Source of the DNA: a virus
Strand: one strand, 5' to 3'
Virus record (IMG/VR): IMGVR_UViG_3300005534_000013
Location: 1 to 64,000 of that record
Length of the DNA stretch: 64,000 nucleotides
In this document: in pieces, positions 1-64,000 of the stretch
Numbering within the stretch: position 1 is the stretch's first letter
How the letters are laid out: the number at the start of each line of letters is the position of its first letter
Position numbers and translations under genes: made by a program
The notes under the pieces: generated by a model
What the model saw: the letters and a program-made list of their open reading frames with translations, nothing else
Databases searched by the model: none
What the model was told of the DNA's origin: nothing

Positions 1-60
1 CGTTTCGTTGGCGGCCGCGTCCTTGCCGGGACTTTCAGGCGGGGGCTGTCGAGACGGCAT
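1..60 (-). CDS. N-terminal fragment of a leftward gene (cut by window edge)
   Basis: Read leftward, an ATG at 60 opens a frame of 20 codons that runs off the window start (MPSRQPPPESPG...), with a GGAG motif about 10 bases upstream. It would be divergent to the rightward accessory genes. The fragment is too short to assign a function, and two rightward frames are also open here, so this is only a possibility. Confidence 0.3.
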   Translation of the reverse strand, partial: MPSRQPPPESPGKDAAANET

Positions 61-163
61 GTCCAGTTAGCTCCGCGTAGGTCAGCCGCTTGCCTATGAC
101 AGACCCTAGCACCTTGGCGACCCCGAGTTCCACAAGTCAAGATGCACCTACGCCAGCCTCCGC

Positions 164-247
164 ATGGCGATGGCGCGAGTTGACCGGATCATCGCTCGCC
201 GAGCCGAACAACTGGAGAAGATCGTTGGACCAGCAGAGAGTTTCTGA
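164..247 (+). pseudogene. 27-codon ORF, probable gene remnant
   Basis: This frame reads MAMARVDRII... and ends in EQLEKIVGPAESF. Codons from 110 onward in this frame have mostly G or C in third position, which suggests it was once coding, but an in-frame stop at 107-109 and the lack of an earlier start leave only a short ORF. The peptide EQLEKIVGPAE recurs in the C-terminal tail of the DpdA protein because both lie in the same DNA repeat. I read it as the tail of a truncated gene. Confidence 0.3.
204..247 (+). repeat. Accessory-region repeat, copy 1
   Basis: Bases 204-238 are identical over 35 bp to 2421-2455, and bases 222-247 are identical over 26 bp to 2686-2711. The copy spans the end of a remnant ORF and a ribosome site plus TTG start, so it is a gene-junction sequence that has been copied. 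Confidence 0.85.
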
Positions 248-419
248 AGACATCCACGAACGCGAAAACGGCGACCGCTACGAGGCGTGGGCCTTTATCG
301 GTGGACTGAAGTTTTCCAAGATCGTCTACCGAGACGACACTGGCTGGCCCTACGACTACAAGCAAAAGGCGCACGACGAGATCAAGCGCGCCGCCATTCG
401 GCACAGGTCGCTGCGATGA
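225..419 (+). CDS. hypothetical protein, TTG start
   Basis: This is a 64-residue protein of unknown function (ends ...DEIKRAAIRHRSLR). The frame is open from 90, with an ATG at 96, but the TTG at 225 has a good GGAGAAG ribosome site at 214-220. Its first residues (DQQRVSE) recur at the N-terminus of the small gene at 2674-2850, whereas codons 96-224 have less coding-like third positions. The longer form 96-419 (107 residues) remains possible. The stop overlaps the next start (ATGA). Confidence 0.55.
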   Translation: MDQQRVSEDIHERENGDRYEAWAFIGGLKFSKIVYRDDTGWPYDYKQKAHDEIKRAAIRHRSLR

Positions 420-523
420 GGATCATGCGCCTCGCTAAACCCCAATTGGGGGTCAAGCGTCTCCAGTGGCGGGAGCACCGACGCTGGTTCCTAGACCTCT
501 GGCGATGGACGATCCTGCTATGA
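416..523 (+). CDS. 35-residue basic protein
   Basis: This is a very short gene (MRIMRLAKPQLG...), rich in Arg and Trp. It is supported mainly by position: its ATG overlaps the upstream stop (ATGA at 416) and its stop overlaps the next ATG (520), which fits the chain of coupled small genes here. No family is recognised. Confidence 0.4.
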   Translation: MRIMRLAKPQLGVKRLQWREHRRWFLDLWRWTILL

Positions 524-873
524 CGCTCAGCGACACACAGGTTGAGGCGATGTGCCGAGCGCACGACGCCGAAGAAGCCGCCCAGCGTGGCGAGCCGTCA
601 CCGTGGGACAATTACGATCCTCGCAGCGACGAAAACGAGTTTCGCATCTGTCGGATGGTCTGCATGCGAACCGCATTGGAAGTCCTCGCCGACGAAATCG
701 ACCGCCTCACCCGTCTGGTAGCGGAAGGGGAGGAGGCGCTGGGACCTTCTAGCGTCGAGCCAATCGGCGGTTACGATGATCGTGTGGTGGTGACGCTCAC
801 CAGCGGCAAGCGGGTAACCGCAGGAGACTTCCGTCGCGCCGCAGAAGTCCGCCAGAGGATGAAGACGCGATGA
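520..873 (+). CDS. hypothetical protein, 117 aa
   Basis: An acidic protein with a helical middle (ALEVLADEIDRLTRLVAE) and a C-terminal basic tail. An upstream GTG at 466 is in frame, but the ATG at 520 overlaps the preceding stop and is the natural coupled start. Its own stop overlaps the ATG at 870. No family is recognised. Confidence 0.65.
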   Translation: MTLSDTQVEAMCRAHDAEEAAQRGEPSPWDNYDPRSDENEFRICRMVCMRTALEVLADEIDRLTRLVAEGEEALGPSSVEPIGGYDDRVVVTLTSGKRVTAGDFRRAAEVRQRMKTR

Positions 874-1199
874 TCCCTCCGACCTTCAAGTGCCGCCACT
901 GCGGCGGCGACACCTACGTTGAGCCTGACGACTGGTCGGCCATCTGCGCCGATTGCTGCGGCAAGCATGAGTTCGAGTATGAGCGCGCCGAGCATCAATG
1001 GCTCTGCATCCACTGTTGCGAACTAGGCGAGCCGCCGGAGTTTGACGACGAGTTCGCCGTGCCACTGTTCTCCAGCGAACCCGGCGAGCCTACAGGAACG
1101 CCGCTGTCCGAACTGGCGGGCAGGCCCGACGGCACGGTTGAGGGCCAGCGTCGCTACGAGGAGTTCAAGCGCATCGCGGCGAGTTGGGGCTATGACTGA
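870..1199 (+). CDS. zinc-ribbon protein, 109 aa
   Basis: The protein has CRHC near residue 8, CADC near residue 27 and CIHCC near residue 47, which suggests one or two small zinc-binding modules followed by an acidic C-terminal half. Such proteins are common in phage accessory regions. Substrate is unknown. ATGA coupling at the start. A 14-codon ORF (1192-1236) bridges to the next gene and may serve only coupling. Confidence 0.65.
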   Translation: MIPPTFKCRHCGGDTYVEPDDWSAICADCCGKHEFEYERAEHQWLCIHCCELGEPPEFDDEFAVPLFSSEPGEPTGTPLSELAGRPDGTVEGQRRYEEFKRIAASWGYD

Positions 1200-1232
1200 G
1201 ACCCCCGCCCTTCACCCTACCGGGAGGAAGAC

Positions 1233-1598
1233 GTGAGCGAATCTTTAGTTCCCGAGCCGTCATGCGCTACACTCAGGAAGCCGCGCACCGTTCGGGCGCT
1301 CGAAGCGCTCGCCGAACGGCCGCTGACGAATCACCAGCTTCAGGACCGCTTCGATATGACGGCCAACGAGGTCACTCGGATGATGGGGAGTCTGCGCCGC
1401 CAAGGGCGCGTCCGCAGCACCATCCGGCGCTTCGGAGCCGGTATCCTAGCCACCTATGAGCTGGCCGACAGCGGCGGCGTGGAGGCCCTGTGGGCGCGCA
1501 TCCGAGAGGCGGTGCGGCTCGCCAATCTGGAAGGCATGGCGCAAGTGACGCTGGAGTTGCGCGACGCGGAATCGCTGATCGTCATGGCCGAGCGATGA
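1233..1598 (+). CDS. winged-helix DNA-binding protein
   Basis: The protein has 121 residues. Residues 20-75 fit a MarR-like winged helix: VRALEALAERPLTNHQLQDR, then a recognition helix around NEVTRMMGSLRRQGRV and a wing. The C-terminal half is helical. GTG start at 1233 with a strong GGAGGAAG ribosome site. It directly precedes dpdA with ATGA overlap, so it may regulate this cluster or assist DpdA; that is inference. Confidence 0.65.
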   Translation: MSESLVPEPSCATLRKPRTVRALEALAERPLTNHQLQDRFDMTANEVTRMMGSLRRQGRVRSTIRRFGAGILATYELADSGGVEALWARIREAVRLANLEGMAQVTLELRDAESLIVMAER

Positions 1599-2572
1599 AG
1601 TTCTATCTCGGTATGCACCATCCGAGCGACGCGCACCGCGTTGATCTGGCGTGCGTCAGCTATCGGGCGATCAAGAAGCGCAAGAGCGACTTCCGCCCCG
1701 CTCGTTTCGGCTGGATACTCGACAGCGGCGCCTTCCGTGAGTTGGCGTTGCACGGCGCCTATCAGGACGAGCCGGACGCCTATGCCGAAGGCGCGGCGCG
1801 CTGGGCGCGGATCGGCAAGCTCGATGCCGTCGTCAGCCAGGACTACATGTGCGAGCCCTTTATGCTTGCGAAGACGGGCCTCACGGTCGCCGACCACCAG
1901 CGGCTCACGATTGAGCGCTTTGAGGCCCTACGCGCCGCCTGGAGGGCCAGAGGCGGCGATCCCTGCTCTCTGATGCCCGTGCTACAAGGCTGGACCGTCC
2001 GCGACTACCAGAACCACGTCCACGACTACGGCAAGCGCCTTGAGCGGTACGCCTGGGTCGGTGTCGGTAGCGTTTGCAAGCGCCAAGGCGCCATCGGTCT
2101 AGTTGAAGACATCTTGTGTTCGATCAAGGAGGTGCGACCGGACCTTCGGTTGCACGGCTTTGGTGTGAAGGTCACGGCGCTGGAAAGCCCGCTGATCCGC
2201 CGGCTTCTCTACAGCGCCGACAGCATGGCGTGGTCGTTCGCAGCTCGCATGGAAGGCCGCGACGCCAACGACCATCGCGAAGCTCTTGCCTTTGCCGAGC
2301 GCATCAACACGCCGCTGTTTGGCTCGGAACAACTCAGCCTATTCGCACCGAAGATAGCGGTTGCAGGAGCGCCGAAGCAGCCGGACGAACCGGGGGCGGC
2401 TCGGCACACAAATGACCGCCCCGAACAACTGGAGAAGATCGTTGGACCAGCAGAGCCATCTTTAAAAGCTAAGACCAAAGCCGGACCCGCGAATAAGGGA
2501 CCTCCACGTAACGCCACGGGTATACGGTCTCATGCAGCAGGAAATCTACAACCCGCTTCGCTCAGCATATGA
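1595..2572 (+). CDS. dpdA: DpdA-family DNA 7-deazaguanine transglycosylase
   Basis: DpdA proteins are tRNA-guanine transglycosylase relatives that exchange guanine in DNA for a 7-deazaguanine such as preQ0. Seen here in 325 residues: DSGAF at 43-47 (the catalytic Asp region of TGT folds), SQDYMCEPF at 81-89, LQGWT at 130-134, VGVGSVCKR at 155-163 (base-pocket glycines), HGFGVK at 187-192 and SADSMAWS at 207-214 with the probable nucleophile Asp209. Residues beyond about 252 are low-complexity and include the DNA repeat, so the C-terminus may have been extended by recombination. ATGA overlap with the winged-helix gene. No preQ0 synthesis genes are seen in this window, so the base would come from the host or from genes elsewhere in the phage. 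Confidence 0.85.
   Translation: MKFYLGMHHPSDAHRVDLACVSYRAIKKRKSDFRPARFGWILDSGAFRELALHGAYQDEPDAYAEGAARWARIGKLDAVVSQDYMCEPFMLAKTGLTVADHQRLTIERFEALRAAWRARGGDPCSLMPVLQGWTVRDYQNHVHDYGKRLERYAWVGVGSVCKRQGAIGLVEDILCSIKEVRPDLRLHGFGVKVTALESPLIRRLLYSADSMAWSFAARMEGRDANDHREALAFAERINTPLFGSEQLSLFAPKIAVAGAPKQPDEPGAARHTNDRPEQLEKIVGPAEPSLKAKTKAGPANKGPPRNATGIRSHAAGNLQPASLSI
2421..2455 (+). repeat. Accessory-region repeat, copy 2
   Basis: 35 bp identical to 204-238, lying inside the 3' end of dpdA. In the TTG frame used by copy 1 it opens only seven codons before a stop, so it does not start a gene here. Confidence 0.85.
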
Positions 2573-2684
2573 GAACGCGAAAGCTGCAATGCGCGTCGCC
2601 TCAATGACAGATGAGCAAATCGAAGCTGCGCACTTCCACGAAACGCGAGTGATCGTTCATTTCGAAGATCACGATGATGAGTGA
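2532..2684 (+). CDS. hypothetical protein, 50 aa
   Basis: This short gene starts inside the dpdA tail (MQQEIYNPLRSAYENAKAAM...) and ends ...VHFEDHDDE. It has a clear protein-like pattern, one amphipathic helix then a beta-rich acidic end. It overlaps the next small gene by 11 bases. Function unknown. Confidence 0.5.
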   Translation: MQQEIYNPLRSAYENAKAAMRVASMTDEQIEAAHFHETRVIVHFEDHDDE

Positions 2685-2850
2685 CTCGTTGGACCAGCAG
2701 AGAGTTTCTGAGCGCTGGCGGGCGGCCTGGGACATGGCGTTTCCTGCGCTCGCCGGCCAGGGAGACGCCCACATTCTAGCCGCCCTCTTAAGGATCGAAC
2801 ATTTGATGCTCAGGCAGCCGCTTGCAGAGAAAACTCGTTACCGCCCATGA
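2674..2850 (+). CDS. hypothetical protein, 58 aa
   Basis: Reads MMSDSLDQQRVSERWRAAW..., with DQQRVSE shared with the protein at 225-419 because of the DNA repeat; a TTG start at 2689 is the equivalent alternative. The rest is helical (DAHILAALLRIEHLMLRQPL). The stop overlaps the next ATG at 2847. Confidence 0.5.
   Translation: MMSDSLDQQRVSERWRAAWDMAFPALAGQGDAHILAALLRIEHLMLRQPLAEKTRYRP
2686..2711 (+). repeat. Accessory-region repeat, copy 3
   Basis: 26 bp identical to 222-247, in the same reading frame as copy 1 (LDQQRVSE). It lies at the start of the small gene 2674-2850. Confidence 0.85.
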
Positions 2851-3080
2851 CCCCAATTCAACAACGCCTCCGAGGCGGTGGAGCGATGAAGGCTGCCGGC
2901 GATCTCGGTCAGGCGATGCGGCCCATGTGGCCGCGGGAAACCCCGCACCGCGAGACCCGGGTCCTGATCCTCCTGGAGATCGGGCGCCTGAAGTCGTTCA
3001 ACCGCCCGGCCTACGCGGGCAAGATCGAGAGCCTTCAGGCCACGCTCGACTGGCTGGCCGAGCACGGAGAAAGCCGATGA
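2847..3080 (+). CDS. hypothetical protein, 77 aa
   Basis: A basic N-terminus is followed by a helical segment (ETRVLILLEIGRLKSFNRPA) and a second helix ending in EHGESR. Coupled by ATGA overlaps on both sides. No family recognised. Confidence 0.6.
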   Translation: MTPIQQRLRGGGAMKAAGDLGQAMRPMWPRETPHRETRVLILLEIGRLKSFNRPAYAGKIESLQATLDWLAEHGESR

Positions 3081-3367
3081 CCGAGAGAACCTGCCGCTAC
3101 TGCGGCTGCGTCGAGGCGCGGGTCTGCGTCTTCTTCAACCATAGCGGAGACGCGGTGCCGTGTTGGTGGATCGCCGAAGACGTGTGCTCGAACCCCGTAT
3201 GCGACGCGGCGCTCAACGAGAAGCTGGTCGAGCGGGTCGCACACGATCACCTCGAGGGCATCCAGCCTAAGGCGCTGGCAATCGTCCAACAGGTTGCGCG
3301 GATTATCGGAGGGCATGAGATCGTCGACGACGGCGCGGAAGACGCCGTGTGCATGGATCACGACTGA
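3077..3367 (+). CDS. Cys-rich zinc-binding protein, 96 aa
   Basis: Begins with CRYCGC at residues 5-10 and has further Cys in CWWIAEDVCSNPVC, the usual layout of a small phage zinc finger. The C-terminal half is helical. The ATG overlaps the upstream stop; the longer in-frame upstream extension overlaps the neighbour and is rejected. Confidence 0.65.
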   Translation: MTERTCRYCGCVEARVCVFFNHSGDAVPCWWIAEDVCSNPVCDAALNEKLVERVAHDHLEGIQPKALAIVQQVARIIGGHEIVDDGAEDAVCMDHD

Positions 3368-3600
3368 TGGCTGAGCATGAGGAGCCCCCGCTGCGCCAAG
3401 TCCAATGCGGCCAATGCGGGGGCGAGGGACGTTGGTTCGTGCCGACGGGCTACGACCCTCGCGATGGAAGCCAGACCGGCTACGAGGCGATCTGCAGCGT
3501 GTGCAATGGGGACGGCTGGTACGTCGAGGAGGTTGCGCCCGACGAGGAAGACCTCATTGAGTGCTTCTTCGCCGACGACGGCGACTCGAGGCCGCTATGA
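3367..3600 (+). CDS. DnaJ-type zinc-finger protein, 77 aa
   Basis: Two motifs of the C-x-x-C-x-G-x-G type (CGQCGGEG near residue 13 and CSVCNGDG near 43) match half of the zinc domain of DnaJ. A J-domain is absent, so this is probably a stand-alone binding module. Acidic C-terminus. TGATG overlap with the gene before. Confidence 0.65.
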   Translation: MAEHEEPPLRQVQCGQCGGEGRWFVPTGYDPRDGSQTGYEAICSVCNGDGWYVEEVAPDEEDLIECFFADDGDSRPL

Positions 3601-3896
3601 AGGGCCCGAGGATCACCGAGGAGACGCTCAAGGCCCTGGGGGCGATCGCCCACTTGGGGGAGGCGACGCCGAAGCAGGTCCGGGAAAAGACCGGGCTCGC
3701 GAGCGGGACGGTGACCCCGATCCTCGCGCGCCTCGAGGCGGCGGGCTGGCTGGCGCGGCGCGAGGAGGCGGGGCACGCCAAGACTCTAGGGCGGCCGCTC
3801 CGGGTGTTCTATCGGATCGCGGACGAGGCCGGTGTCCGCGCGATGGGATCGCGGGTAGTGGGCGTGCTCATGGCCTTGATGGGAGACCTGGGATGA
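3597..3896 (+). CDS. winged-helix transcriptional regulator, 99 aa
   Basis: Has a PadR/MarR-like core: ETLKALGAIAHLGEATPKQV, recognition helix around GTVTPILARLEAAGWLA, then a wing with RPLRVFYRI. The ATG at 3597 overlaps the upstream stop. It is the second small winged-helix protein in this arm and may repress early or accessory genes; target unknown. Confidence 0.7.
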   Translation: MKGPRITEETLKALGAIAHLGEATPKQVREKTGLASGTVTPILARLEAAGWLARREEAGHAKTLGRPLRVFYRIADEAGVRAMGSRVVGVLMALMGDLG

Positions 3897-4099
3897 AGAT
3901 CCGAGACGGCGACGACCTGGCGGCCGCCCGCGCGCGCCTCGGGCTCAGCATCACCGAGCTCGCGGAACGCCTCCAGATGGAGGGCGAGCACGCTCCCCGG
4001 CATCTGCGCGAGATGGAGATGGGGACTCGGCGCATCGGCGGTCCGATCCGGGTCGCGGTCCAGGGTTTTCTGAAGGAGCTCGAGCGGGTCCATGGCTGA
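3893..4099 (+). CDS. HTH (Xre-like) protein, 68 aa
   Basis: Residues 8-60 resemble a Cro/CI-type helix-turn-helix: AAARARLGLSITELAERLQM followed by a helix and conserved GPIRVAVQGFL. Single-domain length suits a phage repressor or antirepressor. Couples by ATGA to the previous regulator and overlaps the peptidase start by 8 bases. Confidence 0.6.
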   Translation: MKIRDGDDLAAARARLGLSITELAERLQMEGEHAPRHLREMEMGTRRIGGPIRVAVQGFLKELERVHG

Positions 4100-5273
4100 C
4101 GAACCTCATACCTACGGGGCAATCCGCTCCACTCCCGATCCCCGCGATTGGAAGTACGCCGAGACCCACGGCGTCGTGGACGCGCGCAAGGTCGCGCTGC
4201 TCGCAGATCCTGCGCGGCTCGTCTCTGAGGTCGCTGCTCGATTGTGGCGGGCCGAAGGTTCGCAAGATCAGGCCAGCGCCGATCTCGCGAAGCTCTATGA
4301 GAAACTTGACGACGCAGCAACGCGCGTCGGGGTGTCGGACGATCCCCGGGTCGTCGCGGCGATGGGCCATCTCGATATCGCCCAACACGCCGCTGCGCAG
4401 GCTCAAGGTTCCCTGTGGCGCGCGCACGTCACCCTCGCAGCTTTCAACGAGGCGGCCTACCAGGTGGACCTCCGGCAAGCGCCAGGCTACGGCCACAAGC
4501 CCTCACCGCCTCCTCCGCCCCTTCCCCCGTCTCCGCCGCCTCCTGCGCCTCCAGCACCGCCTCCAGCGCCGCCCGCGCCCCCTTTGCCGCCGAGCCCGCC
4601 TCCGCCGCCGGTCACCGTCTTTCCGACGATTGATCTCAGTGCGCCGATCCTGCCGGTTCTGAACCAGGCTCAGCTCGGCGCCTGCACGGCGCACGCGACG
4701 ACCAAGGCCCGTCAGTTCATCGGCGGGGGTCCCTACTCGCGGCTCGACCTCTACTACAACGGCCGGGTGCTCGAGGGCACGGTCGGTTCTGACTCCGGTC
4801 TGCAGGTCAGGGACGCGCTCAAGGTGCTGGCCAACACCGGTGTGGGCCTCGAGACCGATTGGCCCTACGTGATCTCGCAGTTCACCACGCCGCCGCCGGC
4901 GAAGGAAGTCAGCGAGGAGCCGGCCGGGCGGATCGTCACCTACTCGCTTCTCGAGACCCGTTCGGACTTCCTCACGTGCCTGCAGGCCGGCTATCCCTTC
5001 GTCCTCGGCCTCGATGTCTATTCGTCGTTCGAGTTCTGCGGCGGGAGCGGCGTCGTCACGATGCCGACCGGCAACGACCACCTCTACTCGACGCACTGCG
5101 TGCTCTGCGTCGGATGCCTGATGATCGGCGGCGCGCCGTACTACCGCATCATGAACAGCTGGGGCTCGGGCTGGGGCGCCCATGGCTTTGGCTACCTGCC
5201 GGCCGCCTTTGTCGAGCACCTGAACAACCAGCCGGGGGGCTACGTCTGGGACTGCTACACGGTGCGGCGATAG
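4092..5273 (+). CDS. papain-like C1 cysteine peptidase with Pro-rich linker
   Basis: The protein has 393 residues. Residues 1-135 are a helical N-terminal region with a PDPRDW motif seen in propeptides of this family. Residues 138-173 are an almost pure proline linker. The catalytic domain follows: NQAQLGACTAHA with nucleophile Cys198, THCVLC with His335, and MNSWGSGWG with Asn355, so the triad looks intact. There is no signal peptide. Possible roles are virion-associated proteolysis or cleavage of host or defence proteins; neither is shown. It ends a run of coupled genes, and a non-coding gap follows. Confidence 0.85.
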   Translation: MADEPHTYGAIRSTPDPRDWKYAETHGVVDARKVALLADPARLVSEVAARLWRAEGSQDQASADLAKLYEKLDDAATRVGVSDDPRVVAAMGHLDIAQHAAAQAQGSLWRAHVTLAAFNEAAYQVDLRQAPGYGHKPSPPPPPLPPSPPPPAPPAPPPAPPAPPLPPSPPPPPVTVFPTIDLSAPILPVLNQAQLGACTAHATTKARQFIGGGPYSRLDLYYNGRVLEGTVGSDSGLQVRDALKVLANTGVGLETDWPYVISQFTTPPPAKEVSEEPAGRIVTYSLLETRSDFLTCLQAGYPFVLGLDVYSSFEFCGGSGVVTMPTGNDHLYSTHCVLCVGCLMIGGAPYYRIMNSWGSGWGAHGFGYLPAAFVEHLNNQPGGYVWDCYTVRR

Positions 5274-5369
5274 CGCTGTGTAGAAAGTCTTCACACTTTG
5301 ATGTCATTATGCTAATTGAGAGTCGTCACTAGGCCCTCCGGGGCCGCCCACTTCGCGGGAGACAGCGAA
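5274..5369 (+). promoter_or_regulatory. Intergenic control region
   Basis: A 96-base gap that is AT-rich for this genome (5285-5320), with TTCACA at 5290-5295 and TATGCT at 5308-5313 as weak promoter-like elements, followed by a GGCCC/GGGCC hairpin near 5333. A GGAGA ribosome site lies 8 bases before the ATG at 5370. Probably a promoter for the next operon; the exact boxes are uncertain. Confidence 0.3.
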
Positions 5370-5696
5370 ATGCGACTAATCCCTCTCAACCCTCGTTATT
5401 TCTTCGCGGTCAGCGTCGCGGGTGAACCCGCGATCTGGGAGCGCAATGGCTTCGACTGCGAGGTCCAGCGCGTCGCCATCGATCGGGCGCGCTGGCTCTG
5501 CGCTCACCACCGCGGCGAGGCGCTCTCGCTAAAGGAGGGCAACCCAGATGGCGCGGAGTACCATCGGGCGCGGTTCCTGGAGCTCCATGAGGCGCTGGCG
5601 AAATGGCGCTCTCAGCGCTTTCCCCAGATCACACCCCCGGCCGGCGAAACGGATGATGAGCGGCTTGAGCGGCGCCGGCGGGCCGGCCACCAATGA
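5370..5696 (+). CDS. hypothetical protein, 108 aa
   Basis: Starts MRLIPLNPRYFFAVSVAGEP with a well-placed ribosome site (5357-5361). Mixed alpha/beta N-terminus and a charged, helical C-terminus (DDERLERRRRAGHQ). First gene of a coupled series. No family recognised. Confidence 0.65.
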   Translation: MRLIPLNPRYFFAVSVAGEPAIWERNGFDCEVQRVAIDRARWLCAHHRGEALSLKEGNPDGAEYHRARFLELHEALAKWRSQRFPQITPPAGETDDERLERRRRAGHQ

Positions 5697-5890
5697 CCAT
5701 CCAGCGCAAGCGGCCGCTGGTCCGCAAGGATGGCGCAACGGCGCGAATCCGCCGTGACGGCGTCGAGGGCGTGAGCGCGATCGAGATCGAACCCGGGCGC
5801 GGTGTTCCGAACAACTGGGATCGGGCGCTCTTTGAACGGTGGGCCGAGCGTAAGGCGCGGCGCCGCCAGGAGCAGAGGAGAGAAGCATGA
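5693..5890 (+). CDS. basic hypothetical protein, 65 aa
   Basis: Strongly basic (KRPLVRKDGATARIRRDG at the start, ERKARRRQEQRREA at the end), so it may bind nucleic acid. ATGA overlaps on both sides. No family recognised. Confidence 0.55.
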   Translation: MTIQRKRPLVRKDGATARIRRDGVEGVSAIEIEPGRGVPNNWDRALFERWAERKARRRQEQRREA

Positions 5891-6102
5891 CGACGCTCGA
5901 TCCCAATGCCCCGACCTTCTACGTGAAAGCCGAGGTCTGGGGAGGCGTGACGGGCTACCGCTCGTCCTTCCTCAAGAAGGACGGGAAGACCCAGATGTTC
6001 GAGACCCGAGAGGGCGCCCAGGCGGCCGCGGACGAGGCGCGGGCCCGCACCCTCGGCGGCGGGGCGAACTTCGCCTACACGGTGGTCGAGGTGGCGCCAT
6101 GA
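5887..6102 (+). CDS. hypothetical protein, 71 aa
   Basis: Beta-rich start (FYVKAEVWGGVTGYRSSFLK) and a helix containing EGAQAAADEARA, ending with an aromatic strand. Looks like a small single-domain alpha/beta protein of unknown role in the coupled series. Confidence 0.6.
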   Translation: MTTLDPNAPTFYVKAEVWGGVTGYRSSFLKKDGKTQMFETREGAQAAADEARARTLGGGANFAYTVVEVAP

Positions 6103-6221
6103 TCGGCTCGGTGATTGCAGGCATCTCGCTCCTGGTGCTGATCCTGGCCGCCATCGGGTGGCGCGCCTTCGACCGTTGGTCCCGCGCCCGCCGCCGGATC
6201 GCCCGCAGGCTGGCCCTCTGA
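6099..6221 (+). CDS. single-pass membrane peptide, 40 aa
   Basis: MIGSVIAGISLLVLILAAIG forms one membrane helix, followed by a strongly basic cytoplasmic tail (RARRRIARRLAL). ATGA overlap upstream and TGATG-type overlap downstream support translation. Role unknown. Confidence 0.55.
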   Translation: MIGSVIAGISLLVLILAAIGWRAFDRWSRARRRIARRLAL

Positions 6222-6733
6222 TGGGCGAGCGTCTTATCCACTACGCCGCCGCACCGATTACGGGACCGATCAAAGCGCGCAATGGCCTCCACGGGGCCTA
6301 TAAGCGCGCCGGCTTCTGGGTTAGCGTCGCCGGTCCCTACGATTGGGAATGGTGGTGCAGGAGCGAGGACTGGAACACCGAGGCCCTCGCCTTCGCCCAT
6401 GAGGTGACGCTCAAATCAAGCGCCTCGATTTTGCGCGTCGTCGGCGCCGCGGCGCTCGACGATTTCGATCGCGAGTGGTGCGCCATCAAATTTCCGGATC
6501 ATCCACTTATCGGCCGTGAGCCTGATTGGAACCGGTTGGCGCGCTCCTACGCGGGACTGATCATCGCGCCCTACGTCTGGGAACGCCGCCTCGGCCATGG
6601 CTTCTCCTGGTATTACGGCTGGGATTGCGCGAGCGGCGTGATCTGGGACCCAGCGGCGATCGCATCCGTACGCCTGCTCACTGAAACAGAGCGCCCCGCG
6701 CCCTGGACCGATGCGGAAGAGGAGGTCGGCTGA
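6221..6733 (+). CDS. hypothetical protein, 170 aa
   Basis: Trp- and Tyr-rich globular protein (SVAGPYDWEWWCRSEDW, RLGHGFSWYYGWDC) with a central helical region. The start is the ATG overlapping the previous stop. No family recognised. Confidence 0.6.
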   Translation: MGERLIHYAAAPITGPIKARNGLHGAYKRAGFWVSVAGPYDWEWWCRSEDWNTEALAFAHEVTLKSSASILRVVGAAALDDFDREWCAIKFPDHPLIGREPDWNRLARSYAGLIIAPYVWERRLGHGFSWYYGWDCASGVIWDPAAIASVRLLTETERPAPWTDAEEEVG

Positions 6734-6945
6734 TGGGCCCCTGGGAAACCATGATCCGCAGGCGCATCGCCGAGGCGATGATGGACGCCGCCGCGTGCGG
6801 GCCCGGTCTACGTCACGTCCGCGAGCGCGACGCCGAGGCGCTTCGCAGAATCCTTCGGACCTGGGAAGCTACGACTACGGCGAAGGGCCGAGAAGCGGCC
6901 GAGCTCGGGCTTCCTACTGGGCCGTTCGATGGAGGAGTGGCATGA
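6733..6945 (+). CDS. hypothetical protein, 70 aa
   Basis: Mostly helical small protein (MIRRRIAEAMMDAAACG, then DAEALRRILRTWEA). TGATG start overlap and ATGA end overlap. No family recognised. Confidence 0.55.
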   Translation: MGPWETMIRRRIAEAMMDAAACGPGLRHVRERDAEALRRILRTWEATTTAKGREAAELGLPTGPFDGGVA

Positions 6946-7169
6946 GCGAGCAATGGCCGGTCGAGATCATCGCCATGCCGCCAGATGTGCACGCGCGTCT
7001 GAAAGTCCAGGCACAGAACGCGGGCATTAGCTTCCACACATTCTGTGCCGATATTCTTGATCGTGCCGCGCGGAGTAATGTCGAGACTATCTATGACCTT
7101 GTCTTGGACCAGGAGCGCGAATGGTATTGCGAAGCCTGTTGGGCCATCTGGCCGAGAGTCGCGCGATGA
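6942..7169 (+). CDS. hypothetical protein, 75 aa (RHH-like N-terminus)
   Basis: The first 45 residues (MPPDVHARLKVQAQNAGISF, then HTFCADILDRAAR) resemble the strand-helix-helix pattern of Arc/CopG ribbon-helix-helix proteins, so DNA binding is possible. The C-terminus is Trp/Cys-rich (EWYCEACWAIW). Start chosen by ATGA overlap. Confidence 0.5.
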   Translation: MSEQWPVEIIAMPPDVHARLKVQAQNAGISFHTFCADILDRAARSNVETIYDLVLDQEREWYCEACWAIWPRVAR

Positions 7170-7306
7170 CCACACCTTCGGCTTGGAGAGGATCGAGCGT
7201 CCGCGGCGCTGGGAAGCCCAGCAGCGCGCCTCCTCTTGCGCTCCGAGTCCTCGGCGCTGCGTCCTTCGCGTTCGCCTTCGTGTGGCTTCTGTCCATCTGG
7301 AAATGA
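7166..7306 (+). CDS. small membrane protein, 46 aa
   Basis: A basic, Ser/Pro-rich N-terminus is followed by a C-terminal hydrophobic helix (ALRVLGAASFAFAFVWLLSI), as in tail-anchored membrane peptides. ATGA overlaps on both sides support it. Confidence 0.5.
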   Translation: MTTPSAWRGSSVRGAGKPSSAPPLALRVLGAASFAFAFVWLLSIWK

Positions 7307-8040
7307 CCATGCCTCTGATCCGCGTGATCGATCTGGAGACGAACGGCATGGAGGCCAGCGACGCCGTGCTGGAGGCCGGCTGGTGCGATCTGATCCCCGA
7401 AGGCGACGCCTGGCTGATCGATGAGCCTGGTGGCCGTCTCTTCGGCCTGGATGGGCCCCTGAAGCCGGATGCGCGGGCAGTTCACCACATCACTCCGGAA
7501 GAGATCGCCGGCCGTGCTCCGTTTTCCGCGCAGGCCTTGGCCAATGAGGCGACAGCCGCGGATGCGATCATTCTCTCGGCGCACGCCTGGCACTTCGAGG
7601 GCCAATGGCTGACGCCTGAGGTGCTCGGGCAGCTTCGCCCTCTCTGCACATGGAAGGCCGCGCTCCGCGTTTGGCCCGATGCGCCAAGCCACAGCAACGG
7701 CGCCCTGCGCTACTGGCTCGAAGATCAGGGCCTCATTACCCCGGCGCATCACCTCACGATGCCGCCACATCGGGCGACGCCTGATGCCTATGTGACGGCC
7801 CATCTCCTCCAGGCGCTTCTCGCCCATCAGACGGCCCGCCAGATGGTCGCCTGGACGAAAGAGCCGGCGCTCTACCCGCGGTGCCCGATCGGCGAAAAGC
7901 AGGGTTTCAAGGGCAAGCCCTGGTCAGAAGTCGACGGTGGCTTTCTCTACTGGATCACCCAGCAGGCCGGCATGGAGCCGGACATCAAATGGTGCGCCGG
8001 GCGCGAGCTCAATCGGCGGCAGGAAGTGTCGCCTCCATGA
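7303..8040 (+). CDS. DEDDh-type 3'-5' exonuclease
   Basis: The protein has 245 residues. ExoI motif VIDLETNG holds Asp10 and Glu12, the middle SAHAWHFEGQWL resembles ExoII, and HRATPDAYVTAHLL gives the His-x4-Asp of ExoIII. This is the DnaQ/RNase T fold, which removes nucleotides from 3' ends. It lacks a polymerase domain, so it may act in DNA repair or RNA turnover. The C-terminus (about 60 residues) extends beyond the nuclease core. ATG at 7303 overlaps the previous stop. Confidence 0.8.
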   Translation: MTMPLIRVIDLETNGMEASDAVLEAGWCDLIPEGDAWLIDEPGGRLFGLDGPLKPDARAVHHITPEEIAGRAPFSAQALANEATAADAIILSAHAWHFEGQWLTPEVLGQLRPLCTWKAALRVWPDAPSHSNGALRYWLEDQGLITPAHHLTMPPHRATPDAYVTAHLLQALLAHQTARQMVAWTKEPALYPRCPIGEKQGFKGKPWSEVDGGFLYWITQQAGMEPDIKWCAGRELNRRQEVSPP

Positions 8041-8174
8041 TCTCCGCCGCCGACCAGGCCTACCGCCGCAGCGCGACCTATCGGCGTGCCCGCCGCCGGC
8101 GCATGTGGAACTGGATCATCTGGATAGGGCTCGCCATTCTGGCGATCGCCCTGGCCTTGGGGATAAGGCGATGA
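8037..8174 (+). CDS. small membrane protein, 45 aa
   Basis: Basic N-terminus (YRRSATYRRARRRRM) and one membrane helix (WNWIIWIGLAILAIALALG). Positive-inside rule puts the N-terminus in the cytoplasm. Coupled by ATGA overlaps. Confidence 0.55.
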   Translation: MISAADQAYRRSATYRRARRRRMWNWIIWIGLAILAIALALGIRR

Positions 8175-8365
8175 AAGAGCCGACGTCGATCATGCATCTG
8201 CCCGTGCCCGAGCTCGGTGATCCTCGTGCTCAGATGTTCGACAACGGCCGCCAGGTCTCGCCCTGGTGGATCGCCAGACATCGCGATGGATCACCGTTCT
8301 GGCGGCGCTGGGTCAGGACCGCCGACGGCTGGGACTATGAGGATCGGGAGCCCTGGGAATGGTGA
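8171..8365 (+). CDS. hypothetical protein, 64 aa
   Basis: Contains PWWIARHRDGSPFWRRWVRT, a Trp/Arg-rich core, and ends DYEDREPWEW. Small, probably single domain. Start by overlap with the previous stop. No family recognised. Confidence 0.55.
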   Translation: MKEPTSIMHLPVPELGDPRAQMFDNGRQVSPWWIARHRDGSPFWRRWVRTADGWDYEDREPWEW

Positions 8366-9105
8366 ACTACCGCCACCGCCCCACCGCCCTCGGCGATCCC
8401 TGCCCCTGGCTCCTCACCCTCACGCCCGAGCAGCGCCAGGCCGAGGGGCCTCGGACCGACTGCTGCCAGTACGGGGGGTGCGTCGACCGTTGCTACCGCA
8501 AGGGCTGGATGGACCGCGAGAAGGCGCGCAAGCGCCGGCAGACCGGCCCCCGCGCCTTCCCGATGCCGAGCGGCGGCAACCGGGGAAAGTTCGGCTACTG
8601 CCGCTGGTGCGGCGGGATGCTGCTCAAGCCCGACGCGACCCAGAACAAGAAGCGGGGCTGGCACGACGGCCGGGGCAACGAGCCCCATTGCCTCTACGAG
8701 TTCTATCTCCACACCCGGGCGGAGCAGCAGCGGGCCTTCGTCGTCGACCGCGACGGCGAGAAGTGCTGGGACTGCGGCGAAGCGCCGATGCACTGGCGCC
8801 GCGGCGGGGTGATCCACGGCTGGGGCACGGGGCCCTATATCGAGGTCACGTGGTGCTCGGCCCTGGAGCTCGAGCACGAGATTCCCCTCTGGCTCATCGC
8901 CCACAAGCCGGACGACGAGCGCCGGCGCTTTTTTGGCCCCGAGAACCTGAGACTGAGGTGTGCACGATGTCATGGAGCAAAGACCGCCCTCGAGGCGGCC
9001 GATCGAGCAAAAGGAAACCGCCTCAGAAACGGCGGCAAAAAGTTACGCGGCCGGAGGATGCAGGGCCGGCCGTTCCAGAAAGGCCACCGGCCCCTCCGGG
9101 GATAG
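8359..9105 (+). CDS. HNH endonuclease next to the terminase
   Basis: The protein has 248 residues. Zinc-type Cys pairs (CRWCGG near 80, CWDCGE near 137) precede the HNH core LELEHEIPLWLI with the catalytic His, then ENLRLRCARCHGAKT. The C-terminal 50 residues are very basic. HNH proteins beside terminase genes assist DNA cleavage in several cos-packaging phages (established for HK97-like phages); here that is inferred from position. The ATG overlaps the previous stop. Confidence 0.8.
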   Translation: MVNYRHRPTALGDPCPWLLTLTPEQRQAEGPRTDCCQYGGCVDRCYRKGWMDREKARKRRQTGPRAFPMPSGGNRGKFGYCRWCGGMLLKPDATQNKKRGWHDGRGNEPHCLYEFYLHTRAEQQRAFVVDRDGEKCWDCGEAPMHWRRGGVIHGWGTGPYIEVTWCSALELEHEIPLWLIAHKPDDERRRFFGPENLRLRCARCHGAKTALEAADRAKGNRLRNGGKKLRGRRMQGRPFQKGHRPLRG

Positions 9106-9200
9106 TCCAGCGGATCAAGGGGATCCAGGTCGGGTTCGGCCAGCCGCCGAAGCCCGGCTCGATGTTGATCGCGAAGCCCTATAAGCGTCCACAGCGCTGA
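8967..9200 (+). CDS. possible overlapping basic protein, 77 aa
   Basis: A second frame opens at ATG 8967 inside the HNH gene and continues 95 bases past it (MSWSKDRPRG..., ending SMLIAKPYKRPQR). The C-terminal part is the only coding candidate for 9106-9200. The 139-base overlap is long for this genome, so the gene may start later or not exist. Confidence 0.35.
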   Translation: MSWSKDRPRGGRSSKRKPPQKRRQKVTRPEDAGPAVPERPPAPPGIVQRIKGIQVGFGQPPKPGSMLIAKPYKRPQR

Positions 9201-9213
9201 CCACCGGCGCCTC

Positions 9214-9241
9214 AGATTTGGGTCGAATCTGACCCAAATTT
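9214..9241 (+). promoter_or_regulatory. Perfect 9-bp inverted repeat between HNH and terminase
   Basis: ATTTGGGTC (9216-9224), loop GAATCT, GACCCAAAT (9231-9239), extendable by one more A:T pair. It is AT-rich compared with the surroundings and lacks a T-run, so it looks more like an operator or a cos-related site than a terminator. It sits in one of the few non-coding gaps of the left arm. Confidence 0.5.
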
Positions 9242-9250
9242 GGGCTAGAG

Positions 9251-9565
9251 ATGACCTCGCGGGGGTGGAGCCCGTGTCCGCCGATGCGTGACCAGCCCCG
9301 CCAATACCATCCCGATCAGACGGTGCTCGACGTCCTGCGCTGTAGCGACGGGCCGGCGGCTATCGCTATCGGGTGTGAACGCGGCGTCAGCGCAGGCATG
9401 GCCCTGAAATGGTGGTATAGACGCGAGTGGCGCGCGATCAGAATCGCCGCCGAGCATGGACTGCCCCGCAATGTCCCAGGTGATCGTCTCCTACCGCTGC
9501 GCCTGCATGATCGAAGAAGCGACCCTGACGGTCCGCGAGCGCGGTCCCCGCGAGGACATCGTTGA
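9251..9565 (+). CDS. hypothetical protein (start and 3' end uncertain)
   Basis: The central part (PDQTVLDVLRCSDGPAAIAI then MALKWWYRREWRAIRIAAEH) looks protein-like, with a possible HTH. An ATG at 9287 is an alternative start. The last 95 bases overlap the better-supported next gene, and the C-terminal residues look out of frame, so the true gene may differ. Confidence 0.4.
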   Translation: MTSRGWSPCPPMRDQPRQYHPDQTVLDVLRCSDGPAAIAIGCERGVSAGMALKWWYRREWRAIRIAAEHGLPRNVPGDRLLPLRLHDRRSDPDGPRARSPRGHR

Positions 9566-9707
9566 CTGGATGGAGGGCGCCGTGCAGATCGCGCTGACCG
9601 ATGATCATCGTTCTCGCTCACCCCGATGCCGGAACGAGGCCATGGACTACGCGAAGATTTTCTACGACCAAGATCGCCGCATCGGCGACGCTTCGAGGCG
9701 GTCATGA
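9471..9707 (+). CDS. hypothetical protein, 78 aa
   Basis: Starts MSQVIVSYRCACMIEEATLT and has a beta-hairpin-like start and a helix (EDIVDWMEGAVQIALTDDH), ending with a YAKIFYDQ segment. This arrangement recurs in small phage proteins of unknown function. ATG 9471 preferred to 9456 for its conserved-looking start. ATGA overlap with the next gene. Confidence 0.6.
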   Translation: MSQVIVSYRCACMIEEATLTVRERGPREDIVDWMEGAVQIALTDDHRSRSPRCRNEAMDYAKIFYDQDRRIGDASRRS

Positions 9708-9883
9708 AGAAAGTCAACAGGCGCTGGGCCTGGTGGGCCGAGGATGAGGACGACGCAACCCCGCCCACTCAGCCGATCATGCTCGACGAGCCCCAGCCTC
9801 CGAGGTGGTCCGGCCTCTACAATCACAGGGGCGAGAAACTCTACATAGCCCCGGAGCCTTTCGGGTTTCGGCGGACGAGATAG
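9704..9883 (+). CDS. hypothetical protein, 59 aa
   Basis: Reads MKKVNRRWAWWAEDEDDATP and ends YIAPEPFGFRRTR. Pro- and Trp-rich. ATGA overlap with the preceding stop supports the start. No family recognised. Confidence 0.5.
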   Translation: MKKVNRRWAWWAEDEDDATPPTQPIMLDEPQPPRWSGLYNHRGEKLYIAPEPFGFRRTR

Positions 9884-9888
9884 CCAAG

Positions 9889-10434
9889 GTGGCACGGGCT
9901 CCCAAACCGCTCCCAAAAGAGATTCTGCCGACTGGGCTTGACCTAGAGAAACTTGGCATTCCCCGAGATGTCGTCGCTCGGGGGCGCCCAAGCAGCTATG
10001 AACCCGAATTTTGCCGTGAGGTCATCGATCTCGGGATGCAGGGCAAGAGCCGGACCTACATGGCCGCGTACATTGGAATCGATCGTGTGACCATCGCGGC
10101 TTGGGAGGCGGCGCATCCAGACTTTGCCCTCGCGATGAGTCGTGCCCTCAGTCTCTCACAAGCATGGTGGGAAGACGCCGGACAGAAGGGGATGCGGACC
10201 GCGCCCTTCAATTCTCACGCTTGGTCACGCTCGATCTCAGCTCGCTTCTCCGATGAGTGGCGGGAAAAAAGCTCTACCGAGTTGACGGGCAAGGACGGCG
10301 GCGCCATCCCGGTGCGCTTCGAGAGCCTCACCAATGCCCAACTCGCAAGTTTCCTTGGACGTCTCAGTTCTGAAATCGATCAGGGCGAGGGCGCAGGCGG
10401 AACTGGATCGGAGACGCCGCAAGTCGATCGATGA
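9889..10434 (+). CDS. terS: putative small terminase subunit
   Basis: The 181-residue protein lies immediately upstream of and overlaps terL. Residues about 35-80 contain an HTH (CREVIDLGMQGKSRTYMAAY then GIDRVTIAAWEAAHPDFA), the DNA-recognition unit of small terminases, followed by a helical segment with QAWWEDAGQKG. The start is uncertain: the frame is open from GTG 9805, but GTG 9889 begins six bases after the preceding stop. It would recognise the packaging site and recruit the large subunit. Confidence 0.7.
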   Translation: MARAPKPLPKEILPTGLDLEKLGIPRDVVARGRPSSYEPEFCREVIDLGMQGKSRTYMAAYIGIDRVTIAAWEAAHPDFALAMSRALSLSQAWWEDAGQKGMRTAPFNSHAWSRSISARFSDEWREKSSTELTGKDGGAIPVRFESLTNAQLASFLGRLSSEIDQGEGAGGTGSETPQVDR

Positions 10435-11959
10435 GCTGCTGGTCTACGAGACCGATCCCGTCGGCTTCGTAGAGAACTGGCTCTACGGCTTCCTCTGGTC
10501 CAAGCAGCGCGCGATCTGCGAGAGCGTGGCGAAGAACCGCCAGACCGCGGTCCCGAGTTCGCACGATACTGGCAAGAGCCTCGTGGCCGCGATGATCGCC
10601 TGCTGGTGGATCGCCTGCCATGAGCCCGGCGAGGCCTTTGTCGTCACCCTCGCGCCCACGGCGGCCCAGGTCGACGCGATCCTCTGGCGCGAGATGAACC
10701 GCATCCACAAGCAGGGGCGCCTGCCTGGCCGGATGATGACCCGGATGTGGCGGCTCGATGATGGCGAACTTGTGGGCTTCGGGCGCTCGCCGGCCGATAC
10801 CGATCCGACCGCGGCGCAGGGCATCCACGCCAAGTACGTACTCTGCATTTTAGACGAAGCGTGCGGAATCGCGAAAATGATCTGGGACGCGGTCTCGTCC
10901 CTCGTGGCGAACGACTACAGCCGCATCCTCGCGATCGGGAACCCCGACGATCCCTCGACCGAGTTCGAGGCCGTGTGCCGGCCGGGTTCAGGCTGGAATG
11001 TGATTCCGATCTCGGCCTTCGATTCGCCGAACTTCACCGATGAGGAGGTGCCGGACTTCCTCCGCCCGCTCCTCGTGGGCAAGACCTGGGTCGAGGAGCG
11101 CAAGCGTAAGTGGGGGGAGGAGAGCCCGCTCTATCTCGCCAAGGTGCTGGGCCGCTTCCCAGATCAGGCAGCTGACGGACTCATTCCCTTGGGGGCGATC
11201 ACGGCCGCGGTGACGCGCCGGCTCTTACCGGGACCCGAGAACGAACTCGGCGTCGACATCGCCAGGTACGGGGAGGATTCGACTGTCGTCTACCATCGCC
11301 TCGGCCCCGTGGCGCGCCGGGTCCGCAAATTCGGCAAGCGGAGCACCATGGTCACCGTGGGCGAGATCATCGACGTGCTGCGCGAGACCGGCGCCAAGGT
11401 GGTGCGGATCGATGACACCGGCGTCGGGGGCGGCGTCACCGACCGCCTCGAGGAGTTGCAGGCGGGCAAGGACACCTCGGAGGGCGGCCTCGCGGCCAAG
11501 CGCCTCCTCTACGGCGTCGACATCGTGGCGGTGAACGTCGGCGAGCGCCCGACCGTCATGCCCCCGCCCTCCGCCACCCGCGGCAGTCCCGGCAAGCAGC
11601 CCGAGCGCCGCTTCACCGAGACCGAGCGCTACGTCCGTCTCAAGGATCAGCTCAACTGGGCTCTGCGCGAGCGCTTCATCGCCGGCGACATCGACCTCGT
11701 GGGCCCGGAAGAGGACCAGGATCAATCCGACGACATCCAGGCCCAGGCGGCCGATATCAAATACTCCCTCACCTCGACGGGCCAGATCCAGATCGAGAGC
11801 AAGGACGAGATCAAGAAGCGCGGCCGGCCATCGCCAGACGACTGGGATGCCCTGGTGCTCTGCTTCGCGACCGCGACGCGGAAGAAGCGCTTGGCGATCG
11901 ACCCGTCCATCCTGCAGCAGTCCCGGATGATCCCGGCGCGCCGCGGATATGGACGCTAG
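10334..11959 (+). CDS. terL: terminase large subunit
   Basis: DNA-packaging motor, 541 residues, the usual length. ATPase: P-loop-like SSHDTGKS at 75-82, Walker B LDEA at 173-176, and coupling motif AIGNP near 200. RNase H-fold nuclease: GVDIARYGEDS with Asp308, RIDDTGVGGG with Asp360 and PDDWDAL near 510, all metal ligands. It overlaps terS by 101 bases in another frame; the ATG at 10334 gives a normal N-terminus, though a later start would shorten the overlap. Confidence 0.93.
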   Translation: MPNSQVSLDVSVLKSIRARAQAELDRRRRKSIDELLVYETDPVGFVENWLYGFLWSKQRAICESVAKNRQTAVPSSHDTGKSLVAAMIACWWIACHEPGEAFVVTLAPTAAQVDAILWREMNRIHKQGRLPGRMMTRMWRLDDGELVGFGRSPADTDPTAAQGIHAKYVLCILDEACGIAKMIWDAVSSLVANDYSRILAIGNPDDPSTEFEAVCRPGSGWNVIPISAFDSPNFTDEEVPDFLRPLLVGKTWVEERKRKWGEESPLYLAKVLGRFPDQAADGLIPLGAITAAVTRRLLPGPENELGVDIARYGEDSTVVYHRLGPVARRVRKFGKRSTMVTVGEIIDVLRETGAKVVRIDDTGVGGGVTDRLEELQAGKDTSEGGLAAKRLLYGVDIVAVNVGERPTVMPPPSATRGSPGKQPERRFTETERYVRLKDQLNWALRERFIAGDIDLVGPEEDQDQSDDIQAQAADIKYSLTSTGQIQIESKDEIKKRGRPSPDDWDALVLCFATATRKKRLAIDPSILQQSRMIPARRGYGR

Positions 11960-12263
11960 GCCATGGGTCTGCGACGCTCGCGGGCGCGAGTCGTGGGGCC
12001 GGGCGGAGATGAGCAGGATGCGCGATCTGAAATTGGCGTTCTCGGTGCATGAGCTCCTGAAGCCCGAAGACGAGACCCGCGCTGACCTCTTCGGTCGGCA
12101 TGAGACCCACTTCCGGCTGACCGGCAATCCGAAGATGGACCGGGAGATCATCGACGCCGTGGGCCTGATCGTCGCCCGCTGGCTCTGCATCCAACTGGGC
12201 GTGCCTTCGCGGGCCGAAGCCGCAAAGGCTCAGTTGGCCGAACTGGGCCTCGTGGCCGAATGA
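11949..12263 (+). CDS. hypothetical protein between terminase and portal, 104 aa
   Basis: Contains RMRDLKLAFSVHELLKPEDE and a helical end (LGVPSRAEAAKAQLAELGLV). ATG 11949 overlaps the terL stop; ATG 12009 is an alternative. Its position between terL and portal suggests a packaging accessory, without direct evidence. Confidence 0.55.
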   Translation: MDARPWVCDARGRESWGRAEMSRMRDLKLAFSVHELLKPEDETRADLFGRHETHFRLTGNPKMDREIIDAVGLIVARWLCIQLGVPSRAEAAKAQLAELGLVAE

Positions 12264-14059
12264 CCAAGGCCGAGCGCAAAGCCGCGCGGAAGGTCCGCAA
12301 GACCGAGGCCCGGGCCCGCCGCGAGGCGCTGAAGCCGGCGCCCGCGGTCTCGATCCTCCAGGGCGGCAAGAAGGGGATGCAGATCCCCGCCGGGACGCTG
12401 GCCCGCAGTCGGATCAAGGCCGGGATGGTGACGGCGGAGCAGTTCCTCGCCGTCCCGCGGCCGCCGCCGGGCGTGTTGCCCGATGGCTTGAAGAACAAGG
12501 CCAACCCCGTGCTCGCGATGGACGAGCAGGCCGAGGAGATGTCGGTCTGGGCCGCGGGGACCTGGGCCTCGGGGTGGTTCGATGGCCCGCTCTTCAAGGG
12601 GTATCCGGCCCTCTCGCTCTTCGCCGCGCTGCCCGAGTATCGCCGCATGGCCGAGGTGCTCGCGACCGAATGCACGCGGCGCTGGATCAGGATCGGGGCC
12701 GCAGACTCGAACGACAAGGCGAAGCTCGAGAAGGTCACGAAGCTGGAGACCGAGCTCAAGCGCCTCGATCTCCGCGGCGCGATGCGGCGCCTGATCGAGC
12801 AGGACGCCTTCTTCGGCGTTGCGCACCTCTACCTCGATGTCGGCACTGATCCCGATGACCGCGACGAGCTCGCGCAGTCGATCGGCAACGGGCGCAATGA
12901 GGCCACGCGGACCAAGTTCCAGGGCAAGACCGACTTCCTCCGCGGCCTCAAGCCTATCGAGGCCGTGTGGTGCTACCCCTCGAAGTACAACGCCACCAAC
13001 CCGCTGCGCGATGATTGGTACAAGCCCCAGACCTGGTTCTGCCAAGGCAAGGAGATCCACTCGACGCGGCTCATGACCTTCGTGGGCCGCGAGGTCCCGG
13101 ACCTCCTCAAGCCCGCCTATATGTTCGGGGGCATCAGCCTCTCGCAGCTCATGCAGCCTTATGTCGACCGCTGGATCTCGGTGGTGGATTCGGTTGCCCG
13201 CCTGTTGCTCTCGTTCTCGACCTCGGGAATCGCGACCAATCTCGAAACCATCCTGAAGCCCGAGGCAGACTCGCAGGGCATCTTCGACCGCGTTGAACTC
13301 TTCAACAACATGCGGAACAACTTTGGCGCCATGCTCCTCGACAAGGACACCGAGGAGTTCTTCCAGTTCAACACGCCGCTTTCAGAACTCAAGGACCTGA
13401 TCACCAAATATCAGGAGTTCCAATGCTCCATCAGTGGCGAGCCGGTCGTGAAGTTGCTTGGCATACAGCCCGCTGGGCTCAATGCCTCGTCGCAGGGTGA
13501 GATCACTTCTTGGCTCGATTGGTGCGAGGCCTTTCGGGAGAAGTTCTGCGCCGCCCCGCTGACGACGATCATCGACTTCGCCCAACTGAGCCTCTTCGGC
13601 GAGATCGACCCCGACATCACCTGGACGTGGGAATCGCTCCGCAGCCTCGATCCCAAGGAGGAGACGGAGCGCCGCAAGGTCCAGGCCGAGATGGATGCGG
13701 TCTACATCGAGGACGGGGTCTTCCTCCCGCAGGAGATCCGCATGGGCCTCCTGGCCGATCCGGAGAGCCCCTACTACGGACTCGAGGAGCTGACGCCCGA
13801 CATGCCCGAGGGGCCCGAGGGTGGGGGCGTGGTCGATCCGGACATGGCCGAGGAGTTCCCGCAGCTGGAGGCTCCGCCGGCGGGCGCGGGCGGGGCGCTG
13901 AGCGAACTCGGTGGGGTGCGCATCGACCCGCAGGCGCGGCGGGCGGCGGGCGGCGCGCCAGACCGGGATGGCCCGCGCCGGCCAGATGGCGAGGACCCCC
14001 GGACCGCGAGGCGCGCGCCGCGTGAGAGCCGCCAGCGCCAGCGGGAGCCGGCCGAATGA
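12260..14059 (+). CDS. portal protein (DUF1073 type)
   Basis: 599 residues. The core matches the DUF1073 portal family: KTDFLRGLKPIEAVWCYPS, GISLSQLMQPYVDRW, NNMRNNFGAMLLDKDTEEF and GLNASSQGEITSWLDWCEAF. It forms the dodecameric ring at the capsid vertex through which DNA passes. The C-terminal 90 residues are Pro/Gly/Arg-rich and probably disordered. ATGA overlap with the gene before and with the one after. Confidence 0.85.
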   Translation: MTKAERKAARKVRKTEARARREALKPAPAVSILQGGKKGMQIPAGTLARSRIKAGMVTAEQFLAVPRPPPGVLPDGLKNKANPVLAMDEQAEEMSVWAAGTWASGWFDGPLFKGYPALSLFAALPEYRRMAEVLATECTRRWIRIGAADSNDKAKLEKVTKLETELKRLDLRGAMRRLIEQDAFFGVAHLYLDVGTDPDDRDELAQSIGNGRNEATRTKFQGKTDFLRGLKPIEAVWCYPSKYNATNPLRDDWYKPQTWFCQGKEIHSTRLMTFVGREVPDLLKPAYMFGGISLSQLMQPYVDRWISVVDSVARLLLSFSTSGIATNLETILKPEADSQGIFDRVELFNNMRNNFGAMLLDKDTEEFFQFNTPLSELKDLITKYQEFQCSISGEPVVKLLGIQPAGLNASSQGEITSWLDWCEAFREKFCAAPLTTIIDFAQLSLFGEIDPDITWTWESLRSLDPKEETERRKVQAEMDAVYIEDGVFLPQEIRMGLLADPESPYYGLEELTPDMPEGPEGGGVVDPDMAEEFPQLEAPPAGAGGALSELGGVRIDPQARRAAGGAPDRDGPRRPDGEDPRTARRAPRESRQRQREPAE

Positions 14060-14385
14060 AAATCCTCAGTCCGGTCCTCGGGCAGTTCGCCAACGGTGAG
14101 TATGCCTGGTGGTGCCCTGGGTGCCGCCATGCGCATCACGTCCCGACCGGCGGAGGCCCGCATCCGATCTGGCAGTTCAACGGCAACGTCGACCGGCCCT
14201 CGTTCACGCCCAGCGTGCGACATTTCCTTCCGGCCGATGAGCATGGGCCCGAAGGCACCTTCTGCCACTACATCATCACCGACGGGCAGATCGGCTTCTG
14301 CGGCGACTGCACGCACGCGCTGAATGGTCAGACGGTGCCGATGGTCCCCCTGGCCGATCACCAGGACTATGGGTGGCCAGACTGA
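14056..14385 (+). CDS. DUF6527-like small protein
   Basis: 109 residues with WWCPGCRHAHHVPT, WQFNGNVDRPSFTPSV, FCHYIITDGQIGFCGDC and HALNGQTVPMVPL. This combination fits a Cys/His metal-binding family often found beside phage head genes. Biochemical role unknown. ATGA overlap with portal. Confidence 0.7.
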   Translation: MKILSPVLGQFANGEYAWWCPGCRHAHHVPTGGGPHPIWQFNGNVDRPSFTPSVRHFLPADEHGPEGTFCHYIITDGQIGFCGDCTHALNGQTVPMVPLADHQDYGWPD

Positions 14386-14576
14386 TGACCGCGCAGCCCC
14401 TGCAGCCTTGCAAGGATCACGATCCGAGCCGCCGAGTCGCGGGTGATGGGTCTTGTCTGAGGTGCGGCGCCGAAACGGGCGAACGTTGCCGGGAGAATGG
14501 CGCGCGCGGCGGCACTGGGTGGGGTGAACCCTTCGGCGCTGGGCCGCCCGATTATCCGAAGCGGGCGGGGTGGTGA
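14385..14576 (+). CDS. small zinc-finger-like protein, 63 aa
   Basis: CLRCGAETGERCRENG near residues 25-40 gives three closely spaced Cys. The remainder is Pro/Gly-rich. The TGATG overlaps at both ends fix the start. Function unknown. Confidence 0.5.
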   Translation: MTAQPLQPCKDHDPSRRVAGDGSCLRCGAETGERCRENGARGGTGWGEPFGAGPPDYPKRAGW

Positions 14577-15574
14577 TGGCCCTCGTCCGCACCCCCGAGG
14601 AGCTTCGCATCGCCGATCTGGAAGCCGAGTTGACGCGCACCCAGTACGCGCTGGCCACGGTGCGCGGCCGGGCGAAGAAGGCCCACCAGGTCGACGGCGA
14701 GCGGATCACCGAGCTTGAGGGCCAGCTGAAGCTCGCCCAGGACGCCAAGCCCAAGCCGGCCAAGCCGGGGCGCCCGGCCAAGCTGCGGCCCGTGCAGCCC
14801 AACGCCGGGCTCGAGGCGTGGCTACGGAAGCGTCTGGAACGCGAACTCGCCTCCATGGACCGCTCGATCCGCTGGTGGGTGCGCGCGGCCTACCGGAAGC
14901 ATCTGGAAAGGATCGAGATCGCGCAGGACGCGGCGCCGGCCGATCTCCTGCAGCGCGTCCTCGCGGCGCTGCGGCGGCGCTGGGGGCGGCGCTTCGACGC
15001 CCTGGGGGAGGAGATCGCGGAGCGCTTCGCCAAGCGGGCGGGCGACCAGACCGACGCGGCCATGACCGCGGCGCTCCGGGCCGCCGGGATTCGCGTGAAG
15101 TTCCAGGCCAGTCAGGCCCAGCAGGATCAGCTCGCGGCCGCGATCCAGCAGAATGTCTCCCTGATCAGGAGCATCCCCGAGCAATATCTGACAAGCGTCG
15201 AGGGCGCGGTGATGCGCTCCGTGCAGGCCGGCCGGGACCTGGGCGCCCTGACCTCCGAGCTGCGCGCCGCCTATGGGGTGAGCTATCGGCGCGCGGCCTT
15301 CATAGCTCGCGACCAAAATGCGAAAGCCACCGCCTTCCTGACCCGCACCCGCCAGGTCGAGCTCGGGATCCAGACCGCCCAGTGGGTCCACTCAGGCGCC
15401 GGCAAGGAGCCGCGGCCGAGCCACGTCAAGGCCGGCCGGGACCGGATCGTTTACAACGTGGCCGAAGGCTGGCTTGATCCCGCCCTCGGCAAACGAATCT
15501 GGCCGGGCACGGAGCCGAACTGCCGATGCACCAGCCGGAGCATCATCGCCGAACCGATGGAGGAGGCTGCATGA
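14576..15574 (+). CDS. Mu gpF-like minor head protein (head morphogenesis)
   Basis: 332 residues. N-terminal coiled coil (ELRIADLEAELTRTQYALAT), then the MuF-like region with VSYRRAAFIARDQNAKATAF and TAQWVHSGAGKEPRPSHVKA, ending in GTEPNCRCTSRSII, the hallmark C-terminal signature. The protein binds portal or capsid interior during head assembly. GTG 14570 is an alternative start; ATG 14576 overlaps the previous stop. Confidence 0.85.
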   Translation: MALVRTPEELRIADLEAELTRTQYALATVRGRAKKAHQVDGERITELEGQLKLAQDAKPKPAKPGRPAKLRPVQPNAGLEAWLRKRLERELASMDRSIRWWVRAAYRKHLERIEIAQDAAPADLLQRVLAALRRRWGRRFDALGEEIAERFAKRAGDQTDAAMTAALRAAGIRVKFQASQAQQDQLAAAIQQNVSLIRSIPEQYLTSVEGAVMRSVQAGRDLGALTSELRAAYGVSYRRAAFIARDQNAKATAFLTRTRQVELGIQTAQWVHSGAGKEPRPSHVKAGRDRIVYNVAEGWLDPALGKRIWPGTEPNCRCTSRSIIAEPMEEAA

Positions 15575-16083
15575 GGTGGTTTCGTGGGGGCGCGATCGCC
15601 CTCCTGGCGTCGCTCGCCGTAGCCCTTCCCGCCCAAGCGGTCACACCGCCGGCGACCTGGAACCCCAGCCAGGGCGTGCTCACCGCCTGTTACGACAACA
15701 CCGGCGCGCTCACGAGCTGCGCGGGCGGGGGTGGAGGGAGTGGGAATCCATCAGCCCCCGTCTCCACCAGCTCCCTCGCGACCTCCAAGGTCATCACCGC
15801 GAGCGCCAATAAGGCGCTGGTGAGCTTCGAGGTCAACGCCGATGTTACGCTCGCGGGAGCGGCCTGGTGGGTGTTGGTCCTCAACGCCACCTCGGATCCC
15901 GGGAATGGCGCGGTGGTGCCAGTGAAGTGTTACGGCGTGCCTTCTGGAACGTCACAGGTGGGCGGGACCTTCGGCTCCACCGGGGTGACGTTCTCGACCG
16001 GCATCACCATTGTCGTCTCGACCACCGGCTGCTTCACCGAGACGCAATCGGCGCACGCCTTCATTTCGGGTGATTTCCAATGA
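15571..16083 (+). CDS. Sec-exported fibre-like protein, 170 aa
   Basis: Begins with a signal peptide (basic MRWFRGG, a hydrophobic core, then LPAQA at about 19-23). The mature part has a short Cys loop (LTACYDNTGALTSC), a run of five Gly, then a beta-rich Thr/Ser/Gly domain of phage fibre type with two further Cys. It is the first of three tandem exported proteins. ATGA overlap with the MuF gene means it is expressed with head genes. A role on the virion or in the periplasm is undecided. Confidence 0.7.
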   Translation: MRWFRGGAIALLASLAVALPAQAVTPPATWNPSQGVLTACYDNTGALTSCAGGGGGSGNPSAPVSTSSLATSKVITASANKALVSFEVNADVTLAGAAWWVLVLNATSDPGNGAVVPVKCYGVPSGTSQVGGTFGSTGVTFSTGITIVVSTTGCFTETQSAHAFISGDFQ

Positions 16084-17153
16084 TGCGCTGGATCGCACTG
16101 GCGCTCGCGCTGCTCGCCGGACCGGCGCTGGCCCAGCAAACGGGCGGCGGTGGTGGTGGCGCGACGACTTTCGCAAATCCGACAGCCGTGGTCGGCGCGA
16201 GCGCGGTCAATGGGTCGGCGACCACCGCCATGCGCTCCGACGCCGCGCCCCCTATCGATCTGACGTTCTCGCCGACATGGACTGGAGCCCATACCTGGGC
16301 GCTCGGAACGATCACCACGAACATCAAGGCCATCAACATAACCGGCACGTTCAACAATGCCGCCACCACGTTCGACGCGCCGCTGTTTATGAACATCACA
16401 AACACAGCTTCGCACGGCGGCACGCTTCTGGCTGATCTCCAAGTCGGTAGCAATTCTGTGTTCAGCGTGGATTTCAACGGAAATTTGTTATTCGGTGGAG
16501 CATTAAGGACCGGGAGTGTTGGGGCTGTAAGCGCTGGCGGTAATGTCTTTGCTGGATTGGACGATAATACCAGGGGACAAATTCTTTTCGGGACCGCTTC
16601 AGATGCGCGTCTCCTTCGTCGGGGTGCAAATAGCATCCAATTAGGCGCATCAGACGCGGCGACGGCGGTCGCGCAGACCTTCGGCGTTCAGGGCGTTGTG
16701 GCGGGCACCTCGAACACCGCTGGCGCGGACTTCACCATCGCGGGGTCACAGGGCACGGGCACCGGCCTTGGCGGTAAGTTGGTCTTCCAGACAGCGCCGG
16801 CTGGGACCACCGGAACGGCGCAGAACGCCGAACAGGCGGTCCTCTCCTTGGACGCCAACTCGCATGCGAAGTTCTCCAGCGCGGCCATCCCGACCATCGG
16901 CACCTGTGGGACCGGCTCTCCGACGATCACGGCCGGCTCGACGGATGTGGCCGGCGAGGCCACCATCGGCACGACGGCTACCGCCTGCACGATCAGCTTC
17001 AAGATCGCCTATGCGGCTGCGCCCTTCTGTGTGGTCACGGACAAGACGAACCTCTCGCACCTGACGTCCTATACGATCTCAACGGCGGCTATCGTCCTCA
17101 CCATGACCTCGAACTCTGGGGACGTGATCGAATACGTCTGCTCCGGGGCTTAG
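16080..17153 (+). CDS. Sec-exported tail-fibre-like protein, 357 aa
   Basis: Signal peptide MMRWIALALALLAGPALAQQ, then six Gly. Residues about 30-70 carry the fibre motif NGSATTAMRSDAAPPIDLTF with PTWTGAHTW. The middle is rich in Asn/Gly, and 16460-16680 has lower GC than the neighbours. The C-terminus (CVVTDKTNLSHLTSYTIS) resembles fibre tip domains. Receptor binding is likely; the signal peptide is unusual for a virion part. ATGA overlap with the previous gene. Confidence 0.7.
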   Translation: MMRWIALALALLAGPALAQQTGGGGGGATTFANPTAVVGASAVNGSATTAMRSDAAPPIDLTFSPTWTGAHTWALGTITTNIKAINITGTFNNAATTFDAPLFMNITNTASHGGTLLADLQVGSNSVFSVDFNGNLLFGGALRTGSVGAVSAGGNVFAGLDDNTRGQILFGTASDARLLRRGANSIQLGASDAATAVAQTFGVQGVVAGTSNTAGADFTIAGSQGTGTGLGGKLVFQTAPAGTTGTAQNAEQAVLSLDANSHAKFSSAAIPTIGTCGTGSPTITAGSTDVAGEATIGTTATACTISFKIAYAAAPFCVVTDKTNLSHLTSYTISTAAIVLTMTSNSGDVIEYVCSGA

Positions 17154-17161
17154 GATCGCCC

Positions 17162-18766
17162 ATGTTCTTTCGATCTGCCCTCGGCGTCTGTCTTGCCTTC
17201 CTACTCGCCGTTGGCGCGAACGCTCAGGCTGTAGGCGGTGGAGGTGGCGGTGTTGGCACGTCTGTCTTCCCGACCATCGTGGACAACGTGGCGGCGCTTC
17301 GGACCACGAACCTCACCGGCAAGGGCAACGACATCACGCTCACCTCCTACTACACGGGAGGACTCACGGGCGGCGGACCGCTCCAGCTTGTTGGTTCCGA
17401 CACCACCAGCACTGACAACGGCTGCACGATCTTTGTCGATAGCGCCGGCAACCGCTGGTACCGCCAGATCGGGCCGGCGGGCCTCGGCGTCGATCAGTGT
17501 GGCGCTAAGGGCGATGGGACAACCGACGACACCACCAAGGTTCAGGCGGCGATCAATCTCGCCTGCGCCAATCCAAATACCGCCGCCTTCCCGATCACCA
17601 TCCCGCCCAGCTTCACGCTCGGGATCACCGCCGCTCTGAGTTTCAAGGGTTGCTACAGCCTGGTATTCGGCGGCACTACCGGCGTAAGCTCATCGACCCA
17701 TACGCCGCAGATCAAGTGGATCGGCACCGCCGGCGCTGGGCCGATGCTTTCAGTCAATCAGACGGATACCGGGACCTTTCACCACTTCGTCCTTAGCGAT
17801 CATGTCGCGACCCCTGTTGATGTGGTGATCGAAGACACCGAAACCGGGTCGATTACGACCACGAACACCACCAATCAATTCGATGACATCTACATTGCCG
17901 GTCCTATAACGGCTGACGGCAACTTTGTCGGTATTCGGATTGGCCAGGGAGATGTTGTCGGAAACGCCGACATCGGCCGCTTCGATAAGATCACCATCAA
18001 CTGCGGTGGCGCTGCTCCGACCACCAATACGTCCAACGGAGTTGGCTTCCGCTTTGTCTCATCCTCCGCCGAACCTTTCGTTGATCGCATTACCAACTAC
18101 ACGATCGTTGGATGCAGCAGGGGCATAGACGTCGAAGGTCAGATCAGCGTCCTCGTGATGGACGGTGGGAACAATACCGTCAACTACACCGACCTCTACG
18201 TGACTGGCGGTGAGAATATACTCTTCGAGAACCTGAGGAGCGAGAATGCGATAGGGCCGCCGGTGGACATTGAGGGCGGGAACAATGTTACTCTGTTCAA
18301 CGACACTCTCGCCGGGGTGTGCGCGACCTGCACGGGGATCGTCGACAACATCCAGGGCAACGGCGAGCTCATCATCGACACGGTGAATGTCGAGGGCTCG
18401 TCGGGCTTCACCTTTATGACCAACGCGGCGGGTGGCAGCACCCAGACGACCATCCGCAACTCGCAGTTCCCGACCGGCGGTTGCCCGACTTTTGGGGGCT
18501 GGGCCGGCACCATCGTCTCGACCAACAATTACCCCAACAGCGGCTCCAAGTGCGCGAACACGATGTCGAACACGTCGTTCACGGTGGGGAGCTGGATCGT
18601 TGCTCAGCTCCCGAGCGGTACCGACGTCCACACCGGCGAGATCGCCCTCGTAACGGACGCCAACGCCAGCTGCTCGGCCGGCACGGTCCCGACCGGGGGC
18701 GGGACGCACAAGTGCTTCGTCGGCTATGGGGGCACGAGCTGGACCGAGAACGGGAGCGGGAATTGA
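17162..18766 (+). CDS. Sec-exported tailspike-like protein with pectate-lyase beta-helix
   Basis: 534 residues. Signal peptide (MFFRSALGVCLAFLLAVGAN), six Gly, a spike head domain (TDNGCTIFVDSAGNRWYRQI) and then CGAKGDGTTDDTTKVQAAIN, the entry motif of pectate-lyase-type right-handed beta-helices used by tailspike depolymerases. The rest is beta-helix-like with TNTTNQFDDIYIAGPI. It would bind or cleave surface polysaccharide. The signal peptide suggests export rather than, or besides, assembly on the tail. Confidence 0.75.
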   Translation: MFFRSALGVCLAFLLAVGANAQAVGGGGGGVGTSVFPTIVDNVAALRTTNLTGKGNDITLTSYYTGGLTGGGPLQLVGSDTTSTDNGCTIFVDSAGNRWYRQIGPAGLGVDQCGAKGDGTTDDTTKVQAAINLACANPNTAAFPITIPPSFTLGITAALSFKGCYSLVFGGTTGVSSSTHTPQIKWIGTAGAGPMLSVNQTDTGTFHHFVLSDHVATPVDVVIEDTETGSITTTNTTNQFDDIYIAGPITADGNFVGIRIGQGDVVGNADIGRFDKITINCGGAAPTTNTSNGVGFRFVSSSAEPFVDRITNYTIVGCSRGIDVEGQISVLVMDGGNNTVNYTDLYVTGGENILFENLRSENAIGPPVDIEGGNNVTLFNDTLAGVCATCTGIVDNIQGNGELIIDTVNVEGSSGFTFMTNAAGGSTQTTIRNSQFPTGGCPTFGGWAGTIVSTNNYPNSGSKCANTMSNTSFTVGSWIVAQLPSGTDVHTGEIALVTDANASCSAGTVPTGGGTHKCFVGYGGTSWTENGSGN

Positions 18767-18780
18767 CCCCGCTTCAACTG

Positions 18781-18807
18781 CCGGCGCAAACGCGATAGCG
18801 TCGCCGG
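18781..18807 (+). terminator. Nested hairpin after the spike gene
   Basis: CCGGCG (18781-18786) pairs with CGCCGG (18802-18807), and inside it ACGC pairs with GCGT around a GATA loop. There is no T-run, so factor-independent termination is doubtful; it may protect or attenuate the transcript in this 74-base gap. Confidence 0.4.
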
Positions 18808-18840
18808 GACCGACTCACATCGCAAGGCGGGGGAAACCGA

Positions 18841-19737
18841 ATGCCAGGCATGAGCGACTACCTCGCCGAGGCCGCCACCAACCTTATGAGCGGCCAGGCC
18901 GCGGCGCCGGCGCTTGGCAACCGATTCCTCGCTCTCTTCACCGCGATGCCGACCAGCGACGCCGGGACGGGTGGGACCGAGGTCTCGGGCGGCGGCTATG
19001 CCCGGGTTCAGGTCGCGGGCTCCGCGGCCACGAACGGGACCACGGCGAGCGGCAACGCGACCCTGCACTTCGCCGCCACGCCCGCCTGGATCGTCGCCGG
19101 GATGACGGTCAACGACACCACCGCGGCCGTGGTCCCGGCCGGGACCACGGTGCTCTCGACCACCGGCACCACTGTCGTGATGTCTCAGAACGCCACGGGG
19201 GGCGGCGTCGGGAGCGGCGACACGATCGTCTTCTCCGCCTGGCCGGCCTCTTCGGCCTCGTCCGGGACCGAGCCCAGCGTCACCCCCGTCACCGCCACCA
19301 ACGGCGCGGTGATCACGTTCGCGCAGGCGAGCGCTTCCTGGGGCACGGTGATCGGCTTCGGGATTTACGACGCGGTGACGGCGGGCAACCTCCTCGGCCT
19401 CGACTACCTGGGGAACTTCTCCTGGCTCCCGTGCTCGATCTCCGCCGCCTCGCCGGGCGTCATCACGACGCACGCCCATGGCTACTCGGCGGCCGACCCC
19501 GTGGTCTTCACCTCCAAATATGGGGGCACGACCCCGACGTTCAGCCAGTCGAACCTCACCGGCGTTCTCGTCGTCGTGAGCCCCGCGACCGACACCTTCA
19601 CGGTGACGAACGGCGGCACTGCGGTCAACACCTCGGGCACCGGCGACATGATGGTGCGGAAGATCGTCCAGCAGTCGATCCCGATCAACGTCACGGCCTC
19701 CTTCGCCGCGAGCACGCTGACGCTCAACGTCGCGTAG
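18841..19737 (+). CDS. phage tail-fibre-family protein with inserted beta modules
   Basis: 298 residues. The host domain is split: SDYLAEAATNLM, FLALFTAMPTSDAGTGGTEV and SGGGYARVQV at the start, then ITFAQASASWGTVIGFGIYD, as in a common fibre-like family normally near 130-150 residues. Two extra segments interrupt it: residues about 76-138 (AGMTVNDTTAAVVPAGTTVL) and about 205-270 (THAHGYSAADPVVF). Expressed with the next fibre genes. Confidence 0.7.
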   Translation: MPGMSDYLAEAATNLMSGQAAAPALGNRFLALFTAMPTSDAGTGGTEVSGGGYARVQVAGSAATNGTTASGNATLHFAATPAWIVAGMTVNDTTAAVVPAGTTVLSTTGTTVVMSQNATGGGVGSGDTIVFSAWPASSASSGTEPSVTPVTATNGAVITFAQASASWGTVIGFGIYDAVTAGNLLGLDYLGNFSWLPCSISAASPGVITTHAHGYSAADPVVFTSKYGGTTPTFSQSNLTGVLVVVSPATDTFTVTNGGTAVNTSGTGDMMVRKIVQQSIPINVTASFAASTLTLNVA

Positions 19738-19757
19738 AGGCGGGAGGGCCAGATCCC

Positions 19758-20636
19758 GTGTCCTTCGTCATCGGCGACCGCGTTCAGGACACCGCGAGCG
19801 CGGTCTCGGGCACGACCGTCACCCTGAACAACAGCCCGCCCGCCGGCGGCTATCAGTCGTTCAACTCCGGGATCGGGGACGGAAACTCGACCTTCTACTG
19901 CATCCTCGATGGGACGCACTGGGAGGTGAGCTACGGGGCGTACACGAACTCCGGCGCGACCCTGGCCCGCGCTGCGACCCCGATCAGCTCCTCGAACGGC
20001 GGCTCCCAGGTCGTCACCTTCTCGGGGACGATCAATGTGTTCTGCGTCGACCCCTCGGTCTATCTCACCGCGGCGTTCAGCGGCCGGGCGAGCGGGCGCG
20101 TCTACACGAACAATCTCGGGGCCTTTAGCGCAGGGAACACACGGGCCCTCGCCACCGGAACAGTCTGGTACATGCCGGTCTTCATCGGCCAGCCGTTCTC
20201 CAGCGTCGTCCTGCACTTCAATCTGGCGAGCGCCTTCGCGGGCACATCGACCGTCGACATCGGTCTCTACTCGAATCTCAATGGCGCGCCGAACGCCCGA
20301 CTGGGTCAGCAGACCGGGATCAACACCGGCACCGGGGGGAGCACCGGCGATAACGCGACCTCGACCATCACCCCGAGCGCGCCGCAGCCACCGGGCTGGT
20401 ACTGGCTCGCGATCGTCTCCCACACGAACGGTCCGACGCTCGTCTATTGCAACGATAACTCGTCGATCACCTCTTTCGGAGCGGTGATCAACATGGGTCA
20501 GAGCTCGACAGCCGATGGGAACCAGCCGAGTGGTTGGCAGCAGACCAGCGCCACCCTGCCTAGCACCGCCGGTTCGCTCAGCGCGATCGGAGGTAGCGGC
20601 GCTTGCCCAGCCCTCGGCGTAGTGGCGACACTCTGA
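19758..20636 (+). CDS. tail-fibre-like protein, 292 aa
   Basis: GTG start at 19758 preceded by GGGAGGG. The N-terminal 100 residues (VIGDRVQDTASAVSGTTVTL, DGTHWEVSYGAYTNSGATLA, TPISSSNGGSQVVTFSG) match a domain found near the N-terminus of many phage fibres. The rest is a beta-sandwich-like Ser/Thr/Gly-rich region. Probable receptor-binding or connector component. Confidence 0.7.
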   Translation: MSFVIGDRVQDTASAVSGTTVTLNNSPPAGGYQSFNSGIGDGNSTFYCILDGTHWEVSYGAYTNSGATLARAATPISSSNGGSQVVTFSGTINVFCVDPSVYLTAAFSGRASGRVYTNNLGAFSAGNTRALATGTVWYMPVFIGQPFSSVVLHFNLASAFAGTSTVDIGLYSNLNGAPNARLGQQTGINTGTGGSTGDNATSTITPSAPQPPGWYWLAIVSHTNGPTLVYCNDNSSITSFGAVINMGQSSTADGNQPSGWQQTSATLPSTAGSLSAIGGSGACPALGVVATL

Positions 20637-21142
20637 TGGGCCAGCGAAGCGTCATCCACCTCGCGGACGCGAATGGCGTCTCGACCGGCGAAGTCGAGAT
20701 CATCGACACCCGGACGCTGGCCGACGCGCAGGGCGAGGCGCTGGCCCGCCTCGCGTCCCTCTTCATGGTCACCGATGGGGGGATGGCGGGCTCTCTGATC
20801 GATGCCGGGCTCACGATCACGATCGAGGGCTCGACGAAGCTCTACCAGATCGACGACGCCTCGCGGGCCAACATCGCGGGCAAGGCCACCCAGGCCGCGC
20901 TCTCGCTCATCGCGGGGACGAACATCAACTGGCCGCCGAACTCCGTCTGGATCACCGCCGACAACTCCACCCAGGCGCTCAGCGCCGCTGATATGGTGCT
21001 CCTCGGGGTCACGGTCGCGAACTACGGGACCGCCCTGGTGATCAACGCGCGGGCTCTGAAGGACGAGATCCTGGCCCTCACCGCGGTCGCGGACTGCGAT
21101 GGGTTCGACGTCACCCAGGGCTGGCCGAGCTCGTCTCTCTGA
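20636..21142 (+). CDS. DUF4376-containing protein, 168 aa
   Basis: C-terminal half matches the DUF4376 pattern: SRANIAGKATQAALSLIAGT, VWITADNSTQALSAADMVLL, VINARALKDEILALTAV. This domain occurs in tail-fibre-associated phage proteins. Overlaps the preceding stop (TGATG) and joins the next start, so it belongs to the fibre island. Confidence 0.75.
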   Translation: MGQRSVIHLADANGVSTGEVEIIDTRTLADAQGEALARLASLFMVTDGGMAGSLIDAGLTITIEGSTKLYQIDDASRANIAGKATQAALSLIAGTNINWPPNSVWITADNSTQALSAADMVLLGVTVANYGTALVINARALKDEILALTAVADCDGFDVTQGWPSSSL

Positions 21143-22116
21143 TGCCGGCCTTCTCGCCAGTCTCGGGCGCGCCGGTCTCCTCCCTCGGCGGCGGCACGGT
21201 GCTCCTCCACGCGACCTTGCTCAGCACCGCGCAGCTCCGAGGCTCGGCTACTGGCGCCGCGGCCTTGGCCGGGACGGTGCGGAGCGCCACGCGGCTCCGG
21301 GGAGCGGCCACTGGGGCCGTCCCGCTGGCCGCGCAGCTCTTGGCGCTGATGCGCGGGACCGCCGCCTCGTCGGGTGTCGTGCCCCTCCAGGGGACATTGC
21401 GGGCGCGGGCCGCTGCGGCGGCGGGGTTCCTCGCGACCGCGGTGATGGTCGGGCGCCTGGCCGGCGGGGCGACGTTGCGCGCCTCTGCGACGCTGGCCGG
21501 CGCGCTGAGCGGACGGCTCGCGAGCGCCTCGAGTCTCCGGGCCAACCCCCGGGGCGTCGTCTCTCTGGCTGGAACCCTGGTCGCCCAGGGGACTTCCCGG
21601 GGAGCCCTGACGGGGCGCGCGGCGATGACCGCCCGCCTCCTCGGCGCGGCGCGGATCACGGCCGGGATCTCGCGCAACGATCGCGTCCAGCTGACCGCTA
21701 CCCTCATGGCCGCAGCGCGGATGCGGCCCGGGATCGCGCTCACGGCGCCGCTGAGCGCCACCCTGCGGGCCCAGGCGACGGCGCGCGGGGCCCTGACCCC
21801 GACGGCGAACCTCTCGGGCCGGCTCCTGAGCGGCACGCGCCTCCAGGGCGTCTCGGGCCAGGTCGCGGCCCTGCAGGGCCAGCTTCTCGCCCGCGCCCAG
21901 GCCAAGGCCTCGATGGCCGGCTCGGCGGCGCTCCGGGGGCAGCTGACCAGCGGCGCCCAGGGCCGAGCCGGAGGCCCCCTCGTGCACTTGGCGTTGGCCG
22001 CCACGCTGCTCGCGGCCGCGCGGATGCTCGGCGCGCTCAACTTCCCGCTCCGCTTGCGCGGTAAGGTCACGGTGAGCGATACGATCTCGGCCAAGGTGAT
22101 GGTGAGCGACGAATGA
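21142..22116 (+). CDS. Repeat protein of about ten 23-25-residue units, 324 aa
   Basis: Most of the protein consists of degenerate repeats of the form L-x-G-x-L-x-A-x-A-x-L-R-G...G, for example LAGTVRSATRLRGAATGAVP and LSGRLASASSLRANPRGVVS. Regular short repeats rich in Leu, Ala, Gly and Arg suggest a solenoid or fibrous stalk. The last 40 residues differ (LRLRGKVTVSDTISAKVMVS) and may be a cap. Lies among fibre genes, so a virion appendage is plausible. No family recognised. Confidence 0.65.
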   Translation: MPAFSPVSGAPVSSLGGGTVLLHATLLSTAQLRGSATGAAALAGTVRSATRLRGAATGAVPLAAQLLALMRGTAASSGVVPLQGTLRARAAAAAGFLATAVMVGRLAGGATLRASATLAGALSGRLASASSLRANPRGVVSLAGTLVAQGTSRGALTGRAAMTARLLGAARITAGISRNDRVQLTATLMAAARMRPGIALTAPLSATLRAQATARGALTPTANLSGRLLSGTRLQGVSGQVAALQGQLLARAQAKASMAGSAALRGQLTSGAQGRAGGPLVHLALAATLLAAARMLGALNFPLRLRGKVTVSDTISAKVMVSDE

Positions 22117-22412
22117 GCAACACCTACGAGATCGACACCCTCGTCCAGCTGACCTCGAACTTCACCCTCGGGGACGGGGTGACGCCGATCGACCCCACGA
22201 CGGTCACGCTCTACATCAAGGACCCGGGGGACAACGAGACCGTGGTGCCGGGCGATCTCCTGACCCACGTGAGCACCGGGGTGTTCGGCTACGACGTGAA
22301 CGTCAACGTCTCGGGCTGGTGGACGTACAAGTTCCAGGGAGCGGGGAACATCGAGGTCACGAGCCCCGACACCCGGTTCCTCGTCAACGCCTCGATCCTG
22401 ATCCCGGGCTAG
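22113..22412 (+). CDS. small beta-rich structural protein, 99 aa
   Basis: Reads YEIDTLVQLTSNFTLGDGVT, VTLYIKDPGDNETVV and GWWTYKFQGAGNIEV, the pattern of a small Ig-like sandwich found in phage fibre or baseplate accessory proteins. ATGA overlap with the repeat protein suggests a shared appendage. Function inferred from position only. Confidence 0.6.
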   Translation: MSNTYEIDTLVQLTSNFTLGDGVTPIDPTTVTLYIKDPGDNETVVPGDLLTHVSTGVFGYDVNVNVSGWWTYKFQGAGNIEVTSPDTRFLVNASILIPG

Positions 22413-22421
22413 GAGGCCGTC

Positions 22422-23657
22422 GTGCCGCTCAAAGAGGGTTCGAGCCAGGAGACGATCAGCGCCAACATCGCGACCGAAATCCGCGCGGGCAAGGACCCCA
22501 AGCAGGCGGCAGCGATCGCCTACAGTGAAGCCGGGAAGAGCAAGGACGCGGGCGTTGCGCTCGACGATCAGGAAGAGACCGACGTACACGACGCGGCGGG
22601 GATCATCTTCCGGGCGCCGGATGGCAAGGTCTTGTTCCTGCGGCGCGACAGCCAGGCGAACAACCCCGGGCAGTGGGATTGGCCCGGCGGCCACCTCCAG
22701 GCGGGCGAGACGCTGCTCGACGGCGCGATCCGCGAGGCCCACGAGGAGACCGGCTACCTCGCGGATCCCGAGGAGGTGACCCCGGTCTCCCGCGCGATCG
22801 TGAACGACGTCGACTTCTCGACCTTCATCTGCCCGGTCGACAAGAAATTCACGCCCGACATCGGCCGCGACGAGGACGGGCACCGGGAGCACGACGACTG
22901 GCGATGGGCCGATCCCCGGGACCCGCCCGATCCCCTCCACGAGGGCGTCGAGGAGGTGCTGAGCAACAAGCTCGTCGACGAGATCAACGAGGCGACGCCG
23001 GAGGCCGAACCGGTCTTCAGCGAGGATGGGTGGGCGGTGCTCCTGGCCGCGCTCGAGCAGGACGACGTGCTGGCGCTCGATCAGGAGACGGTGCGGAGCT
23101 ACGACGCCGACGGGCGTCTCCACGTGAGCCTGACCCCGATCACCAAGGCGAATATCTGCCCCTATGTCGGCAAGGAGATTCCCAACTGGGAGAAGCTTGG
23201 GCTCAAGCCCGAGAAGGTCTACCGCCTGCTCCGCGCGCCCGAGGAGATCGAGAAGGCGGCCGCGACCTCGAACGGGGTCCCGCTCCTCGCGGTCCACAAG
23301 GCCACGAGCGCCGACCGGCACCCGAGCAGCCTCGTGATCGGCGCCGTGGGGAACGATGCGGTCTGGCAGGCCCCCTACCTCTTCAACAGCCTCGTGATCT
23401 GGCCCGCCGAGGCGATCGAGGGCATCGAGAGCGGGGAGAAGGTCGAGCTGTCGAGTTCCTACCGCTACGACGCCGACATGAGTCCCGGGACCTTCGAGGG
23501 CCGGCCCTACGATGGCGTGATGCGGAACCTGGTCTTCAACCACGTCGCGCAGGTCGAGGCCGGGCGCGCGGGACCCGATGTCGCGGTGGCTGATTCGCTC
23601 CGTCCTGAGGTCAAGTGGGCGCTCGTCGAGCAGGCCCTGCAGTCGTTCTACGCCTAG
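22422..23657 (+). CDS. Nudix hydrolase fused to DUF2213 prohead protease
   Basis: 411 residues. Residues 1-45 are a helical leader (SSQETISANIATEIRAGKDP). Residues 55-180 are a Nudix domain with an intact box: GGHLQAGE at 89-96, then REAHEETG at 104-111. Residues about 225-390 are DUF2213 (ITKANICPYVGKEIPNWEKL, LLAVHKATSADRHPSSLVIG, SSYRYDADMSPGTFEG), a head maturation protease family. GTG start at 22422 after AGGAGG. It lies before scaffold and capsid genes as expected for a protease. The Nudix substrate is unknown. Confidence 0.8.
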   Translation: MPLKEGSSQETISANIATEIRAGKDPKQAAAIAYSEAGKSKDAGVALDDQEETDVHDAAGIIFRAPDGKVLFLRRDSQANNPGQWDWPGGHLQAGETLLDGAIREAHEETGYLADPEEVTPVSRAIVNDVDFSTFICPVDKKFTPDIGRDEDGHREHDDWRWADPRDPPDPLHEGVEEVLSNKLVDEINEATPEAEPVFSEDGWAVLLAALEQDDVLALDQETVRSYDADGRLHVSLTPITKANICPYVGKEIPNWEKLGLKPEKVYRLLRAPEEIEKAAATSNGVPLLAVHKATSADRHPSSLVIGAVGNDAVWQAPYLFNSLVIWPAEAIEGIESGEKVELSSSYRYDADMSPGTFEGRPYDGVMRNLVFNHVAQVEAGRAGPDVAVADSLRPEVKWALVEQALQSFYA

Positions 23658-23691
23658 ATGTTGCCCTGCGGAGCGCTCCCGACCCCTACTA

Positions 23692-23719
23692 TTGGCGCCG
23701 CGGTGGACTCGTGTGTTAT
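23692..23719 (+). promoter_or_regulatory. Candidate promoter for the capsid genes
   Basis: TTGGCG (23692-23697) and TGTTAT (23714-23719) are separated by 16 bases, each matching four of six consensus bases. It lies in a 91-base gap between protease and scaffold. A hairpin (AGCCC/GGGCT) overlaps the ribosome site GGGGAGGG, which might modulate scaffold translation. Confidence 0.3.
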
Positions 23720-23748
23720 TTAGGGCGAAGCCCCGGGGAGGGCTGTGA

Positions 23749-24840
23749 ATGAATCCGCTTCAGGCGGCGTTGCGACAGAAGTACGGGACACCCGAGAAGG
23801 CCCTCGAGGCCCTCGGCCTCCCCGTGACACTTCTCGCCGCCGACGAGGCCGGCGCCCATCCCGACCCCGCCCAGAGGAGATCTCCGAAAATGGCTAAGCT
23901 GTCCGCGACTGCGCTCCGCGTCCACGCGGCCCTGCAAGCTCTTCTGGCGCCGAAGCTCGCGGCCGATGCGAAGCTCGATCTCGTGCCGGCGGTCCAGGGG
24001 GTGACGAAGAAGAATCTCCACTCCGCGACTACGCGGGCGCAGATCTGGGCCAGGGCCAAGCAGTGCGCGAAGGACCAGCTCGCGATGGACGAGGCGGGCC
24101 CCGATGACGTCGCGATGCGGATCCTCGACATGATCGATCGCGAAGCGCCGGCCGAGGAGCCGGAAGCTGGGCCCGCGGGCCCGGCGCCCGATGAGGGCAC
24201 GGTGACCGATCCCAACGCCGCCGTGCCGGCGGCCGCCGCCGCGAAACCCGCCGAGGAAGACCCCCGCGCCGCCAAGCCGGACGCTGAGCCCGAAGGGGTG
24301 CATGAAGGCGAGCCGGATCCCGAGAAGCTCAAGATGCTGGCCGAGAAGCTGGGCGGCGACGCCGAGCTCGCGAAGGCCTGCTACGACATCTGCCTCGGCG
24401 GGGCCAAGGACGAGGGGCCGGCGGCCGAGGCCGAGGAACCCCGGACCGAGACGGCGGTCGACAGGAACAAAGCCAAGGACGAGGAGGCCCCGATGCTCAA
24501 GCCAGCGATGGACGCGGCGATCAAGACTGCGGTCACGCAGGCGAAGGAAGACATGCGCGCCGAGGCGAGGTCCGCCCAGGAAGCGCGGTCGTTCGTCCGC
24601 CCCTGGGTGGGCGAGGTCGCGCCCGCGTTCGACACCGCCGAGGAAATCCTCAAGGCGACGCTCGAGTCCCTGGGGGTGAAGACCAAGGGGGTCCACCCCA
24701 GCGCCTACCGGGCGATTCTCGAGAACGTCCCGCGTCCCGGCGCGTCGAAGCGCCTCGCGATGGACAGTGAGCCGAAGCGCGGCGGCAGCGACATCGCGAA
24801 GCGCTTCCCCCACGCGGCCCGCATTCAGGTTCTCGGCTAA
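23749..24840 (+). CDS. probable capsid scaffolding protein
   Basis: 363 residues, very rich in Ala, Glu, Lys and Pro, with long helices and a disordered acidic centre. This composition and the place between protease and major capsid fit a scaffold. The C-terminal part (GVHPSAYRAILENV) resembles the tail of proteins in which DUF2213 protease and scaffold are fused, so here the two may be split versions. An internal ATG at 23890 after GAGGAG could give a shorter form. Confidence 0.65.
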   Translation: MNPLQAALRQKYGTPEKALEALGLPVTLLAADEAGAHPDPAQRRSPKMAKLSATALRVHAALQALLAPKLAADAKLDLVPAVQGVTKKNLHSATTRAQIWARAKQCAKDQLAMDEAGPDDVAMRILDMIDREAPAEEPEAGPAGPAPDEGTVTDPNAAVPAAAAAKPAEEDPRAAKPDAEPEGVHEGEPDPEKLKMLAEKLGGDAELAKACYDICLGGAKDEGPAAEAEEPRTETAVDRNKAKDEEAPMLKPAMDAAIKTAVTQAKEDMRAEARSAQEARSFVRPWVGEVAPAFDTAEEILKATLESLGVKTKGVHPSAYRAILENVPRPGASKRLAMDSEPKRGGSDIAKRFPHAARIQVLG

Positions 24841-24877
24841 GGCCGGCCCCCCTCCCTCCTGCTGAAGGATCACATCC

Positions 24878-25849
24878 ATGACTGCGCCGCGTCAGAGCGT
24901 CGTTAACACCCAGCCGGGCATCGGCGTCGAGGGCGACTTCGCCTCCGCGAACCCGCGCTTCACCGCCGACTTCGGCCCCGGGGGCGCCGTGGCGGGCGTC
25001 GGGGGCGCGCGTATCGGGCGCTTCTGCTGGTCCGCTCCTCCGCAGGACGCAGACGGGACCAATGCCTGGGTGAGCAACATCGGAGGCTCCGGCCCGGTGA
25101 CGGGCTTCATCGGCCGCGAGCAGCAAGCGCTCATCACCGAGTACCTCCAGGACGCCGGGATGGTGATCCCGCAGGGCTTCGAGACCACGGTCTACATGGG
25201 CGGGGACTTCTTCGTCGTGAACGCCGGCACGGGCCCCGCGACCCCTGGGCTCAAGGCCTACGCGAACTTCGCCGACGGCTCCGTGACCTTCGCCGCCACC
25301 GGGACGGTGACCGCCGGGGGCACCTCCACGGCCTCGACGATCGCGGCCCAGACGTTCTCGACCACCGGCTCGATCCTCAACGACGTCCTCACGGTCACGG
25401 CCGTGGGCTCGGGCACGATCCAACCGGGGTCTGTCATCTCCGGCACGTCGATCATCACCGGCACCACCGTCGCGTCCCAGATCACTCCGCTGCTGGCCGG
25501 CGAGGCGCTGGGCGGGATCGGGCGCTACCTGCTCTCGACCCCGCAGCCCCAGATCGCCTCCGAGACGATCACGGGCACCTGGGGCCTCCTCACTGTCGGG
25601 GGCACCGTGGTCGCGGGCTACGCGATCGGCGGCGTCCTCACGGGCGCGACCGGGACGATCACCGCCAACGCGACGAACGGCGTCAGCCTCACGGGCACGG
25701 GAGGCGCCGGGACCTACGCGACCCAGACCCAGACGGTGGGCTCCGGTGCGATCAACGTCTCGGCCGTGAACGTCGAGACCAAGTGGTTCGCCCGCTCCTA
25801 TGCCGCGCCCGGTGCGCTGGTGAAAATCAGCAACCATCCGCTCGGCTAA
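24878..25849 (+). CDS. structural cement (Gp24-like) protein with inserted beta modules
   Basis: 323 residues. Core: TQPGIGVEGDFASANPRFT, GGARIGRFCWS, GFIGREQQALITEYLQDAGM and GDFFVVNAGT, matching the capsid cement/decoration family coded just before major capsid genes. Residues about 160-293 hold two copies of the module repeated in other virion proteins, placed before the last core strand (NVETKWFARSYAAPGALVKI). This would put the modules on the outer capsid surface. Confidence 0.8.
   Translation: MTAPRQSVVNTQPGIGVEGDFASANPRFTADFGPGGAVAGVGGARIGRFCWSAPPQDADGTNAWVSNIGGSGPVTGFIGREQQALITEYLQDAGMVIPQGFETTVYMGGDFFVVNAGTGPATPGLKAYANFADGSVTFAATGTVTAGGTSTASTIAAQTFSTTGSILNDVLTVTAVGSGTIQPGSVISGTSIITGTTVASQITPLLAGEALGGIGRYLLSTPQPQIASETITGTWGLLTVGGTVVAGYAIGGVLTGATGTITANATNGVSLTGTGGAGTYATQTQTVGSGAINVSAVNVETKWFARSYAAPGALVKISNHPLG
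25355..25756 (+). repeat. Two GTY modules in the cement protein
   Basis: Module 1 (residues 160-232) reads VLTVTAVGSGTIQPGSVISG then GGIGRYLLSTPQPQIASETI. Module 2 (residues 236-293) reads LTVGGTVVAGYAIGGVLTG then GAGTYATQTQTVGSGAI. Both share the order of motifs seen in the modules at 29537, 31887, 32085 and 40072. Confidence 0.7.
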
Positions 25850-25890
25850 GGCCCCCGCCCCTCCAGCTCTAGAAGAAGGCACCTGCCATC

Positions 25891-27036
25891 ATGTCGAAGA
25901 AGAACAAGAGGGGCGGCTCCCTGCGGTCCCTTTCCCCGGCCCAGGCCCGGACGCGGTTCGCCGAGGACCGGTCGTTCTACGAGGCGCGCGGGGTCATCTT
26001 CCCGGCCGCGAGCTCGTATCTCCCGGAGGCGTATCGGAACGACTACGGGCTCGCGATGGACGCCTATCCCGGCGCCCCGCAGGCGCTGATCCAGACCGAT
26101 CCCAACTCCGCGGTGCCCGCGCTCCTGACCACGTACATCGACCCCGACGTCTACGAGGTCCTCTTCGCGCCCAACGCCGCAGCGGAAATCTTCGGCGAGG
26201 TCCGGAAGGGCGACTGGCTGATGGACACGGCCCTCTTCCCGATCGCCGAGCACGCGGGCGAGGTGTCGAGCTACGGTGACCGCTCGAACAACGGCCGCGC
26301 GACCGCGAACACCAACTGGGCGAACTACCAGAGCTACCTCTGGCAGACGATCATGGAGTACGGGGAGCGGGAGCTGGAGCGGGCCGGCCTCGCGCGGCTC
26401 AACTGGGTCTCGGAGCTGAACAAGTCGGCGGCGACGCTGATGGATAAGTTCCACAACCTCACCTACTTCTTCGGCGTCACGGGCCTGCAGAACTACGGCC
26501 TGCTCAACGACCCCCTGCTCGCGGCCCCGCTCACGCCGGCGACCAAGGCGGCGGGCGGCGTCACCTGGTTCACCAGCGGGGGTGCGCCGAACGCGACCGC
26601 GAACGAGGTCTACAACGACATCGTGGCGATCTTCCAAGCGCTCGTGACCGCGAACGCGGGCAACGTCGACCGCAAGACCAAGATGACCCTGGGCGTGAGC
26701 CCGCAGTCGTCCGTCGCGCTCACGTTCACGAACAGCTTCAACGTCAACGTCGAAGACCTGCTGAAGAAGAATTTCCCCGACCTCGAGGTCAAGACCGCCG
26801 TCCAGTACGGGGCCCAGACGGCCTCGAATCCGCAGGGCAACGCGGCCGGGAACCTGGTCCAGCTGCTCGCCGAGTCGGTGCAGGGCCAGGACGTGGGCTT
26901 CTGCGCCTTCAACGAGAAGATGCGGGCGCACAAGATCATCTTCGACCTGTCGAGCTATCGGCAGAAGGTGACCGGGGGGTCCTGGGGAGCGGTCATCCGC
27001 TACCCAGTCGGCATCTCGTCCATGGTGGGGGTCTAA
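25891..27036 (+). CDS. major capsid protein (DUF2184 type)
   Basis: 381 residues, a normal length. Motifs include PALLTTYIDPDVYEVLFAPN, GDWLMDTALFPIAEHAGEVS, NYQSYLWQTIMEYGERELER and a C-terminal KIIFDLSSYRQKVTGGSWGA, as in the DUF2184 capsid family of HK97 fold. It follows protease, scaffold and cement genes. RBS AGAAGG upstream; a hairpin follows the stop. Confidence 0.88.
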   Translation: MSKKNKRGGSLRSLSPAQARTRFAEDRSFYEARGVIFPAASSYLPEAYRNDYGLAMDAYPGAPQALIQTDPNSAVPALLTTYIDPDVYEVLFAPNAAAEIFGEVRKGDWLMDTALFPIAEHAGEVSSYGDRSNNGRATANTNWANYQSYLWQTIMEYGERELERAGLARLNWVSELNKSAATLMDKFHNLTYFFGVTGLQNYGLLNDPLLAAPLTPATKAAGGVTWFTSGGAPNATANEVYNDIVAIFQALVTANAGNVDRKTKMTLGVSPQSSVALTFTNSFNVNVEDLLKKNFPDLEVKTAVQYGAQTASNPQGNAAGNLVQLLAESVQGQDVGFCAFNEKMRAHKIIFDLSSYRQKVTGGSWGAVIRYPVGISSMVGV

Positions 27037-27057
27037 CCCGCCGCTTGATGCTGAAAT

Positions 27058-27087
27058 CCCGGCCTCCTTCCCTCATTGGGGGCCGGG
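27058..27087 (+). terminator. Hairpin downstream of the capsid gene
   Basis: CCCGGCC (27058-27064) pairs with GGCCGGG (27081-27087), with an inner CCC/GGG step. There is no T-run beyond a short CATTG, so it may be a partial terminator or mRNA-stabilising structure that sets the high capsid level. Confidence 0.5.
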
Positions 27088-27116
27088 CATTGAGCACCAA
27101 GACCAGGAGAAGTCCC

Positions 27117-27635
27117 GTGGCCGAAGCCACCGAAACCCAAGCCCCCGCGACCCGCCAGGTGATCCAGCGCGCCTCCGCAAAGCCGCAGAGCGCCGGCGAC
27201 AAGGTGACGGTCTACTGCAAGATGCCGAATGGCCTGCGCCTGCGGGTCTTCCGCATGGTCGAGCAGCGCGAGCCGGTGCTCGGCGGCGGGACCCGGGAGT
27301 TCCACATGGCCGAGCCCGAGGGTCCGGAGGTCGTCGTCTGGGGCAACCGCTTCCGCCTCGGCGACCCCATGACCCATCGGATCATCGGCGACTACGGGCT
27401 CACGGAGGGCGTGGACAAGGACTTCTGGGACGCGTGGCTGGAGGCCAACAAGGAGCAGCCCTACGTGGTCAACGGCCTGATCTTCGCGGCCGGGAAGCGG
27501 GAATATGGGGAGGCGGAGGCCGAGGATCGGCGCGACACCTGGTCGGGCCTCGGGCCCCTGCTCAAGGACGACGATCCCCGCGCGCCCCGCGCGAGCGCCA
27601 ATCTGACCGGCGTGAAGGACTACGAGTCTGCCTGA
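27117..27635 (+). CDS. hypothetical head protein, 172 aa
   Basis: GTG start at 27117 with AGGAGA eight bases upstream; upstream in-frame starts lie in the hairpin region and are rejected. Contains DKVTVYCKMPNGLRLRVFRM and VDKDFWDAWLEANKEQPYVV. It resembles small proteins between capsid and DUF4054 genes in related myoviruses, possibly a capsid accessory. Confidence 0.65.
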   Translation: MAEATETQAPATRQVIQRASAKPQSAGDKVTVYCKMPNGLRLRVFRMVEQREPVLGGGTREFHMAEPEGPEVVVWGNRFRLGDPMTHRIIGDYGLTEGVDKDFWDAWLEANKEQPYVVNGLIFAAGKREYGEAEAEDRRDTWSGLGPLLKDDDPRAPRASANLTGVKDYESA

Positions 27636-28108
27636 TGGGCGTCCAGGTCACGTTCTCCTATGAGGCGTGGGCCGCCCAATATCCCTCGCTGGCGCCGTAC
27701 ATCGATGAGATCAAGGCCACGGCGTGCTTCAACATGGCGACGCTCTACCAGGCCAACGATGGGTCTGGGCCGATCAACGACCCTGTTCTCGCGCTCCAGC
27801 TCCTCAACCTCCTGAGCGCGCATGTCGCGGTCCTGACCTATCCCACCACCGGCCCGACCGCGACGCCCGATCCGGCCTCGCCCCTGGTCGGCCGGGTCTC
27901 GAACGCCGCCGAGGGATCGGTCAACGTCACGGCGCAGAACGACTACCCGCCCGGGACGCCGCAGTGGTATCAGCAGACGGTCTGGGGCTCGGCCTGGTGG
28001 GCGGCGACCAGCCAGTTCAGGACGATGCGCTATCTGCCGCCGAGGCGGCGCACGGGTCCCTGGGGGCCCTTCGGTTTTCTCGGCCCGAACTTGCTCGGTC
28101 GAGGTTGA
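27635..28108 (+). CDS. DUF4054 head-tail connector
   Basis: 157 residues: FSYEAWAAQYPSLAPYIDEI, PVLALQLLNLLSAHVAVLTY, GRVSNAAEGSVNVTAQNDYP and WYQQTVWGSAWWAATSQFRT. This is the usual motif order of DUF4054, an adaptor placed after the capsid gene. TGATG overlap with the previous gene. Basic Pro/Gly-rich tail. Confidence 0.82.
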   Translation: MGVQVTFSYEAWAAQYPSLAPYIDEIKATACFNMATLYQANDGSGPINDPVLALQLLNLLSAHVAVLTYPTTGPTATPDPASPLVGRVSNAAEGSVNVTAQNDYPPGTPQWYQQTVWGSAWWAATSQFRTMRYLPPRRRTGPWGPFGFLGPNLLGRG

Positions 28109-28126
28109 ACTTCAGAGGAGGCCCCG

Positions 28127-28807
28127 ATGGGCAAAACGACCGTCTTCACCCCGCTGGGCGACATCCCGCTCCCGATCGGCCCCGCGTCGTTCGACCCCAC
28201 TGTGGGCTCGATCCTCACCAAAACGACCTTGATCGCGCCCCTGCCGGCCGACCTCGTGAGCGTCGTCGGCGCCGTGACGCCGAGCAACGTCGCCCTCACG
28301 ATCGCCGCGCAGCCGCCTCATTCGCGCAAGCTTCAGATTCGGGTCGTCGTCGGGACCACGACCACGACCGCGATCACCGCCGGGAACCTCGCGCTCGTGG
28401 GGTTTGACCAGGATGGCAACGCGATCTCGGAGAACATCAGCCTCGTCGCGAACGCGAGCAAGACGGTGGTCTCGGCCCACGCCTTCTCGTCCCTCACCTC
28501 CGCGACCGTCTCGGCCTACGCCGCGAACGGCAGCGGCACCGGGAACACGGTCGGGATCGGGGGGAGCAACGACTTCGGGATCCCGACGGCCAGGGGGACG
28601 ATCTCGAATTTCGCGCTCGTGAAGGCCATCAAGATCATCACGACCTGGACCCCCGGCACGCCCGCGTGGTCCCGGGCGCCGACGGATGACAACGCCGCCG
28701 GGGCTGCGGTCGACCCCGTGGCGAGGACCGTGAATCCCACCACGGCGCCTGGCGTCGCGGGGATCAACGACTACGAGCTCACGGTCTCGTACAACCTCGC
28801 GGCCTAG
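28127..28807 (+). CDS. hypothetical structural protein, 226 aa
   Basis: Beta-rich and Thr/Ser/Ala-rich (IRVVVGTTTTTAITAGNLAL, SENISLVANASKTVVSAHAF). RBS AGAGGAGG just upstream. Its location between connector genes suggests a virion component, perhaps head or neck decoration. No family recognised. Confidence 0.6.
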   Translation: MGKTTVFTPLGDIPLPIGPASFDPTVGSILTKTTLIAPLPADLVSVVGAVTPSNVALTIAAQPPHSRKLQIRVVVGTTTTTAITAGNLALVGFDQDGNAISENISLVANASKTVVSAHAFSSLTSATVSAYAANGSGTGNTVGIGGSNDFGIPTARGTISNFALVKAIKIITTWTPGTPAWSRAPTDDNAAGAAVDPVARTVNPTTAPGVAGINDYELTVSYNLAA

Positions 28808-28813
28808 AACCCG

Positions 28814-29263
28814 ATGGCCGCCATGGAGATCAGGGGCGGCGACGAGCTCGCGCGCCGGCTCGCCGAGATGGCCTCGAAGCTCTCGACCGCCGCGGAGCTC
28901 CGCGTGGGCTTCCTCGAGGGTGCGACGTACCCCGATGGGACCCCGGTCGCGCTCGTCGCGGCCGCGCACAACTGGGGGGCGCCGTCGGTCGGGCTCCCGC
29001 CCCGGCCGTTCTTCTCCCGGATGGTGGACCAGAACGAATCGGGCTGGCCCGACCTGATCGCCGAGGGGCTGAAGCGCTCCAGCGGTGACGCCAAGGGGGC
29101 GCTGGAGTTCGCCGGCCGGATCATGGTCGAGCAGCTCCAGGGGAGCATCCTCGCCGGCGGATTCGCGCCCCTGAAGCCTGAGACGATCCGTCGCAAGGGG
29201 TTTTCGACAGAGCTTATAGATACCGCCCACATGCTCAACTCGATCGCCTCGGAGGTGCTCTGA
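28814..29263 (+). CDS. tail-completion/neck protein (HK97 gp10-like)
   Basis: 149 residues: ELRVGFLEGATYPDGTPVAL, AAAHNWGAPSVGLPPRPFFS and KPETIRRKGFSTELIDTAHM. The conserved sequence around PPRPFFS and the final helix fit neck or tail-completion proteins of the gp10 type. It overlaps the next small gene by one base. Confidence 0.7.
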   Translation: MAAMEIRGGDELARRLAEMASKLSTAAELRVGFLEGATYPDGTPVALVAAAHNWGAPSVGLPPRPFFSRMVDQNESGWPDLIAEGLKRSSGDAKGALEFAGRIMVEQLQGSILAGGFAPLKPETIRRKGFSTELIDTAHMLNSIASEVL

Positions 29264-29418
29264 TGGGCTACACCCCCGTTTGCGCGACCGGTCGCAGGCG
29301 TCAGCGGCGGAAGTGGTTCGGTCTATGGGGTCCGATGATCTGGGAGCGTGAGGTCCAGCAGTGCATCGGCGGCAGCTACAGTTCCCCGGTCTACGCCCGC
29401 TGGTGGGAGAGGGTCTGA
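29263..29418 (+). CDS. small basic protein, 51 aa
   Basis: Reads MGYTPVCATGRRRQRRKWFG and ends SSPVYARWWERV. TGATG overlap with the previous stop and one base before the next GTG support translation. Cys and Trp rich; role unknown. Confidence 0.5.
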   Translation: MGYTPVCATGRRRQRRKWFGLWGPMIWEREVQQCIGGSYSSPVYARWWERV

Positions 29419-29419
29419 G

Positions 29420-30055
29420 GTGGCGCTCCGGAACCTCCACGCGATCGCGAACCGCTACATCGCCGGCGCCGTGAGCCCCAACTTCCTCGGCAACTGGCTC
29501 TCCAGCCAGGGGTACGCGCAGATCGGCGATGCGGCGTTCACGGGCGCGATCGCGGGCACGACCCTCACGGTGTCGGCGGTCGCGAGCGGTGCGCTCGCGG
29601 TGGGCTCGCTCCTGACGGATCAGACCAGCGCCCTCGAGTCCGCGACGGTCATCGAGGCCCTGGGGAGTGGGACCGGGGGCGTGGGAACCTATGTGGTCGC
29701 GCCGGCCCAGACCGTGGGGTCCGAGCCCATGGCGGCGAACGGCCCGGGGAAGCGCCAGCAGACCTACCGGACGTTCGCCGATCGCCCGATGCAGGTCCAG
29801 GCGCTCTCGGCCGAGGATTTCGGGCTGGTCGACCGCCTCAACATAGCCGAGACCGTGCGCGGGGTCTGGATGAATGGCCAGGTTCAAGGAGTCCAACGCC
29901 CAGATATTCGCGGCGGCGATATTCTGCAAATTCCCACGGGACTGAGTGGGAACGCATACGATACTTGGTTGGTGAAGGCCGTATTAGAAGGCTGGGACGC
30001 GGATGGCTGGTGTCATGTCGCAGTTGTGTTGCAAATGCCGACGCAAAGCCAATGA
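29420..30055 (+). CDS. DUF-type tail/neck protein with inserted beta module, 211 aa
   Basis: GTG start at 29420. The outer parts read IANRYIAGAVSPNFLGNWLS and TFADRPMQVQALSAEDFGLV, like a conserved connector. Residues 40-105 are one copy of the repeated module. From about 29870 the DNA is clearly less GC-rich than before, and this lasts into the HNH gene that overlaps the stop (ATGA), as if the 3' end had been replaced together with the HNH insertion. Confidence 0.7.
   Translation: MALRNLHAIANRYIAGAVSPNFLGNWLSSQGYAQIGDAAFTGAIAGTTLTVSAVASGALAVGSLLTDQTSALESATVIEALGSGTGGVGTYVVAPAQTVGSEPMAANGPGKRQQTYRTFADRPMQVQALSAEDFGLVDRLNIAETVRGVWMNGQVQGVQRPDIRGGDILQIPTGLSGNAYDTWLVKAVLEGWDADGWCHVAVVLQMPTQSQ
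29537..29734 (+). repeat. GTY module in the neck protein
   Basis: Residues 40-105: TGAIAGTTLTVSAVASGALA, VGSLLTDQ, then LGSGTGGVGTYVVAPAQTVG and SEPM. Same motif order as in the cement, sheath and baseplate J modules. Confidence 0.8.
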
Positions 30056-30636
30056 AGACCTGCACCAAATGTAAGACCTCTCGCCACTTGTCCGACTTTC
30101 GCAAGGACCGGAAGCGCAAGGACGGCCTTCAGTGCTGGTGCGACTTCTGTCTGAGCGCCTATCGGATTCAAACGCAGGGCCGACACCGGCTCTACTGCGC
30201 TGAATATTACGCCGCCCATGGCGAGGAGATGCGGGAGAGCAATAAGCGGAGGCGACGATCCGACCCGGCCCGGGCGCGCGCGTTGGATGCTCCAAGGAAC
30301 GAGAAGCGCAAAGAGCAGCGCGCCCAGGCCCGCAAGGTCCGAGCCGAGATGATGAAGGCCAGGTCCAAGGCTCAGCGGGTTGCGAAGTGCCGTCTCCGCG
30401 CCGCGCGGAAAAAGAGGGCGATCCCGGCCTGGGCTGATCAGGCGGAGATCTTGCGCCATTACGAGGCCGCGCAGCGCCTGACGGCCGAGACCGGCATCCC
30501 GCATCACGTGGATCACGTCGTGCCGCTATCCTCGCCTCTCGTGTGCGGGCTGCATTGGCATAGGAACCTCGCGGTCGTCCCTAAGTGGGCAAACCTGATG
30601 AAGGGCAATCGTCACTGGCCGGACATGCCGCAATGA
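30052..30636 (+). CDS. HNH endonuclease inserted in the neck/tail genes
   Basis: 194 residues. N-terminal zinc-type segment CTKCK and CWCDFC, a long basic helical linker, then HHVDHVVPLSSPLVCGLHWH with the catalytic His and NLAVVPKWANLMKGNRHW. This layout is common in free-standing phage HNH nucleases, many of which are homing enzymes. Lower GC than its surroundings supports recent arrival. ATGA overlaps both neighbours. Confidence 0.8.
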   Translation: MKTCTKCKTSRHLSDFRKDRKRKDGLQCWCDFCLSAYRIQTQGRHRLYCAEYYAAHGEEMRESNKRRRRSDPARARALDAPRNEKRKEQRAQARKVRAEMMKARSKAQRVAKCRLRAARKKRAIPAWADQAEILRHYEAAQRLTAETGIPHHVDHVVPLSSPLVCGLHWHRNLAVVPKWANLMKGNRHWPDMPQ

Positions 30637-30818
30637 ACGATTCCGCACCCTTTTCGCACCCAAATCGAGTCGGGACGCCGGCGGAACTCTGCTGGGCCTG
30701 CGATGGCGCGGGGACGGTGGCGGATCGCCAGTGGCCCTCGGGCCGCGACATCTGCCCGACCTGCTTCGGGCGTCGGGTGATCGCCCAGGCGCCGGCGCGC
30801 CAGCAGGAGGCGGCCTGA
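30633..30818 (+). CDS. small zinc-finger protein, 61 aa
   Basis: CWACDGAGTV and CPTCFGRR give two Cys pairs about 20 residues apart, a compact zinc-binding unit. ATGA overlap with HNH, TGATG with the neck gene. Function unknown. Confidence 0.55.
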   Translation: MNDSAPFSHPNRVGTPAELCWACDGAGTVADRQWPSGRDICPTCFGRRVIAQAPARQQEAA

Positions 30819-31363
30819 TGCCCCTGCCCTCCGGGCCCACCCCTGCCCCGACGCGCGAGCAGCTCCTCACGCTGCTCCGGGGCTTCCTCGTCACCGTGCT
30901 CCCGACCGGGGTCGAGGTCGTGATCGGTCAGGCGAACCGCGTTCCCGAACCCAGCGGGCCCGATTACGTGGTCCTGACGTCCGTGGGGCTCCGGCGCCTC
31001 GCGACGACGGTCGACACCTGGGACATGGGCGATCCCGCGCCCTCGACGCTTGAGCACGAGCAGGACGTCGCGATCCGGGTTCAGATGGACGTCCACGGCC
31101 CGAACTCGACCGACAACGTGAACATCATCACGACGCTGCTCCGCTCGGACTATGGGGTCGAGTTCTTCGGCAACAGCGGAATGTCGCCCTTGACCTGCGA
31201 TGATGGTAATCAGATCCCCTTCACTTCGGGGGAGAGGCAGTTCGAGGATCGCTGGGTGGTCGAGGCCCTGTTCCAGATGAACGTGGTAGTGGCGACGACT
31301 CAGCAGTTTGCCGATAGGCTCAATCCCGAGCTCGTGAACGTCGACACCCTCTATCCACCTTGA
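30818..31363 (+). CDS. neck/tail terminator protein (gp12-like, LIC_12616 family look)
   Basis: 181 residues: REQLLTLLRGFLVTVLPTGV, YVVLTSVGLRRLATTVDTWD, QDVAIRVQMDVHGPNSTDNV and DRWVVEALFQMNVVVATTQQ. The pattern fits neck terminators coded immediately before the sheath in this class of myovirus. It should cap the tail tube and join it to the head. Confidence 0.72.
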   Translation: MPLPSGPTPAPTREQLLTLLRGFLVTVLPTGVEVVIGQANRVPEPSGPDYVVLTSVGLRRLATTVDTWDMGDPAPSTLEHEQDVAIRVQMDVHGPNSTDNVNIITTLLRSDYGVEFFGNSGMSPLTCDDGNQIPFTSGERQFEDRWVVEALFQMNVVVATTQQFADRLNPELVNVDTLYPP

Positions 31364-31373
31364 GGACGCCTAG

Positions 31374-33296
31374 ATGACCCTCGCAATCCCGGCCTCGCAG
31401 ATCGTCGCCGTCAACCCGGGCGTCGTCGGCGCCGGCGGCTCGGCGCTCGATCTCAACGGGCTGATGCTCACGACCTCGACCCGGGTCCCGGTCGGGACCG
31501 TGCTCTCGTTCCCGACCCAGCTCTCGGTCGCGGCGTTCTTTGGCGCCAACTCGACCGAGGCCGCGCTGGCGCTGATCTACTTCAACGGCTTCGATAACTC
31601 GGCCGTGAAGCCGGGCGCGCTCCTCTTCGCCCAGTACCCCTGGGCGGCGCCGGTCGCGCCCTATGTCCGGGGTGGGAACATCGCCGCCGCCCTGTCGCTC
31701 GCGCAGCTCCAGGCCCTGGCGCCTGGCACGCTCACGGTCGTGCTCAACGGCCTCTCGCATGTCTCGGGCACGATCAACCTCTCGGGCGCGACCAGCTTCT
31801 CCAACGCCGCGTCGCTGATCCAGACCGCCCTCGGGGCCAACGACGCGACCTTCACGGGCTCGATCGCGGCCAGCACCGCGAGCGTCACGGGCTCGATCGC
31901 GGGCAATGTCCTCACGGTGACCAACGTCTCGTCCGGCGTCCTCGTGGTGGGCGGGATCCTGTCCGGGACCGGGGTGACGGCCGGCACGCAGATTCAGGCG
32001 CAGCTCGGCGGCACGACCGGCGGGATCGGGACCTACCAGGTCTCCGCCTCTCAGACCGTGAGCTCGACCACGATCTCCGAGACCTATGGGACCCTCACCG
32101 TCTCCGCGATCTCGGCCGGCGCGGTGGCGCTGGGCCAGGTGCTCGCCGGCGCCGGGATCACGGCCAACACGAGCGTGACCGCGCTCGGGACCGGGACCGG
32201 GGGCACGGGCACGTACATCGTGAGCCCGACCCAAACGGTCGGCTCCGAGGCGATGACCTCGGGCGCCGCGCTCGTGACCTTCGACTCGGTCTCCGGGGCC
32301 TTCATCATCACCGGGGGAACCCCGGGCCTCGTGGGGACGATCGCGTTCCCCAGCGGCGCGATGGCGACCTCGCTCCTCCTCACCCAGGCGACGGGGGCCG
32401 TGCTCTCCCAGGGGGCGGCGCTCGCGACCCCGGCGGCGTTTATGAACGCGATCGTGGCCCAGACCCAGAACTGGGCGACGTTCTTCACCACGTTCGACCC
32501 CGTGGCGGCGGACAAGGTGGCGTTCGCGACCTGGGTGAACGGCCAGCAGACCCAGTACCTCTATTCCGAGTGGGCCCAGGACGTCGCGAACACCCTCCCG
32601 AACCCCAACACCGGCACGTCGCAGATCATCGCCGGGGGCTTCTCGGGCACGGCGCCGATCTACGGTCCCCTCCAGGGCGCCTCGAACGCGGCGCTGCTCG
32701 CGGGCTTCGTCGCCTCGATCGACTTCCAGCAGACGAACGGCCGGACCACGATGGCGTTCCAGTCGCAGAGCGGCTTCAGCCCCGAGGTCACCAACGCGAC
32801 GATCGCCTCCCAGCTGATCGCCAACGGGCTGAACTTCTACGGCTCCTACTCGACCGCGAACGACAACTTCAATTTCGTCTACCCGGGCTCGGTCACCGGC
32901 CCGTTCAAGTGGCTCGACAGCTACGTGAACGCGATCTGGCTCAAGAACCAGCTCCAGCTCGCGCTGATGACGCTGCTCACGAGCGTGCCCTCGATCCCCT
33001 ACAACAGCGCGGGATACGACCTAATCGAGGCCGCGTGCGCGGACCCGATCAACGCGGCGGTGAACTTCGGCGCCATTCGGGCCGGGGTCCCGCTCTCGGC
33101 CCTCCAGGTCGCGGAGGTGAACAACGCCGCCGGGGCGCAGATTTCCGACGTCCTGCAGAACCGCGGCTGGTACCTCCAGGTCTTGCCCGCGACCGCCCAG
33201 GTGAGGGTGGCGCGGCAATCGCCGCCCATCACCCTCTGGTACATGGACGGGCAATCGGTGCAGCAGATCACCCTCCAGTCGCTCGAGGTCCAATAG
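31374..33296 (+). CDS. tail sheath protein (DUF3383) with two inserted beta modules
   Basis: 640 residues, longer than family members of about 480-520. Core at both ends: PTQLSVAAFFGANSTEAALA, GFDNSAVKPGALLFAQYPWA, ALVTFDSVSGAFIITGG and SQLIANGLNFYGSYSTANDN. Residues about 172-296 are two repeated modules placed between IQTALGAND and ALVTFDSVSGAF. The sheath contracts to drive the tube through the host envelope; inserted modules would face outward. Followed directly by the tube gene. Confidence 0.87.
   Translation: MTLAIPASQIVAVNPGVVGAGGSALDLNGLMLTTSTRVPVGTVLSFPTQLSVAAFFGANSTEAALALIYFNGFDNSAVKPGALLFAQYPWAAPVAPYVRGGNIAAALSLAQLQALAPGTLTVVLNGLSHVSGTINLSGATSFSNAASLIQTALGANDATFTGSIAASTASVTGSIAGNVLTVTNVSSGVLVVGGILSGTGVTAGTQIQAQLGGTTGGIGTYQVSASQTVSSTTISETYGTLTVSAISAGAVALGQVLAGAGITANTSVTALGTGTGGTGTYIVSPTQTVGSEAMTSGAALVTFDSVSGAFIITGGTPGLVGTIAFPSGAMATSLLLTQATGAVLSQGAALATPAAFMNAIVAQTQNWATFFTTFDPVAADKVAFATWVNGQQTQYLYSEWAQDVANTLPNPNTGTSQIIAGGFSGTAPIYGPLQGASNAALLAGFVASIDFQQTNGRTTMAFQSQSGFSPEVTNATIASQLIANGLNFYGSYSTANDNFNFVYPGSVTGPFKWLDSYVNAIWLKNQLQLALMTLLTSVPSIPYNSAGYDLIEAACADPINAAVNFGAIRAGVPLSALQVAEVNNAAGAQISDVLQNRGWYLQVLPATAQVRVARQSPPITLWYMDGQSVQQITLQSLEVQ
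31887..32261 (+). repeat. Two GTY modules in the tail sheath
   Basis: Module 1 (residues 172-235): TGSIAGNVLTVTNVSSGVLV, GTGVTAGTQI, GTTGGIGTYQVSASQTVSST. Module 2 (238-296): [57 protein letters not shown]. Tandem copies in one protein show duplication or serial insertion. Confidence 0.85.
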
Positions 33297-33731
33297 ATGC
33301 CCCGCACGCTGACGGCGGCCGACGCCGTAATCATCCTCAACGCGCCGGACGTCTTCTCGGCCCCGCAGCAGCTCCAGGGCTTCGCGACCGACGACGTCTT
33401 CTCCGTCAACTCGCTCGACATCGCCGAGACGATGATGGGGGTCGACGGCAAGCTCAGCGGCGGCTACGTCCCCGTGCCGATCGACCAGACCTTCATGCTC
33501 CAGGCCGACAGCGACTCGATCGACTTCTTCGAGGCGATCTATGCCGCCGCGGTCCAGCAGCGGACGATCTTCTACCTCAGCGGCCGCACGGTGCTCCGGA
33601 GCACTGAGAAGCGCTACGTGATGACCCGGGGGCTGATGGTCGGCTACACTCCGATGCCGAACGCCAAGAAGGTCCTGCAGCCGCGTCCGTTCATCATCCG
33701 CTGGGAAAGCGTCTCGCCCAGCCCCGTCTAG
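33297..33731 (+). CDS. tail tube protein (DUF3277-like)
   Basis: 144 residues, beginning at the base after the sheath stop. Reads TLTAADAVIILNAPDVFSAP, DVFSVNSLDIAETMMGVDGK and TFMLQADSDSIDFFEAIYAA, the usual tube pattern for DUF3383-sheath phages. Forms the inner tube for DNA passage. Confidence 0.8.
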   Translation: MPRTLTAADAVIILNAPDVFSAPQQLQGFATDDVFSVNSLDIAETMMGVDGKLSGGYVPVPIDQTFMLQADSDSIDFFEAIYAAAVQQRTIFYLSGRTVLRSTEKRYVMTRGLMVGYTPMPNAKKVLQPRPFIIRWESVSPSPV

Positions 33732-33739
33732 GAGGGCCG

Positions 33740-34219
33740 ATGGGCCGCCGCACCACCGTCGTGACGATCACCGCCGAGGGCCGGGACAAGGGGCGGGAGT
33801 ACCTGGTCACCGAGATGCCGGCCTCGAAGGCCGAGCGCTGGGCCGCGCGCGCCCTCACCGCCGTCGGGAAGTCCGGCGCCCAGATCCCCGAGGACGTCGC
33901 GAACCTCGGGATGGCGGGCCTCTCGAGCATCGGGGTCCGGGCGATCCTCGGCGTGCAGTTCTCCGAGGCCGAGCCCCTGATGGACGAGATGATGGGGTGT
34001 GTGCAGAGGAAGATGGACTCTGGCGTCGTCCGTGATCTGATCGAGGACGACATCGAGGAAGTGGCGACGCGCGTGCAGTTGCGCGGGGAGGTGCTGGCCC
34101 TCCACATGGGTTTTTCGCTGGCCGACGCTCTGTCGAGACTCCGCTCGCTTGGGCCGTCGGCGGAGGAACCGGCGGAGATTTCATCGGCTACCCCAACCTC
34201 CCCGCAACCATCGGAATAG
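33740..34219 (+). CDS. tail assembly chaperone, unshifted form
   Basis: 159 residues: TITAEGRDKGREYLVTEMPA, SKAERWAARALTAVGKSGAQ and a helical core. Position between tube and tape measure is that of lambda G-type chaperones. The zero frame ends at 34219 with a Ser/Pro/Glu-rich tail. A slippery heptamer at 34108-34114 allows a -1 shift to a longer form. Confidence 0.8.
   Translation: MGRRTTVVTITAEGRDKGREYLVTEMPASKAERWAARALTAVGKSGAQIPEDVANLGMAGLSSIGVRAILGVQFSEAEPLMDEMMGCVQRKMDSGVVRDLIEDDIEEVATRVQLRGEVLALHMGFSLADALSRLRSLGPSAEEPAEISSATPTSPQPSE
34108..34114 (+). promoter_or_regulatory. -1 ribosomal frameshift site GGGTTTT
   Basis: In the zero frame the codons are ATG GGT TTT TCG, so G-GGT-TTT is a canonical X-XXY-YYZ slippery heptamer. 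Slipping back one base moves into a frame that stays open for 80 codons and lacks a start codon in its first 60 or so, then ends exactly at the overlapped tape-measure GTG. Confidence 0.8.
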
Positions 34220-34356
34220 TCGTCAGCGCGCGGCTCGCGACCCTGCACGAGCTTGATACGGTCTATGGCGTCGAAGACCTCCACGATATGCTCGAGATTG
34301 CGGCGGTCGAGGCGGTGAATCGCCGGATCGCGGAGGCAGGGGAGGGCGAGCCGTGA
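34114..34356 (+). CDS. tail assembly chaperone, -1 frameshift extension (GT-type)
   Basis: After the shift the protein continues FAGRRSVETPLAWAVGGGTG and DFIGYPNLPATIGIVVSARL, ending with ELDTVYGVEDLHDMLEIAAV. The full fusion (33740-34114 joined to 34114-34356) is 205 residues. The extension should bind tail tube or tape measure, as GT does in lambda. The stop overlaps the tape-measure start (GTGA). Confidence 0.78.
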   Translation, partial: FAGRRSVETPLAWAVGGGTGGDFIGYPNLPATIGIVVSARLATLHELDTVYGVEDLHDMLEIAAVEAVNRRIAEAGEGEP

Positions 34357-36047
34357 ACGTGATCGACGCCTTCTTCGTGACGGTCGGCCTCGATCCCTCG
34401 GGGATGCGGAAGGGCACGACCGAGGTCGCGTCCATGCAGAAGGGGATGCGCGAGGACGCGATCCGGACCCGCAAGGAGATGGAGGCCTCGGCGAAGCGGA
34501 TCGGGGAGGGCTTCGACCGTCTGGCGAAGGGCGCGATCGCCCTGGGTCTCGCGCTCCTGGGCGCGCGGTCGATCGAACAGTTCATCCGCGCGACGATCGA
34601 TCTCGACGCCTCGACGGGCCGGCTCGCCAAGACCCTCGGGATGTCGACCGAGGAAGTTTCGGCCTGGGAGGGGGCGATCCGCCAGATGGGCGGGTCGAAC
34701 CAGGACGCGATCGGATCCCTCCAGTCGCTCGTCACGGCGTTCGAGCAAATTCAGCTCACCGGCCAGTCGCCCCTGATCCCCTACCTGCAGCTGCTCGGCG
34801 TGACGCTCGCGGACCTCAAGAACCCGACCGAGACGCTGCTCCACCTCGCGGACCGCTTCAGCGCCATGGACCCCCGCCAGGCCTTCGCGCTCGGGACCGG
34901 GATGGGCCTCTCGCCGGCGATGATTAACCTCTTGATAAAGGGCCGGGCCGCGACACTCGACTACCTCGAGGCGGCGCGGAAGGCCTACTCGATCCACCAG
35001 GCGGACGCCGAGGCGGCCCAGCAGGCGCAGAGGTCGCTCTCCCTGCTCGGCGACACCTATAGCCGGCTCGGGAACAATCTCCTCAACACGGTCCTCCCCT
35101 ATGCGATCCGCTTCACCGACTGGCTGACCCGGGTCGCTCAGCAGAGCACCCCGACGGGCGTCGCGGTCGACCACCTCGCGACGGCGTTCAAGAACCTCTT
35201 CGATGCGGTGAACGACCTGGCGGGCGGGAACCTGATCGGCGGGACCCTGAAGCTGATCGGCGACACGACCTCGTACATGATCGAGGCCCTGGCCCACATC
35301 ATCAACTCGATGGCCGACGTCTTGAGGGGGGACCTCGGGGGCGCGGGGAGAGAACTCGCGGCCGCCGCGGTGGCGTTCGGAAACGAGATGCGGAGCTTCT
35401 ACCACGACGCCGGGTTCAAGGGCTGGACCGATCCCCGGACCTCGCCGAACCAGGTATTCTCGGCGCCCGGTGCGCCAGCGGCCGCCGGCGCCGGTGGCCC
35501 AGGCGCCCCCGACACCTTCAGGGGCCATGCGACGACCGCGCGCGGAGGGGCCATCGGCGGCCTGATCGAGTCGTTCTTTCGTCTCCATGGCTTCTCGGCC
35601 GCCAGCGCCCGGGGGATCGCGGCCGGGGTGGCGGCCGAGGGCGGGGGCGCGGGGTCAAAGAACCCGTTCTCGAGCGCGTTTGGGATCGGGCAGTGGCTGA
35701 CAAGTCGCCAGAAGGACTTCGCCCGCATCTTCGGCCACGACATCCATGGCTCTAGCCTAGACGAGCAGCTCCGGTTCATGCTCTGGGAGCTGACCCACAG
35801 CGAGCGGAGTAAGGGCGAGCGGATCCGCGGCGCGGGCTCGGCCGAGGCCGCGATGGTGACCTACCTCCGCGACTTCATGCGCCCGGGCGCCGGCCTGGCG
35901 GGCGACCTCAAGCGCGGGGCCAAGTATCTCGGGGCGACGATCCACATCGACCAGCTTACGGTCAACACCAAGGCGACGGACGCCAAGGGGATCGCGCGCG
36001 ACATCCACGCCGAGCTCGCGACCCAGGCGAACCGGGGGCTCTTCTGA
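34353..36047 (+). CDS. tape measure protein with tail lysozyme domain
   Basis: 564 residues, GTG start in a GTGA overlap. N-terminal coiled-coil and hydrophobic helix (AKGAIALGLALLGARSIEQF), then KTLGMSTEEVSAWEGAIRQM, typical of tape measures. Residues about 405-515 (ARGIAAGVAAEGGGAGS, FGIGQWLTSRQKDFARI) fit a phage tail lysozyme domain that would locally cut peptidoglycan during DNA entry. Its modest length implies a short tail of about 80-90 nm by the usual 0.15 nm per residue rule. Confidence 0.85.
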   Translation: MNVIDAFFVTVGLDPSGMRKGTTEVASMQKGMREDAIRTRKEMEASAKRIGEGFDRLAKGAIALGLALLGARSIEQFIRATIDLDASTGRLAKTLGMSTEEVSAWEGAIRQMGGSNQDAIGSLQSLVTAFEQIQLTGQSPLIPYLQLLGVTLADLKNPTETLLHLADRFSAMDPRQAFALGTGMGLSPAMINLLIKGRAATLDYLEAARKAYSIHQADAEAAQQAQRSLSLLGDTYSRLGNNLLNTVLPYAIRFTDWLTRVAQQSTPTGVAVDHLATAFKNLFDAVNDLAGGNLIGGTLKLIGDTTSYMIEALAHIINSMADVLRGDLGGAGRELAAAAVAFGNEMRSFYHDAGFKGWTDPRTSPNQVFSAPGAPAAAGAGGPGAPDTFRGHATTARGGAIGGLIESFFRLHGFSAASARGIAAGVAAEGGGAGSKNPFSSAFGIGQWLTSRQKDFARIFGHDIHGSSLDEQLRFMLWELTHSERSKGERIRGAGSAEAAMVTYLRDFMRPGAGLAGDLKRGAKYLGATIHIDQLTVNTKATDAKGIARDIHAELATQANRGLF

Positions 36048-36724
36048 TGCCGATGTATCCCCAGGTCCCGGTCGCGCCCGGCGTCCCGCCGGTGTTCCGC
36101 AACTCGACGAACAACAGCCTTGGATCCCCCACGCCGCTCACCAGCGACGGGCCCAATGTCGCGTCGCCGCCCGACGCCGCGCCCCAGTGGGGCATCTTCG
36201 ACTCCGGGGGCTCGGCGGTGATCGAGCCCGATTCCGTGATCTCGGCCGAGCGGATGCGCGAGTTCCGGGTCTCGGACTTCCCGATCGAGGCCGGGGGCTT
36301 CGCCTCCTACAACAAGGTCGCGACGCCGTTCAGGGGCGAGTTCCGGATGGTCAAGGGCGGGCAGGAGGGCGACCGGACCGCCTTCCTCAAGAAGCTCGAC
36401 GCCCTGGTGGAGTCGCTCGATCTCTTGACGATGGTGACGCCGGAAATCTCCTACGACAACGTGAACGTCACCCACTACGAGTATCGGCGCACGAGCGAGA
36501 ACGGGGTCCAGCTGATCGCGGCCGACATCCGGGTGGAGGAGATCAGGCAGGCGGCGTCCGCGGCCTTCTCCAACACCCAGGACCCCAGCTCCCAGGACGC
36601 GCAGAGCAACGGCGCCGTCCAACCCGTGACGCCCGACACGGCCCAGACCTCGGCCGCGCAGAGCGATCTCACGACCTCCCCGGGCGTCAATGACGCGGCG
36701 CTGGCGCCGGAGCCGCCCATCTGA
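36047..36724 (+). CDS. tail hub/baseplate protein, 225 aa
   Basis: Contains SDFPIEAGGFASYNKVATPF, GGQEGDRTAFLKKLDALVES and PEISYDNVNVTHYEYRRTSE, as in baseplate proteins coded just after tape measures in this phage class. The C-terminal 60 residues are Gln/Ser/Pro-rich and disordered. TGATG-type overlaps on both sides. Confidence 0.7.
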   Translation: MPMYPQVPVAPGVPPVFRNSTNNSLGSPTPLTSDGPNVASPPDAAPQWGIFDSGGSAVIEPDSVISAERMREFRVSDFPIEAGGFASYNKVATPFRGEFRMVKGGQEGDRTAFLKKLDALVESLDLLTMVTPEISYDNVNVTHYEYRRTSENGVQLIAADIRVEEIRQAASAAFSNTQDPSSQDAQSNGAVQPVTPDTAQTSAAQSDLTTSPGVNDAALAPEPPI

Positions 36725-37050
36725 TGCTGATCGTTCCCCTCCAGGCCGTGCCGTCGCAGACGCTCAACATCGTGCTCGCCAACCAGGCGTGCACGATCGA
36801 CGTGCTCCTGAAGTCCACCGGCCTCTTCGTCGACCTCTCGGTCAACTCCGCGCTCATCATCGGGGGCGTGGTGGCGCTGAACGCGGTCCGGATCGTCCGG
36901 GACAGCTACCTGAGCTTCATCGGCGACCTGATCTTCGTCGACATCCAGCCGGACCCCGTGACCGGGCCCGCCGATCCCCTCTACACCGGTCTCGGGAGCC
37001 GCTGGCTGCTCTTCTACCTCGACGCCGGCGAGCTGAGCGGCGACGTCTGA
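36724..37050 (+). CDS. baseplate plug-like protein (DUF6983 look), 108 aa
   Basis: Beta-rich: VPSQTLNIVLANQACTIDVL, FVDLSVNSALIIGGVVALNA, SYLSFIGDLIFVDIQPDPVT. The small all-beta sequence and location between two hub genes fit the plug family. It closes or connects the central tube at the baseplate. Confidence 0.7.
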   Translation: MLIVPLQAVPSQTLNIVLANQACTIDVLLKSTGLFVDLSVNSALIIGGVVALNAVRIVRDSYLSFIGDLIFVDIQPDPVTGPADPLYTGLGSRWLLFYLDAGELSGDV

Positions 37051-37937
37051 TGGCCTACGCGAAGCGCAAGATCGACCTGGAGTTCCGCCTCGGGAAGGGC
37101 TCGTTCGGCGGCAGCGGCTTCAACACCGTGAAGGCGACGGGGCTCAGGGTCACGGCCGCGATCGAGAAGGCGGGCGCGATCGGGATGCACACGCTCAATG
37201 CCCGCGTCTATGGCCTCGATCAGTCGATCGCCAACTCGATCTCGACCCTCGGGAAGGTCCTGACGGCGGGGCGGAACAATCTCGTCAGTGTCTCGGCCGG
37301 CGACGATCAGTCCGGGATGTCCGTCGTCTTCCTCGGGACGATCGACACCGCGTGGTCGGACTACACCGGCGCCCCCGACGCCGCGGTGGTGATCCGGGCC
37401 CACACGGGGCTCTTCGACGCCCTCCGGCCCCTCCCGGCGGTGAGCTTCCAGGGCTCGGCCGACGTCGCGACGATCATGTCCGGGATCGCGCAGCAGATGG
37501 GCTACACGTTCGAGAACAGCGGGGTGAGCGTCCAGCTCTCCAACCCCTACTTTCCCGGCACGGGGCGCGACCAGGCCTACGCGGCCGCGCGCGCCGCCGA
37601 CATCAACATCGCGATGGACGACCAGCCGGGCGGTACCCTCACGCTCGCGATCTGGCCCAAGGACGGGGCGCGGGGCGGGGTCGCGCCGCTGGTCTCGCCC
37701 GACACCGGGATGGTCAACTACCCGACCTGGGTCGAGAACGGGGTCATCGTGAAGACGCTCTACAATCCGAGTCTCATGGCCGGGGGCAAGGTGAACATCA
37801 AATCCGCGATCCCGAACGCCAATGGGACGTGGCAGATTTTCAATCTCCGCCACGACCTCGAGAGCGAGATCCCGGAAGGCGAGTGGTTCACGACTGCGAG
37901 CTGCAACGTCCTGGGGCATCAGCAACTTGCCACCTGA
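37050..37937 (+). CDS. baseplate hub protein, 295 aa
   Basis: Reads KRKIDLEFRLGKGSFGGSGF, AIEKAGAIGMHTLNARVYGL and VGFD-like beta segments, then VSFQGSADVATIMSGIAQQM, a pattern of hub proteins related to gpD/gp27 folds. It precedes the spike and should hold it. TGATG start overlap. Confidence 0.72.
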   Translation: MAYAKRKIDLEFRLGKGSFGGSGFNTVKATGLRVTAAIEKAGAIGMHTLNARVYGLDQSIANSISTLGKVLTAGRNNLVSVSAGDDQSGMSVVFLGTIDTAWSDYTGAPDAAVVIRAHTGLFDALRPLPAVSFQGSADVATIMSGIAQQMGYTFENSGVSVQLSNPYFPGTGRDQAYAAARAADINIAMDDQPGGTLTLAIWPKDGARGGVAPLVSPDTGMVNYPTWVENGVIVKTLYNPSLMAGGKVNIKSAIPNANGTWQIFNLRHDLESEIPEGEWFTTASCNVLGHQQLAT

Positions 37938-38565
37938 GAGCCAGGACTACATCGGCGCCATGGCGCCGGCCGATGGGGGCTCGGCCTTCAACGCGATGTC
38001 GTTCATCGCCCGCCAGGTGCTGGGCCAGGTCTGGAGCGCGACGATCGTCAAGGTCACGGCCGTCCATGGGGGCGGGCTCTCGACCCCGCCGACGGTCGAC
38101 GTCCAGCCTCTCGTGAATCAGATCGACGGCCAGGGAAACTCGACCCCCCATGGGACGATCTTCGGTCTCCCCTGTTGCCGCCTGCAGGGCGGGCTGAGCT
38201 CGGTAGTCCTGGACCCCGTGGTGGGCGACCTCGGCCTGGCGGTCTTCGCCGACCACGACATCTCCAGCGTGGTGAAGAACAGCGCGCAGGCGAACCCGGG
38301 CTCGAGGCGTCGCTTCGACCCCGCCGATGGCCTCTATGTCTGCACGCTCCTGGGCCAAGCGCCCACGACCTACGTGCAGTTCGGCGCCAGCGGGGCGATC
38401 AACATCGTCGGGGTCGGGACCGTGACCGTCCAGGCGCCCCACGTGACCGTGACCTCGAACGATGTGAACCTCGGGGCCACCGGCGGCGCGGCGGTGGCGC
38501 GGGTGGGCGATTCAGTGTCAGGTGGCGTCATCACGACCGGCTCGTCCAAGGTGAAGAGCGCATGA
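37927..38565 (+). CDS. baseplate spike protein (Gp138-like), 212 aa
   Basis: OB-like N-terminal part (NAMSFIARQVLGQVWSATIV, PTVDVQPLVNQIDGQGN) and C-terminal beta repeats with VTVQAPHVTVTSNDVNLGA, the sequence of a membrane-puncturing spike. Start uncertain: TTG 37927 overlaps the hub stop; ATG 37960 would remove 11 residues. Confidence 0.75.
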   Translation: MPPESQDYIGAMAPADGGSAFNAMSFIARQVLGQVWSATIVKVTAVHGGGLSTPPTVDVQPLVNQIDGQGNSTPHGTIFGLPCCRLQGGLSSVVLDPVVGDLGLAVFADHDISSVVKNSAQANPGSRRRFDPADGLYVCTLLGQAPTTYVQFGASGAINIVGVGTVTVQAPHVTVTSNDVNLGATGGAAVARVGDSVSGGVITTGSSKVKSA

Positions 38566-38912
38566 ACACCCTGCTTCTCGACACCACCGCCTGGGACCTC
38601 ACGAGCGACCTCGACGGCAACATCGCGATGGCGACGAACCCCTATGCGATCGCCCAGGACGTGGCCTCGGCGCTGCGGCTCTTCAAGGGCGAGTGCTTCT
38701 TCGACACCACCCGGGGCGTCCCGTATTTCAACCAGATCCTCGGCCGCGCGCCGCCGCTCGCGTTCCTCAAGGCCAAGTTCGTCACAGCCGCGATGACGGT
38801 CCCCGAGGTGGTGAACGCGATCGCGTTCGTGGCCTCGATCATCGGCCGCAAGGTCACGGGCCAGGTCCAGGTCACGACCTCGGCCGGCGTCACCTTCCCG
38901 GTGGGGTTCTGA
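38562..38912 (+). CDS. baseplate wedge protein (gp25/W-like)
   Basis: 116 residues: [40 protein letters not shown] and [11 protein letters not shown]. These match the gp25-like lysozyme-fold wedge that starts sheath assembly. ATGA overlap with the spike; baseplate J follows, as usual. Confidence 0.83.
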
Positions 38913-38913
38913 G

Positions 38914-40359
38914 ATGCCGACGAACGTCCCGGCCCCGACCTTCGGCCCCACGGGTTTCGTCGTTCCGCCCGATAGCGCGATCCTCGCCGGGGTCTCGGCC
39001 GACATCAATGCGGCGTTCGGGGGCAACCTCAACCTCGCGCCCGAGACACCCCAGGGCCAGCTCGCGGCCAGCTTCACCGCGGTGATCTCGGACTGCTACG
39101 CGAACTTCCTCCTCTACACGCAGCTCGTCGACCCCGCGTTCTCCTCCGGCCGGATGCAGGACGCGATCGCGCGCATCTACTTCCTCACCCGTCTCCCGGC
39201 CCAGGCGACTGCGGTGACTTGCACGTGCGTGGGGCTCCAGAACACCGTCATCCCCACGGGGGCGCTCGCCCAGGCGCAGGACGGGAACATCTACTCGTGC
39301 ACCGGCGGGGGGACGATCCCCGTCGGGGGCTCGATCAGCCTGCAGTTCGCCTGCGTGACCAGCGGGCCGATTCCCTGCCCGGCCAACACCCTGACCTCGA
39401 TCTATCGCGCGATCCCGGGGTGGGACACGATCAACAACCCCAGCGCCGGCGTCGTGGGCTCGAACGTCGAGACCCGGGCGGCCTTCGAGTTGCGCCGCGA
39501 GCAGACCGTCGAGGCAAACTCGGTGACGATGATCGGCTCGATCATCGGCGCGGTCGCGCAGGTCCCGGGCGTCCTCGATTACTACGGGTATGACAACGCC
39601 ACGGCGGCTCCGGTGACGATTCAGGGCCAGACGATCGCCGCGAACTCGATCTACATCTGCGTCGCCGGCGGCGTCGCCCTCGCGGTCGCGCAGGCGATCC
39701 TCTCGAAGAAGGGGCCGGGTTGCGCCTATACGGGCTCGACCACCGTCACGGCGTTCGACTCCAATCCCCTCTTCTCGGCGCCGATCGCCTATTCGGTGAG
39801 CTTCCAGATCCCGACCACGCTCGACATCGTGTTCGCGGTCTCGATCAAGAATTCCTCCGCAGTGCCCTCGAACGCCGTGGCGCTGATCCAGGGCGCGATC
39901 GCGAACACCTTCGCGGGCATCTCGGCCGACCTCGATGACGTCGCGACCCTGAGCACCAAGGCCAGGATCGGCGCGACCCTCTACGCCTCCGACTACATGC
40001 CGAACATCGCGGCCCTGGGGGCGTGGGCCAGGGTGATCTCCATCGGGATCGGGTCGAAGAACACCACCGCGGCGGTCGTCACGGGCTCGATCGCCGCCAC
40101 CACGATGACGGTGACCGCGGTCACGTCCGGCACTCTCGCGGTCGGTCAGCAGGTCAGCGGCACGGGAGTGTCGCCCGGGACCTTCATCACCGCCCTGGGG
40201 ACCGGGACGGGCGGGACCGGGACCTATACGGTGGGGATTTCGCAGACCGTGGGCTCCGAGACCCTGACGGCGGTCGCGCCGAGCCTCACCAACCTCACGG
40301 TCAACATCAACCAGATCCCCTCCTACACGCCGGCGAACACGGTCGTGACCTTTGTCTGA
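38914..40359 (+). CDS. baseplate J-like protein with inserted beta module
   Basis: 481 residues. Core: [57 protein letters not shown] and [20 protein letters not shown], the gpJ/gp6 wedge family. Residues 387-453 are one copy of the repeated module, just before the final strand ([20 protein letters not shown]). It joins wedges to the fibre network. Confidence 0.85.
40072..40272 (+). repeat. GTY module in baseplate J
   Basis: Residues 387-453: [60 protein letters not shown] then SETLT. Very close in motif order to the second sheath module. Confidence 0.85.
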
Positions 40360-40928
40360 TGCAGAACGTCGCCCAGACCGTCATCAGCCAGTACGCGGAA
40401 TCGCCGATCATCAACGCGCTGATCGCGGACATGAACGCCTGGGTCGACCCCCAGGCGGACCTCACGGCGTTCTACAACGACATCTGGAACATCAACACCG
40501 CGCAGGGCTACGGGCTCGACGTCTGGGGCCGGATCCTCGGCGTCACCCGGGTGGTCCAGATCCCCACCGCCGGCTTGGTCTTCGGCTTCCAGCAGCAGGT
40601 GGCGGGCGGGGACATCGACACCTTCGGGTTCGCGAACTTCGCCGGCTCGGGCGCCAACCAGAACTACTCGCTCTCCGACGCCCAGTTCCGCCTCCTGCTC
40701 CTCGCCAAGGCGGCGACGAACATCAGCTCGGGCTCGATCCCCGCGATCAACGCGATCCTCCTCGCCCTCTTCCCCGGCCGGGGTGACGTCTACGTGACCG
40801 ACGGGGAGAACATGACGATGACCTACCACTTCACCTTCAGCCTTTCGATTGTGGAGCTGGCGATCATCGGGCAGTCTGGCGTCCTGCCGAAGCCGGTAGG
40901 AGTCGCGGCCTCAGTCGTGCATCCGTAG
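40359..40928 (+). CDS. DUF2612 baseplate protein
   Basis: 189 residues: SPIINALIADMNAWVDPQAD, FYNDIWNINTAQGYGLDVWG, RILGVTRVV and DAQFRLLLLAKAATNISSGS. These match DUF2612, normally placed after baseplate J and before the fibre. TGATG overlap. Confidence 0.82.
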   Translation: MQNVAQTVISQYAESPIINALIADMNAWVDPQADLTAFYNDIWNINTAQGYGLDVWGRILGVTRVVQIPTAGLVFGFQQQVAGGDIDTFGFANFAGSGANQNYSLSDAQFRLLLLAKAATNISSGSIPAINAILLALFPGRGDVYVTDGENMTMTYHFTFSLSIVELAIIGQSGVLPKPVGVAASVVHP

Positions 40929-40936
40929 GAAGAACC

Positions 40937-41872
40937 GTGCTCGCATCCTCGATCCCCGTCAAAACCTCCGAACCCTGGGCCGCCGGCGCGGGCGGGGGTT
41001 TCATCCGCACGGTCCCGATCCCTTCGCAGATTGGGATCACGCCTGGCGCCGCCTCGTGGACCGACGGCTTCCCGCCCCTGCTCTTCACCTCGGTGACGGC
41101 GGGCGGCCAGGCGGTCGACGGCCGGGACATGAATGGGGTGCTGAACGAGATCAGCCTCTGGCTCCAGTGGGAGCAGGCCGGCGGGGGCGTGCCCCTCTAC
41201 GACAGCGCGTTCTCGACCGCGATCGGGGGCTATCCGAGCGGCGCAGTCCTGCGCTCGACCACCGCGGGCAAGTTCTGGGTCTCGACGGCGGACAACAACA
41301 CGAACAACCCCGACGTGACGCCGACCAACTGGACGGCCGTTGGGGTCGGGATGACGGTCGGGGGCGATCTCACCGGCACGCTCCCCAATCCCACGATCGC
41401 CGCCGGCGCGGTGACGGGGACCAAGACCGCCAACGCCACGATCACGAACGCCAATCTCGCCAACATGGCGGCCGCGACCCTGAAGGGGAACAACACCGGG
41501 GGCTCGGGTCCGCCCTTGGACCTCAGCGTCGCCCAGGCGCTCGCGATGCTGGGGCTGACGTTCGTCGGCTCCCTGACGTCGCCGGGCTACATCTCGCTCT
41601 TCGGCCTCATCCTCCAATGGGGCACGACGCCGCCGATTTCGCAGAACGGTGGCACGTATTCTTTGAGCTTCCCGACGGCGTTCCCGACCTCGTGCCTCTG
41701 GGCCGGCGTCGCGAGCAACATCAATCCCACGGGCGGGATCAGCACTGCGTTCGACGCGTGGCCCCAGACGGTGAGCAAATCCACCACCGGGATGTCGGTC
41801 ATCCAGCAGTCGACGAACGCCAACGCGGACGGCCAGACCTACGCGGTCAACTGGCTCGCGATCGGATACTGA
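40937..41872 (+). CDS. tail fibre protein, 311 aa
   Basis: GTG start. N-terminal attachment part (GGQAVDGRDMNGVLNEISLW), a repeat region with VGGDLTGTLPNPTIAAGAVT, and a C-terminal receptor-binding type domain (GGTYSLSFPTAFPTSCLWAG, YAVNWLAIGY). This is the conventional fibre, following DUF2612; other fibre-like genes lie at 15.6-21.1 kb. Confidence 0.8.
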   Translation: MLASSIPVKTSEPWAAGAGGGFIRTVPIPSQIGITPGAASWTDGFPPLLFTSVTAGGQAVDGRDMNGVLNEISLWLQWEQAGGGVPLYDSAFSTAIGGYPSGAVLRSTTAGKFWVSTADNNTNNPDVTPTNWTAVGVGMTVGGDLTGTLPNPTIAAGAVTGTKTANATITNANLANMAAATLKGNNTGGSGPPLDLSVAQALAMLGLTFVGSLTSPGYISLFGLILQWGTTPPISQNGGTYSLSFPTAFPTSCLWAGVASNINPTGGISTAFDAWPQTVSKSTTGMSVIQQSTNANADGQTYAVNWLAIGY

Positions 41873-41873
41873 G

Positions 41874-42176
41874 ATGATCTATTGGTCTCCCCGCACCGGC
41901 GGCTTCTACCACGACGAGGTGCACGGCCCGAAGTTCTCGAACATCTGGGTCGAGGTCGAGCCCGGGGTTCCGGCGACCGAGGACGAACCCGAGGTCCCGC
42001 CGGTCTTTGAGTTACGTCCGATCCTGGTCACACCGAGCACGATCCCCGATGATGCGGTGCAGATCACCGAAGCGCAGTGGATGGCGCGCCTGCGGGCCGA
42101 GATCGACGATGAGGCCTGGGAGACGCTGGTCAGCGAAATCCAGTCCAAGGAGGAGAAAGCCGATGCCGATCATTGA
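41874..42176 (+). CDS. fibre-associated protein, 100 aa
   Basis: Starts MIYWSPRTGGFYHDEVHG, which resembles fibre assembly or fibre-tip accessory proteins, and ends with a helix (AQWMARLRAEIDDEAWETLV). Begins two bases after the fibre stop. Probable chaperone or fibre partner by position. Confidence 0.6.
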   Translation: MIYWSPRTGGFYHDEVHGPKFSNIWVEVEPGVPATEDEPEVPPVFELRPILVTPSTIPDDAVQITEAQWMARLRAEIDDEAWETLVSEIQSKEEKADADH

Positions 42177-42411
42177 TCCGAACTTCCCGGCGCCGACGAG
42201 CGAGGAGGACGTGATCGCGTTGCTGGCGATCGGCGGCGTCGAGTGCATCAAGCCCTCGATGGAGTGGCTGGAGGCTAATCACCCCGAGTGGGCTCACACG
42301 TTGAAGCGCATCCATCGGGAACTCGAAGATGCCGGCTACGCTTTGCAAGAACTGCTGGGACAACCGGAGGGGAAGTTCGGGGCGGGGGGCGGAGGAAAGC
42401 CAACGTGGTAG
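42163..42411 (+). CDS. hypothetical protein, 82 aa
   Basis: Helical: SEEDVIALLAIGGVECIKPS, EWAHTLKRIHRELEDAGYAL. Start ATG 42163 after AGGAGAAAG, overlapping the previous gene by 14 bases. No family recognised. Confidence 0.6.
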   Translation: MPIIDPNFPAPTSEEDVIALLAIGGVECIKPSMEWLEANHPEWAHTLKRIHRELEDAGYALQELLGQPEGKFGAGGGGKPTW

Positions 42412-42902
42412 CCATGGACATTCTCACCGATCCCCTCTTCGCGATGGTCTTCTATGGCTCGTGCGTGCTGATCGCATTCGGTCTCGCCTGGGCGAGCTCC
42501 AATGCCGCCTTGGCGCGGCTCGGGTTCATCGCGGGCGCGCACTGGATCGTCTACGAGGGCCTCTTGCTGAGCGGCTGGGACAACCCGGTCCTGATCGTCG
42601 CGATGTCATCGGCCGCCGCGGCGCTGAGTGCGTGGCTGGGCTGGGGGGCGCGATATGTCGCAGTCGCGACCGCGGCGCTCTGGATCGCCGCCGCCCTCAT
42701 CGCGACGGCGTTTTTCTATTACGGGGCGCAGAAATCGATGACGTGCTACCTTCTGTTGAATGCGACCTTCATGGGAAGGATGTTCGTTCTTGGGGGCGCC
42801 GGGATCGGTGAACTGGCTGGCTGGGATGGGCATCTGCTCCATGGCCATTCTGTCCGCGGTCATGGCCATGCGGGAACTCCTCCGCCTCGTTCGCGAACGT
42901 AG
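42405..42902 (+). CDS. multi-pass membrane protein, 165 aa
   Basis: About four hydrophobic helices (FYGSCVLIAFGLAWASSNAA, NPVLIVAMSSAAAALSAWLG, YVAVATAALWIAAALIATAF). GTG 42405 has GGAGGA at good spacing; ATG 42414 is next. The last 40 residues look out of frame where the next small gene overlaps, so the real end may reflect a frameshift. First of the lysis-region membrane proteins. Confidence 0.55.
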   Translation: MVAMDILTDPLFAMVFYGSCVLIAFGLAWASSNAALARLGFIAGAHWIVYEGLLLSGWDNPVLIVAMSSAAAALSAWLGWGARYVAVATAALWIAAALIATAFFYYGAQKSMTCYLLLNATFMGRMFVLGGAGIGELAGWDGHLLHGHSVRGHGHAGTPPPRSRT

Positions 42903-42951
42903 GGAAGAGCGCAGAAGTGGGCGCACCCGCATCCCCCGCATCAGGCGTTAG
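42808..42951 (+). CDS. small membrane protein, 47 aa
   Basis: GTG start; NWLAGMGICSMAILSAVMAM is one membrane helix followed by a very basic tail (RLVRERREERRSGRTR). It overlaps the previous frame by 95 bases and is the more protein-like of the two there. Possible holin accessory or inner-membrane spanin part. Confidence 0.4.
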   Translation: MNWLAGMGICSMAILSAVMAMRELLRLVRERREERRSGRTRIPRIRR

Positions 42952-43204
42952 CCGCCTGTCGCTGTTCTTCGCCGCGCTCACCGCGGCGGCGGTGCTCGGC
43001 GGCCCGGTGATCGGCCTGATCCTCAAGGTCAACACCATCGACGATCGCCAGCAGGCGAATCTCTTGCGCATCGAGAAGCTGGAGACTCGCCAGTATCAGG
43101 CCGATGGCGAGGCTATGGCGCGCATAACGGCGGACGCGGATCAGAGCCGACGCATCTCGATCCTCGAGCACGCGATGTGCCAGCACGACCGCTCCTTCTG
43201 CTGA
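42917..43204 (+). CDS. membrane-anchored coiled-coil protein, 95 aa
   Basis: N-terminal membrane helix (LSLFFAALTAAAVLGGPVIG) followed by a soluble coiled coil (NLLRIEKLETRQYQADGEAM) and a Cys pair at the C-terminus. This topology resembles inner-membrane spanins; the assignment is inference. GTG start. Confidence 0.55.
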   Translation: MGAPASPASGVSRLSLFFAALTAAAVLGGPVIGLILKVNTIDDRQQANLLRIEKLETRQYQADGEAMARITADADQSRRISILEHAMCQHDRSFC

Positions 43205-43219
43205 GAGCCGGGGGGTGAC

Positions 43220-43591
43220 GTGGCCGAAAGCGAATGGACCCTTGCCACGCTGAAAGAGCATTTGGTCGCTCTACGGGCCGACGATCAGCGCGCCATTCAG
43301 ATGGCGCTGGACGCCGCAGAGAGGGCGGTCGCGAAGGCGGAAATCGCGACAGAGCGCCGACTTGAAGGGCTGAATGAGCTCCGGGGATTGCTCAGCGACC
43401 AGCAGGCCAAGTTCGCGACGTCGGAAGTCATCGACGCCAAGTTCAGCGCCTTCGAGGCCCGGCTGCGATTGGTCGAGGGGGCGAACTCCGCCGCCGTGGG
43501 TCGGTCCGGTCTTTCGACTTCGCTACTCGTTGTCATGGCCAGCGGAGTCGCGGGGACCATCGGCGCACTGATCGGGCATTTCGTGAAGTGA
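43220..43591 (+). CDS. coiled-coil protein with C-terminal membrane helix, 123 aa
   Basis: Coiled coil (ALDAAERAVAKAEIATERRL, RLEGLNELRGLLSDQQAKFA) ends in a membrane helix (LSTSLLVVMASGVAGTIGAL). Tail-anchored layout common in phage lysis clusters. GTG start after a GGGGG stretch. Role in lysis timing is possible. Confidence 0.6.
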   Translation: MAESEWTLATLKEHLVALRADDQRAIQMALDAAERAVAKAEIATERRLEGLNELRGLLSDQQAKFATSEVIDAKFSAFEARLRLVEGANSAAVGRSGLSTSLLVVMASGVAGTIGALIGHFVK

Positions 43592-43659
43592 GCATGGCGC
43601 TCGGATGGGCCGCACACCTGAAGTCGTGCTAGATGGGGGCCCCGCAAGGAGATTCTCCG

Positions 43660-43833
43660 ATGATCCTGATCCTCTTCACGCTCTTGGTCCTCCTCGGCTT
43701 CATCTTCCGCTTTGCCGCGACCTTCCCGGTGCCGGCGATCATCATCCGCTTGGCCTGGGGCTGCTGGCTCGGCGCGGCGATCCTCTGGGCGTTCACGAGC
43801 AGCGGCCTCCACGTCGCGGCACACGGAGCCTGA
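43660..43833 (+). CDS. two-helix membrane protein, holin candidate, 57 aa
   Basis: ATG 43660 with AAGGAG eight bases before. Two hydrophobic helices: ILILFTLLVLLGFIFRFAAT and LAWGCWLGAAILWAFTSS. Size and place just before an endolysin fit a class II holin, which would form membrane lesions at lysis. Others in this cluster are also candidates. Confidence 0.55.
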   Translation: MILILFTLLVLLGFIFRFAATFPVPAIIIRLAWGCWLGAAILWAFTSSGLHVAAHGA

Positions 43834-43835
43834 CG

Positions 43836-44003
43836 ATGCTTCTCCTGATCATCGTTCTGCTCCTCCTCTTCGGCATCGGCGGCGGCTATTGGGGCCAACA
43901 GCGGGGCTACTACGGCGGCGGAGGGTTCGGGGGGATCGTCGGGCTGGTTCTGCTCGTCATCGTCCTCCCGTGGCTATTCGGCGGCCACCTAGGGCGCTTG
44001 TAG
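43836..44003 (+). CDS. small membrane protein, Gly/Tyr loop, 55 aa
   Basis: Two membrane helices (MLLLIIVLLLLFGIGGG and IVGLVLLVIVLPWLFGG) flank a GQQRGYYGGGGFGG loop, a DUF3309-like layout seen in bacterial small membrane proteins. Begins two bases after the previous stop. Function unknown. Confidence 0.5.
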   Translation: MLLLIIVLLLLFGIGGGYWGQQRGYYGGGGFGGIVGLVLLVIVLPWLFGGHLGRL

Positions 44004-44007
44004 TCGG

Positions 44008-44391
44008 ATGGCCGATACGCCCGGGCCGCCGAACCCCGAACCCGGCACCGCCTCGCGGACGAGCGTCGCGGCGATCGTGACCTACTGCCTGCTCGGGACC
44101 TGGGCCCTAATGGTCTTCGGCCTCTTCACGCTCGTGTGGTTCCAGGTCGCGATCGACAGCACCCAGATGGCGCTCATCGGCGCGGTGTTCGGGACCGAGC
44201 AGACGCTGCTCGTGGCTGCGGTGACCTTCTGGGTCGGGAGCACCCAGGGGGCGAAGGCGCTTGGGGATGCGATGGCGCAGAGCGCCGCCAAGGCGCAGGG
44301 CGTGGTCGCGGCCGTGGCGGCGTCTAAACCCGGTGTCGTCGCTCCAGAGGCCGAGGTCGATCCTTTCAAGATCAAGGAGCCGGGATCATGA
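44008..44391 (+). CDS. membrane protein, holin-like, 127 aa
   Basis: Two membrane helices (TYCLLGTWALMVFGLFTLVW and ALIGAVFGTEQTLLVAAVTF) followed by an Ala-rich cytoplasmic tail. ATGA overlap with the endolysin links it to lysis. Either this or the 57-residue protein may be the actual holin. Confidence 0.6.
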   Translation: MADTPGPPNPEPGTASRTSVAAIVTYCLLGTWALMVFGLFTLVWFQVAIDSTQMALIGAVFGTEQTLLVAAVTFWVGSTQGAKALGDAMAQSAAKAQGVVAAVAASKPGVVAPEAEVDPFKIKEPGS

Positions 44392-45095
44392 GCGGGTTCG
44401 CGGGTTTCGACGTCTCGGCCTATCCGGGCGATGACGTCATGAAGGCGCTGAAGGCGAAGTCCAACTTCAGCTGGTGTGGATTTTACCTCGGTCCGGCGCC
44501 GAGCCACGGCGAGAGCGACTGGATGAGCAAGCGGACCACGCTCCGCAAACAAGGCTGGGGTCTGGCGCCCGTCTACGTGGGCTCGCAGACCGGCGGTCCG
44601 GGTGTGCACGACGACAGCGGGATGCAGGGGCAGCTCGACGGCCGCCAGTGCGCTTTCCTCATGGGCGCGGCCGGCCTCGCGCCGGGTCGCGTGGTCTTCA
44701 TTGATCTCGAGAACGGCCTGCCGATGACGTCGCCCGAGACCGCCTATCTCGAGGGCTGGGCCGAGAATGTCGTCGCGGCCGGGTACGCCGTGGGCGTCTA
44801 CTGCTCCCACACGATGGCGCCGGCGGTCGCGGGAGGGATCCGCGCGGTGGCAGCGAAGGCCCAAGCGGCCGAGCGTGCTCTGCTCCTGGATGCCGAGGGC
44901 AAGCCGCGGCTCTGGTGCTGGAAGATCCCGCACAACCCCTTCGGGCCGCCCTACAGCACCGATGCGCCCGCGGGCTGCGGATACCCGGACGCCGTGGCCT
45001 GGCAGCACGATCAGAACGTCGAGGTTACCATCGGGGGCTTCACCGTGGTCGTGGATCTCAACACCTCGCTGACCCACGATCCGAGCGATCCCTGA
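44388..45095 (+). CDS. endolysin (DUF1906 glycoside-hydrolase-like)
   Basis: 235 residues. GFDVSAYPGDDVMKAL at the start, SNFSWCGFYLGPAPSHG, WGLAPVYVGSQTGGPG and VVFIDLENGLP match the DUF1906/GH25-type barrel, with acidic residues at Asp8 and Asp/Glu of FIDLE as likely catalytic groups. It should degrade peptidoglycan. No signal peptide, so release would need a holin. Last gene before a terminator. Confidence 0.8.
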   Translation: MSGFAGFDVSAYPGDDVMKALKAKSNFSWCGFYLGPAPSHGESDWMSKRTTLRKQGWGLAPVYVGSQTGGPGVHDDSGMQGQLDGRQCAFLMGAAGLAPGRVVFIDLENGLPMTSPETAYLEGWAENVVAAGYAVGVYCSHTMAPAVAGGIRAVAAKAQAAERALLLDAEGKPRLWCWKIPHNPFGPPYSTDAPAGCGYPDAVAWQHDQNVEVTIGGFTVVVDLNTSLTHDPSDP

Positions 45096-45209
45096 CGACT
45101 CGGTCTAGCGTCGGCCTTGGCGGCAATCCCGCCGCCGAGATGCGAAGGCGATCGCCATAGGGCTCACCCGCGAGGGAACACCGCAGAACGTGAATCGTGA
45201 ATTGCCTGA

Positions 45210-45243
45210 AGCGGCGGAGCCCCTCCCGAGCCCCGCCGCTTTT
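45210..45243 (+). terminator. Strong terminator after the lysis genes
   Basis: AGCGGCGG (45210-45217) pairs with CCGCCGCT (45233-45240) and is followed by TTTT-like TTTG. It closes the long rightward late operon 115 bases after the endolysin stop. Confidence 0.75.
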
Positions 45244-45284
45244 GCGTTCGGGCGCCCTGGCCGACTCGGCTCAGCCTCGGCGGC

Positions 45285-45545
45285 GTGGCGGAAATCTTCC
45301 TGCATCTTGAGATCGAGACCGACCTCCTCGACGACGCGATCGCCGAGCTCGTGCGTATCCACCAGGCGCTCGCATATCGCCACGGTGACGCCTTCCGAGC
45401 GCTGGATCGGCGCATCGAAGAGATCGCGGAGGGCGGACTGCCAGAGGCTCCGATGCTCGAATCCCTCGGCGGCGGACGCTTCGTCGCGATCCCGCCGGCG
45501 GCGCTACTGGCGCTTATCGCCGAAGCGGTGATCCTCGGTGTCTAA
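45285..45545 (+). CDS. hypothetical protein, 86 aa
   Basis: GTG start. MAEIFLHLEIETDLLDDAIA and RALDRRIEEIAEGGLPEAPM give a strand and helices; hydrophobic C-terminus (PPAALLALIAEAVILGV). It overlaps the end of the convergent gene by four bases. No family recognised. Confidence 0.55.
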   Translation: MAEIFLHLEIETDLLDDAIAELVRIHQALAYRHGDAFRALDRRIEEIAEGGLPEAPMLESLGGGRFVAIPPAALLALIAEAVILGV

Positions 45546-45907
45546 AAGGCATTTTGCCCGGGCACATAGGCCCGCGGACCCGCGGCGCGCGGTCGTCCCG
45601 CGCAGGCGATCTGGGCGAGCTCACCCACGACAGAGCGCGGCGGCGCATCGAAGACGTCTTCCGGATCATCGAAGTCTGAGAAGTGGCCTCGGCAATCGAA
45701 GAAGAGGTGACGCGGCGGCGACAAGTCCCCGACGATCACAAACGCCGCGACTGCGCCGCTCTGCAGCGGCTCGAGGTCGCCGGTATCGATCTTGAACATC
45801 TCGCCGGTGGCCGAGGTGATGCCGCGCCACACGGGACGGATGGGCGAGGCGCCCGCGGTCGGAATCCCGACCACGGCGGCAAAAGCCGCAATCAAGAACA
45901 GGCGCAT
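45542..45907 (-). CDS. exported protein, surface-adhesin-E-like, 121 aa
   Basis: Signal peptide (MRLFLIAAFAAVVGIPTAGA) then RPVWRGITSATGEMFKIDTG, VAAFVIVGDLSPPRHLFFDC. A stress or surface protein family with a conserved first strand and Cys has this look. It is leftward, unlike the late operon, which suggests a separately regulated moron gene. Likely periplasmic. The C-terminal 45 residues look less conserved. Confidence 0.6.
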   Translation of the reverse strand: MRLFLIAAFAAVVGIPTAGASPIRPVWRGITSATGEMFKIDTGDLEPLQSGAVAAFVIVGDLSPPRHLFFDCRGHFSDFDDPEDVFDAPPRSVVGELAQIACAGRPRAAGPRAYVPGQNAF

Positions 45908-45913
45908 GGAAAC

Positions 45914-46204
45914 CTAGTGGAGGAAGGTCGCGCTCGGCGCCGGCGGTTCGGTGGCTGTCGGGGCTGGCGCCGGCGTAGGCGCTGGGGCGGGCGCGGGAGG
46001 AACGAACCTGCCGGGGCAATCGACCGAGCCCTGGGCCTGGGCGCCAGTGGCGAGCACCTGGCCACCGACAGCGAAATTCAAAGTCAAATGACAATTATCC
46101 CTCTGCGTGAGGGTCGTCATCAGATGATCGAAGTTGTTCGTCCCCGTGGTCGAGCAGGCCCCGAGGCCGAGAAGAAGTGTCGCGAGCAGCGCGGCGCGGA
46201 TCAT
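45914..46204 (-). CDS. lipoprotein, 96 aa
   Basis: MIRAALLATLLLGLGACSTT is a lipoprotein signal with lipobox LGAC. The mature chain has two Cys (HLTLN...VDCPG) and a Pro/Ala-rich end. Small outer-membrane lipoproteins near lysis genes may be outer spanins, but this one is on the opposite strand, so a surface or exclusion role is equally possible. ATG 46204 preferred to the upstream ATG 46231. Confidence 0.6.
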   Translation of the reverse strand: MIRAALLATLLLGLGACSTTGTNNFDHLMTTLTQRDNCHLTLNFAVGGQVLATGAQAQGSVDCPGRFVPPAPAPAPTPAPAPTATEPPAPSATFLH

Positions 46205-46357
46205 GGGTTTTGCCCCTTGGGCTGACTTCACGACACCGTGCGCCCGCTCGCCGTCTCCGTCTAGCGAAAATCTACAATGCGGCGCTCTAGCGCGCTTGCA
46301 ACGGTCACGATAGCGCGCACATGCTGGGCGAGTTCACTCCAGCATCTGAGTCTCGCC
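46205..46357. promoter_or_regulatory. Divergent gap between lipoprotein and glycosyltransferase genes
   Basis: 153 bases without a gene, relatively AT-rich around 46263-46275 (CGAAAATCTACAATG). It contains TAGCGCGC twice, near 46288 and 46309, as a direct repeat spaced by about 21 bases, which is a possible operator. Promoter boxes cannot be fixed by eye. Confidence 0.3.
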
Positions 46358-47743
46358 ATGGTCTTAGCCCCGTCGCCCCGGGTCGCGTTCGCCACGACCT
46401 GCCGCGGCCGCCGCGCTCATCTCGAAGAAACTCTACCCAGGAACCTTCAGGACAACCCCAACGCCCGGTTCGTGCTGGTCGACTACGGGAGCGAGGACGG
46501 GCTGGCGGACTACGTCGTCGAACGCCACCGGGGCGACATCGAGTCGGGCCAGCTGGGCTACTACCGCACCGAGGCCCCGTACTTCCGCATGGCCCATGCG
46601 AAGAACATGGCGCATCGGATCGCGATCTGCGAAGGCGGGGATATCCTCGTGAACCTCGACGCCGACAACTTCACCGGCCCGGGCTTCGCCTCCTATCTGG
46701 TGGACAAGTTCCAGGAGGCCGACGCCGAGGGCGAGGCGATCTTCATGCGCGCTCGGGAGTCCCACACGGGGCCCGGGCCCGGCGCGGAGGAGCGGATGCC
46801 ATGGGGATGCGGCGGCCGGATCGCGGTGACGCGGCAGGCTTTCCTGCAGGCCGGGGGCTATGATGAGGCGTTCGTTCACTGGAGTCCGGATGACAAGGAC
46901 TTCTGCCAGCGCCTCCAGCGCCTCGGCTGGTCCCGCTGGGGCATCCGGCGCGAGTTCCTCCGCTCGGTGCCCCATGGGGACGAGGTGCGGTTCGCGAGCC
47001 AGGTCCCCGGCGCTCCGCAGTCCATGGGCGATACTGGCGCCGCCTTCACCCTGCGCGGCCGCGAGCAGATGACGGTCGCGAACTGGGGGCAGATCGGTCT
47101 CGGGGAGGTCCGGGGTCTGGCGGGTGAGCCGGTGGAGATCGGCCCCGTGCCCACGCGGGTCTTCGGCCTGGGGATGCAGAAGACGGCCACGACCTCGCTC
47201 GCTGCGGCGCTGCGGATCCTGGGCTTCGACTGCGCGCACTGGGAGTCGCCCCAGTGGGCCCGCTACATCGTCAATCAGTTCGGCTGGGGCCGGCGTTCCC
47301 CGACCCTGGAGGCCTACTACTGCGCCGTCGACTTGCCCGTGCCGGTGTTCTTCCGCGAGCTCGACCGCGCCTATCCGGGCTCGAAGTTCATTCTCACGAT
47401 CCGCGATGAGATCGAGTGGCTGCGCTCGGCTCGTCAGCACTGGGAGCGCTTCTATCACCGCGACTGGGAGTTCGACGGCTACTCCCACGAGATGCACGAG
47501 CGCATGTACGGGCAGCGGGAGTTCGACGCCCTGGTGTTCCTGGAGCGCTACCGTCGGCACAATGCCGAGGTCAGGGAGTGGTTCTCGTGGCGGCCGAACG
47601 ATCTGCTCGTGATGGATATGAGCGCCGGCGCGGGCTGGCCAGAACTCGCTGGCTTCCTCGGGACGCCGATCCCCTCGGCGCCCTATCCGCGGGAGTTCGC
47701 GACGCCGAGGGCGCGCCGGGAGCCGGGCTGCTATCCGGAATAG
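46358..47743 (+). CDS. Glycosyltransferase-sulfotransferase fusion
   Basis: 461 residues from ATG 46358; an upstream in-frame ATG at 46277 adds an implausible leader. Residues 1-215: GT-A fold glycosyltransferase with FATTCRGRRAHLEETLP, HAKNMAHRIA, NLDADN (DxD at 101-103), GGYDEAF and WSPDDKDFCQRL, as in galactosyltransferase-type proteins. Residues 265-445: P-loop sulfotransferase with GLGMQKTATTSL at 270-281 (PAPS 5'-phosphate site) and FILTIRDEIEWLRS at 344-357 (3'-phosphate site). The pair would add a sugar and sulfate it. A terminator follows. Cytoplasmic, no signal peptide. Confidence 0.83.
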   Translation: MVLAPSPRVAFATTCRGRRAHLEETLPRNLQDNPNARFVLVDYGSEDGLADYVVERHRGDIESGQLGYYRTEAPYFRMAHAKNMAHRIAICEGGDILVNLDADNFTGPGFASYLVDKFQEADAEGEAIFMRARESHTGPGPGAEERMPWGCGGRIAVTRQAFLQAGGYDEAFVHWSPDDKDFCQRLQRLGWSRWGIRREFLRSVPHGDEVRFASQVPGAPQSMGDTGAAFTLRGREQMTVANWGQIGLGEVRGLAGEPVEIGPVPTRVFGLGMQKTATTSLAAALRILGFDCAHWESPQWARYIVNQFGWGRRSPTLEAYYCAVDLPVPVFFRELDRAYPGSKFILTIRDEIEWLRSARQHWERFYHRDWEFDGYSHEMHERMYGQREFDALVFLERYRRHNAEVREWFSWRPNDLLVMDMSAGAGWPELAGFLGTPIPSAPYPREFATPRARREPGCYPE

Positions 47744-47747
47744 ACAA

Positions 47748-47770
47748 GGCCCCAGGTCATCCCTGGGGCC
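47748..47770. terminator. Terminator between convergent genes
   Basis: GGCCCCAGG (47748-47756), loop of five bases, CCTGGGGCC (47762-47770): a perfect 9-bp stem four bases after the glycosyltransferase stop, followed by TCCGTCTT. On the other strand it lies downstream of the leftward peptidase gene, so it can serve both. Confidence 0.75.
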
Positions 47771-47813
47771 TCCGTCTTATCGTGCCGACGTCTGGGTCGA
47801 TTCTGATCTGGCC

Positions 47814-48590
47814 TCACCCACCTTCCTTGATCGCCTGCATGGCCGCTTCGAGTTCTGCGAGGCTGAGGCCGCCGGGCGTAGTGCCGCGCTTCTCGACCCA
47901 ATCAGGGTCGATCATCGCGTAGGCCTCGTCGCAAAAATGGGCGAAGAAAGGCCACGTCATCCGGTAGGTCTGGCCCCAGGAGATCAGGTGCAGGCCCTCG
48001 GCCTGGTAGCCCGCCAGGGCGACGCAGTGGCCGCCGATGATCGTGTTGTCGCCAGCCGGGTTCAAGTCCCAGACCTGCGGCGGCCCGGAGTTCATCAGGT
48101 AGGCGGGGACGTTGAAGCCGATGTAGCAGACCCCGCACTCGGCGATCACGCGGCGGATGTCATCGAGCCTTGAGACGTCGATCTCGACGTAGGCCGCGAG
48201 CTTGTGGCGATGTTGGGCCTGCTGGCCCACCGGCGCGCCGTTCTTGACCAAGTAGGCGAGGACCGTTTGGAGGACACTGCCCTGGTCGGTGTTCGGATCA
48301 TTCGGGTTGTAGCCGGAGGAGAGCTCGTAGAGCTTCACGACGTCGAGGTCCGGGACCGTCCAGATCGGGGGCTTGGCGTTCTCGCTCCAGACCTGGAGGG
48401 CGTGATAGTACGCCGCCTCGACGCAATCGCCGATCGAATCGTTCTGGAACATGTGGAGGTCCACCGGCAGCGTCTTGGTCCAGTCGACCGCGTCGGGCGG
48501 CGGCGGAAGCGCCTTCTCGCGGGTGAGCCAGGTGAACGACGGGATTCTGTTGTCAAAGGCGCGGGGGCGCCGACCGAGTTTGAAGGGCAT
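47814..48590 (-). CDS. C1-family peptidase-like protein, Asn missing
   Basis: 258 residues, unlike the first peptidase in sequence. NDSIGDCVEAAYYHA gives Cys56 and GGHCVALAGY gives His188. The third motif is LISWGQTYRMTWPFF, where the usual Asn before Ser-Trp is Ile203, so activity is uncertain. Similar phage proteins with tWGq...mTW exist as far as I recall. Function unknown. Last gene of the leftward operon. Confidence 0.7.
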   Translation of the reverse strand: MPFKLGRRPRAFDNRIPSFTWLTREKALPPPPDAVDWTKTLPVDLHMFQNDSIGDCVEAAYYHALQVWSENAKPPIWTVPDLDVVKLYELSSGYNPNDPNTDQGSVLQTVLAYLVKNGAPVGQQAQHRHKLAAYVEIDVSRLDDIRRVIAECGVCYIGFNVPAYLMNSGPPQVWDLNPAGDNTIIGGHCVALAGYQAEGLHLISWGQTYRMTWPFFAHFCDEAYAMIDPDWVEKRGTTPGGLSLAELEAAMQAIKEGG

Positions 48591-48932
48591 CTAGGTCTCC
48601 TGGGTTTCGGCCGGGGAACTCTCGGCCTTGGGGGAAGAGGGACTGACGGTCAGGGCGCCGGCGAAGATGCAGTCGATCTTCTCAGCGAGGTAGGCGAGCT
48701 GATAGCCCGGAATCGGTAGCGGCGCACCCGTGTGGACGTTCATATAGAAGGGATCGATCCCCGCCTTTTGAAGCGAACGGCAGATGTTCAGGTGCTCCTT
48801 CATGACCCCGCACCATTCCACGAAGGCGTGGAACTCGCCGCCGCAGCCATTGCGAAACAAGTCCCAGTAGAACCGGCTGACGCAATCATCGAGCCGGTCG
48901 ATCAGCGGACGTTCGGTCGTTTCAGTGGACAT
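48591..48932 (-). CDS. hypothetical protein, 113 aa
   Basis: Helical with Trp/Cys (CVSRFYWDLFRNGCGGEFHA, FVEWCGVMKEHLNICRSLQK) and a Ser/Pro/Glu tail. Adjacent, without gap, to the peptidase gene. No family recognised. Confidence 0.6.
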   Translation of the reverse strand: MSTETTERPLIDRLDDCVSRFYWDLFRNGCGGEFHAFVEWCGVMKEHLNICRSLQKAGIDPFYMNVHTGAPLPIPGYQLAYLAEKIDCIFAGALTVSPSSPKAESSPAETQET

Positions 48933-49701
48933 AGGGTCGTTCCCTGATCTGAAGGTCTGCCGGGATTTCTCCCCGCTCGGTCATCTGCTTGAGGTGAAAC
49001 CAGCCGCCCTGGTGGCGCGTCGCGTCGCGGAGGTTTCGCGCCCAGGCGGGGTCCATGAACCGCGCCCGATGGTGGCCTTGCGAGGTCTCGCCGCCGCAGA
49101 GCACCCAGGAGATTCCGGTTGAGCCCGGCGGACCGATCCAAGGTCCGATCAGGTCGGCGATGTCCTCAAGGAGCGGTTCGCAGGAGGCGAAGAGCAGGGG
49201 GACCCGGAGCCGGTGGCCGGCCTCTAGGAGGGCGAAGGCATTGGTCAAGACGCGTTCCCGGTCCTCCATCGTGGCGCCGAGCCAGGCGTTCGGCGGCCAG
49301 GGGCCGGCGGCCTCGGTCATCTTGATCGCGTTCTGCGGCCGCTTGGTGAGGAAGAGCCAGATCAGATGCGGCGTCGCCCGCGCCCTGGTGAAGAGCTGCG
49401 CGCGCCACTCCGGGTCGACCTGGTTATCGAAAACGTCGCCGAGGCTGAGCGAGAATACGAAGGGTCGCGTGCCGTTCGCGGCTGCCTTGCGGTCCCACGT
49501 GTGGGGCTTCTGCCGGTTGGCCACCGAGGTCAGGACTCGGGTCCCGGCGCCCGCGCCTTTCTCGCCCCAGATCACCCGGCCGAAGCGATCCGCGACCAGG
49601 ACCGCGGCATAGCAGCCGTCGCACGCCGGTGAGAGGCGCTGACAGCCCAACCACTCATTGTGCGTGTGGTCGCACCAGCTGATGCGCGAGTTCTCAGCCA
49701 T
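48922..49701 (-). CDS. DUF5131 (phage Gp37/Gp68) radical-SAM-like protein
   Basis: 259 residues. ISWCDHTHNEWLGCQRLSPA then CDGCYAAVL contains the conserved Cys cluster, and IWLFLTKRPQNAIKM, NAWLGATMEDRERV and LLFASCEPLLEDI fit DUF5131, a family common in phages. Thought to bind an iron-sulfur cluster; a role in nucleic acid modification is suspected but unproven. Overlaps both neighbours by 8-11 bases. Confidence 0.82.
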   Translation of the reverse strand: MAENSRISWCDHTHNEWLGCQRLSPACDGCYAAVLVADRFGRVIWGEKGAGAGTRVLTSVANRQKPHTWDRKAAANGTRPFVFSLSLGDVFDNQVDPEWRAQLFTRARATPHLIWLFLTKRPQNAIKMTEAAGPWPPNAWLGATMEDRERVLTNAFALLEAGHRLRVPLLFASCEPLLEDIADLIGPWIGPPGSTGISWVLCGGETSQGHHRARFMDPAWARNLRDATRHQGGWFHLKQMTERGEIPADLQIRERPYVH

Positions 49702-49909
49702 GGATCTTCTCCCGGGCGATCTGCACTTGGCCCATCAGCCATTTGAAGATGCGGCCGCCACCTGCGTAGTCTTTCGGAACGATCTTGATCTCGCCGTTGG
49801 GCTTGAGACAAAGCATAGCCTCGCCGAGATCGGTGCAAGGTGCCGGGACGTCACGCGGTGGCACGCCTGGGGTATCGCCGTCGTCAGCCGTGCCCCAACT
49901 CCTTCTCAA
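49694..49909 (-). CDS. hypothetical protein, 71 aa, TTG start
   Basis: TTG at 49909 has AGGAAGG just upstream. Reads CLKPNGEIKIVPKDYAGGGR then IFKWLMGQVQIAREKIHG. It overlaps the gene before by 26 bases. A later GTG start would drop about 16 residues. No family recognised. Confidence 0.5.
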   Translation of the reverse strand: MRRSWGTADDGDTPGVPPRDVPAPCTDLGEAMLCLKPNGEIKIVPKDYAGGGRIFKWLMGQVQIAREKIHG

Positions 49910-50213
49910 TGCCCTTCCTGGCCCGCGTCAGAACTTCCTGCAGTTCGAGCCCGTGAAAGATCACGAAGCCGACCGGCGTGTGGGGATAGACCTGTACGGA
50001 GACCAGACGGTTCTCGCGGATACACGTCTCTCTTATCTCGGCCGACCCAAACTCGTCGGGATCGTAGGTATAGCTGTAGCCCTTATTTGGCCGAATCTCT
50101 TCCTCGACTGTCGTGTAGCAGTGTCGATGCTCGTTGCAGCTGACGCTCACGCTGAGAGCGTGTTCGTAGAGCCACTGGAGATCGGCGGCGATGGTCTCTT
50201 TCTGGTCAGCCAT
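49884..50213 (-). CDS. hypothetical protein, 109 aa
   Basis: Reads LQWLYEHALSVSVSCNEHRH and YSYTYDPDEFGSAEIRETCI; the C-terminal part is helical (QEVLTRARKGIEKELGHG). ATG 50213 follows the upstream gene after three bases. No family recognised. Confidence 0.6.
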   Translation of the reverse strand: MADQKETIAADLQWLYEHALSVSVSCNEHRHCYTTVEEEIRPNKGYSYTYDPDEFGSAEIRETCIRENRLVSVQVYPHTPVGFVIFHGLELQEVLTRARKGIEKELGHG

Positions 50214-50216
50214 GGG

Positions 50217-50438
50217 TCACCGTTCGTATCCTCGTTCCATCGAGATCATGTTTTCGCGCATCGCGCGGAGTCGCTGAAGGGAGGCGGCGAGCGACGCTGC
50301 GGCGATGAGGTCAGACCAGGGATTGGCCGGCGGCCCGACGCAGAGCTTCACGAACGCGCCGTGCCAGGCTGACCACGCCTCGGCCTTCACCGCCTCGATG
50401 CAGGTCACGAGATCGGTCTCCGAGAGGTTGTTAACCAT
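50217..50438 (-). CDS. hypothetical protein, 73 aa
   Basis: Helical (SDLIAAASLAASLQRLRAMR). ATG 50438 overlaps the end of the ATPase gene by eight bases. No family recognised. Confidence 0.55.
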   Translation of the reverse strand: MVNNLSETDLVTCIEAVKAEAWSAWHGAFVKLCVGPPANPWSDLIAAASLAASLQRLRAMRENMISMERGYER

Positions 50439-52155
50439 GGATCACCCAGTCCTGGAGTGCGACGACCCCCGGGCCCGAGCGCTCGATGAGTTCGAGGCGT
50501 GATAGCTCGCTCAGCCGGTCCCGGATATTCGAACTGTCGGTCGACCAGCCGCAGGCCTCGGCCAGCTGGTCCCGGTGCGTGGGCTCTGGCCGGCCCAGCA
50601 TGACGTCGAAGAGCTTCTGCTGCGGCCCCGTGAGAACGCGGCGCACCCCCTCGGTGAGCGTGAGCGAGCGCTCCGGCGCCGGCGCTTCCGCGCGCCCCTC
50701 GTCGGTGAGCCGGTAGTGGCCGGGCTTCGGATAGACGATCATTCCCGCGCGGGCGAGTTCGCTCGCCCGATCGCGCACGTTCGAGCTGTTGGGCGACCAC
50801 CCGGCGATGAACGAGACCTGGGCCCGCGAGGGTTCGGGTTTGCCCATCATCTCCCACCAGGCGATCGCGCCCAGGAGTTTGCGCTGCGGACTCGTGACGG
50901 TGCGGTCTTCGCCATTTGCCGCCGCCGTGGCGGCGGGCTGGGGCGCTGGGGCCGGCGCCGGGATCGCCGGTGCAGCGGGAGCCGCCGGCGCCCGTGGGGC
51001 TTCTACGGCCTTCTCTCGGCTTCGCTCCGGATGGATGCCTCCGCTGGTGCGGATGCTGTCGATCGCTTGCTCGACGCGCGCGAGCATAGCGTCTCCTCCC
51101 TCAGTTCGTCCCGCGTCCCTTCCGGCCGTGAACCCCGCATCGTAGCCCTCGGCGGCCGCCCGCTCGATGAGCTTTCGATCGGGCGGTGGCGCGGCGACGG
51201 CGCGCTTATTGAGCTCGGCCTGCAGGCGGGCGACCTCGGCCCGGAGCGCCTTCGGATCGTTGGCCTTCACCTCGGCGTCGACGACGGCAAGGCGATCGCG
51301 CAGCCGGCCGAGATCGAGGGGCTGGAGTTGGCGGTCCGCGAGTTCCTCCCCGCGCTTCGGTGCCCGGCTGGAGTCGAAGGTCCGCTTGAGCGGGAATTGC
51401 GCGCGCTGGAGGACGTTGTGGCCCGGGATCCAGACCACCCCCTCGCCGATCGCGAGCTGGGGCAGGGCATCGGTGAGTTCCGCCCGCTGCTCGGCCGTCA
51501 TCTGGCCCTTGAGCCAGGCGTCGACCGCGGCCCGGTCCTGGGGCGACATGGCCCGCATCGCGATCAGCCCGGCCATCATCGACATCACGGACTTGTCGAT
51601 CACCGCCGGCCGCTGGGTGATGAGCCAGGGGACGAAGCCCTTGACCCGCCCGCGCCGCACGATGTTCTCGACCATGCCCTTGAGGGCCATCGAGCTCCCC
51701 TCTTTGTCGAGCACGATCTGGGGTGCCCAGAGATCGGCCTCGTCGAGGATCAGGTGGAAGAGCGAGCCGGCGCTGCGTCGGTAGAGGGCGTTGAGGAAGG
51801 CGAGCATGAACCGGCGCTCGGCCGCGCCGCTCGAGAAGCCCCCGAGGCTGATGATGCAACTCTCGGCCGTGCCCGAGACGGTCTCGCCGATCAGGGCGCC
51901 GGAGTGCTCGGTCAGCGGCAGATCGCCGTGCGCGCCGCCGAGGATCGGGAGGTCAAAGCCCGAAGCCCGCTCGCCGTCGGCCGAGAGCCTCAGTCCCCAC
52001 CAGACGTCGAGGGGGTCGACGATCACGCAGCGGGCGTCGGCGGCCAGCAGGCGCTCGACCGCGCCCATCGCGGTGTAGGTCTTGCCCGCGCCCGAAGTCC
52101 CGACGATCCCCAGGCGGTCGTCGAGCGCGTCGCTGGGGATCGGGTAGGGGTCCAT
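50431..52155 (-). CDS. HerA/FtsK-like ATPase with duplicated winged helix
   Basis: 574 residues. P-loop GTSGAGKT at 19-26, Walker B LILDEAD at 135-141, and IVRRGRVKGFVPWLITQRPA typical of HerA-class pumps. Residues about 300-340 form a coiled coil. The C-terminus has two related winged-helix units at about 422-490 and 508-574, sharing SSN(V/I)RDR(A/L)SEL. It may move DNA or load nucleases; in phages such genes have no settled role. Confidence 0.75.
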   Translation of the reverse strand: MDPYPIPSDALDDRLGIVGTSGAGKTYTAMGAVERLLAADARCVIVDPLDVWWGLRLSADGERASGFDLPILGGAHGDLPLTEHSGALIGETVSGTAESCIISLGGFSSGAAERRFMLAFLNALYRRSAGSLFHLILDEADLWAPQIVLDKEGSSMALKGMVENIVRRGRVKGFVPWLITQRPAVIDKSVMSMMAGLIAMRAMSPQDRAAVDAWLKGQMTAEQRAELTDALPQLAIGEGVVWIPGHNVLQRAQFPLKRTFDSSRAPKRGEELADRQLQPLDLGRLRDRLAVVDAEVKANDPKALRAEVARLQAELNKRAVAAPPPDRKLIERAAAEGYDAGFTAGRDAGRTEGGDAMLARVEQAIDSIRTSGGIHPERSREKAVEAPRAPAAPAAPAIPAPAPAPQPAATAAANGEDRTVTSPQRKLLGAIAWWEMMGKPEPSRAQVSFIAGWSPNSSNVRDRASELARAGMIVYPKPGHYRLTDEGRAEAPAPERSLTLTEGVRRVLTGPQQKLFDVMLGRPEPTHRDQLAEACGWSTDSSNIRDRLSELSRLELIERSGPGVVALQDWVIHG

Positions 52156-52334
52156 CAGGACGCGTCCGCAGCCTGGGCGGCGGCCCAGTCGGCAATAAGT
52201 TGGCGATATTCATCGCCCTCATGCCAGAAGATCACATCAGCCAGACGATCTAGGTCCTCCAACTTCGGGTGAGGATCCAGCACGGTATCGAAGCCGGTGC
52301 CCTGTAAACGGCACTTGGCGAGAATCCTGCTCAT
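52155..52334 (-). CDS. hypothetical protein, 59 aa
   Basis: Reads MSRILAKCRLQGTGFDTVLD then DRLADVIFWHEGDEYRQLIA. ATG 52334 overlaps the ASCH gene stop; its stop overlaps the ATPase start. No family recognised. Confidence 0.55.
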   Translation of the reverse strand: MSRILAKCRLQGTGFDTVLDPHPKLEDLDRLADVIFWHEGDEYRQLIADWAAAQAADAS

Positions 52335-52804
52335 CAAGCCATCTCCGGGATCCTGGCCGTGAACCATCCCTGATAGCCCGGGGCCTCGATCGGCGTGCGG
52401 AACTCCTGCGGGTCGGCGAAGCGCCAAGCCCAGCGGCCCTCTTCCCAGTAGCCGCAGACCTCGTCGTCGACGTGGGCGGGGAGGACGAGCGGTTCTCCGT
52501 GGCCGTTCATCGCCATGAGGGTGCAGTCCTCGATCAGCACCGTGCCGATGAAGGCCCCGAAGGGCACGTCGCGGGCGAAGCTGGGGCCGAGGTGCTCGAT
52601 GCAGCGCTCGCGGAGGAGCGGATGGAGCTTCGCCTCGACGATCGGCTGGCGGGTCGCGTGGATGAGGATCCGCTGGCCGAGATACTTCGGCGGGACCGGG
52701 CGGTTGCGGGTCTCGTGGACCTTCACCGCTTGGCCGTCGGCGCGCTTGGCGAAGAGGAGGCTGGCCCAGGGTTGCCAGAGCGAGATGGCGGGGAACTCGG
52801 TCAT
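52334..52804 (-). CDS. ASCH-domain protein, 156 aa
   Basis: AISLWQPWASLLFAKRADGQ, KVHETRNRPVPPKYLGQRIL, IHATRQ and GAFIGTVLIEDC are the hallmarks of ASCH (PUA-like) domains, which bind RNA or modified nucleotides. Close relatives recur in phages. ATG 52804 overlaps the upstream stop; the longer upstream frame is rejected. Confidence 0.78.
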   Translation of the reverse strand: MTEFPAISLWQPWASLLFAKRADGQAVKVHETRNRPVPPKYLGQRILIHATRQPIVEAKLHPLLRERCIEHLGPSFARDVPFGAFIGTVLIEDCTLMAMNGHGEPLVLPAHVDDEVCGYWEEGRWAWRFADPQEFRTPIEAPGYQGWFTARIPEMA

Positions 52805-53028
52805 CAGCCGCTGCTCCCCGGGAAGATCAGCCCAGCGGTGACGAGGGCCTGGCGCACCTTCTCGCGCCACGCCTTGTAGGAGTCTTCCCAGCTGCTCACG
52901 CTCACGTTGGCGTTGCTCTTCCAGAAGTCCTCCAGAAGTGCGAGCGCGCCCTCGCAGCGCCCGTGCGCGATCAGGCGGTCGGCCAGGGGGTCTTCTGGGG
53001 GGAGGAGTTGGAGTCGTTCGCCGCTCAT
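52804..53028 (-). CDS. hypothetical protein, 74 aa
   Basis: Reads DPLADRLIAHGRCEGALALL, SWEDSYKAWREKVRQALVTA. Start ATG 53028 overlaps the upstream gene by four bases. No family recognised. Confidence 0.55.
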   Translation of the reverse strand: MSGERLQLLPPEDPLADRLIAHGRCEGALALLEDFWKSNANVSVSSWEDSYKAWREKVRQALVTAGLIFPGSSG

Positions 53029-53735
53029 GCCTGCTGTTCCTCCACGTGTTCGACGCTGGCGCCGTAGCGTTGCTCCTGGTCGACCCAGGCCCAGAGGCGC
53101 TGGTAGGTTTCCTTGTCGAGCAACTGGCGCGCCGCCTGGATGAAAAGGCGCTCCCGGACCGCCTCCTGTCGACGCAACTCCGCGGCCTTGGCCGCTCTGG
53201 CGAGCTCGCCCCGGCGGTTCTGGATTTGCTGGCGCAGCATCTTGAGGTGTCGGATCAATCCCCCGGTCTTGGCGAGGAAGCCCTCGTCGCGGTCGCCCGC
53301 TGGGAGGGCGATCTCGTCGTCCCGGTTGTCCGACACGGCATGGAGGTGGGCGCTGATGTGCGCGAACGCCGCATCCGCGTCCTCGACGGTTTTGAGCGCG
53401 CGGAAGTCGATCTCTGGGCGCTGCTCCAGGCAGGCGTTCGTCCGCGCGTCGTTCTCGTTGGGCGATCGCTGCGGCGCCGCGTTGCGCGGCAGGGCGGAGC
53501 GGACCTCCCATTCGCGACGCTTGACCAAGCGGAGAGCGAAGCGGTGGCGGCCGAGCGCGCCCCTGGCCCGGGCCTGCCACTCCTCGTCGTCCCTGAACTC
53601 CAGGTCGGTCTCGATCTTCGTGATCGCCAACTCGATCGCCTCCGCGACGTCCTTGAGGGCGTCGAGGTCGGAGATGAGGGCGAGCTGGCGCCTGTTCTGG
53701 AGGGCGAGCCGGCTGTGGGTTTGGGCGTCTTCCAT
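53025..53735 (-). CDS. helical hypothetical protein, 236 aa
   Basis: Long helices (DALKDVAEAIELAITKIETD, AKTGGLIRHLKMLRQQIQNR) and a charged middle. ATG 53735 chosen; the preceding in-frame stretch overlaps the upstream gene and is rejected. Possibly a recombination accessory by location. No family recognised. Confidence 0.55.
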   Translation of the reverse strand: MEDAQTHSRLALQNRRQLALISDLDALKDVAEAIELAITKIETDLEFRDDEEWQARARGALGRHRFALRLVKRREWEVRSALPRNAAPQRSPNENDARTNACLEQRPEIDFRALKTVEDADAAFAHISAHLHAVSDNRDDEIALPAGDRDEGFLAKTGGLIRHLKMLRQQIQNRRGELARAAKAAELRRQEAVRERLFIQAARQLLDKETYQRLWAWVDQEQRYGASVEHVEEQQA

Positions 53736-53739
53736 CAGA

Positions 53740-53982
53740 TCACGGCAGGAACATCCGCAGCGGCCAGAAGCGCGCGGGCTGGGCCTTGGGGCACTCGCGC
53801 AGCTCCCGGCCGAAGCGTTCGTGGACCTCGGCCGGGAAGCTCTCGTGCACTGCGACCCGGGTGATGAAGCAGTCCACAGCCACGCCCTGGTCATCGAAGC
53901 CCTGCCAGAGCCGGGCTGGGACCTCGCGCCCGTCGATCTCCAGCGAGACGAGTTGCGAGGTCGGTTCGATCGTGAGCTTCAT
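53740..53982 (-). CDS. hypothetical protein, 80 aa
   Basis: Beta-rich: MKLTIEPTSQLVSLEIDGRE, VPARLWQGFDDQGVAVDCFI. This looks like a known small phage protein type (IDGREVPARLW...G) of unknown function. Begins three bases after the gene before. Confidence 0.6.
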   Translation of the reverse strand: MKLTIEPTSQLVSLEIDGREVPARLWQGFDDQGVAVDCFITRVAVHESFPAEVHERFGRELRECPKAQPARFWPLRMFLP

Positions 53983-53984
53983 CG

Positions 53985-55625
53985 TCAGTCCTCCGCCGTC
54001 CGGTTGGTCTCCTCGACCACCGCGTCCTTCTCAGTCGAGGGGAGGGCGTTGTATTCCCCGGACGCGGCCCGCATGATCTTTCGGAAGGCCGGCCGGACCT
54101 CGCCCCGCGCGCCCTCGTCGCCCGCGAGGGTCCGGTCCACCACCTCGTTGAGCCAGAGGCGGTAGAACTCGACGTCGCCCTCGGGGATCGGCCACTCGTT
54201 CTTCCTCACGTGATTGAGCGCCAGCACCATCGCCTGCCGTTGCAGGTCCAGCGGCGCGCCGGCCATCGCGGGCGTGCGGCGGAAGGCGCTCGTGAGCCCC
54301 TTGAGCGTCGGCCAGTCGCCGGTGTTCGTCACCTGGTCCGCGAAGGCATTGAAGGGCGCGGGGTCGATCTCAGGAGACTCCTGGACCTCGCCCGTCTCGG
54401 GATCGTGGGCCGGCTCCGGCGCCTTGCGGTCACCCGGGAAGTCCACGACCTTGCCCTGTGCGGCCGCCTGCGCGGCATCGTTGGCCTGATCTGCGCGCTG
54501 GCGCTCCTGCGCCAAGTCATCCTTCCCGCCATCGCCGGACGGCTTCTCGGGCTCTTTCGGGCCAGAGGTCTCCGCCGGCGAAGCCCCAGACGCAGCGGTG
54601 GCAGAGTCCGACGTAGGCTTGGCGGTCTCCGCAGTGGGGGCAGCTTTGCTCGCCGGCGGCGGGGGAGGGGATTTGGGCGACTCCTTGGCCGGTTTATCGT
54701 CGGTTTTCCGACGGTTATCCGCAGCTCCCGTCGGCGGCGGCGCCTGCTTGCCGAACGCCTCGCTAAGCCCGCGCTCGTCGACCACCGGCTGCTTGAGCGC
54801 GATCAGCTCCTCGATCGTCGCCTCCCCGTCCCGGATCGCGGTCAGGAGCGCGGCGGCGTCGAAGAGTTGGTCGATCCCGATGTCCGCCTCGCCCTTCACG
54901 CCCAGCATGGCGAAGATTTCCGCCGGGGTGATGTTCTCCTCCGCCGCCTTGGCGAACATGGCCTTGCGCCGCTCCGGGAGCGTCTTGGCGTCGCCCTTCG
55001 CGGCCGCGAGCGCCGCTCGGTAGCCGCGGTTCCAGATCCCGCGCGGCACGCCGGCGTAGATCGCGTTCCGGATCGCCTTCGAGGCGGCGGCGTTCCCCAG
55101 GGTGGTGATGAGGTGGCCGGGGAACTTCCGGCCGTTCGCGCCCAGGATCGAGACCCGGACGGACTTCGCCCAGGCGACGTTGGACTCGAGGTCGTGGAAG
55201 ATGCCCGTGGCCTCGATCTCGGTCTCGGTCTGGTCGGTCACCCGCGAAGCGACGCGGCCGTTGCCCCACGCCTGCATGACGATCTCGGCGAAGCGGATGC
55301 TCGGGCCCTCGATGTAGCCGTCGACCCACTCCTCCTTGCCAGTCTGGGGGTTCTTCTTCTTCTCCCGTTGGGGCTTGCGGAAAAAGCAGCTCGTCGCCGT
55401 CTCGACGTCGAGGGTCGCGAAGCTCTCGATCTGCCGCTGCACCGTGGTGATGGAGCGCCGGTACTTATGGGCGGTCGCGATCTGGACGTCGATCTCGGCC
55501 CTGGTCAGCCCCCCGATCACGCTCGTGTCGATCGGGGTGATCTCCTGCCGCATCTCCTCGCGTGTCCGCACCTCGCCTTCCAGCGGGGCCGCATCCCTGG
55601 GATCACCGCCTTGGTCGTCAGCCAT
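53985..55625 (-). CDS. probable DNA annealing/recombination protein, 546 aa
   Basis: N-terminal half: VQRQIESFATLDVETATSCF, YIEGPSIRFAEIVMQAWGNG, HLITTLGNAAASKAIRNAIY, PRGIWNRGYRAALAAAKGD. The pattern GPS-R-AEI...WGN...A--IRNAI belongs to phage proteins often coded with an exonuclease and thought to be single-strand annealing proteins; I could not confirm the fold. Residues 330-430 are a Pro/Ala/Ser-rich linker, then a helical C-terminal domain. ATG 55625 preferred. Confidence 0.6.
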   Translation of the reverse strand: MADDQGGDPRDAAPLEGEVRTREEMRQEITPIDTSVIGGLTRAEIDVQIATAHKYRRSITTVQRQIESFATLDVETATSCFFRKPQREKKKNPQTGKEEWVDGYIEGPSIRFAEIVMQAWGNGRVASRVTDQTETEIEATGIFHDLESNVAWAKSVRVSILGANGRKFPGHLITTLGNAAASKAIRNAIYAGVPRGIWNRGYRAALAAAKGDAKTLPERRKAMFAKAAEENITPAEIFAMLGVKGEADIGIDQLFDAAALLTAIRDGEATIEELIALKQPVVDERGLSEAFGKQAPPPTGAADNRRKTDDKPAKESPKSPPPPPASKAAPTAETAKPTSDSATAASGASPAETSGPKEPEKPSGDGGKDDLAQERQRADQANDAAQAAAQGKVVDFPGDRKAPEPAHDPETGEVQESPEIDPAPFNAFADQVTNTGDWPTLKGLTSAFRRTPAMAGAPLDLQRQAMVLALNHVRKNEWPIPEGDVEFYRLWLNEVVDRTLAGDEGARGEVRPAFRKIMRAASGEYNALPSTEKDAVVEETNRTAED

Positions 55626-56007
55626 CGTGTTTTCCTTCTTGTGCCCGCGCGGTCTCGCGCCGGCTGATCTCTGCATCCATGGCCAAGATCGTAAAGGCCA
55701 GGAGACCACCGCAACGCTCGCGCTTGAGCTTGTCGCGCGCGTTGTGAAGGTGGCCGTTCGGCATCTCGGCTATGCGTTGCGGGCGGCGTTTCGTGCCGAT
55801 GTAGAAAATCTTCGCGAAGGCGATCTGATCATCAAATGATCCGCCTTCGCCGCTGGGCACGAGGCCGTCCATGATTTTCGCGAGACCCGACGTATCGGCG
55901 AGCATCTGGGCCATGATCGCCTCACGGGTCTCGGTCGTGAGGGGTTGGCCCACGAAGCCGTCGAGAATCTCGTTGATCCTCTTCTCCAAGAGATCGCGGG
56001 CGGTCAT
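55618..56007 (-). CDS. hypothetical protein, 129 aa
   Basis: Mostly helical (DLLEKRINEILDGFVGQPLT, ETREAIMAQMLADTSGLAKI) with a basic C-terminus. Overlaps both neighbours by 4-8 bases. No family recognised. Confidence 0.55.
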   Translation of the reverse strand: MTARDLLEKRINEILDGFVGQPLTTETREAIMAQMLADTSGLAKIMDGLVPSGEGGSFDDQIAFAKIFYIGTKRRPQRIAEMPNGHLHNARDKLKRERCGGLLAFTILAMDAEISRRETARAQEGKHDG

Positions 56008-56225
56008 GCGTCGCTCCGCTCTGGGTGTCCGCTTTCGCGGATGTCCTTTGCGAGCACCTCGAAAAACCCCCAGACGTAATCCAGCGGCTCGTTCGCGACG
56101 AAACCTGAGACGTCGATCCTGGCTTGGTGATCTGGCCGACCGCCCTTGCAGGTGATCGTGCCGATGACGTCGCCGGCCTTGTCGACGATCTCGACCTCGA
56201 CCGTATATCCTCCGATCTCAGCCAT
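56004..56225 (-). CDS. hypothetical protein, 73 aa
   Basis: MAEIGGYTVEVEIVDKAGDV, IGTITCKGGRPDHQARIDVS form a small beta fold, followed by a helix (DYVWGFFEVLAKDIRES). Function unknown. Confidence 0.55.
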   Translation of the reverse strand: MAEIGGYTVEVEIVDKAGDVIGTITCKGGRPDHQARIDVSGFVANEPLDYVWGFFEVLAKDIRESGHPERSDA

Positions 56226-57153
56226 CGCGCTCGCTCACGTAGTGGCCCGGCCGGGTGGCCGAAGTCTTTGTTTCCGGGGTCTCTAGATATTCTACGCCGG
56301 GAATTTCCCCTCGGTTAGGGTCTTTGCACCAACGGCCGAGCGCGCGGTCGATCAGGGGCTGGTCCATGTAGGAGTTCAGAGGGCCCATGCTCTGCATCAG
56401 CTTCGGCATCGAGACGATCCGGAAACCCGGGACCATGACCACGCGCGCGTTGCCCCCGCCGCCCGCCGCCTTGCCGAGCCGGCCTGGGTTTTCCGCCCGC
56501 TTCTCCGCCCGCTCCTCCGCCATCGCGGCCATGCGGTGAGAGGTGTCGGCCGTCTCCCGGGCTTTCGCGGCCGCCGCCTCCGCCGCGGCCGCCTCGCGCA
56601 GCCGGCGCTCTGCCGCGGCGGCTTCGATCTCGCTCTTCCGCGCTGCGGCCCTGACCTCCTCCTCCTGACGCCGGCGAGCCTCGGCGGCGGCCTGTTCGGC
56701 GCGCCTGGCCTCCTGGGCCTCGGCCTCCCGCCGTTGGGCCGCTTCGCGCGCCGCCGCCGCCCTGGCGCGGGCTTCGGCTTCCTCGCGGGCTAGCTTGGCC
56801 TGGAGGTAGGGGGTCGAGCGCTGCTCGATCTCCTTCGCCTTGGCGAGGAGCCGGGCCTTGAAGCGCCCGAACCAGCCGTCGATCTGCTTCTCGCGTTCCA
56901 GGTAGGGCGCCTTGGTCTCGACGCGGCTCGCCTCGACGTCGCGGGCGACGTCGCGCGCCTGGGTGACCCAGCGGGTGATCGCCGCCGCGTCCTCGTCCGA
57001 CTGGACCTCGTGGGGCAGCTTCCCGCTCTTGAGCTCCAGGTCCATTTCGAGATCGAGCAGGCCCTCGTTCTGCGCCTCGAGGCGCTCCTCGAACTCGTTC
57101 GCCGGCGGCTGATTGCCTCCGATCTCGGCGCGGGGATTGTGCTCGTCCGTCAT
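56218..57153 (-). CDS. coiled-coil protein, 311 aa
   Basis: Residues about 105-220 are an Ala/Glu/Arg coiled coil (EEAEARARAAAAREAAQRRE and similar). The flanks are better ordered: TRWVTQARDVARDVEASRVE and RVVMVPGFRIVSMPKLMQSM, then IDRALGRWCKDPNRGEIPG. This layout recurs in phages beside annealing proteins and exonucleases. Role unknown. ATG 57153 overlaps the next gene. Confidence 0.6.
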   Translation of the reverse strand: MTDEHNPRAEIGGNQPPANEFEERLEAQNEGLLDLEMDLELKSGKLPHEVQSDEDAAAITRWVTQARDVARDVEASRVETKAPYLEREKQIDGWFGRFKARLLAKAKEIEQRSTPYLQAKLAREEAEARARAAAAREAAQRREAEAQEARRAEQAAAEARRRQEEEVRAAARKSEIEAAAAERRLREAAAAEAAAAKARETADTSHRMAAMAEERAEKRAENPGRLGKAAGGGGNARVVMVPGFRIVSMPKLMQSMGPLNSYMDQPLIDRALGRWCKDPNRGEIPGVEYLETPETKTSATRPGHYVSERDG

Positions 57154-57392
57154 GTCCCTGGCTCCTCGTCGGTCGCCTTCCGGATGCTCTCGATCACGAT
57201 GTCGGTATCGCGGCGTACGTGGGTGATCACCCGATCGGCCCCGAGGCTCTTCGCCGCTTCGACGACCGCGAGCGCATAGGCGGTCGAGAGCAGGGCGCAG
57301 AGGTCGGCGAAATTGCCCCCACGTTCGTCGACGAGGGTTTTCACCTGTTCGAGGAGCTCCATCGCGTCCCTGGGTGTGACCTTTGGGCTCAT
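57150..57392 (-). CDS. hypothetical protein, 80 aa
   Basis: Helical (PRDAMELLEQVKTLVDERGG, LCALLSTAYALAVVEAAKSL). Four-base overlaps on both sides. No family recognised. Confidence 0.55.
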   Translation of the reverse strand: MSPKVTPRDAMELLEQVKTLVDERGGNFADLCALLSTAYALAVVEAAKSLGADRVITHVRRDTDIVIESIRKATDEEPGT

Positions 57393-58597
57393 GGGGCGCC
57401 CGCCTCTTCCTTCTCATAGGCGCCCGCCTCGGCCGGCGCGTCGGTGTCGAAAGCATAGGCGGGGATGAAGACGCGCGGCAGCGTAGCCCCACCCCGGCCC
57501 GGGCGTTCGTTCGTGTAGTGGAGGCGCTCGACCCGGCCCCAGGGCTCGTCGAGCCCGTAGGCCGCGACCGCATGGCGGTAGAGCCGGATCGCGTTGTCGA
57601 GCTTCGCCTGGCCGGCGTTGTGGAGATCCGACCATTGGTCGTCCCAGATCGGCATGAAGACCGGCGCAGTCCCGCGCACGGAGTCGGGCTTCTCGTACAC
57701 GCACCAGAGCCAGTCCCAGGTCGGGTTCTCCTCGACCAGCCGCTCCAGGTAGCGGCGCTGTTCCAGGGTGCCGCCGAAGAGCTTGCCGGCCCGGATGAGG
57801 TCGTAGGCCATCGCGCGGCCGATGTCGTAGTCGGCGCGCTGGATAGACCAGCGGCGCTTCGCCATCACGTCCCCCGCCTCCCACTCCAGCGGCCGGCCCG
57901 CCCAGGCGCCGAGAGACTTGAGGTCCATCGTAACCCCGGGGAAGAGGCGGTCGAAGCGCCAGCGCCGGCGCACGCCGTTGATCGTCGCGAAGACCGAGAC
58001 CTCGGCCAGCGGCGGGTGGTCCTCGTTATCCGCGAGCAGGCGCCGAACCTCCTCGTTGTCGTTCCGGTCCGGGGAGATCGCCATCTCGCGGAGGAAGCGG
58101 AGCTCGTAGTCCTCGGTCGCGTCGATGCGCTCGCGTTCGCCCGCCTGCGCGGCGAACTCCTCCATGATGTTGTGCCAGCACGGGACCTCGGGCGCCATAT
58201 CGAGCATCAGTCCCGCCCACCCTGCTTTGTCGAGCCGGCCCTTAGGCGGGACGACGAACCCGGCCTCGCCGAGCGCCTCCCGCATCTCGTCGATCGTGTC
58301 GACGAGCCCCTCGTAGTCCTGGCGCGCGGGCTCGATCGCAAAGGTGCGCTCGTAGGCCTCGACGCCCTCGAGGACGATGACGTGGAGCGCCGAGCCGTAG
58401 AGCTGGGCCTTCGTGGACTTGGGCACTCGGCGCCGGCGGTTGAAGTGGCTAGACCACCACCACCCGAGTCCTCGCTGATCGAGCTTGATCCAGTCGGAAC
58501 TGCCCATGGCGCGCTGGCCGAAATAGCGCAGGTGACTGAGCCCGAGATAGACTCCGTCCGGCAGATCCTGGTCCCAGGTGAACACGATGTCGGCCAC
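57389..58597 (-). CDS. PD-(D/E)XK exonuclease-like protein (RecE/VIII type)
   Basis: 402 residues. SSHFNRRRRVPKSTKAQLYG, SALHVIVLEG, then AEVSVFATINGVRRRWRFDR, LFPGVTMDLKSLG: the Glu, Asp and Asp-x-Lys triad of PD-(D/E)XK nucleases of the DUF3799/RecE class. Would resect double-strand ends to feed the annealing protein coded four genes downstream. GTG start at 58597. Confidence 0.75.
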   Translation of the reverse strand: MADIVFTWDQDLPDGVYLGLSHLRYFGQRAMGSSDWIKLDQRGLGWWWSSHFNRRRRVPKSTKAQLYGSALHVIVLEGVEAYERTFAIEPARQDYEGLVDTIDEMREALGEAGFVVPPKGRLDKAGWAGLMLDMAPEVPCWHNIMEEFAAQAGERERIDATEDYELRFLREMAISPDRNDNEEVRRLLADNEDHPPLAEVSVFATINGVRRRWRFDRLFPGVTMDLKSLGAWAGRPLEWEAGDVMAKRRWSIQRADYDIGRAMAYDLIRAGKLFGGTLEQRRYLERLVEENPTWDWLWCVYEKPDSVRGTAPVFMPIWDDQWSDLHNAGQAKLDNAIRLYRHAVAAYGLDEPWGRVERLHYTNERPGRGGATLPRVFIPAYAFDTDAPAEAGAYEKEEAGAP

Positions 58598-58598
58598 T

Positions 58599-58778
58599 TC
58601 AGGGGTCCCGGCGCGTGCGGCCGTTGCCGCACCAGGCCCCGAGGAAGACCGCCGGCGTTGCCATCACGGCCATCCAGACGCCCGGCGGCACGCCCAGGGG
58701 GACCGCGACCACGAGGGTTGCGGCGACCAGGCCCAGGGTGAAGATCACGCGGCCCTTGAGGCTGCGGGGCAGACCCAT
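58599..58778 (-). CDS. small membrane protein, 59 aa
   Basis: Two hydrophobic segments (VIFTLGLVAATLVVAVPLGV and VWMAVMATPAVFLGAWCG) with basic ends. ATG 58778 with GGAAGGAAG upstream. First gene of the leftward operon, so expressed early if the operon is early. Confidence 0.6.
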   Translation of the reverse strand: MGLPRSLKGRVIFTLGLVAATLVVAVPLGVPPGVWMAVMATPAVFLGAWCGNGRTRRDP

Positions 58779-58871
58779 TGTAGACTTCCTTCCGACCCGC
58801 CGATTTGGCCATGGTTCGGTCAGCTTTGCAAGTGGGTTGCCAATCCTGGCGAAGCACTCCAGCCTCCCCCT
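58779..58871. promoter_or_regulatory. Divergent intergenic region
   Basis: 93 bases between leftward and rightward operons, the natural place for divergent promoters. It contains TTGGC (58805) and GCCAA (58839) as an inverted pair, and TTGCAA/TTGCCA near 58826-58841. The leftward gene has a clear ribosome site; the rightward GTG at 58872 has none. Confidence 0.45.
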
Positions 58872-59078
58872 GTGCCGTTCATTCGACCGCATCCCGACGT
58901 GGCGAACCTCGCCGACCGCGCCTTTCGCGCCGGCGTCCCGATCGCCCTCGTCCTGCAGCGCTCCGGGGTCTCCTGGTCGACCTGGCGGCGCTGGGTGCGG
59001 GGCACCGGGCACACGAGCACGAAGCTCGGCCAGCTCGAGGACACCCTCACCAAGATCATCGGAGAATCAGATGCCTAA
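58872..59078 (+). CDS. small HTH protein, 68 aa
   Basis: Reads DVANLADRAFRAGVPIALVL, QRSGVSWSTWRRWVRGTG, a helix-turn-helix core, then a short C-terminal helix. Facing a divergent operon, it could be a Cro-like switch protein. The GTG start lacks a Shine-Dalgarno sequence, so it may be translated from a leaderless or coupled message. Stop overlaps the next ATG by eight bases. Confidence 0.6.
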   Translation: MPFIRPHPDVANLADRAFRAGVPIALVLQRSGVSWSTWRRWVRGTGHTSTKLGQLEDTLTKIIGESDA

Positions 59079-59694
59079 GGACACCGTGGCCCCGGGCCAC
59101 AACAGCAAGGCGCGCGAGGCCGATCTTCTCGCGCTCATGGCCGAGATGCGGCCAGGCCTCGATGCCGTCGAGGCCGCGAAGGCCCTCGTGAAGAAGGCCG
59201 AGCAGAGCTACGCGGTCATCCGCAACAAGGCCGAGGTCCTGGGCTTCACGCTCAAGACGCTCGACAAGGCCCTGAAGGCCGAGCGCCAGCCCACCGCCCG
59301 CCGCGAACAGCAGGCCCAGGCGGACGAGGAGTTCTTCATCTTCAAGACCCTCGGTCTCCCGGTCGCGGCCGCGCAGGGCCAGCTGGACTTCGGGTCCGAC
59401 GAAGAGCGCGACGAGGCCTATTGGGGCGACCAGGGCTATCAGGCCGGCATCCGCGGCGACATCGCGAAGCCGCCGGATCCCTGCCCGCCGCACCTCCACA
59501 AGGCCTGGTTGGATCGCCGGGCCGCCGGCGCCGAGTATAGCGCCTGGGGCAAGGCCGAGGCCGGGGGCAAGCCCGATCAGGGCAAGGGCACGACGATCGA
59601 TGAAGCCCGGGCGGCCAAGGGTCAGAAGGACGCCGAGAAGGGCGCCCAGGACGGCGACGCGAAGGCAGGTGAGAAAGACCCGCTGCTGACGTAG
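59071..59694 (+). CDS. hypothetical DNA- or ribosome-associated protein, 207 aa
   Basis: N-terminal helices (VAPGHNSKAREADLLALMAE, NKAEVLGFTLKTLDKALKAE) recall alphaproteobacterial GapR-like proteins in general pattern. The C-terminal part (DQGYQAGIRGDIAKPPDPCP, HLHKAWLDRRAAGAEYS) has the G--AG...P...W--G rhythm of RMF-like phage proteins. Both resemblances are weak. ATG 59071 after GGAGA. Confidence 0.55.
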   Translation: MPKDTVAPGHNSKAREADLLALMAEMRPGLDAVEAAKALVKKAEQSYAVIRNKAEVLGFTLKTLDKALKAERQPTARREQQAQADEEFFIFKTLGLPVAAAQGQLDFGSDEERDEAYWGDQGYQAGIRGDIAKPPDPCPPHLHKAWLDRRAAGAEYSAWGKAEAGGKPDQGKGTTIDEARAAKGQKDAEKGAQDGDAKAGEKDPLLT

Positions 59695-59709
59695 CGAGCG
59701 GGAGCCGCG

Positions 59710-60456
59710 ATGACGTGGACGAAATTGCCCGTGGTGCCCCGGGCCGTTCGAGGGCGGGCGGTGGTGAGCGCGAAGCTGATCCGCCGTCCCGACGGGTCGG
59801 GGGTCTGCCAGTTCTCCCTCGCGCTCTCGCTCGTGACCGAGATGGGGCTCAAGCGCGGCTCGCCGGCCCGGGTCGACGTCTTTCACGACGGCGGCCAGTG
59901 CGTGAAGTTCGAGTTCGGGCCGGACGGCGAGGCGCTCGGCTGGTGGATGCGGACCGCCATGATGCTGCGCGCGCCCGTGCCGCCCGGTGTTCCGCCAGGC
60001 CGGCCCAGTCAGCCGATGAGCGAATGCGTGATCGTCAAGGATGGGATCGGGCCCGGCACCGTGGTCTTTCGCTTGCCCTCGTCTTGGGGCGTCGCGGCCA
60101 AAGAGGAGATCACCACGAGCCCACAGCCCCGAGCGGAGGTGGCGCCGGCCTCGCCTCCGCGGCCTCCCCCTGCGCCGGCTCCTGAACCGCGTCCATCACC
60201 TCCGCCTCCGCCCCCGCCTCCTCCGCCAGCTCCGCCAGCTCTGGCGCCTAAGCCGGCGATCGAGGACGGGCACGGCGATGGCGGGCTCGACATGGTGGAA
60301 TATCTTCGACGCAAGGGCCACGCCGCGACCCGGCACCCCGGCGGGCTGTGGACGATGAACGGCGAGTCGATGACGCCGAAGAAGATCCTCGACCTGGTGA
60401 ACAAGTATCGGGACCGGACCGGCCTCCCGGCCCTCACGATGGCCGACGTCCGGTGA
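59710..60456 (+). CDS. hypothetical protein with Pro-rich linker, 248 aa
   Basis: An N-terminal alpha/beta domain (AVVSAKLIRRPDGSGVCQFS, DVFHDGGQCVKFEF), a linker of almost pure Pro (residues about 145-185), then a helical C-terminal unit (MVEYLRRKGHAATRHPGGLW then KKILDLVNKYRDRTG) that may be winged-helix-like. Function unknown. Four-base overlap with the resolvase gene. Confidence 0.6.
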   Translation: MTWTKLPVVPRAVRGRAVVSAKLIRRPDGSGVCQFSLALSLVTEMGLKRGSPARVDVFHDGGQCVKFEFGPDGEALGWWMRTAMMLRAPVPPGVPPGRPSQPMSECVIVKDGIGPGTVVFRLPSSWGVAAKEEITTSPQPRAEVAPASPPRPPPAPAPEPRPSPPPPPPPPPPAPPALAPKPAIEDGHGDGGLDMVEYLRRKGHAATRHPGGLWTMNGESMTPKKILDLVNKYRDRTGLPALTMADVR

Positions 60457-61019
60457 CGCTGGTGGGCTGGGACCTGGGGACGCACCGCTGCGGGTGGTGC
60501 GCGGGCGCGGGTGACACGGTTCCAGCCGCCGGGGCGTTCCGGCTCGTCCAGCGGGAGACCGCCGGCCAGCTCGGGGTCGAGTTCAAGAACCTCGTGCTGG
60601 CGCTGCATCGCCGCTTCCCCGCCGAGGCCTGGTGGATCGAGTCGCCCTTCCTCACCCCCCACGACGCCTTCGCGACCGTCTATCCGCTCTGCGGCCTCAC
60701 CTTCCTGCTCCAGACCCTGGCCGAGACCCTGGGGGTTCGCTCGGAATTGATCCCGCAGGATGAAGTGAAGCTTGGCTGGGGCGGGCGAATCCGGCATCCA
60801 CGCGGCCGGCGCCCGGCGGAGCGGACGCGGATGAACAAGGAGGCGGCGGTGCGGGCGGCGCTGGGCTGCGGGATCGTGCTCCCCGAGACCCAGGCGGGCG
60901 GCCGTTGGGACGCCGCCGATGGGGCCGGGGTCTGGAAGGCGGCCCTGGGCCGCGAGCGCTCGCCGCACTTCGCCCGGTGGGACGAGCTCGCGTCGCTATC
61001 GAGAGGGGGGATGCTGTGA
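60453..61019 (+). CDS. RuvC-like Holliday junction resolvase
   Basis: 188 residues, GTG start in GTGA overlap. VGWDLGTHRCGWC with Asp7, AEAWWIESPFLTPHDA with Glu, ERTRMNKEAAVRAALG and WDAADGAGVW with acidic residues: the RNase H-fold layout of RuvC-type resolvases. It would cut replication or recombination branches before packaging. Confidence 0.75.
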   Translation: MTLVGWDLGTHRCGWCAGAGDTVPAAGAFRLVQRETAGQLGVEFKNLVLALHRRFPAEAWWIESPFLTPHDAFATVYPLCGLTFLLQTLAETLGVRSELIPQDEVKLGWGGRIRHPRGRRPAERTRMNKEAAVRAALGCGIVLPETQAGGRWDAADGAGVWKAALGRERSPHFARWDELASLSRGGML

Positions 61020-61246
61020 ACATCCGGGTCAAACCCAAACGCCACGTCGAGCTGTCGGATCACCCGTGCAAGTGGCCGCAGGTTCGCTCGTCCGATCCGC
61101 CGAGCTGCGCGGCGCTGGCGGTCGAGGGGTATCCCTACTGCCACGACCACTGCATCCGCTCCTACCCCGCCTATGCGGAGCGGTTCGGGATCGCGGCGCC
61201 GAACTATGACTGGATCCGGATGCGCGACGGTCTCGTGTGCGAGTGA
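61016..61246 (+). CDS. GcrA-like zinc protein, 76 aa
   Basis: HPCKWPQ, then CAALAVEGYPYCHDHCIRSY resembles the C-terminal zinc part of GcrA, the alphaproteobacterial cell-cycle regulator that acts at methylated promoters. The GcrA HTH is absent. GTG start; it overlaps both the resolvase and the methyltransferase. It may mimic or bind host GcrA partners; this is inference. Confidence 0.6.
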   Translation: MNIRVKPKRHVELSDHPCKWPQVRSSDPPSCAALAVEGYPYCHDHCIRSYPAYAERFGIAAPNYDWIRMRDGLVCE

Positions 61247-61893
61247 CCCTGCCAGCCGGGCCGTTCGCTTGCGTGGTCGCGGATCCGCCGTGGAAGTTCA
61301 TCAGCTGGTCGCGTCATCCGGCGCTGGTGATGAATGCCAGGTCGCCGGAAAAACACTACAGCGTGATGACGATGCCGGAGATCCTCGGCCTCCCGGTCCA
61401 AGACATCGTGGCCCCAGATTGCCACCTCTTCCTCTGGGCCACTGGGCCTTGCCTGCCGCACGCGCTGCGCGTCATGGGCGCCTGGGGGTTCGTCTACTCC
61501 GGCATGGGGTTCGTCTGGATCAAGCTGCGGAAGCGCGCCTGCGACGCTGACGCGGAGCGGATGGTAAGCTTGGCGGATTTGCCCTCGCTCCTCCACACCG
61601 GCCTCGGCCTCACCACCCGCAAGAATGCCGAGTTCGTTCTGCTAGGCCGGCGGGGCAAACCCCGGCGCCTGGCGGCCAACGTCCGGGAGGTGATCCTCGC
61701 GCCGCGCCGGGAGCACTCGCGCAAGCCCGACATCGCCTTCGAGGAGATCGTCCGCTACGCCCCCGGTCCCCGCCTGGAGATGTTCGCCCGGGAGAGCCGA
61801 GCGGGTTTCACCGCCTGGGGGAACGAGGCCGATCTTTTCGATCACGAATCTGTGGATGAAAACCCGCCCGGCGCCGCAAGCGCTAGGGCCTGA
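61243..61893 (+). CDS. MT-A70 family adenine methyltransferase
   Basis: 216 residues from GTG 61243 (GTGA overlap; GTG 61237 also possible). DPPW at 14-17 is the catalytic motif, with EKHYSVMTMPEI, HLFLWATG, FVYSGMGFVWIKLR, TRKNAEFVLLGRRGKP and KPDIAFEEIVRYAPGPRLEM. These fit N6-adenine DNA methyltransferases of the MT-A70 type. Likely protects phage DNA or alters promoter methylation. Confidence 0.87.
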   Translation: MTLPAGPFACVVADPPWKFISWSRHPALVMNARSPEKHYSVMTMPEILGLPVQDIVAPDCHLFLWATGPCLPHALRVMGAWGFVYSGMGFVWIKLRKRACDADAERMVSLADLPSLLHTGLGLTTRKNAEFVLLGRRGKPRRLAANVREVILAPRREHSRKPDIAFEEIVRYAPGPRLEMFARESRAGFTAWGNEADLFDHESVDENPPGAASARA

Positions 61894-62140
61894 GAAACTC
61901 TACCAAGGCCACCGGTAGATTCGGCCGCATCGGGATCCGGAGGGGTGTGGACAACCGGCCGGCCCGGGGCCTTGACAGGCGCTTGACCGTCGCCGTGAGT
62001 CGGTCCCAGAAACGGCAGCGGCGGGGGGGTCGCAAGCCCCGCACCGCCGCACGATAGCCTCTGATTCTGAGGGAGGCAGGAGGCCATCGCTTGAGGCTGA
62101 ATCTATCCGCGCGCCATGACGTTTTCAAGAGCGCCGGCGC
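61894..62140 (+). other. Intergenic region before dnaB
   Basis: 247 bases with no convincing gene. It holds a perfect TTGACA (61972-61977) and a second CTTGAC eleven bases on, but no clear -10 box. A large hairpin, GCGGCG (62018-62023) with CGCCGC (62045-62050) and an inner G4/C4 step, follows. GGCCGGCC-type palindromes lie near 61957. It may be the dnaB promoter with an attenuator, or part of a replication origin. Confidence 0.4.
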
Positions 62141-64000
62141 ATGTCGGTAGCGGAAGTCTACGTAGACCCCCGGGACCAACTGGACCCGCTCCCATCGAGC
62201 GTCGAGGCCGAGCAGGCGCTCCTCGGCGCCCTCCTCTACGAACCCCAGGCCCTGGACCTGATCGAGGTCGAGCTGCTACCGGGCCACTTCTACGAGCCCT
62301 TCCACGGCCGGCTCTTCAAGGCCTTCGCCGAGACCTATCAGGCTGGTGACCAGCCAGATCCGACGCTTCTCGCCGAGGAGTTCCGGCGCGATCAGGCGTT
62401 CAACGATTTGGGCGGGCTCCGCTACCTCGCCGACTTGATCGATCGCGCGCCGCCGGCCGTCAAGGCGCCGGCCTATGCCGCCCACGTGGTCGATCTCCAC
62501 AACAAGCGCCGCCTGATCGAGCTAGCGCTCGATCTCGCCGCGGCCGCGCGCCAGGGCGCGACCAAATCCACCGAGCTGCTCGACCGCATGGAGGCCGAGC
62601 TGATGACGGTGCGTCTCTCGGCCGTCGAGCCCGCGCCGCTGGTGACGGCTCGAAGCGCGGGGATTGCCACCCTCGATCAAGTCGAGGCCGAGGTGATGAC
62701 GGGCCGGCCGAAGGGCGCCCAGACGGGCCTGACCTGCTTCGACCGGCTTGGCGGTTTGATCCCGACATGGCTGGTGGTGATCGGCGGTCGGACGAGCATG
62801 GGCAAGGCGCAACCGCTCGACGCGCAAGTTCTGCTCGCTGATGGTCGCTGGCGTCAGATGGGTGATTTGCGGCTTGGCGATAGTCTCGCGTCGATCGATG
62901 GGCGACCCTCTCGTGTGGGGGGCATATTTCCGCAAGGTCTTCGTGACGTTTTTCGGGTCAGGTTCTCCGATGGTCGCTCGACGGAATGCTGTGCCGAACA
63001 CCTTTGGCGCGTAGGCTCATCGCGCTGGGCAGATTCTCGCGTGATCTCGACGGCGCAGCTAAATGTGTTGCTCGCCCGCAAGCGCTATCGCCGTCGCTTG
63101 TGGATCGCTCCGTTCAGCGGCGATTTCGGCGGATCGGAGGAGCTTCCAATTGAGCCGTGGGCTCTCGGCGCACTTTTGGGCGACGGCGAGCTTGGCAGGA
63201 GTGGTCTGCGCTTCTCGACGGCTGATACCGAGATGGTCGAGCGGATAGCCTTGGCCACCGGGACCGAGGCACGGGCGGCCGGCGGCTATGATTGGCGGCT
63301 TGTTGGACCCGGAGCCCGCAAGGGGGCCACGGTTGTTCTTCGGTCAGCACTGCGAGAACTAGGTCTCTGGGGATTGGATAGCGAAAACAAATTCATCCCT
63401 GCCGTCTATCTGCGCGCCTCGAAGTCTTCTCGGCTCGCGCTGCTTCAAGGATTACTGGATACCGATGGCTGGGCCGAGACGTTCGGCGCTGTTCGTTTCG
63501 CGACATCCAGTCCACGACTTGCGCATGACGTGCAAGCGTTGGTCCGCTCACTCGGGGGCGTGTGTTCCCGAAGCTCCAAGCATCCCGTTTGGACAGCTGC
63601 GGATGGTCAGCCGCGTCCGGGGCTGCTCTCCTTCGTTCTCAGCATCAGGCTGGGGGAAATCCTCTTCTCGCTTGATCGCAAGTTGGAGCGCACCCGACAC
63701 AGGCAACGTCCTCGGCGACTCACAATCATCGGTGTTGAGCATTCCCGCCTGGGAGCTACCCAGTGCATTGCGGTCACGCATCCGGCACGCCTCTACATCA
63801 CCGACGACTATATTCCGACGCACAACACGGCGGTCGCGCGCTCGGCCCTCTTCGGCGCGGCCGCCCGCAATCCCGGTGATCTCTTCGGGATGTTCTCGCT
63901 GGAGATGCCGACCCGCGCGCTGATGGAGCGGGCGATCTCAGCGTCGACGCGCGGCGAGTTCGATGCGATCGAGACCCACAAGCTCACCCGGGCCAAGGTG
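62141..64000 (+). CDS. dnaB: Replicative DNA helicase DnaB with intein (3' end outside window)
   Basis: The frame is open for 620 codons to the window end. Residues 1-110 are the DnaB N-terminal domain (PSSVEAEQALLGALLYEPQA, FYEPFHGRLFKAFAETYQAG). Residues about 195-222 enter the RecA-like motor (TGLTCFDRLGG, VVIGGRTSMGK). The intein occupies 223-562, then the P-loop resumes with Thr563 and continues TAVARSALFGAAARNPG and FGMFSLEMP. The helicase unwinds DNA at the phage fork. ATG 62141 is the natural start; no strong ribosome site is visible. Confidence 0.9.
   Translation, partial: MSVAEVYVDPRDQLDPLPSSVEAEQALLGALLYEPQALDLIEVELLPGHFYEPFHGRLFKAFAETYQAGDQPDPTLLAEEFRRDQAFNDLGGLRYLADLIDRAPPAVKAPAYAAHVVDLHNKRRLIELALDLAAAARQGATKSTELLDRMEAELMTVRLSAVEPAPLVTARSAGIATLDQVEAEVMTGRPKGAQTGLTCFDRLGGLIPTWLVVIGGRTSMGKAQPLDAQVLLADGRWRQMGDLRLGDSLASIDGRPSRVGGIFPQGLRDVFRVRFSDGRSTECCAEHLWRVGSSRWADSRVISTAQLNVLLARKRYRRRLWIAPFSGDFGGSEELPIEPWALGALLGDGELGRSGLRFSTADTEMVERIALATGTEARAAGGYDWRLVGPGARKGATVVLRSALRELGLWGLDSENKFIPAVYLRASKSSRLALLQGLLDTDGWAETFGAVRFATSSPRLAHDVQALVRSLGGVCSRSSKHPVWTAADGQPRPGLLSFVLSIRLGEILFSLDRKLERTRHRQRPRRLTIIGVEHSRLGATQCIAVTHPARLYITDDYIPTHNTAVARSALFGAAARNPGDLFGMFSLEMPTRALMERAISASTRGEFDAIETHKLTRAKV
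62807..63826 (+). mobile_element. Class 3 intein with LAGLIDADG endonuclease in dnaB
   Basis: 340 residues inserted between Lys222 and Thr563, splitting the Walker A GKT. The first residue is Ala, so no N-terminal nucleophile. The class 3 signature is present: Trp289 in CCAEHLWRV (block B), Cys542 in ATQCIAVTHP (block F), Thr560 in YIPTHN before the final Asn562. LAGLIDADG motifs LGALLGDG (342-349) and LLQGLLDTDG (434-443) keep their acidic residues, so homing may be active. Codons such as GTT, CTT and CGT are commoner than in flanking dnaB. Confidence 0.88.

Follow-up and report, generated by a model that had tools for sequence, protein, structure and literature searches.

Immunoglobulin (Ig)-like domains in the virion proteins of tailed phages were reportedly described by Fraser in 2006, a study cited in PMC10684548. 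In the 936 lactococcal phages, a single virion can display carbohydrate-binding modules on its neck, major tail protein and Dit; they are of several types, two of which bound host cells in assays (PMC6669499). Among phages with contractile tails, E217 has 180 cement positions and 204 sheath subunits (PMC10329688), and residues 91 to 210 of the Pa193 sheath form a flexible domain, separate from the core and from the sheath-knitting arms (PMC11042391). A report on Arthrobacter phage Bridgette describes dimeric capsid cement proteins (PMC13033339).

Here we analyzed 64,000 nucleotides of viral DNA (the window), which cover the greater part of an uncultivated virus record of 66,386 bp. An initial annotation had proposed that one short beta module, possibly a mobile surface domain, is inserted at least six times into four unrelated virion proteins. 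The sheath and wedge proteins of E217, Pa193 and XM1 are homologous to the corresponding host proteins of the window but lack the module.

Results

Six copies of one module interrupt four virion proteins

The plus strand of the window carries an XM1/E217-type contractile-tail cassette, a single cluster of genes for homologues of cement, major head, collar, terminator, sheath and wedge proteins. The host genes, their neighbors and the module copies are as follows.

24878..25849, + strand, cement/minor capsid protein, XM1 gp53-like (Pfam PF23982, E 7e-19; phrog_2122, E 1e-32)
25364..25573, + strand, module copy 1 of the cement protein (55.0 bits, HMM made without the window)
25574..25765, + strand, module copy 2 of the cement protein, divergent (27.2 bits, HMM of 26 second cement copies)
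25891-27036, + strand, major head protein (phrog_264)
29348..30055, + strand, neck/collar protein (phrog_1912, E 2e-21; core on both sides in comparison with empty homologues)
29537..29731, + strand, module of the neck/collar protein (74.0 bits)
30731..31363, + strand, neck/tail terminator, without a module in the window (phrog_1876, PF23961)
31374..33296, + strand, tail sheath, homologue of E217 gp31 and Pa193 gp32 (DUF3383, phrog_205)
31845..32267, + strand, sheath insert that follows core position 152 and comprises two modules with linkers, ~141 aa (hmmalign; phmmer to 9b42_S and 8fvg_A)
31884..32078, + strand, module copy 1 of the sheath (83.5 bits)
32073..32258, + strand, module copy 2 of the sheath (76.5 bits)
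34353-36047, + strand, tape measure
38914..40359, + strand, baseplate J/wedge, homologue of E217 gp44, Pa193 gp45 and XM1 gp16 (PF04865, phrog_6; PDB 8env_J, 9b45_j, 7kh1)
40078..40269, + strand, baseplate J module, within the C-terminal hairpin (92.3 bits)

A six-frame HMM search of the window revealed six module copies in exactly four genes: two in cement, one in neck/collar, two in sheath and one in baseplate J. An HMM of three copies recovered the others, and nothing else convincing was found in any of the six frames. The general HMM, which was built from other genomes only, found five window copies again at 55 to 92 bits; the best of 10,000 composition-preserving shuffles reached 15.4 bits. 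The second cement copy is divergent and scored just 10.5 bits with this HMM, but 27.2 bits when the HMM was made from the second cement copies of 26 relatives (top shuffle 11.0, n = 5,000). All six annotated copies are thus real, and their hosts belong to four unrelated families (phrog_2122/XM1_gp53, phrog_1912, phrog_205/DUF3383 and phrog_6/Baseplate_J).

In each host, the family core resumes past the module and homologues with an empty site exist, so that the module indeed interrupts rather than extends the protein, as originally read. The cement protein has 323 aa with its two modules, which precede the conserved C-terminal tail ETKWxxxSxxxPGxLVKISxxPLG, while empty homologues have 161 to 162 aa. 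The collar core of ~125 aa is split by one module, after which its C-terminal half resumes. The sheath has 640 aa, in comparison to ~494 aa in empty homologues. In baseplate J, the tail INQxPxxxxxNxxVT resumes after the module, and empty homologues run ...LLLGDSTPTAASLTVPINRRPTVSAADIAVTLV over that site.

Several other genes of the window were recorded. A free-standing zinc-finger/HNH-like ORF without a Pfam hit (30052-30636) begins where the module-bearing collar gene has its stop, and relatives of it lie near collar or sheath genes in five other loci (L119, L179, L088, L102 and L120). If it is a homing endonuclease, it could favor local recombination. The head gene region contains a NUDIX domain fused to DUF2213 (22422-23657), and positions 21142-22116 encode a 324-aa protein with degenerate Ala/Leu/Gly repeats (LxGxLxAxAxxxG-like) and without a family match. 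Downstream of the tail fibre genes, an Rv2525c-like glycoside-hydrolase-like protein is encoded (44388-45095).

The module has one confidently predicted fold and no Pfam or NCBIfam name

The module is ~62 to 70 residues long and consists to 60% of Thr (20%), Gly (17%), Ser (11%) and Ala (11%). Only ~3% of its residues are charged, and Trp, His and Cys are almost missing. Most conserved are glycines, core hydrophobic residues, Thr39, Thr53 and Tyr54; no invariant polar patch was seen past Tyr54 and Gln60. Using AlphaFold2 with 89 related sequences, the module alone was predicted to be an all-beta domain (mean pLDDT 97.5), and in a model of the window sheath the modules folded as well. The strong compositional bias raises the question whether Gly/Thr-rich, low-complexity sequences have converged here without homology. 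This is hardly conceivable given the single confident fold, shuffles at about 15 bits or below against 55 to 92 for the copies, and DNA matches of up to 72.6% over 398 bp (E 2e-58).

Among solved structures, the Bridgette capsid entry 8eci gave the best match with its 124-aa chain 1 (Foldseek E 0.011, TMq 0.74, 29% identity). VIA gave a Z of 7.5 with an rmsd of 2.1 over 65 residues at 31% identity, and a Z below 8 may be due to chance. This chain ranked above barrel-like domains of translation factors. It is presumably the dimeric capsid cement protein of Bridgette and resembles the module over nearly its whole length, but it is a stand-alone capsid chain and not an insert. The match of the predicted fold to this chain is suggestive but falls short of being decisive.

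That no existing family could be named for the module holds for Pfam and NCBIfam, neither of which has a family describing it. Two PHROGs (tail fibre) contain it in internal stretches, with profile matches over the module in 89/89 members for phrog_21413 and 88/89 for phrog_38233; both are whole-protein families of fibre-like proteins, in which the module is neither delineated nor named. No Ig-clan Pfam model matched any of the 89 members scanned (E up to 0.1), and the 11 weak hits included no Ig or Big domain. The Foldseek and VIA lists contained barrel-like domains and no Ig fold, although absence from such a list excludes nothing. Furthermore, no carbohydrate-binding module (CBM) family matched in the Pfam and NCBIfam scans, no PDB chain matched by sequence, and literature searches found no published description.

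Empty sites and sister phages identify the module as an insertion

Scans of viral and genome contigs yielded 478 module copies in 309 open frames at 171 loci, including the window. For the sheath, two module peptides were among the scan patterns, which biases upward the share of module-bearing sheaths in viral contigs. An HMM of 42 sheaths without the module served as reference for alignment, and of the 35 module-bearing sheaths, 34 had their insert exactly after core position 152. Insert sizes were stepwise (~72, 141 to 148 and ~210 residues), corresponding to one, two and three modules. In the exception, L170, the insert follows core position 174. A sheath gene with two modules is also present in a prophage of the non-pathogenic Rhizobium lysogen R. 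freirei PRF 81 (L172). At least two insertion sites exist in the collar and three in the wedge, where they lie at core positions ~143 and ~238 and in the C-terminal hairpin.

The common site in 34/35 sheaths might suggest that the segment is an ancestral part of each host family that was lost in many lineages. We regard this as very unlikely, since the module is absent from 42 of 73 sheath relatives and from the 418 phage records with the sheath family, none of which reached 80% coverage of the window sheath. The whole-module size steps, the alternative sites in sheath, wedge and collar, and the presence of the same domain in unrelated families, between whose genes cassettes cross, also contradict it. 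By these alignments, the module is an insertion in its host proteins.

A comparison with sister phages lacking the insert, suggested by the initial annotation, was possible for the sheath. The loci L156/L157 and L132/L133 are collinear over >14 kb at ~85 to 86% DNA identity, and their sheaths align throughout except for one clean, in-frame module of 225 bp, present in L156/L157 only. This is the single module of the whole 48.7-kb L156 record, and the L133 record has none; the clade around these four loci is mostly empty of sheath modules. At this clean site, no terminal repeats or target-site duplication were seen. In the sheath-core tree, module presence needs at least 10 changes, and well-supported branches make six of these unavoidable.

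Cassettes move between genes

Copies in different genes of the same genome had a mean identity of 0.443, as compared to 0.453 between genomes, and no module had its nearest neighbor in its own genome. Since identity within genomes is no higher than between them, a recent burst inside one genome is not indicated. The occurrence of the module in several genes of one genome could be taken for such a burst of a mobile unit, but these identities and the lack of repeats at the clean site make it exceedingly improbable. The idea of one copy spreading through this genome was therefore dropped, since different-gene copies within a genome are 44% alike against 45% between genomes. Judged from these identities, each copy is either old or separately acquired. 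Transposon-like movement was considered and rejected, as no terminal or flanking repeats were seen.

The two sheath modules of the window are closest, in DNA and protein, not to sheath pairs but to cement pairs of other phages (L093, L155 and L195; also L119, L118 and L189); the strongest DNA match mentioned above is to the L093 cement pair. When two-module cassettes were placed in a maximum-likelihood tree, the window sheath cassette nested among cement cassettes (support 92/89), and the sheath cassettes needed six label changes. Their grouping as one clade was rejected (AU p 0.009, somewhat optimistic because we already knew of the similarity when we ran the test). As the nearest relatives of the window sheath pair are thus cement pairs from other phages, we conclude from the sequence relationships that cassettes move between genes. 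Across cement and sheath, copies in the same position of the pair, first or second, resemble each other more than copies in different positions (0.457 and 0.447 vs 0.404), implying that pairs travel or stay conserved as units. The proposed mobility is thus borne out over evolutionary time, by the presence changes, the several sites and the cassettes common to cement and sheath genes. In-frame homologous recombination at the GC-rich modules would be the likely route of transfer.

The sheath modules are placed in a flexible domain

By sequence alignment (phmmer), the two sheath modules of the window map to the stretch from residue 151 to residue 158 in the Pa193 and E217 sheaths, where these have an empty site. 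This position is inside the flexible domain of Pa193 (residues 91 to 210). The AlphaFold2 model of the window sheath matched the Pa193 and E217 sheaths over ~456 residues (Z 35 and 34), and the insert was left over as extra domains with pLDDT values mostly in the 80s and 90s. Based on the insertion site in the host protein and on this model, rather than on coordinates, we infer that the modules face outward on the sheath.

The module occurs in other virion proteins and outside phages

Twelve records with module-bearing structural genes related to those of the window contain 4 to 7 modules each, and in related contigs a 26-ORF cluster of the terminator family also bears modules. Beyond these relatives, modules were found in SU10-type adaptors (63 ORFs) and phrog_578 head closure proteins (57 ORFs), with both at 56 loci. 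Other phages have them in wedge, structural and fibre proteins, too. At L042, L053, L071 and others of the 56, the adaptor and the adjoining head closure protein both carry modules, so that several virion proteins per particle would bear them. A 1755-aa GEVED-domain protein of Bacteroidota (L206, 901-6165) has five tandem modules and is probably a cellular surface protein bearing the domain. The module was also detected in predicted models of giant-virus collagen proteins and of an HK97 capsid protein.

A tblastn search of a phage collection with the window modules gave no match, and masking of low-complexity sequence is the most likely cause. Module variants that are less repetitive matched few records, a number that is no measure of rarity in cultured phages. 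The annotation of one match, MW202520, as portal protein was set aside, because the protein has only 322 aa and adjoins a stabilisation protein. The modules most similar to those of MW202520 come from the cluster matching the SU10 adaptor family.

Discussion

We hold the structural and evolutionary claims on the module with high confidence. The broader reading, that it is an autonomous all-beta accessory domain in virion-protein loops, swapped between genes and acting as an adhesive multivalent coat, appears to us probable, with a considerable margin of doubt. According to this model, phages carry the module in loops of virion proteins and exchange one to three copies at a time through in-frame recombination. 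On head, neck, sheath and baseplate alike, the domains would stick out from the surface, and with E217-like copy numbers there would be hundreds of them per virion. Such a coat could provide weak, reversible contact with cell-surface or environmental polymers ahead of receptor binding. We tentatively favor this function, at slightly under even chances, by analogy with the decorating modules of lactococcal phages that bound host cells. The composition, which is rich in Thr, Gly, Ser and Ala and poor in charge and Trp, does not suggest a classical CBM; together with the scarcity of His and the lack of an invariant polar patch, it gives no pointer to a specific ligand.

The same inert composition and the best solved structural neighbor, a chain from a capsid entry, would also suit a stabilising or steric domain, which makes lateral contacts or thickens the shell or sheath in the manner of a cement protein. 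The coat would then be an inert spacer or stabiliser without host binding. We consider such a role rather unlikely, because copy number and presence vary between close relatives and one host protein can have several alternative sites. Moreover, the modules in tail fibres are hard to reconcile with specific packing, and the structural match itself may be due to chance. A wider generalization is possible, though we would not yet count on it: the unnamed beta-domain family may be a general swappable virion coat, which in unrelated phages moves as cassettes of one to three units among the genes for cement, collar, sheath, wedge, adaptor and fibre proteins (and occurs in a cellular GEVED protein and in giant-virus collagen proteins), and which sets the contact of the particle with its surroundings independently of the receptor-binding proteins.

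With these data, the concept of decorating domains reaches beyond one or two sites and applies to the particle as a whole. Even the contractile sheath is included, a structure that has to move while bearing hundreds of extra domains. The sister pairs with empty sites make function directly testable via a single insert. Once the family, unnamed in Pfam and NCBIfam, is defined, the annotation of many proteins from uncultivated phages could improve.

Among known systems, the phage Ig-like domains resemble the module in being small beta domains that are promiscuous over structural proteins, dispensable in some relatives and swapped between phages; promiscuous occurrence in many virion families, a trait of these domains, was also found for the module. 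Unlike them, the module has no Ig-clan Pfam match, its nearest folds are barrel-like, and it is an in-frame loop insertion, whereas phage Ig-like domains are C-terminal additions. The modules of 936 phages are likewise accessory, located on several proteins of one virion and variable between close relatives. However, while 936 phages use several module types, the window has one family, without a CBM match, in cement, collar, sheath and wedge.
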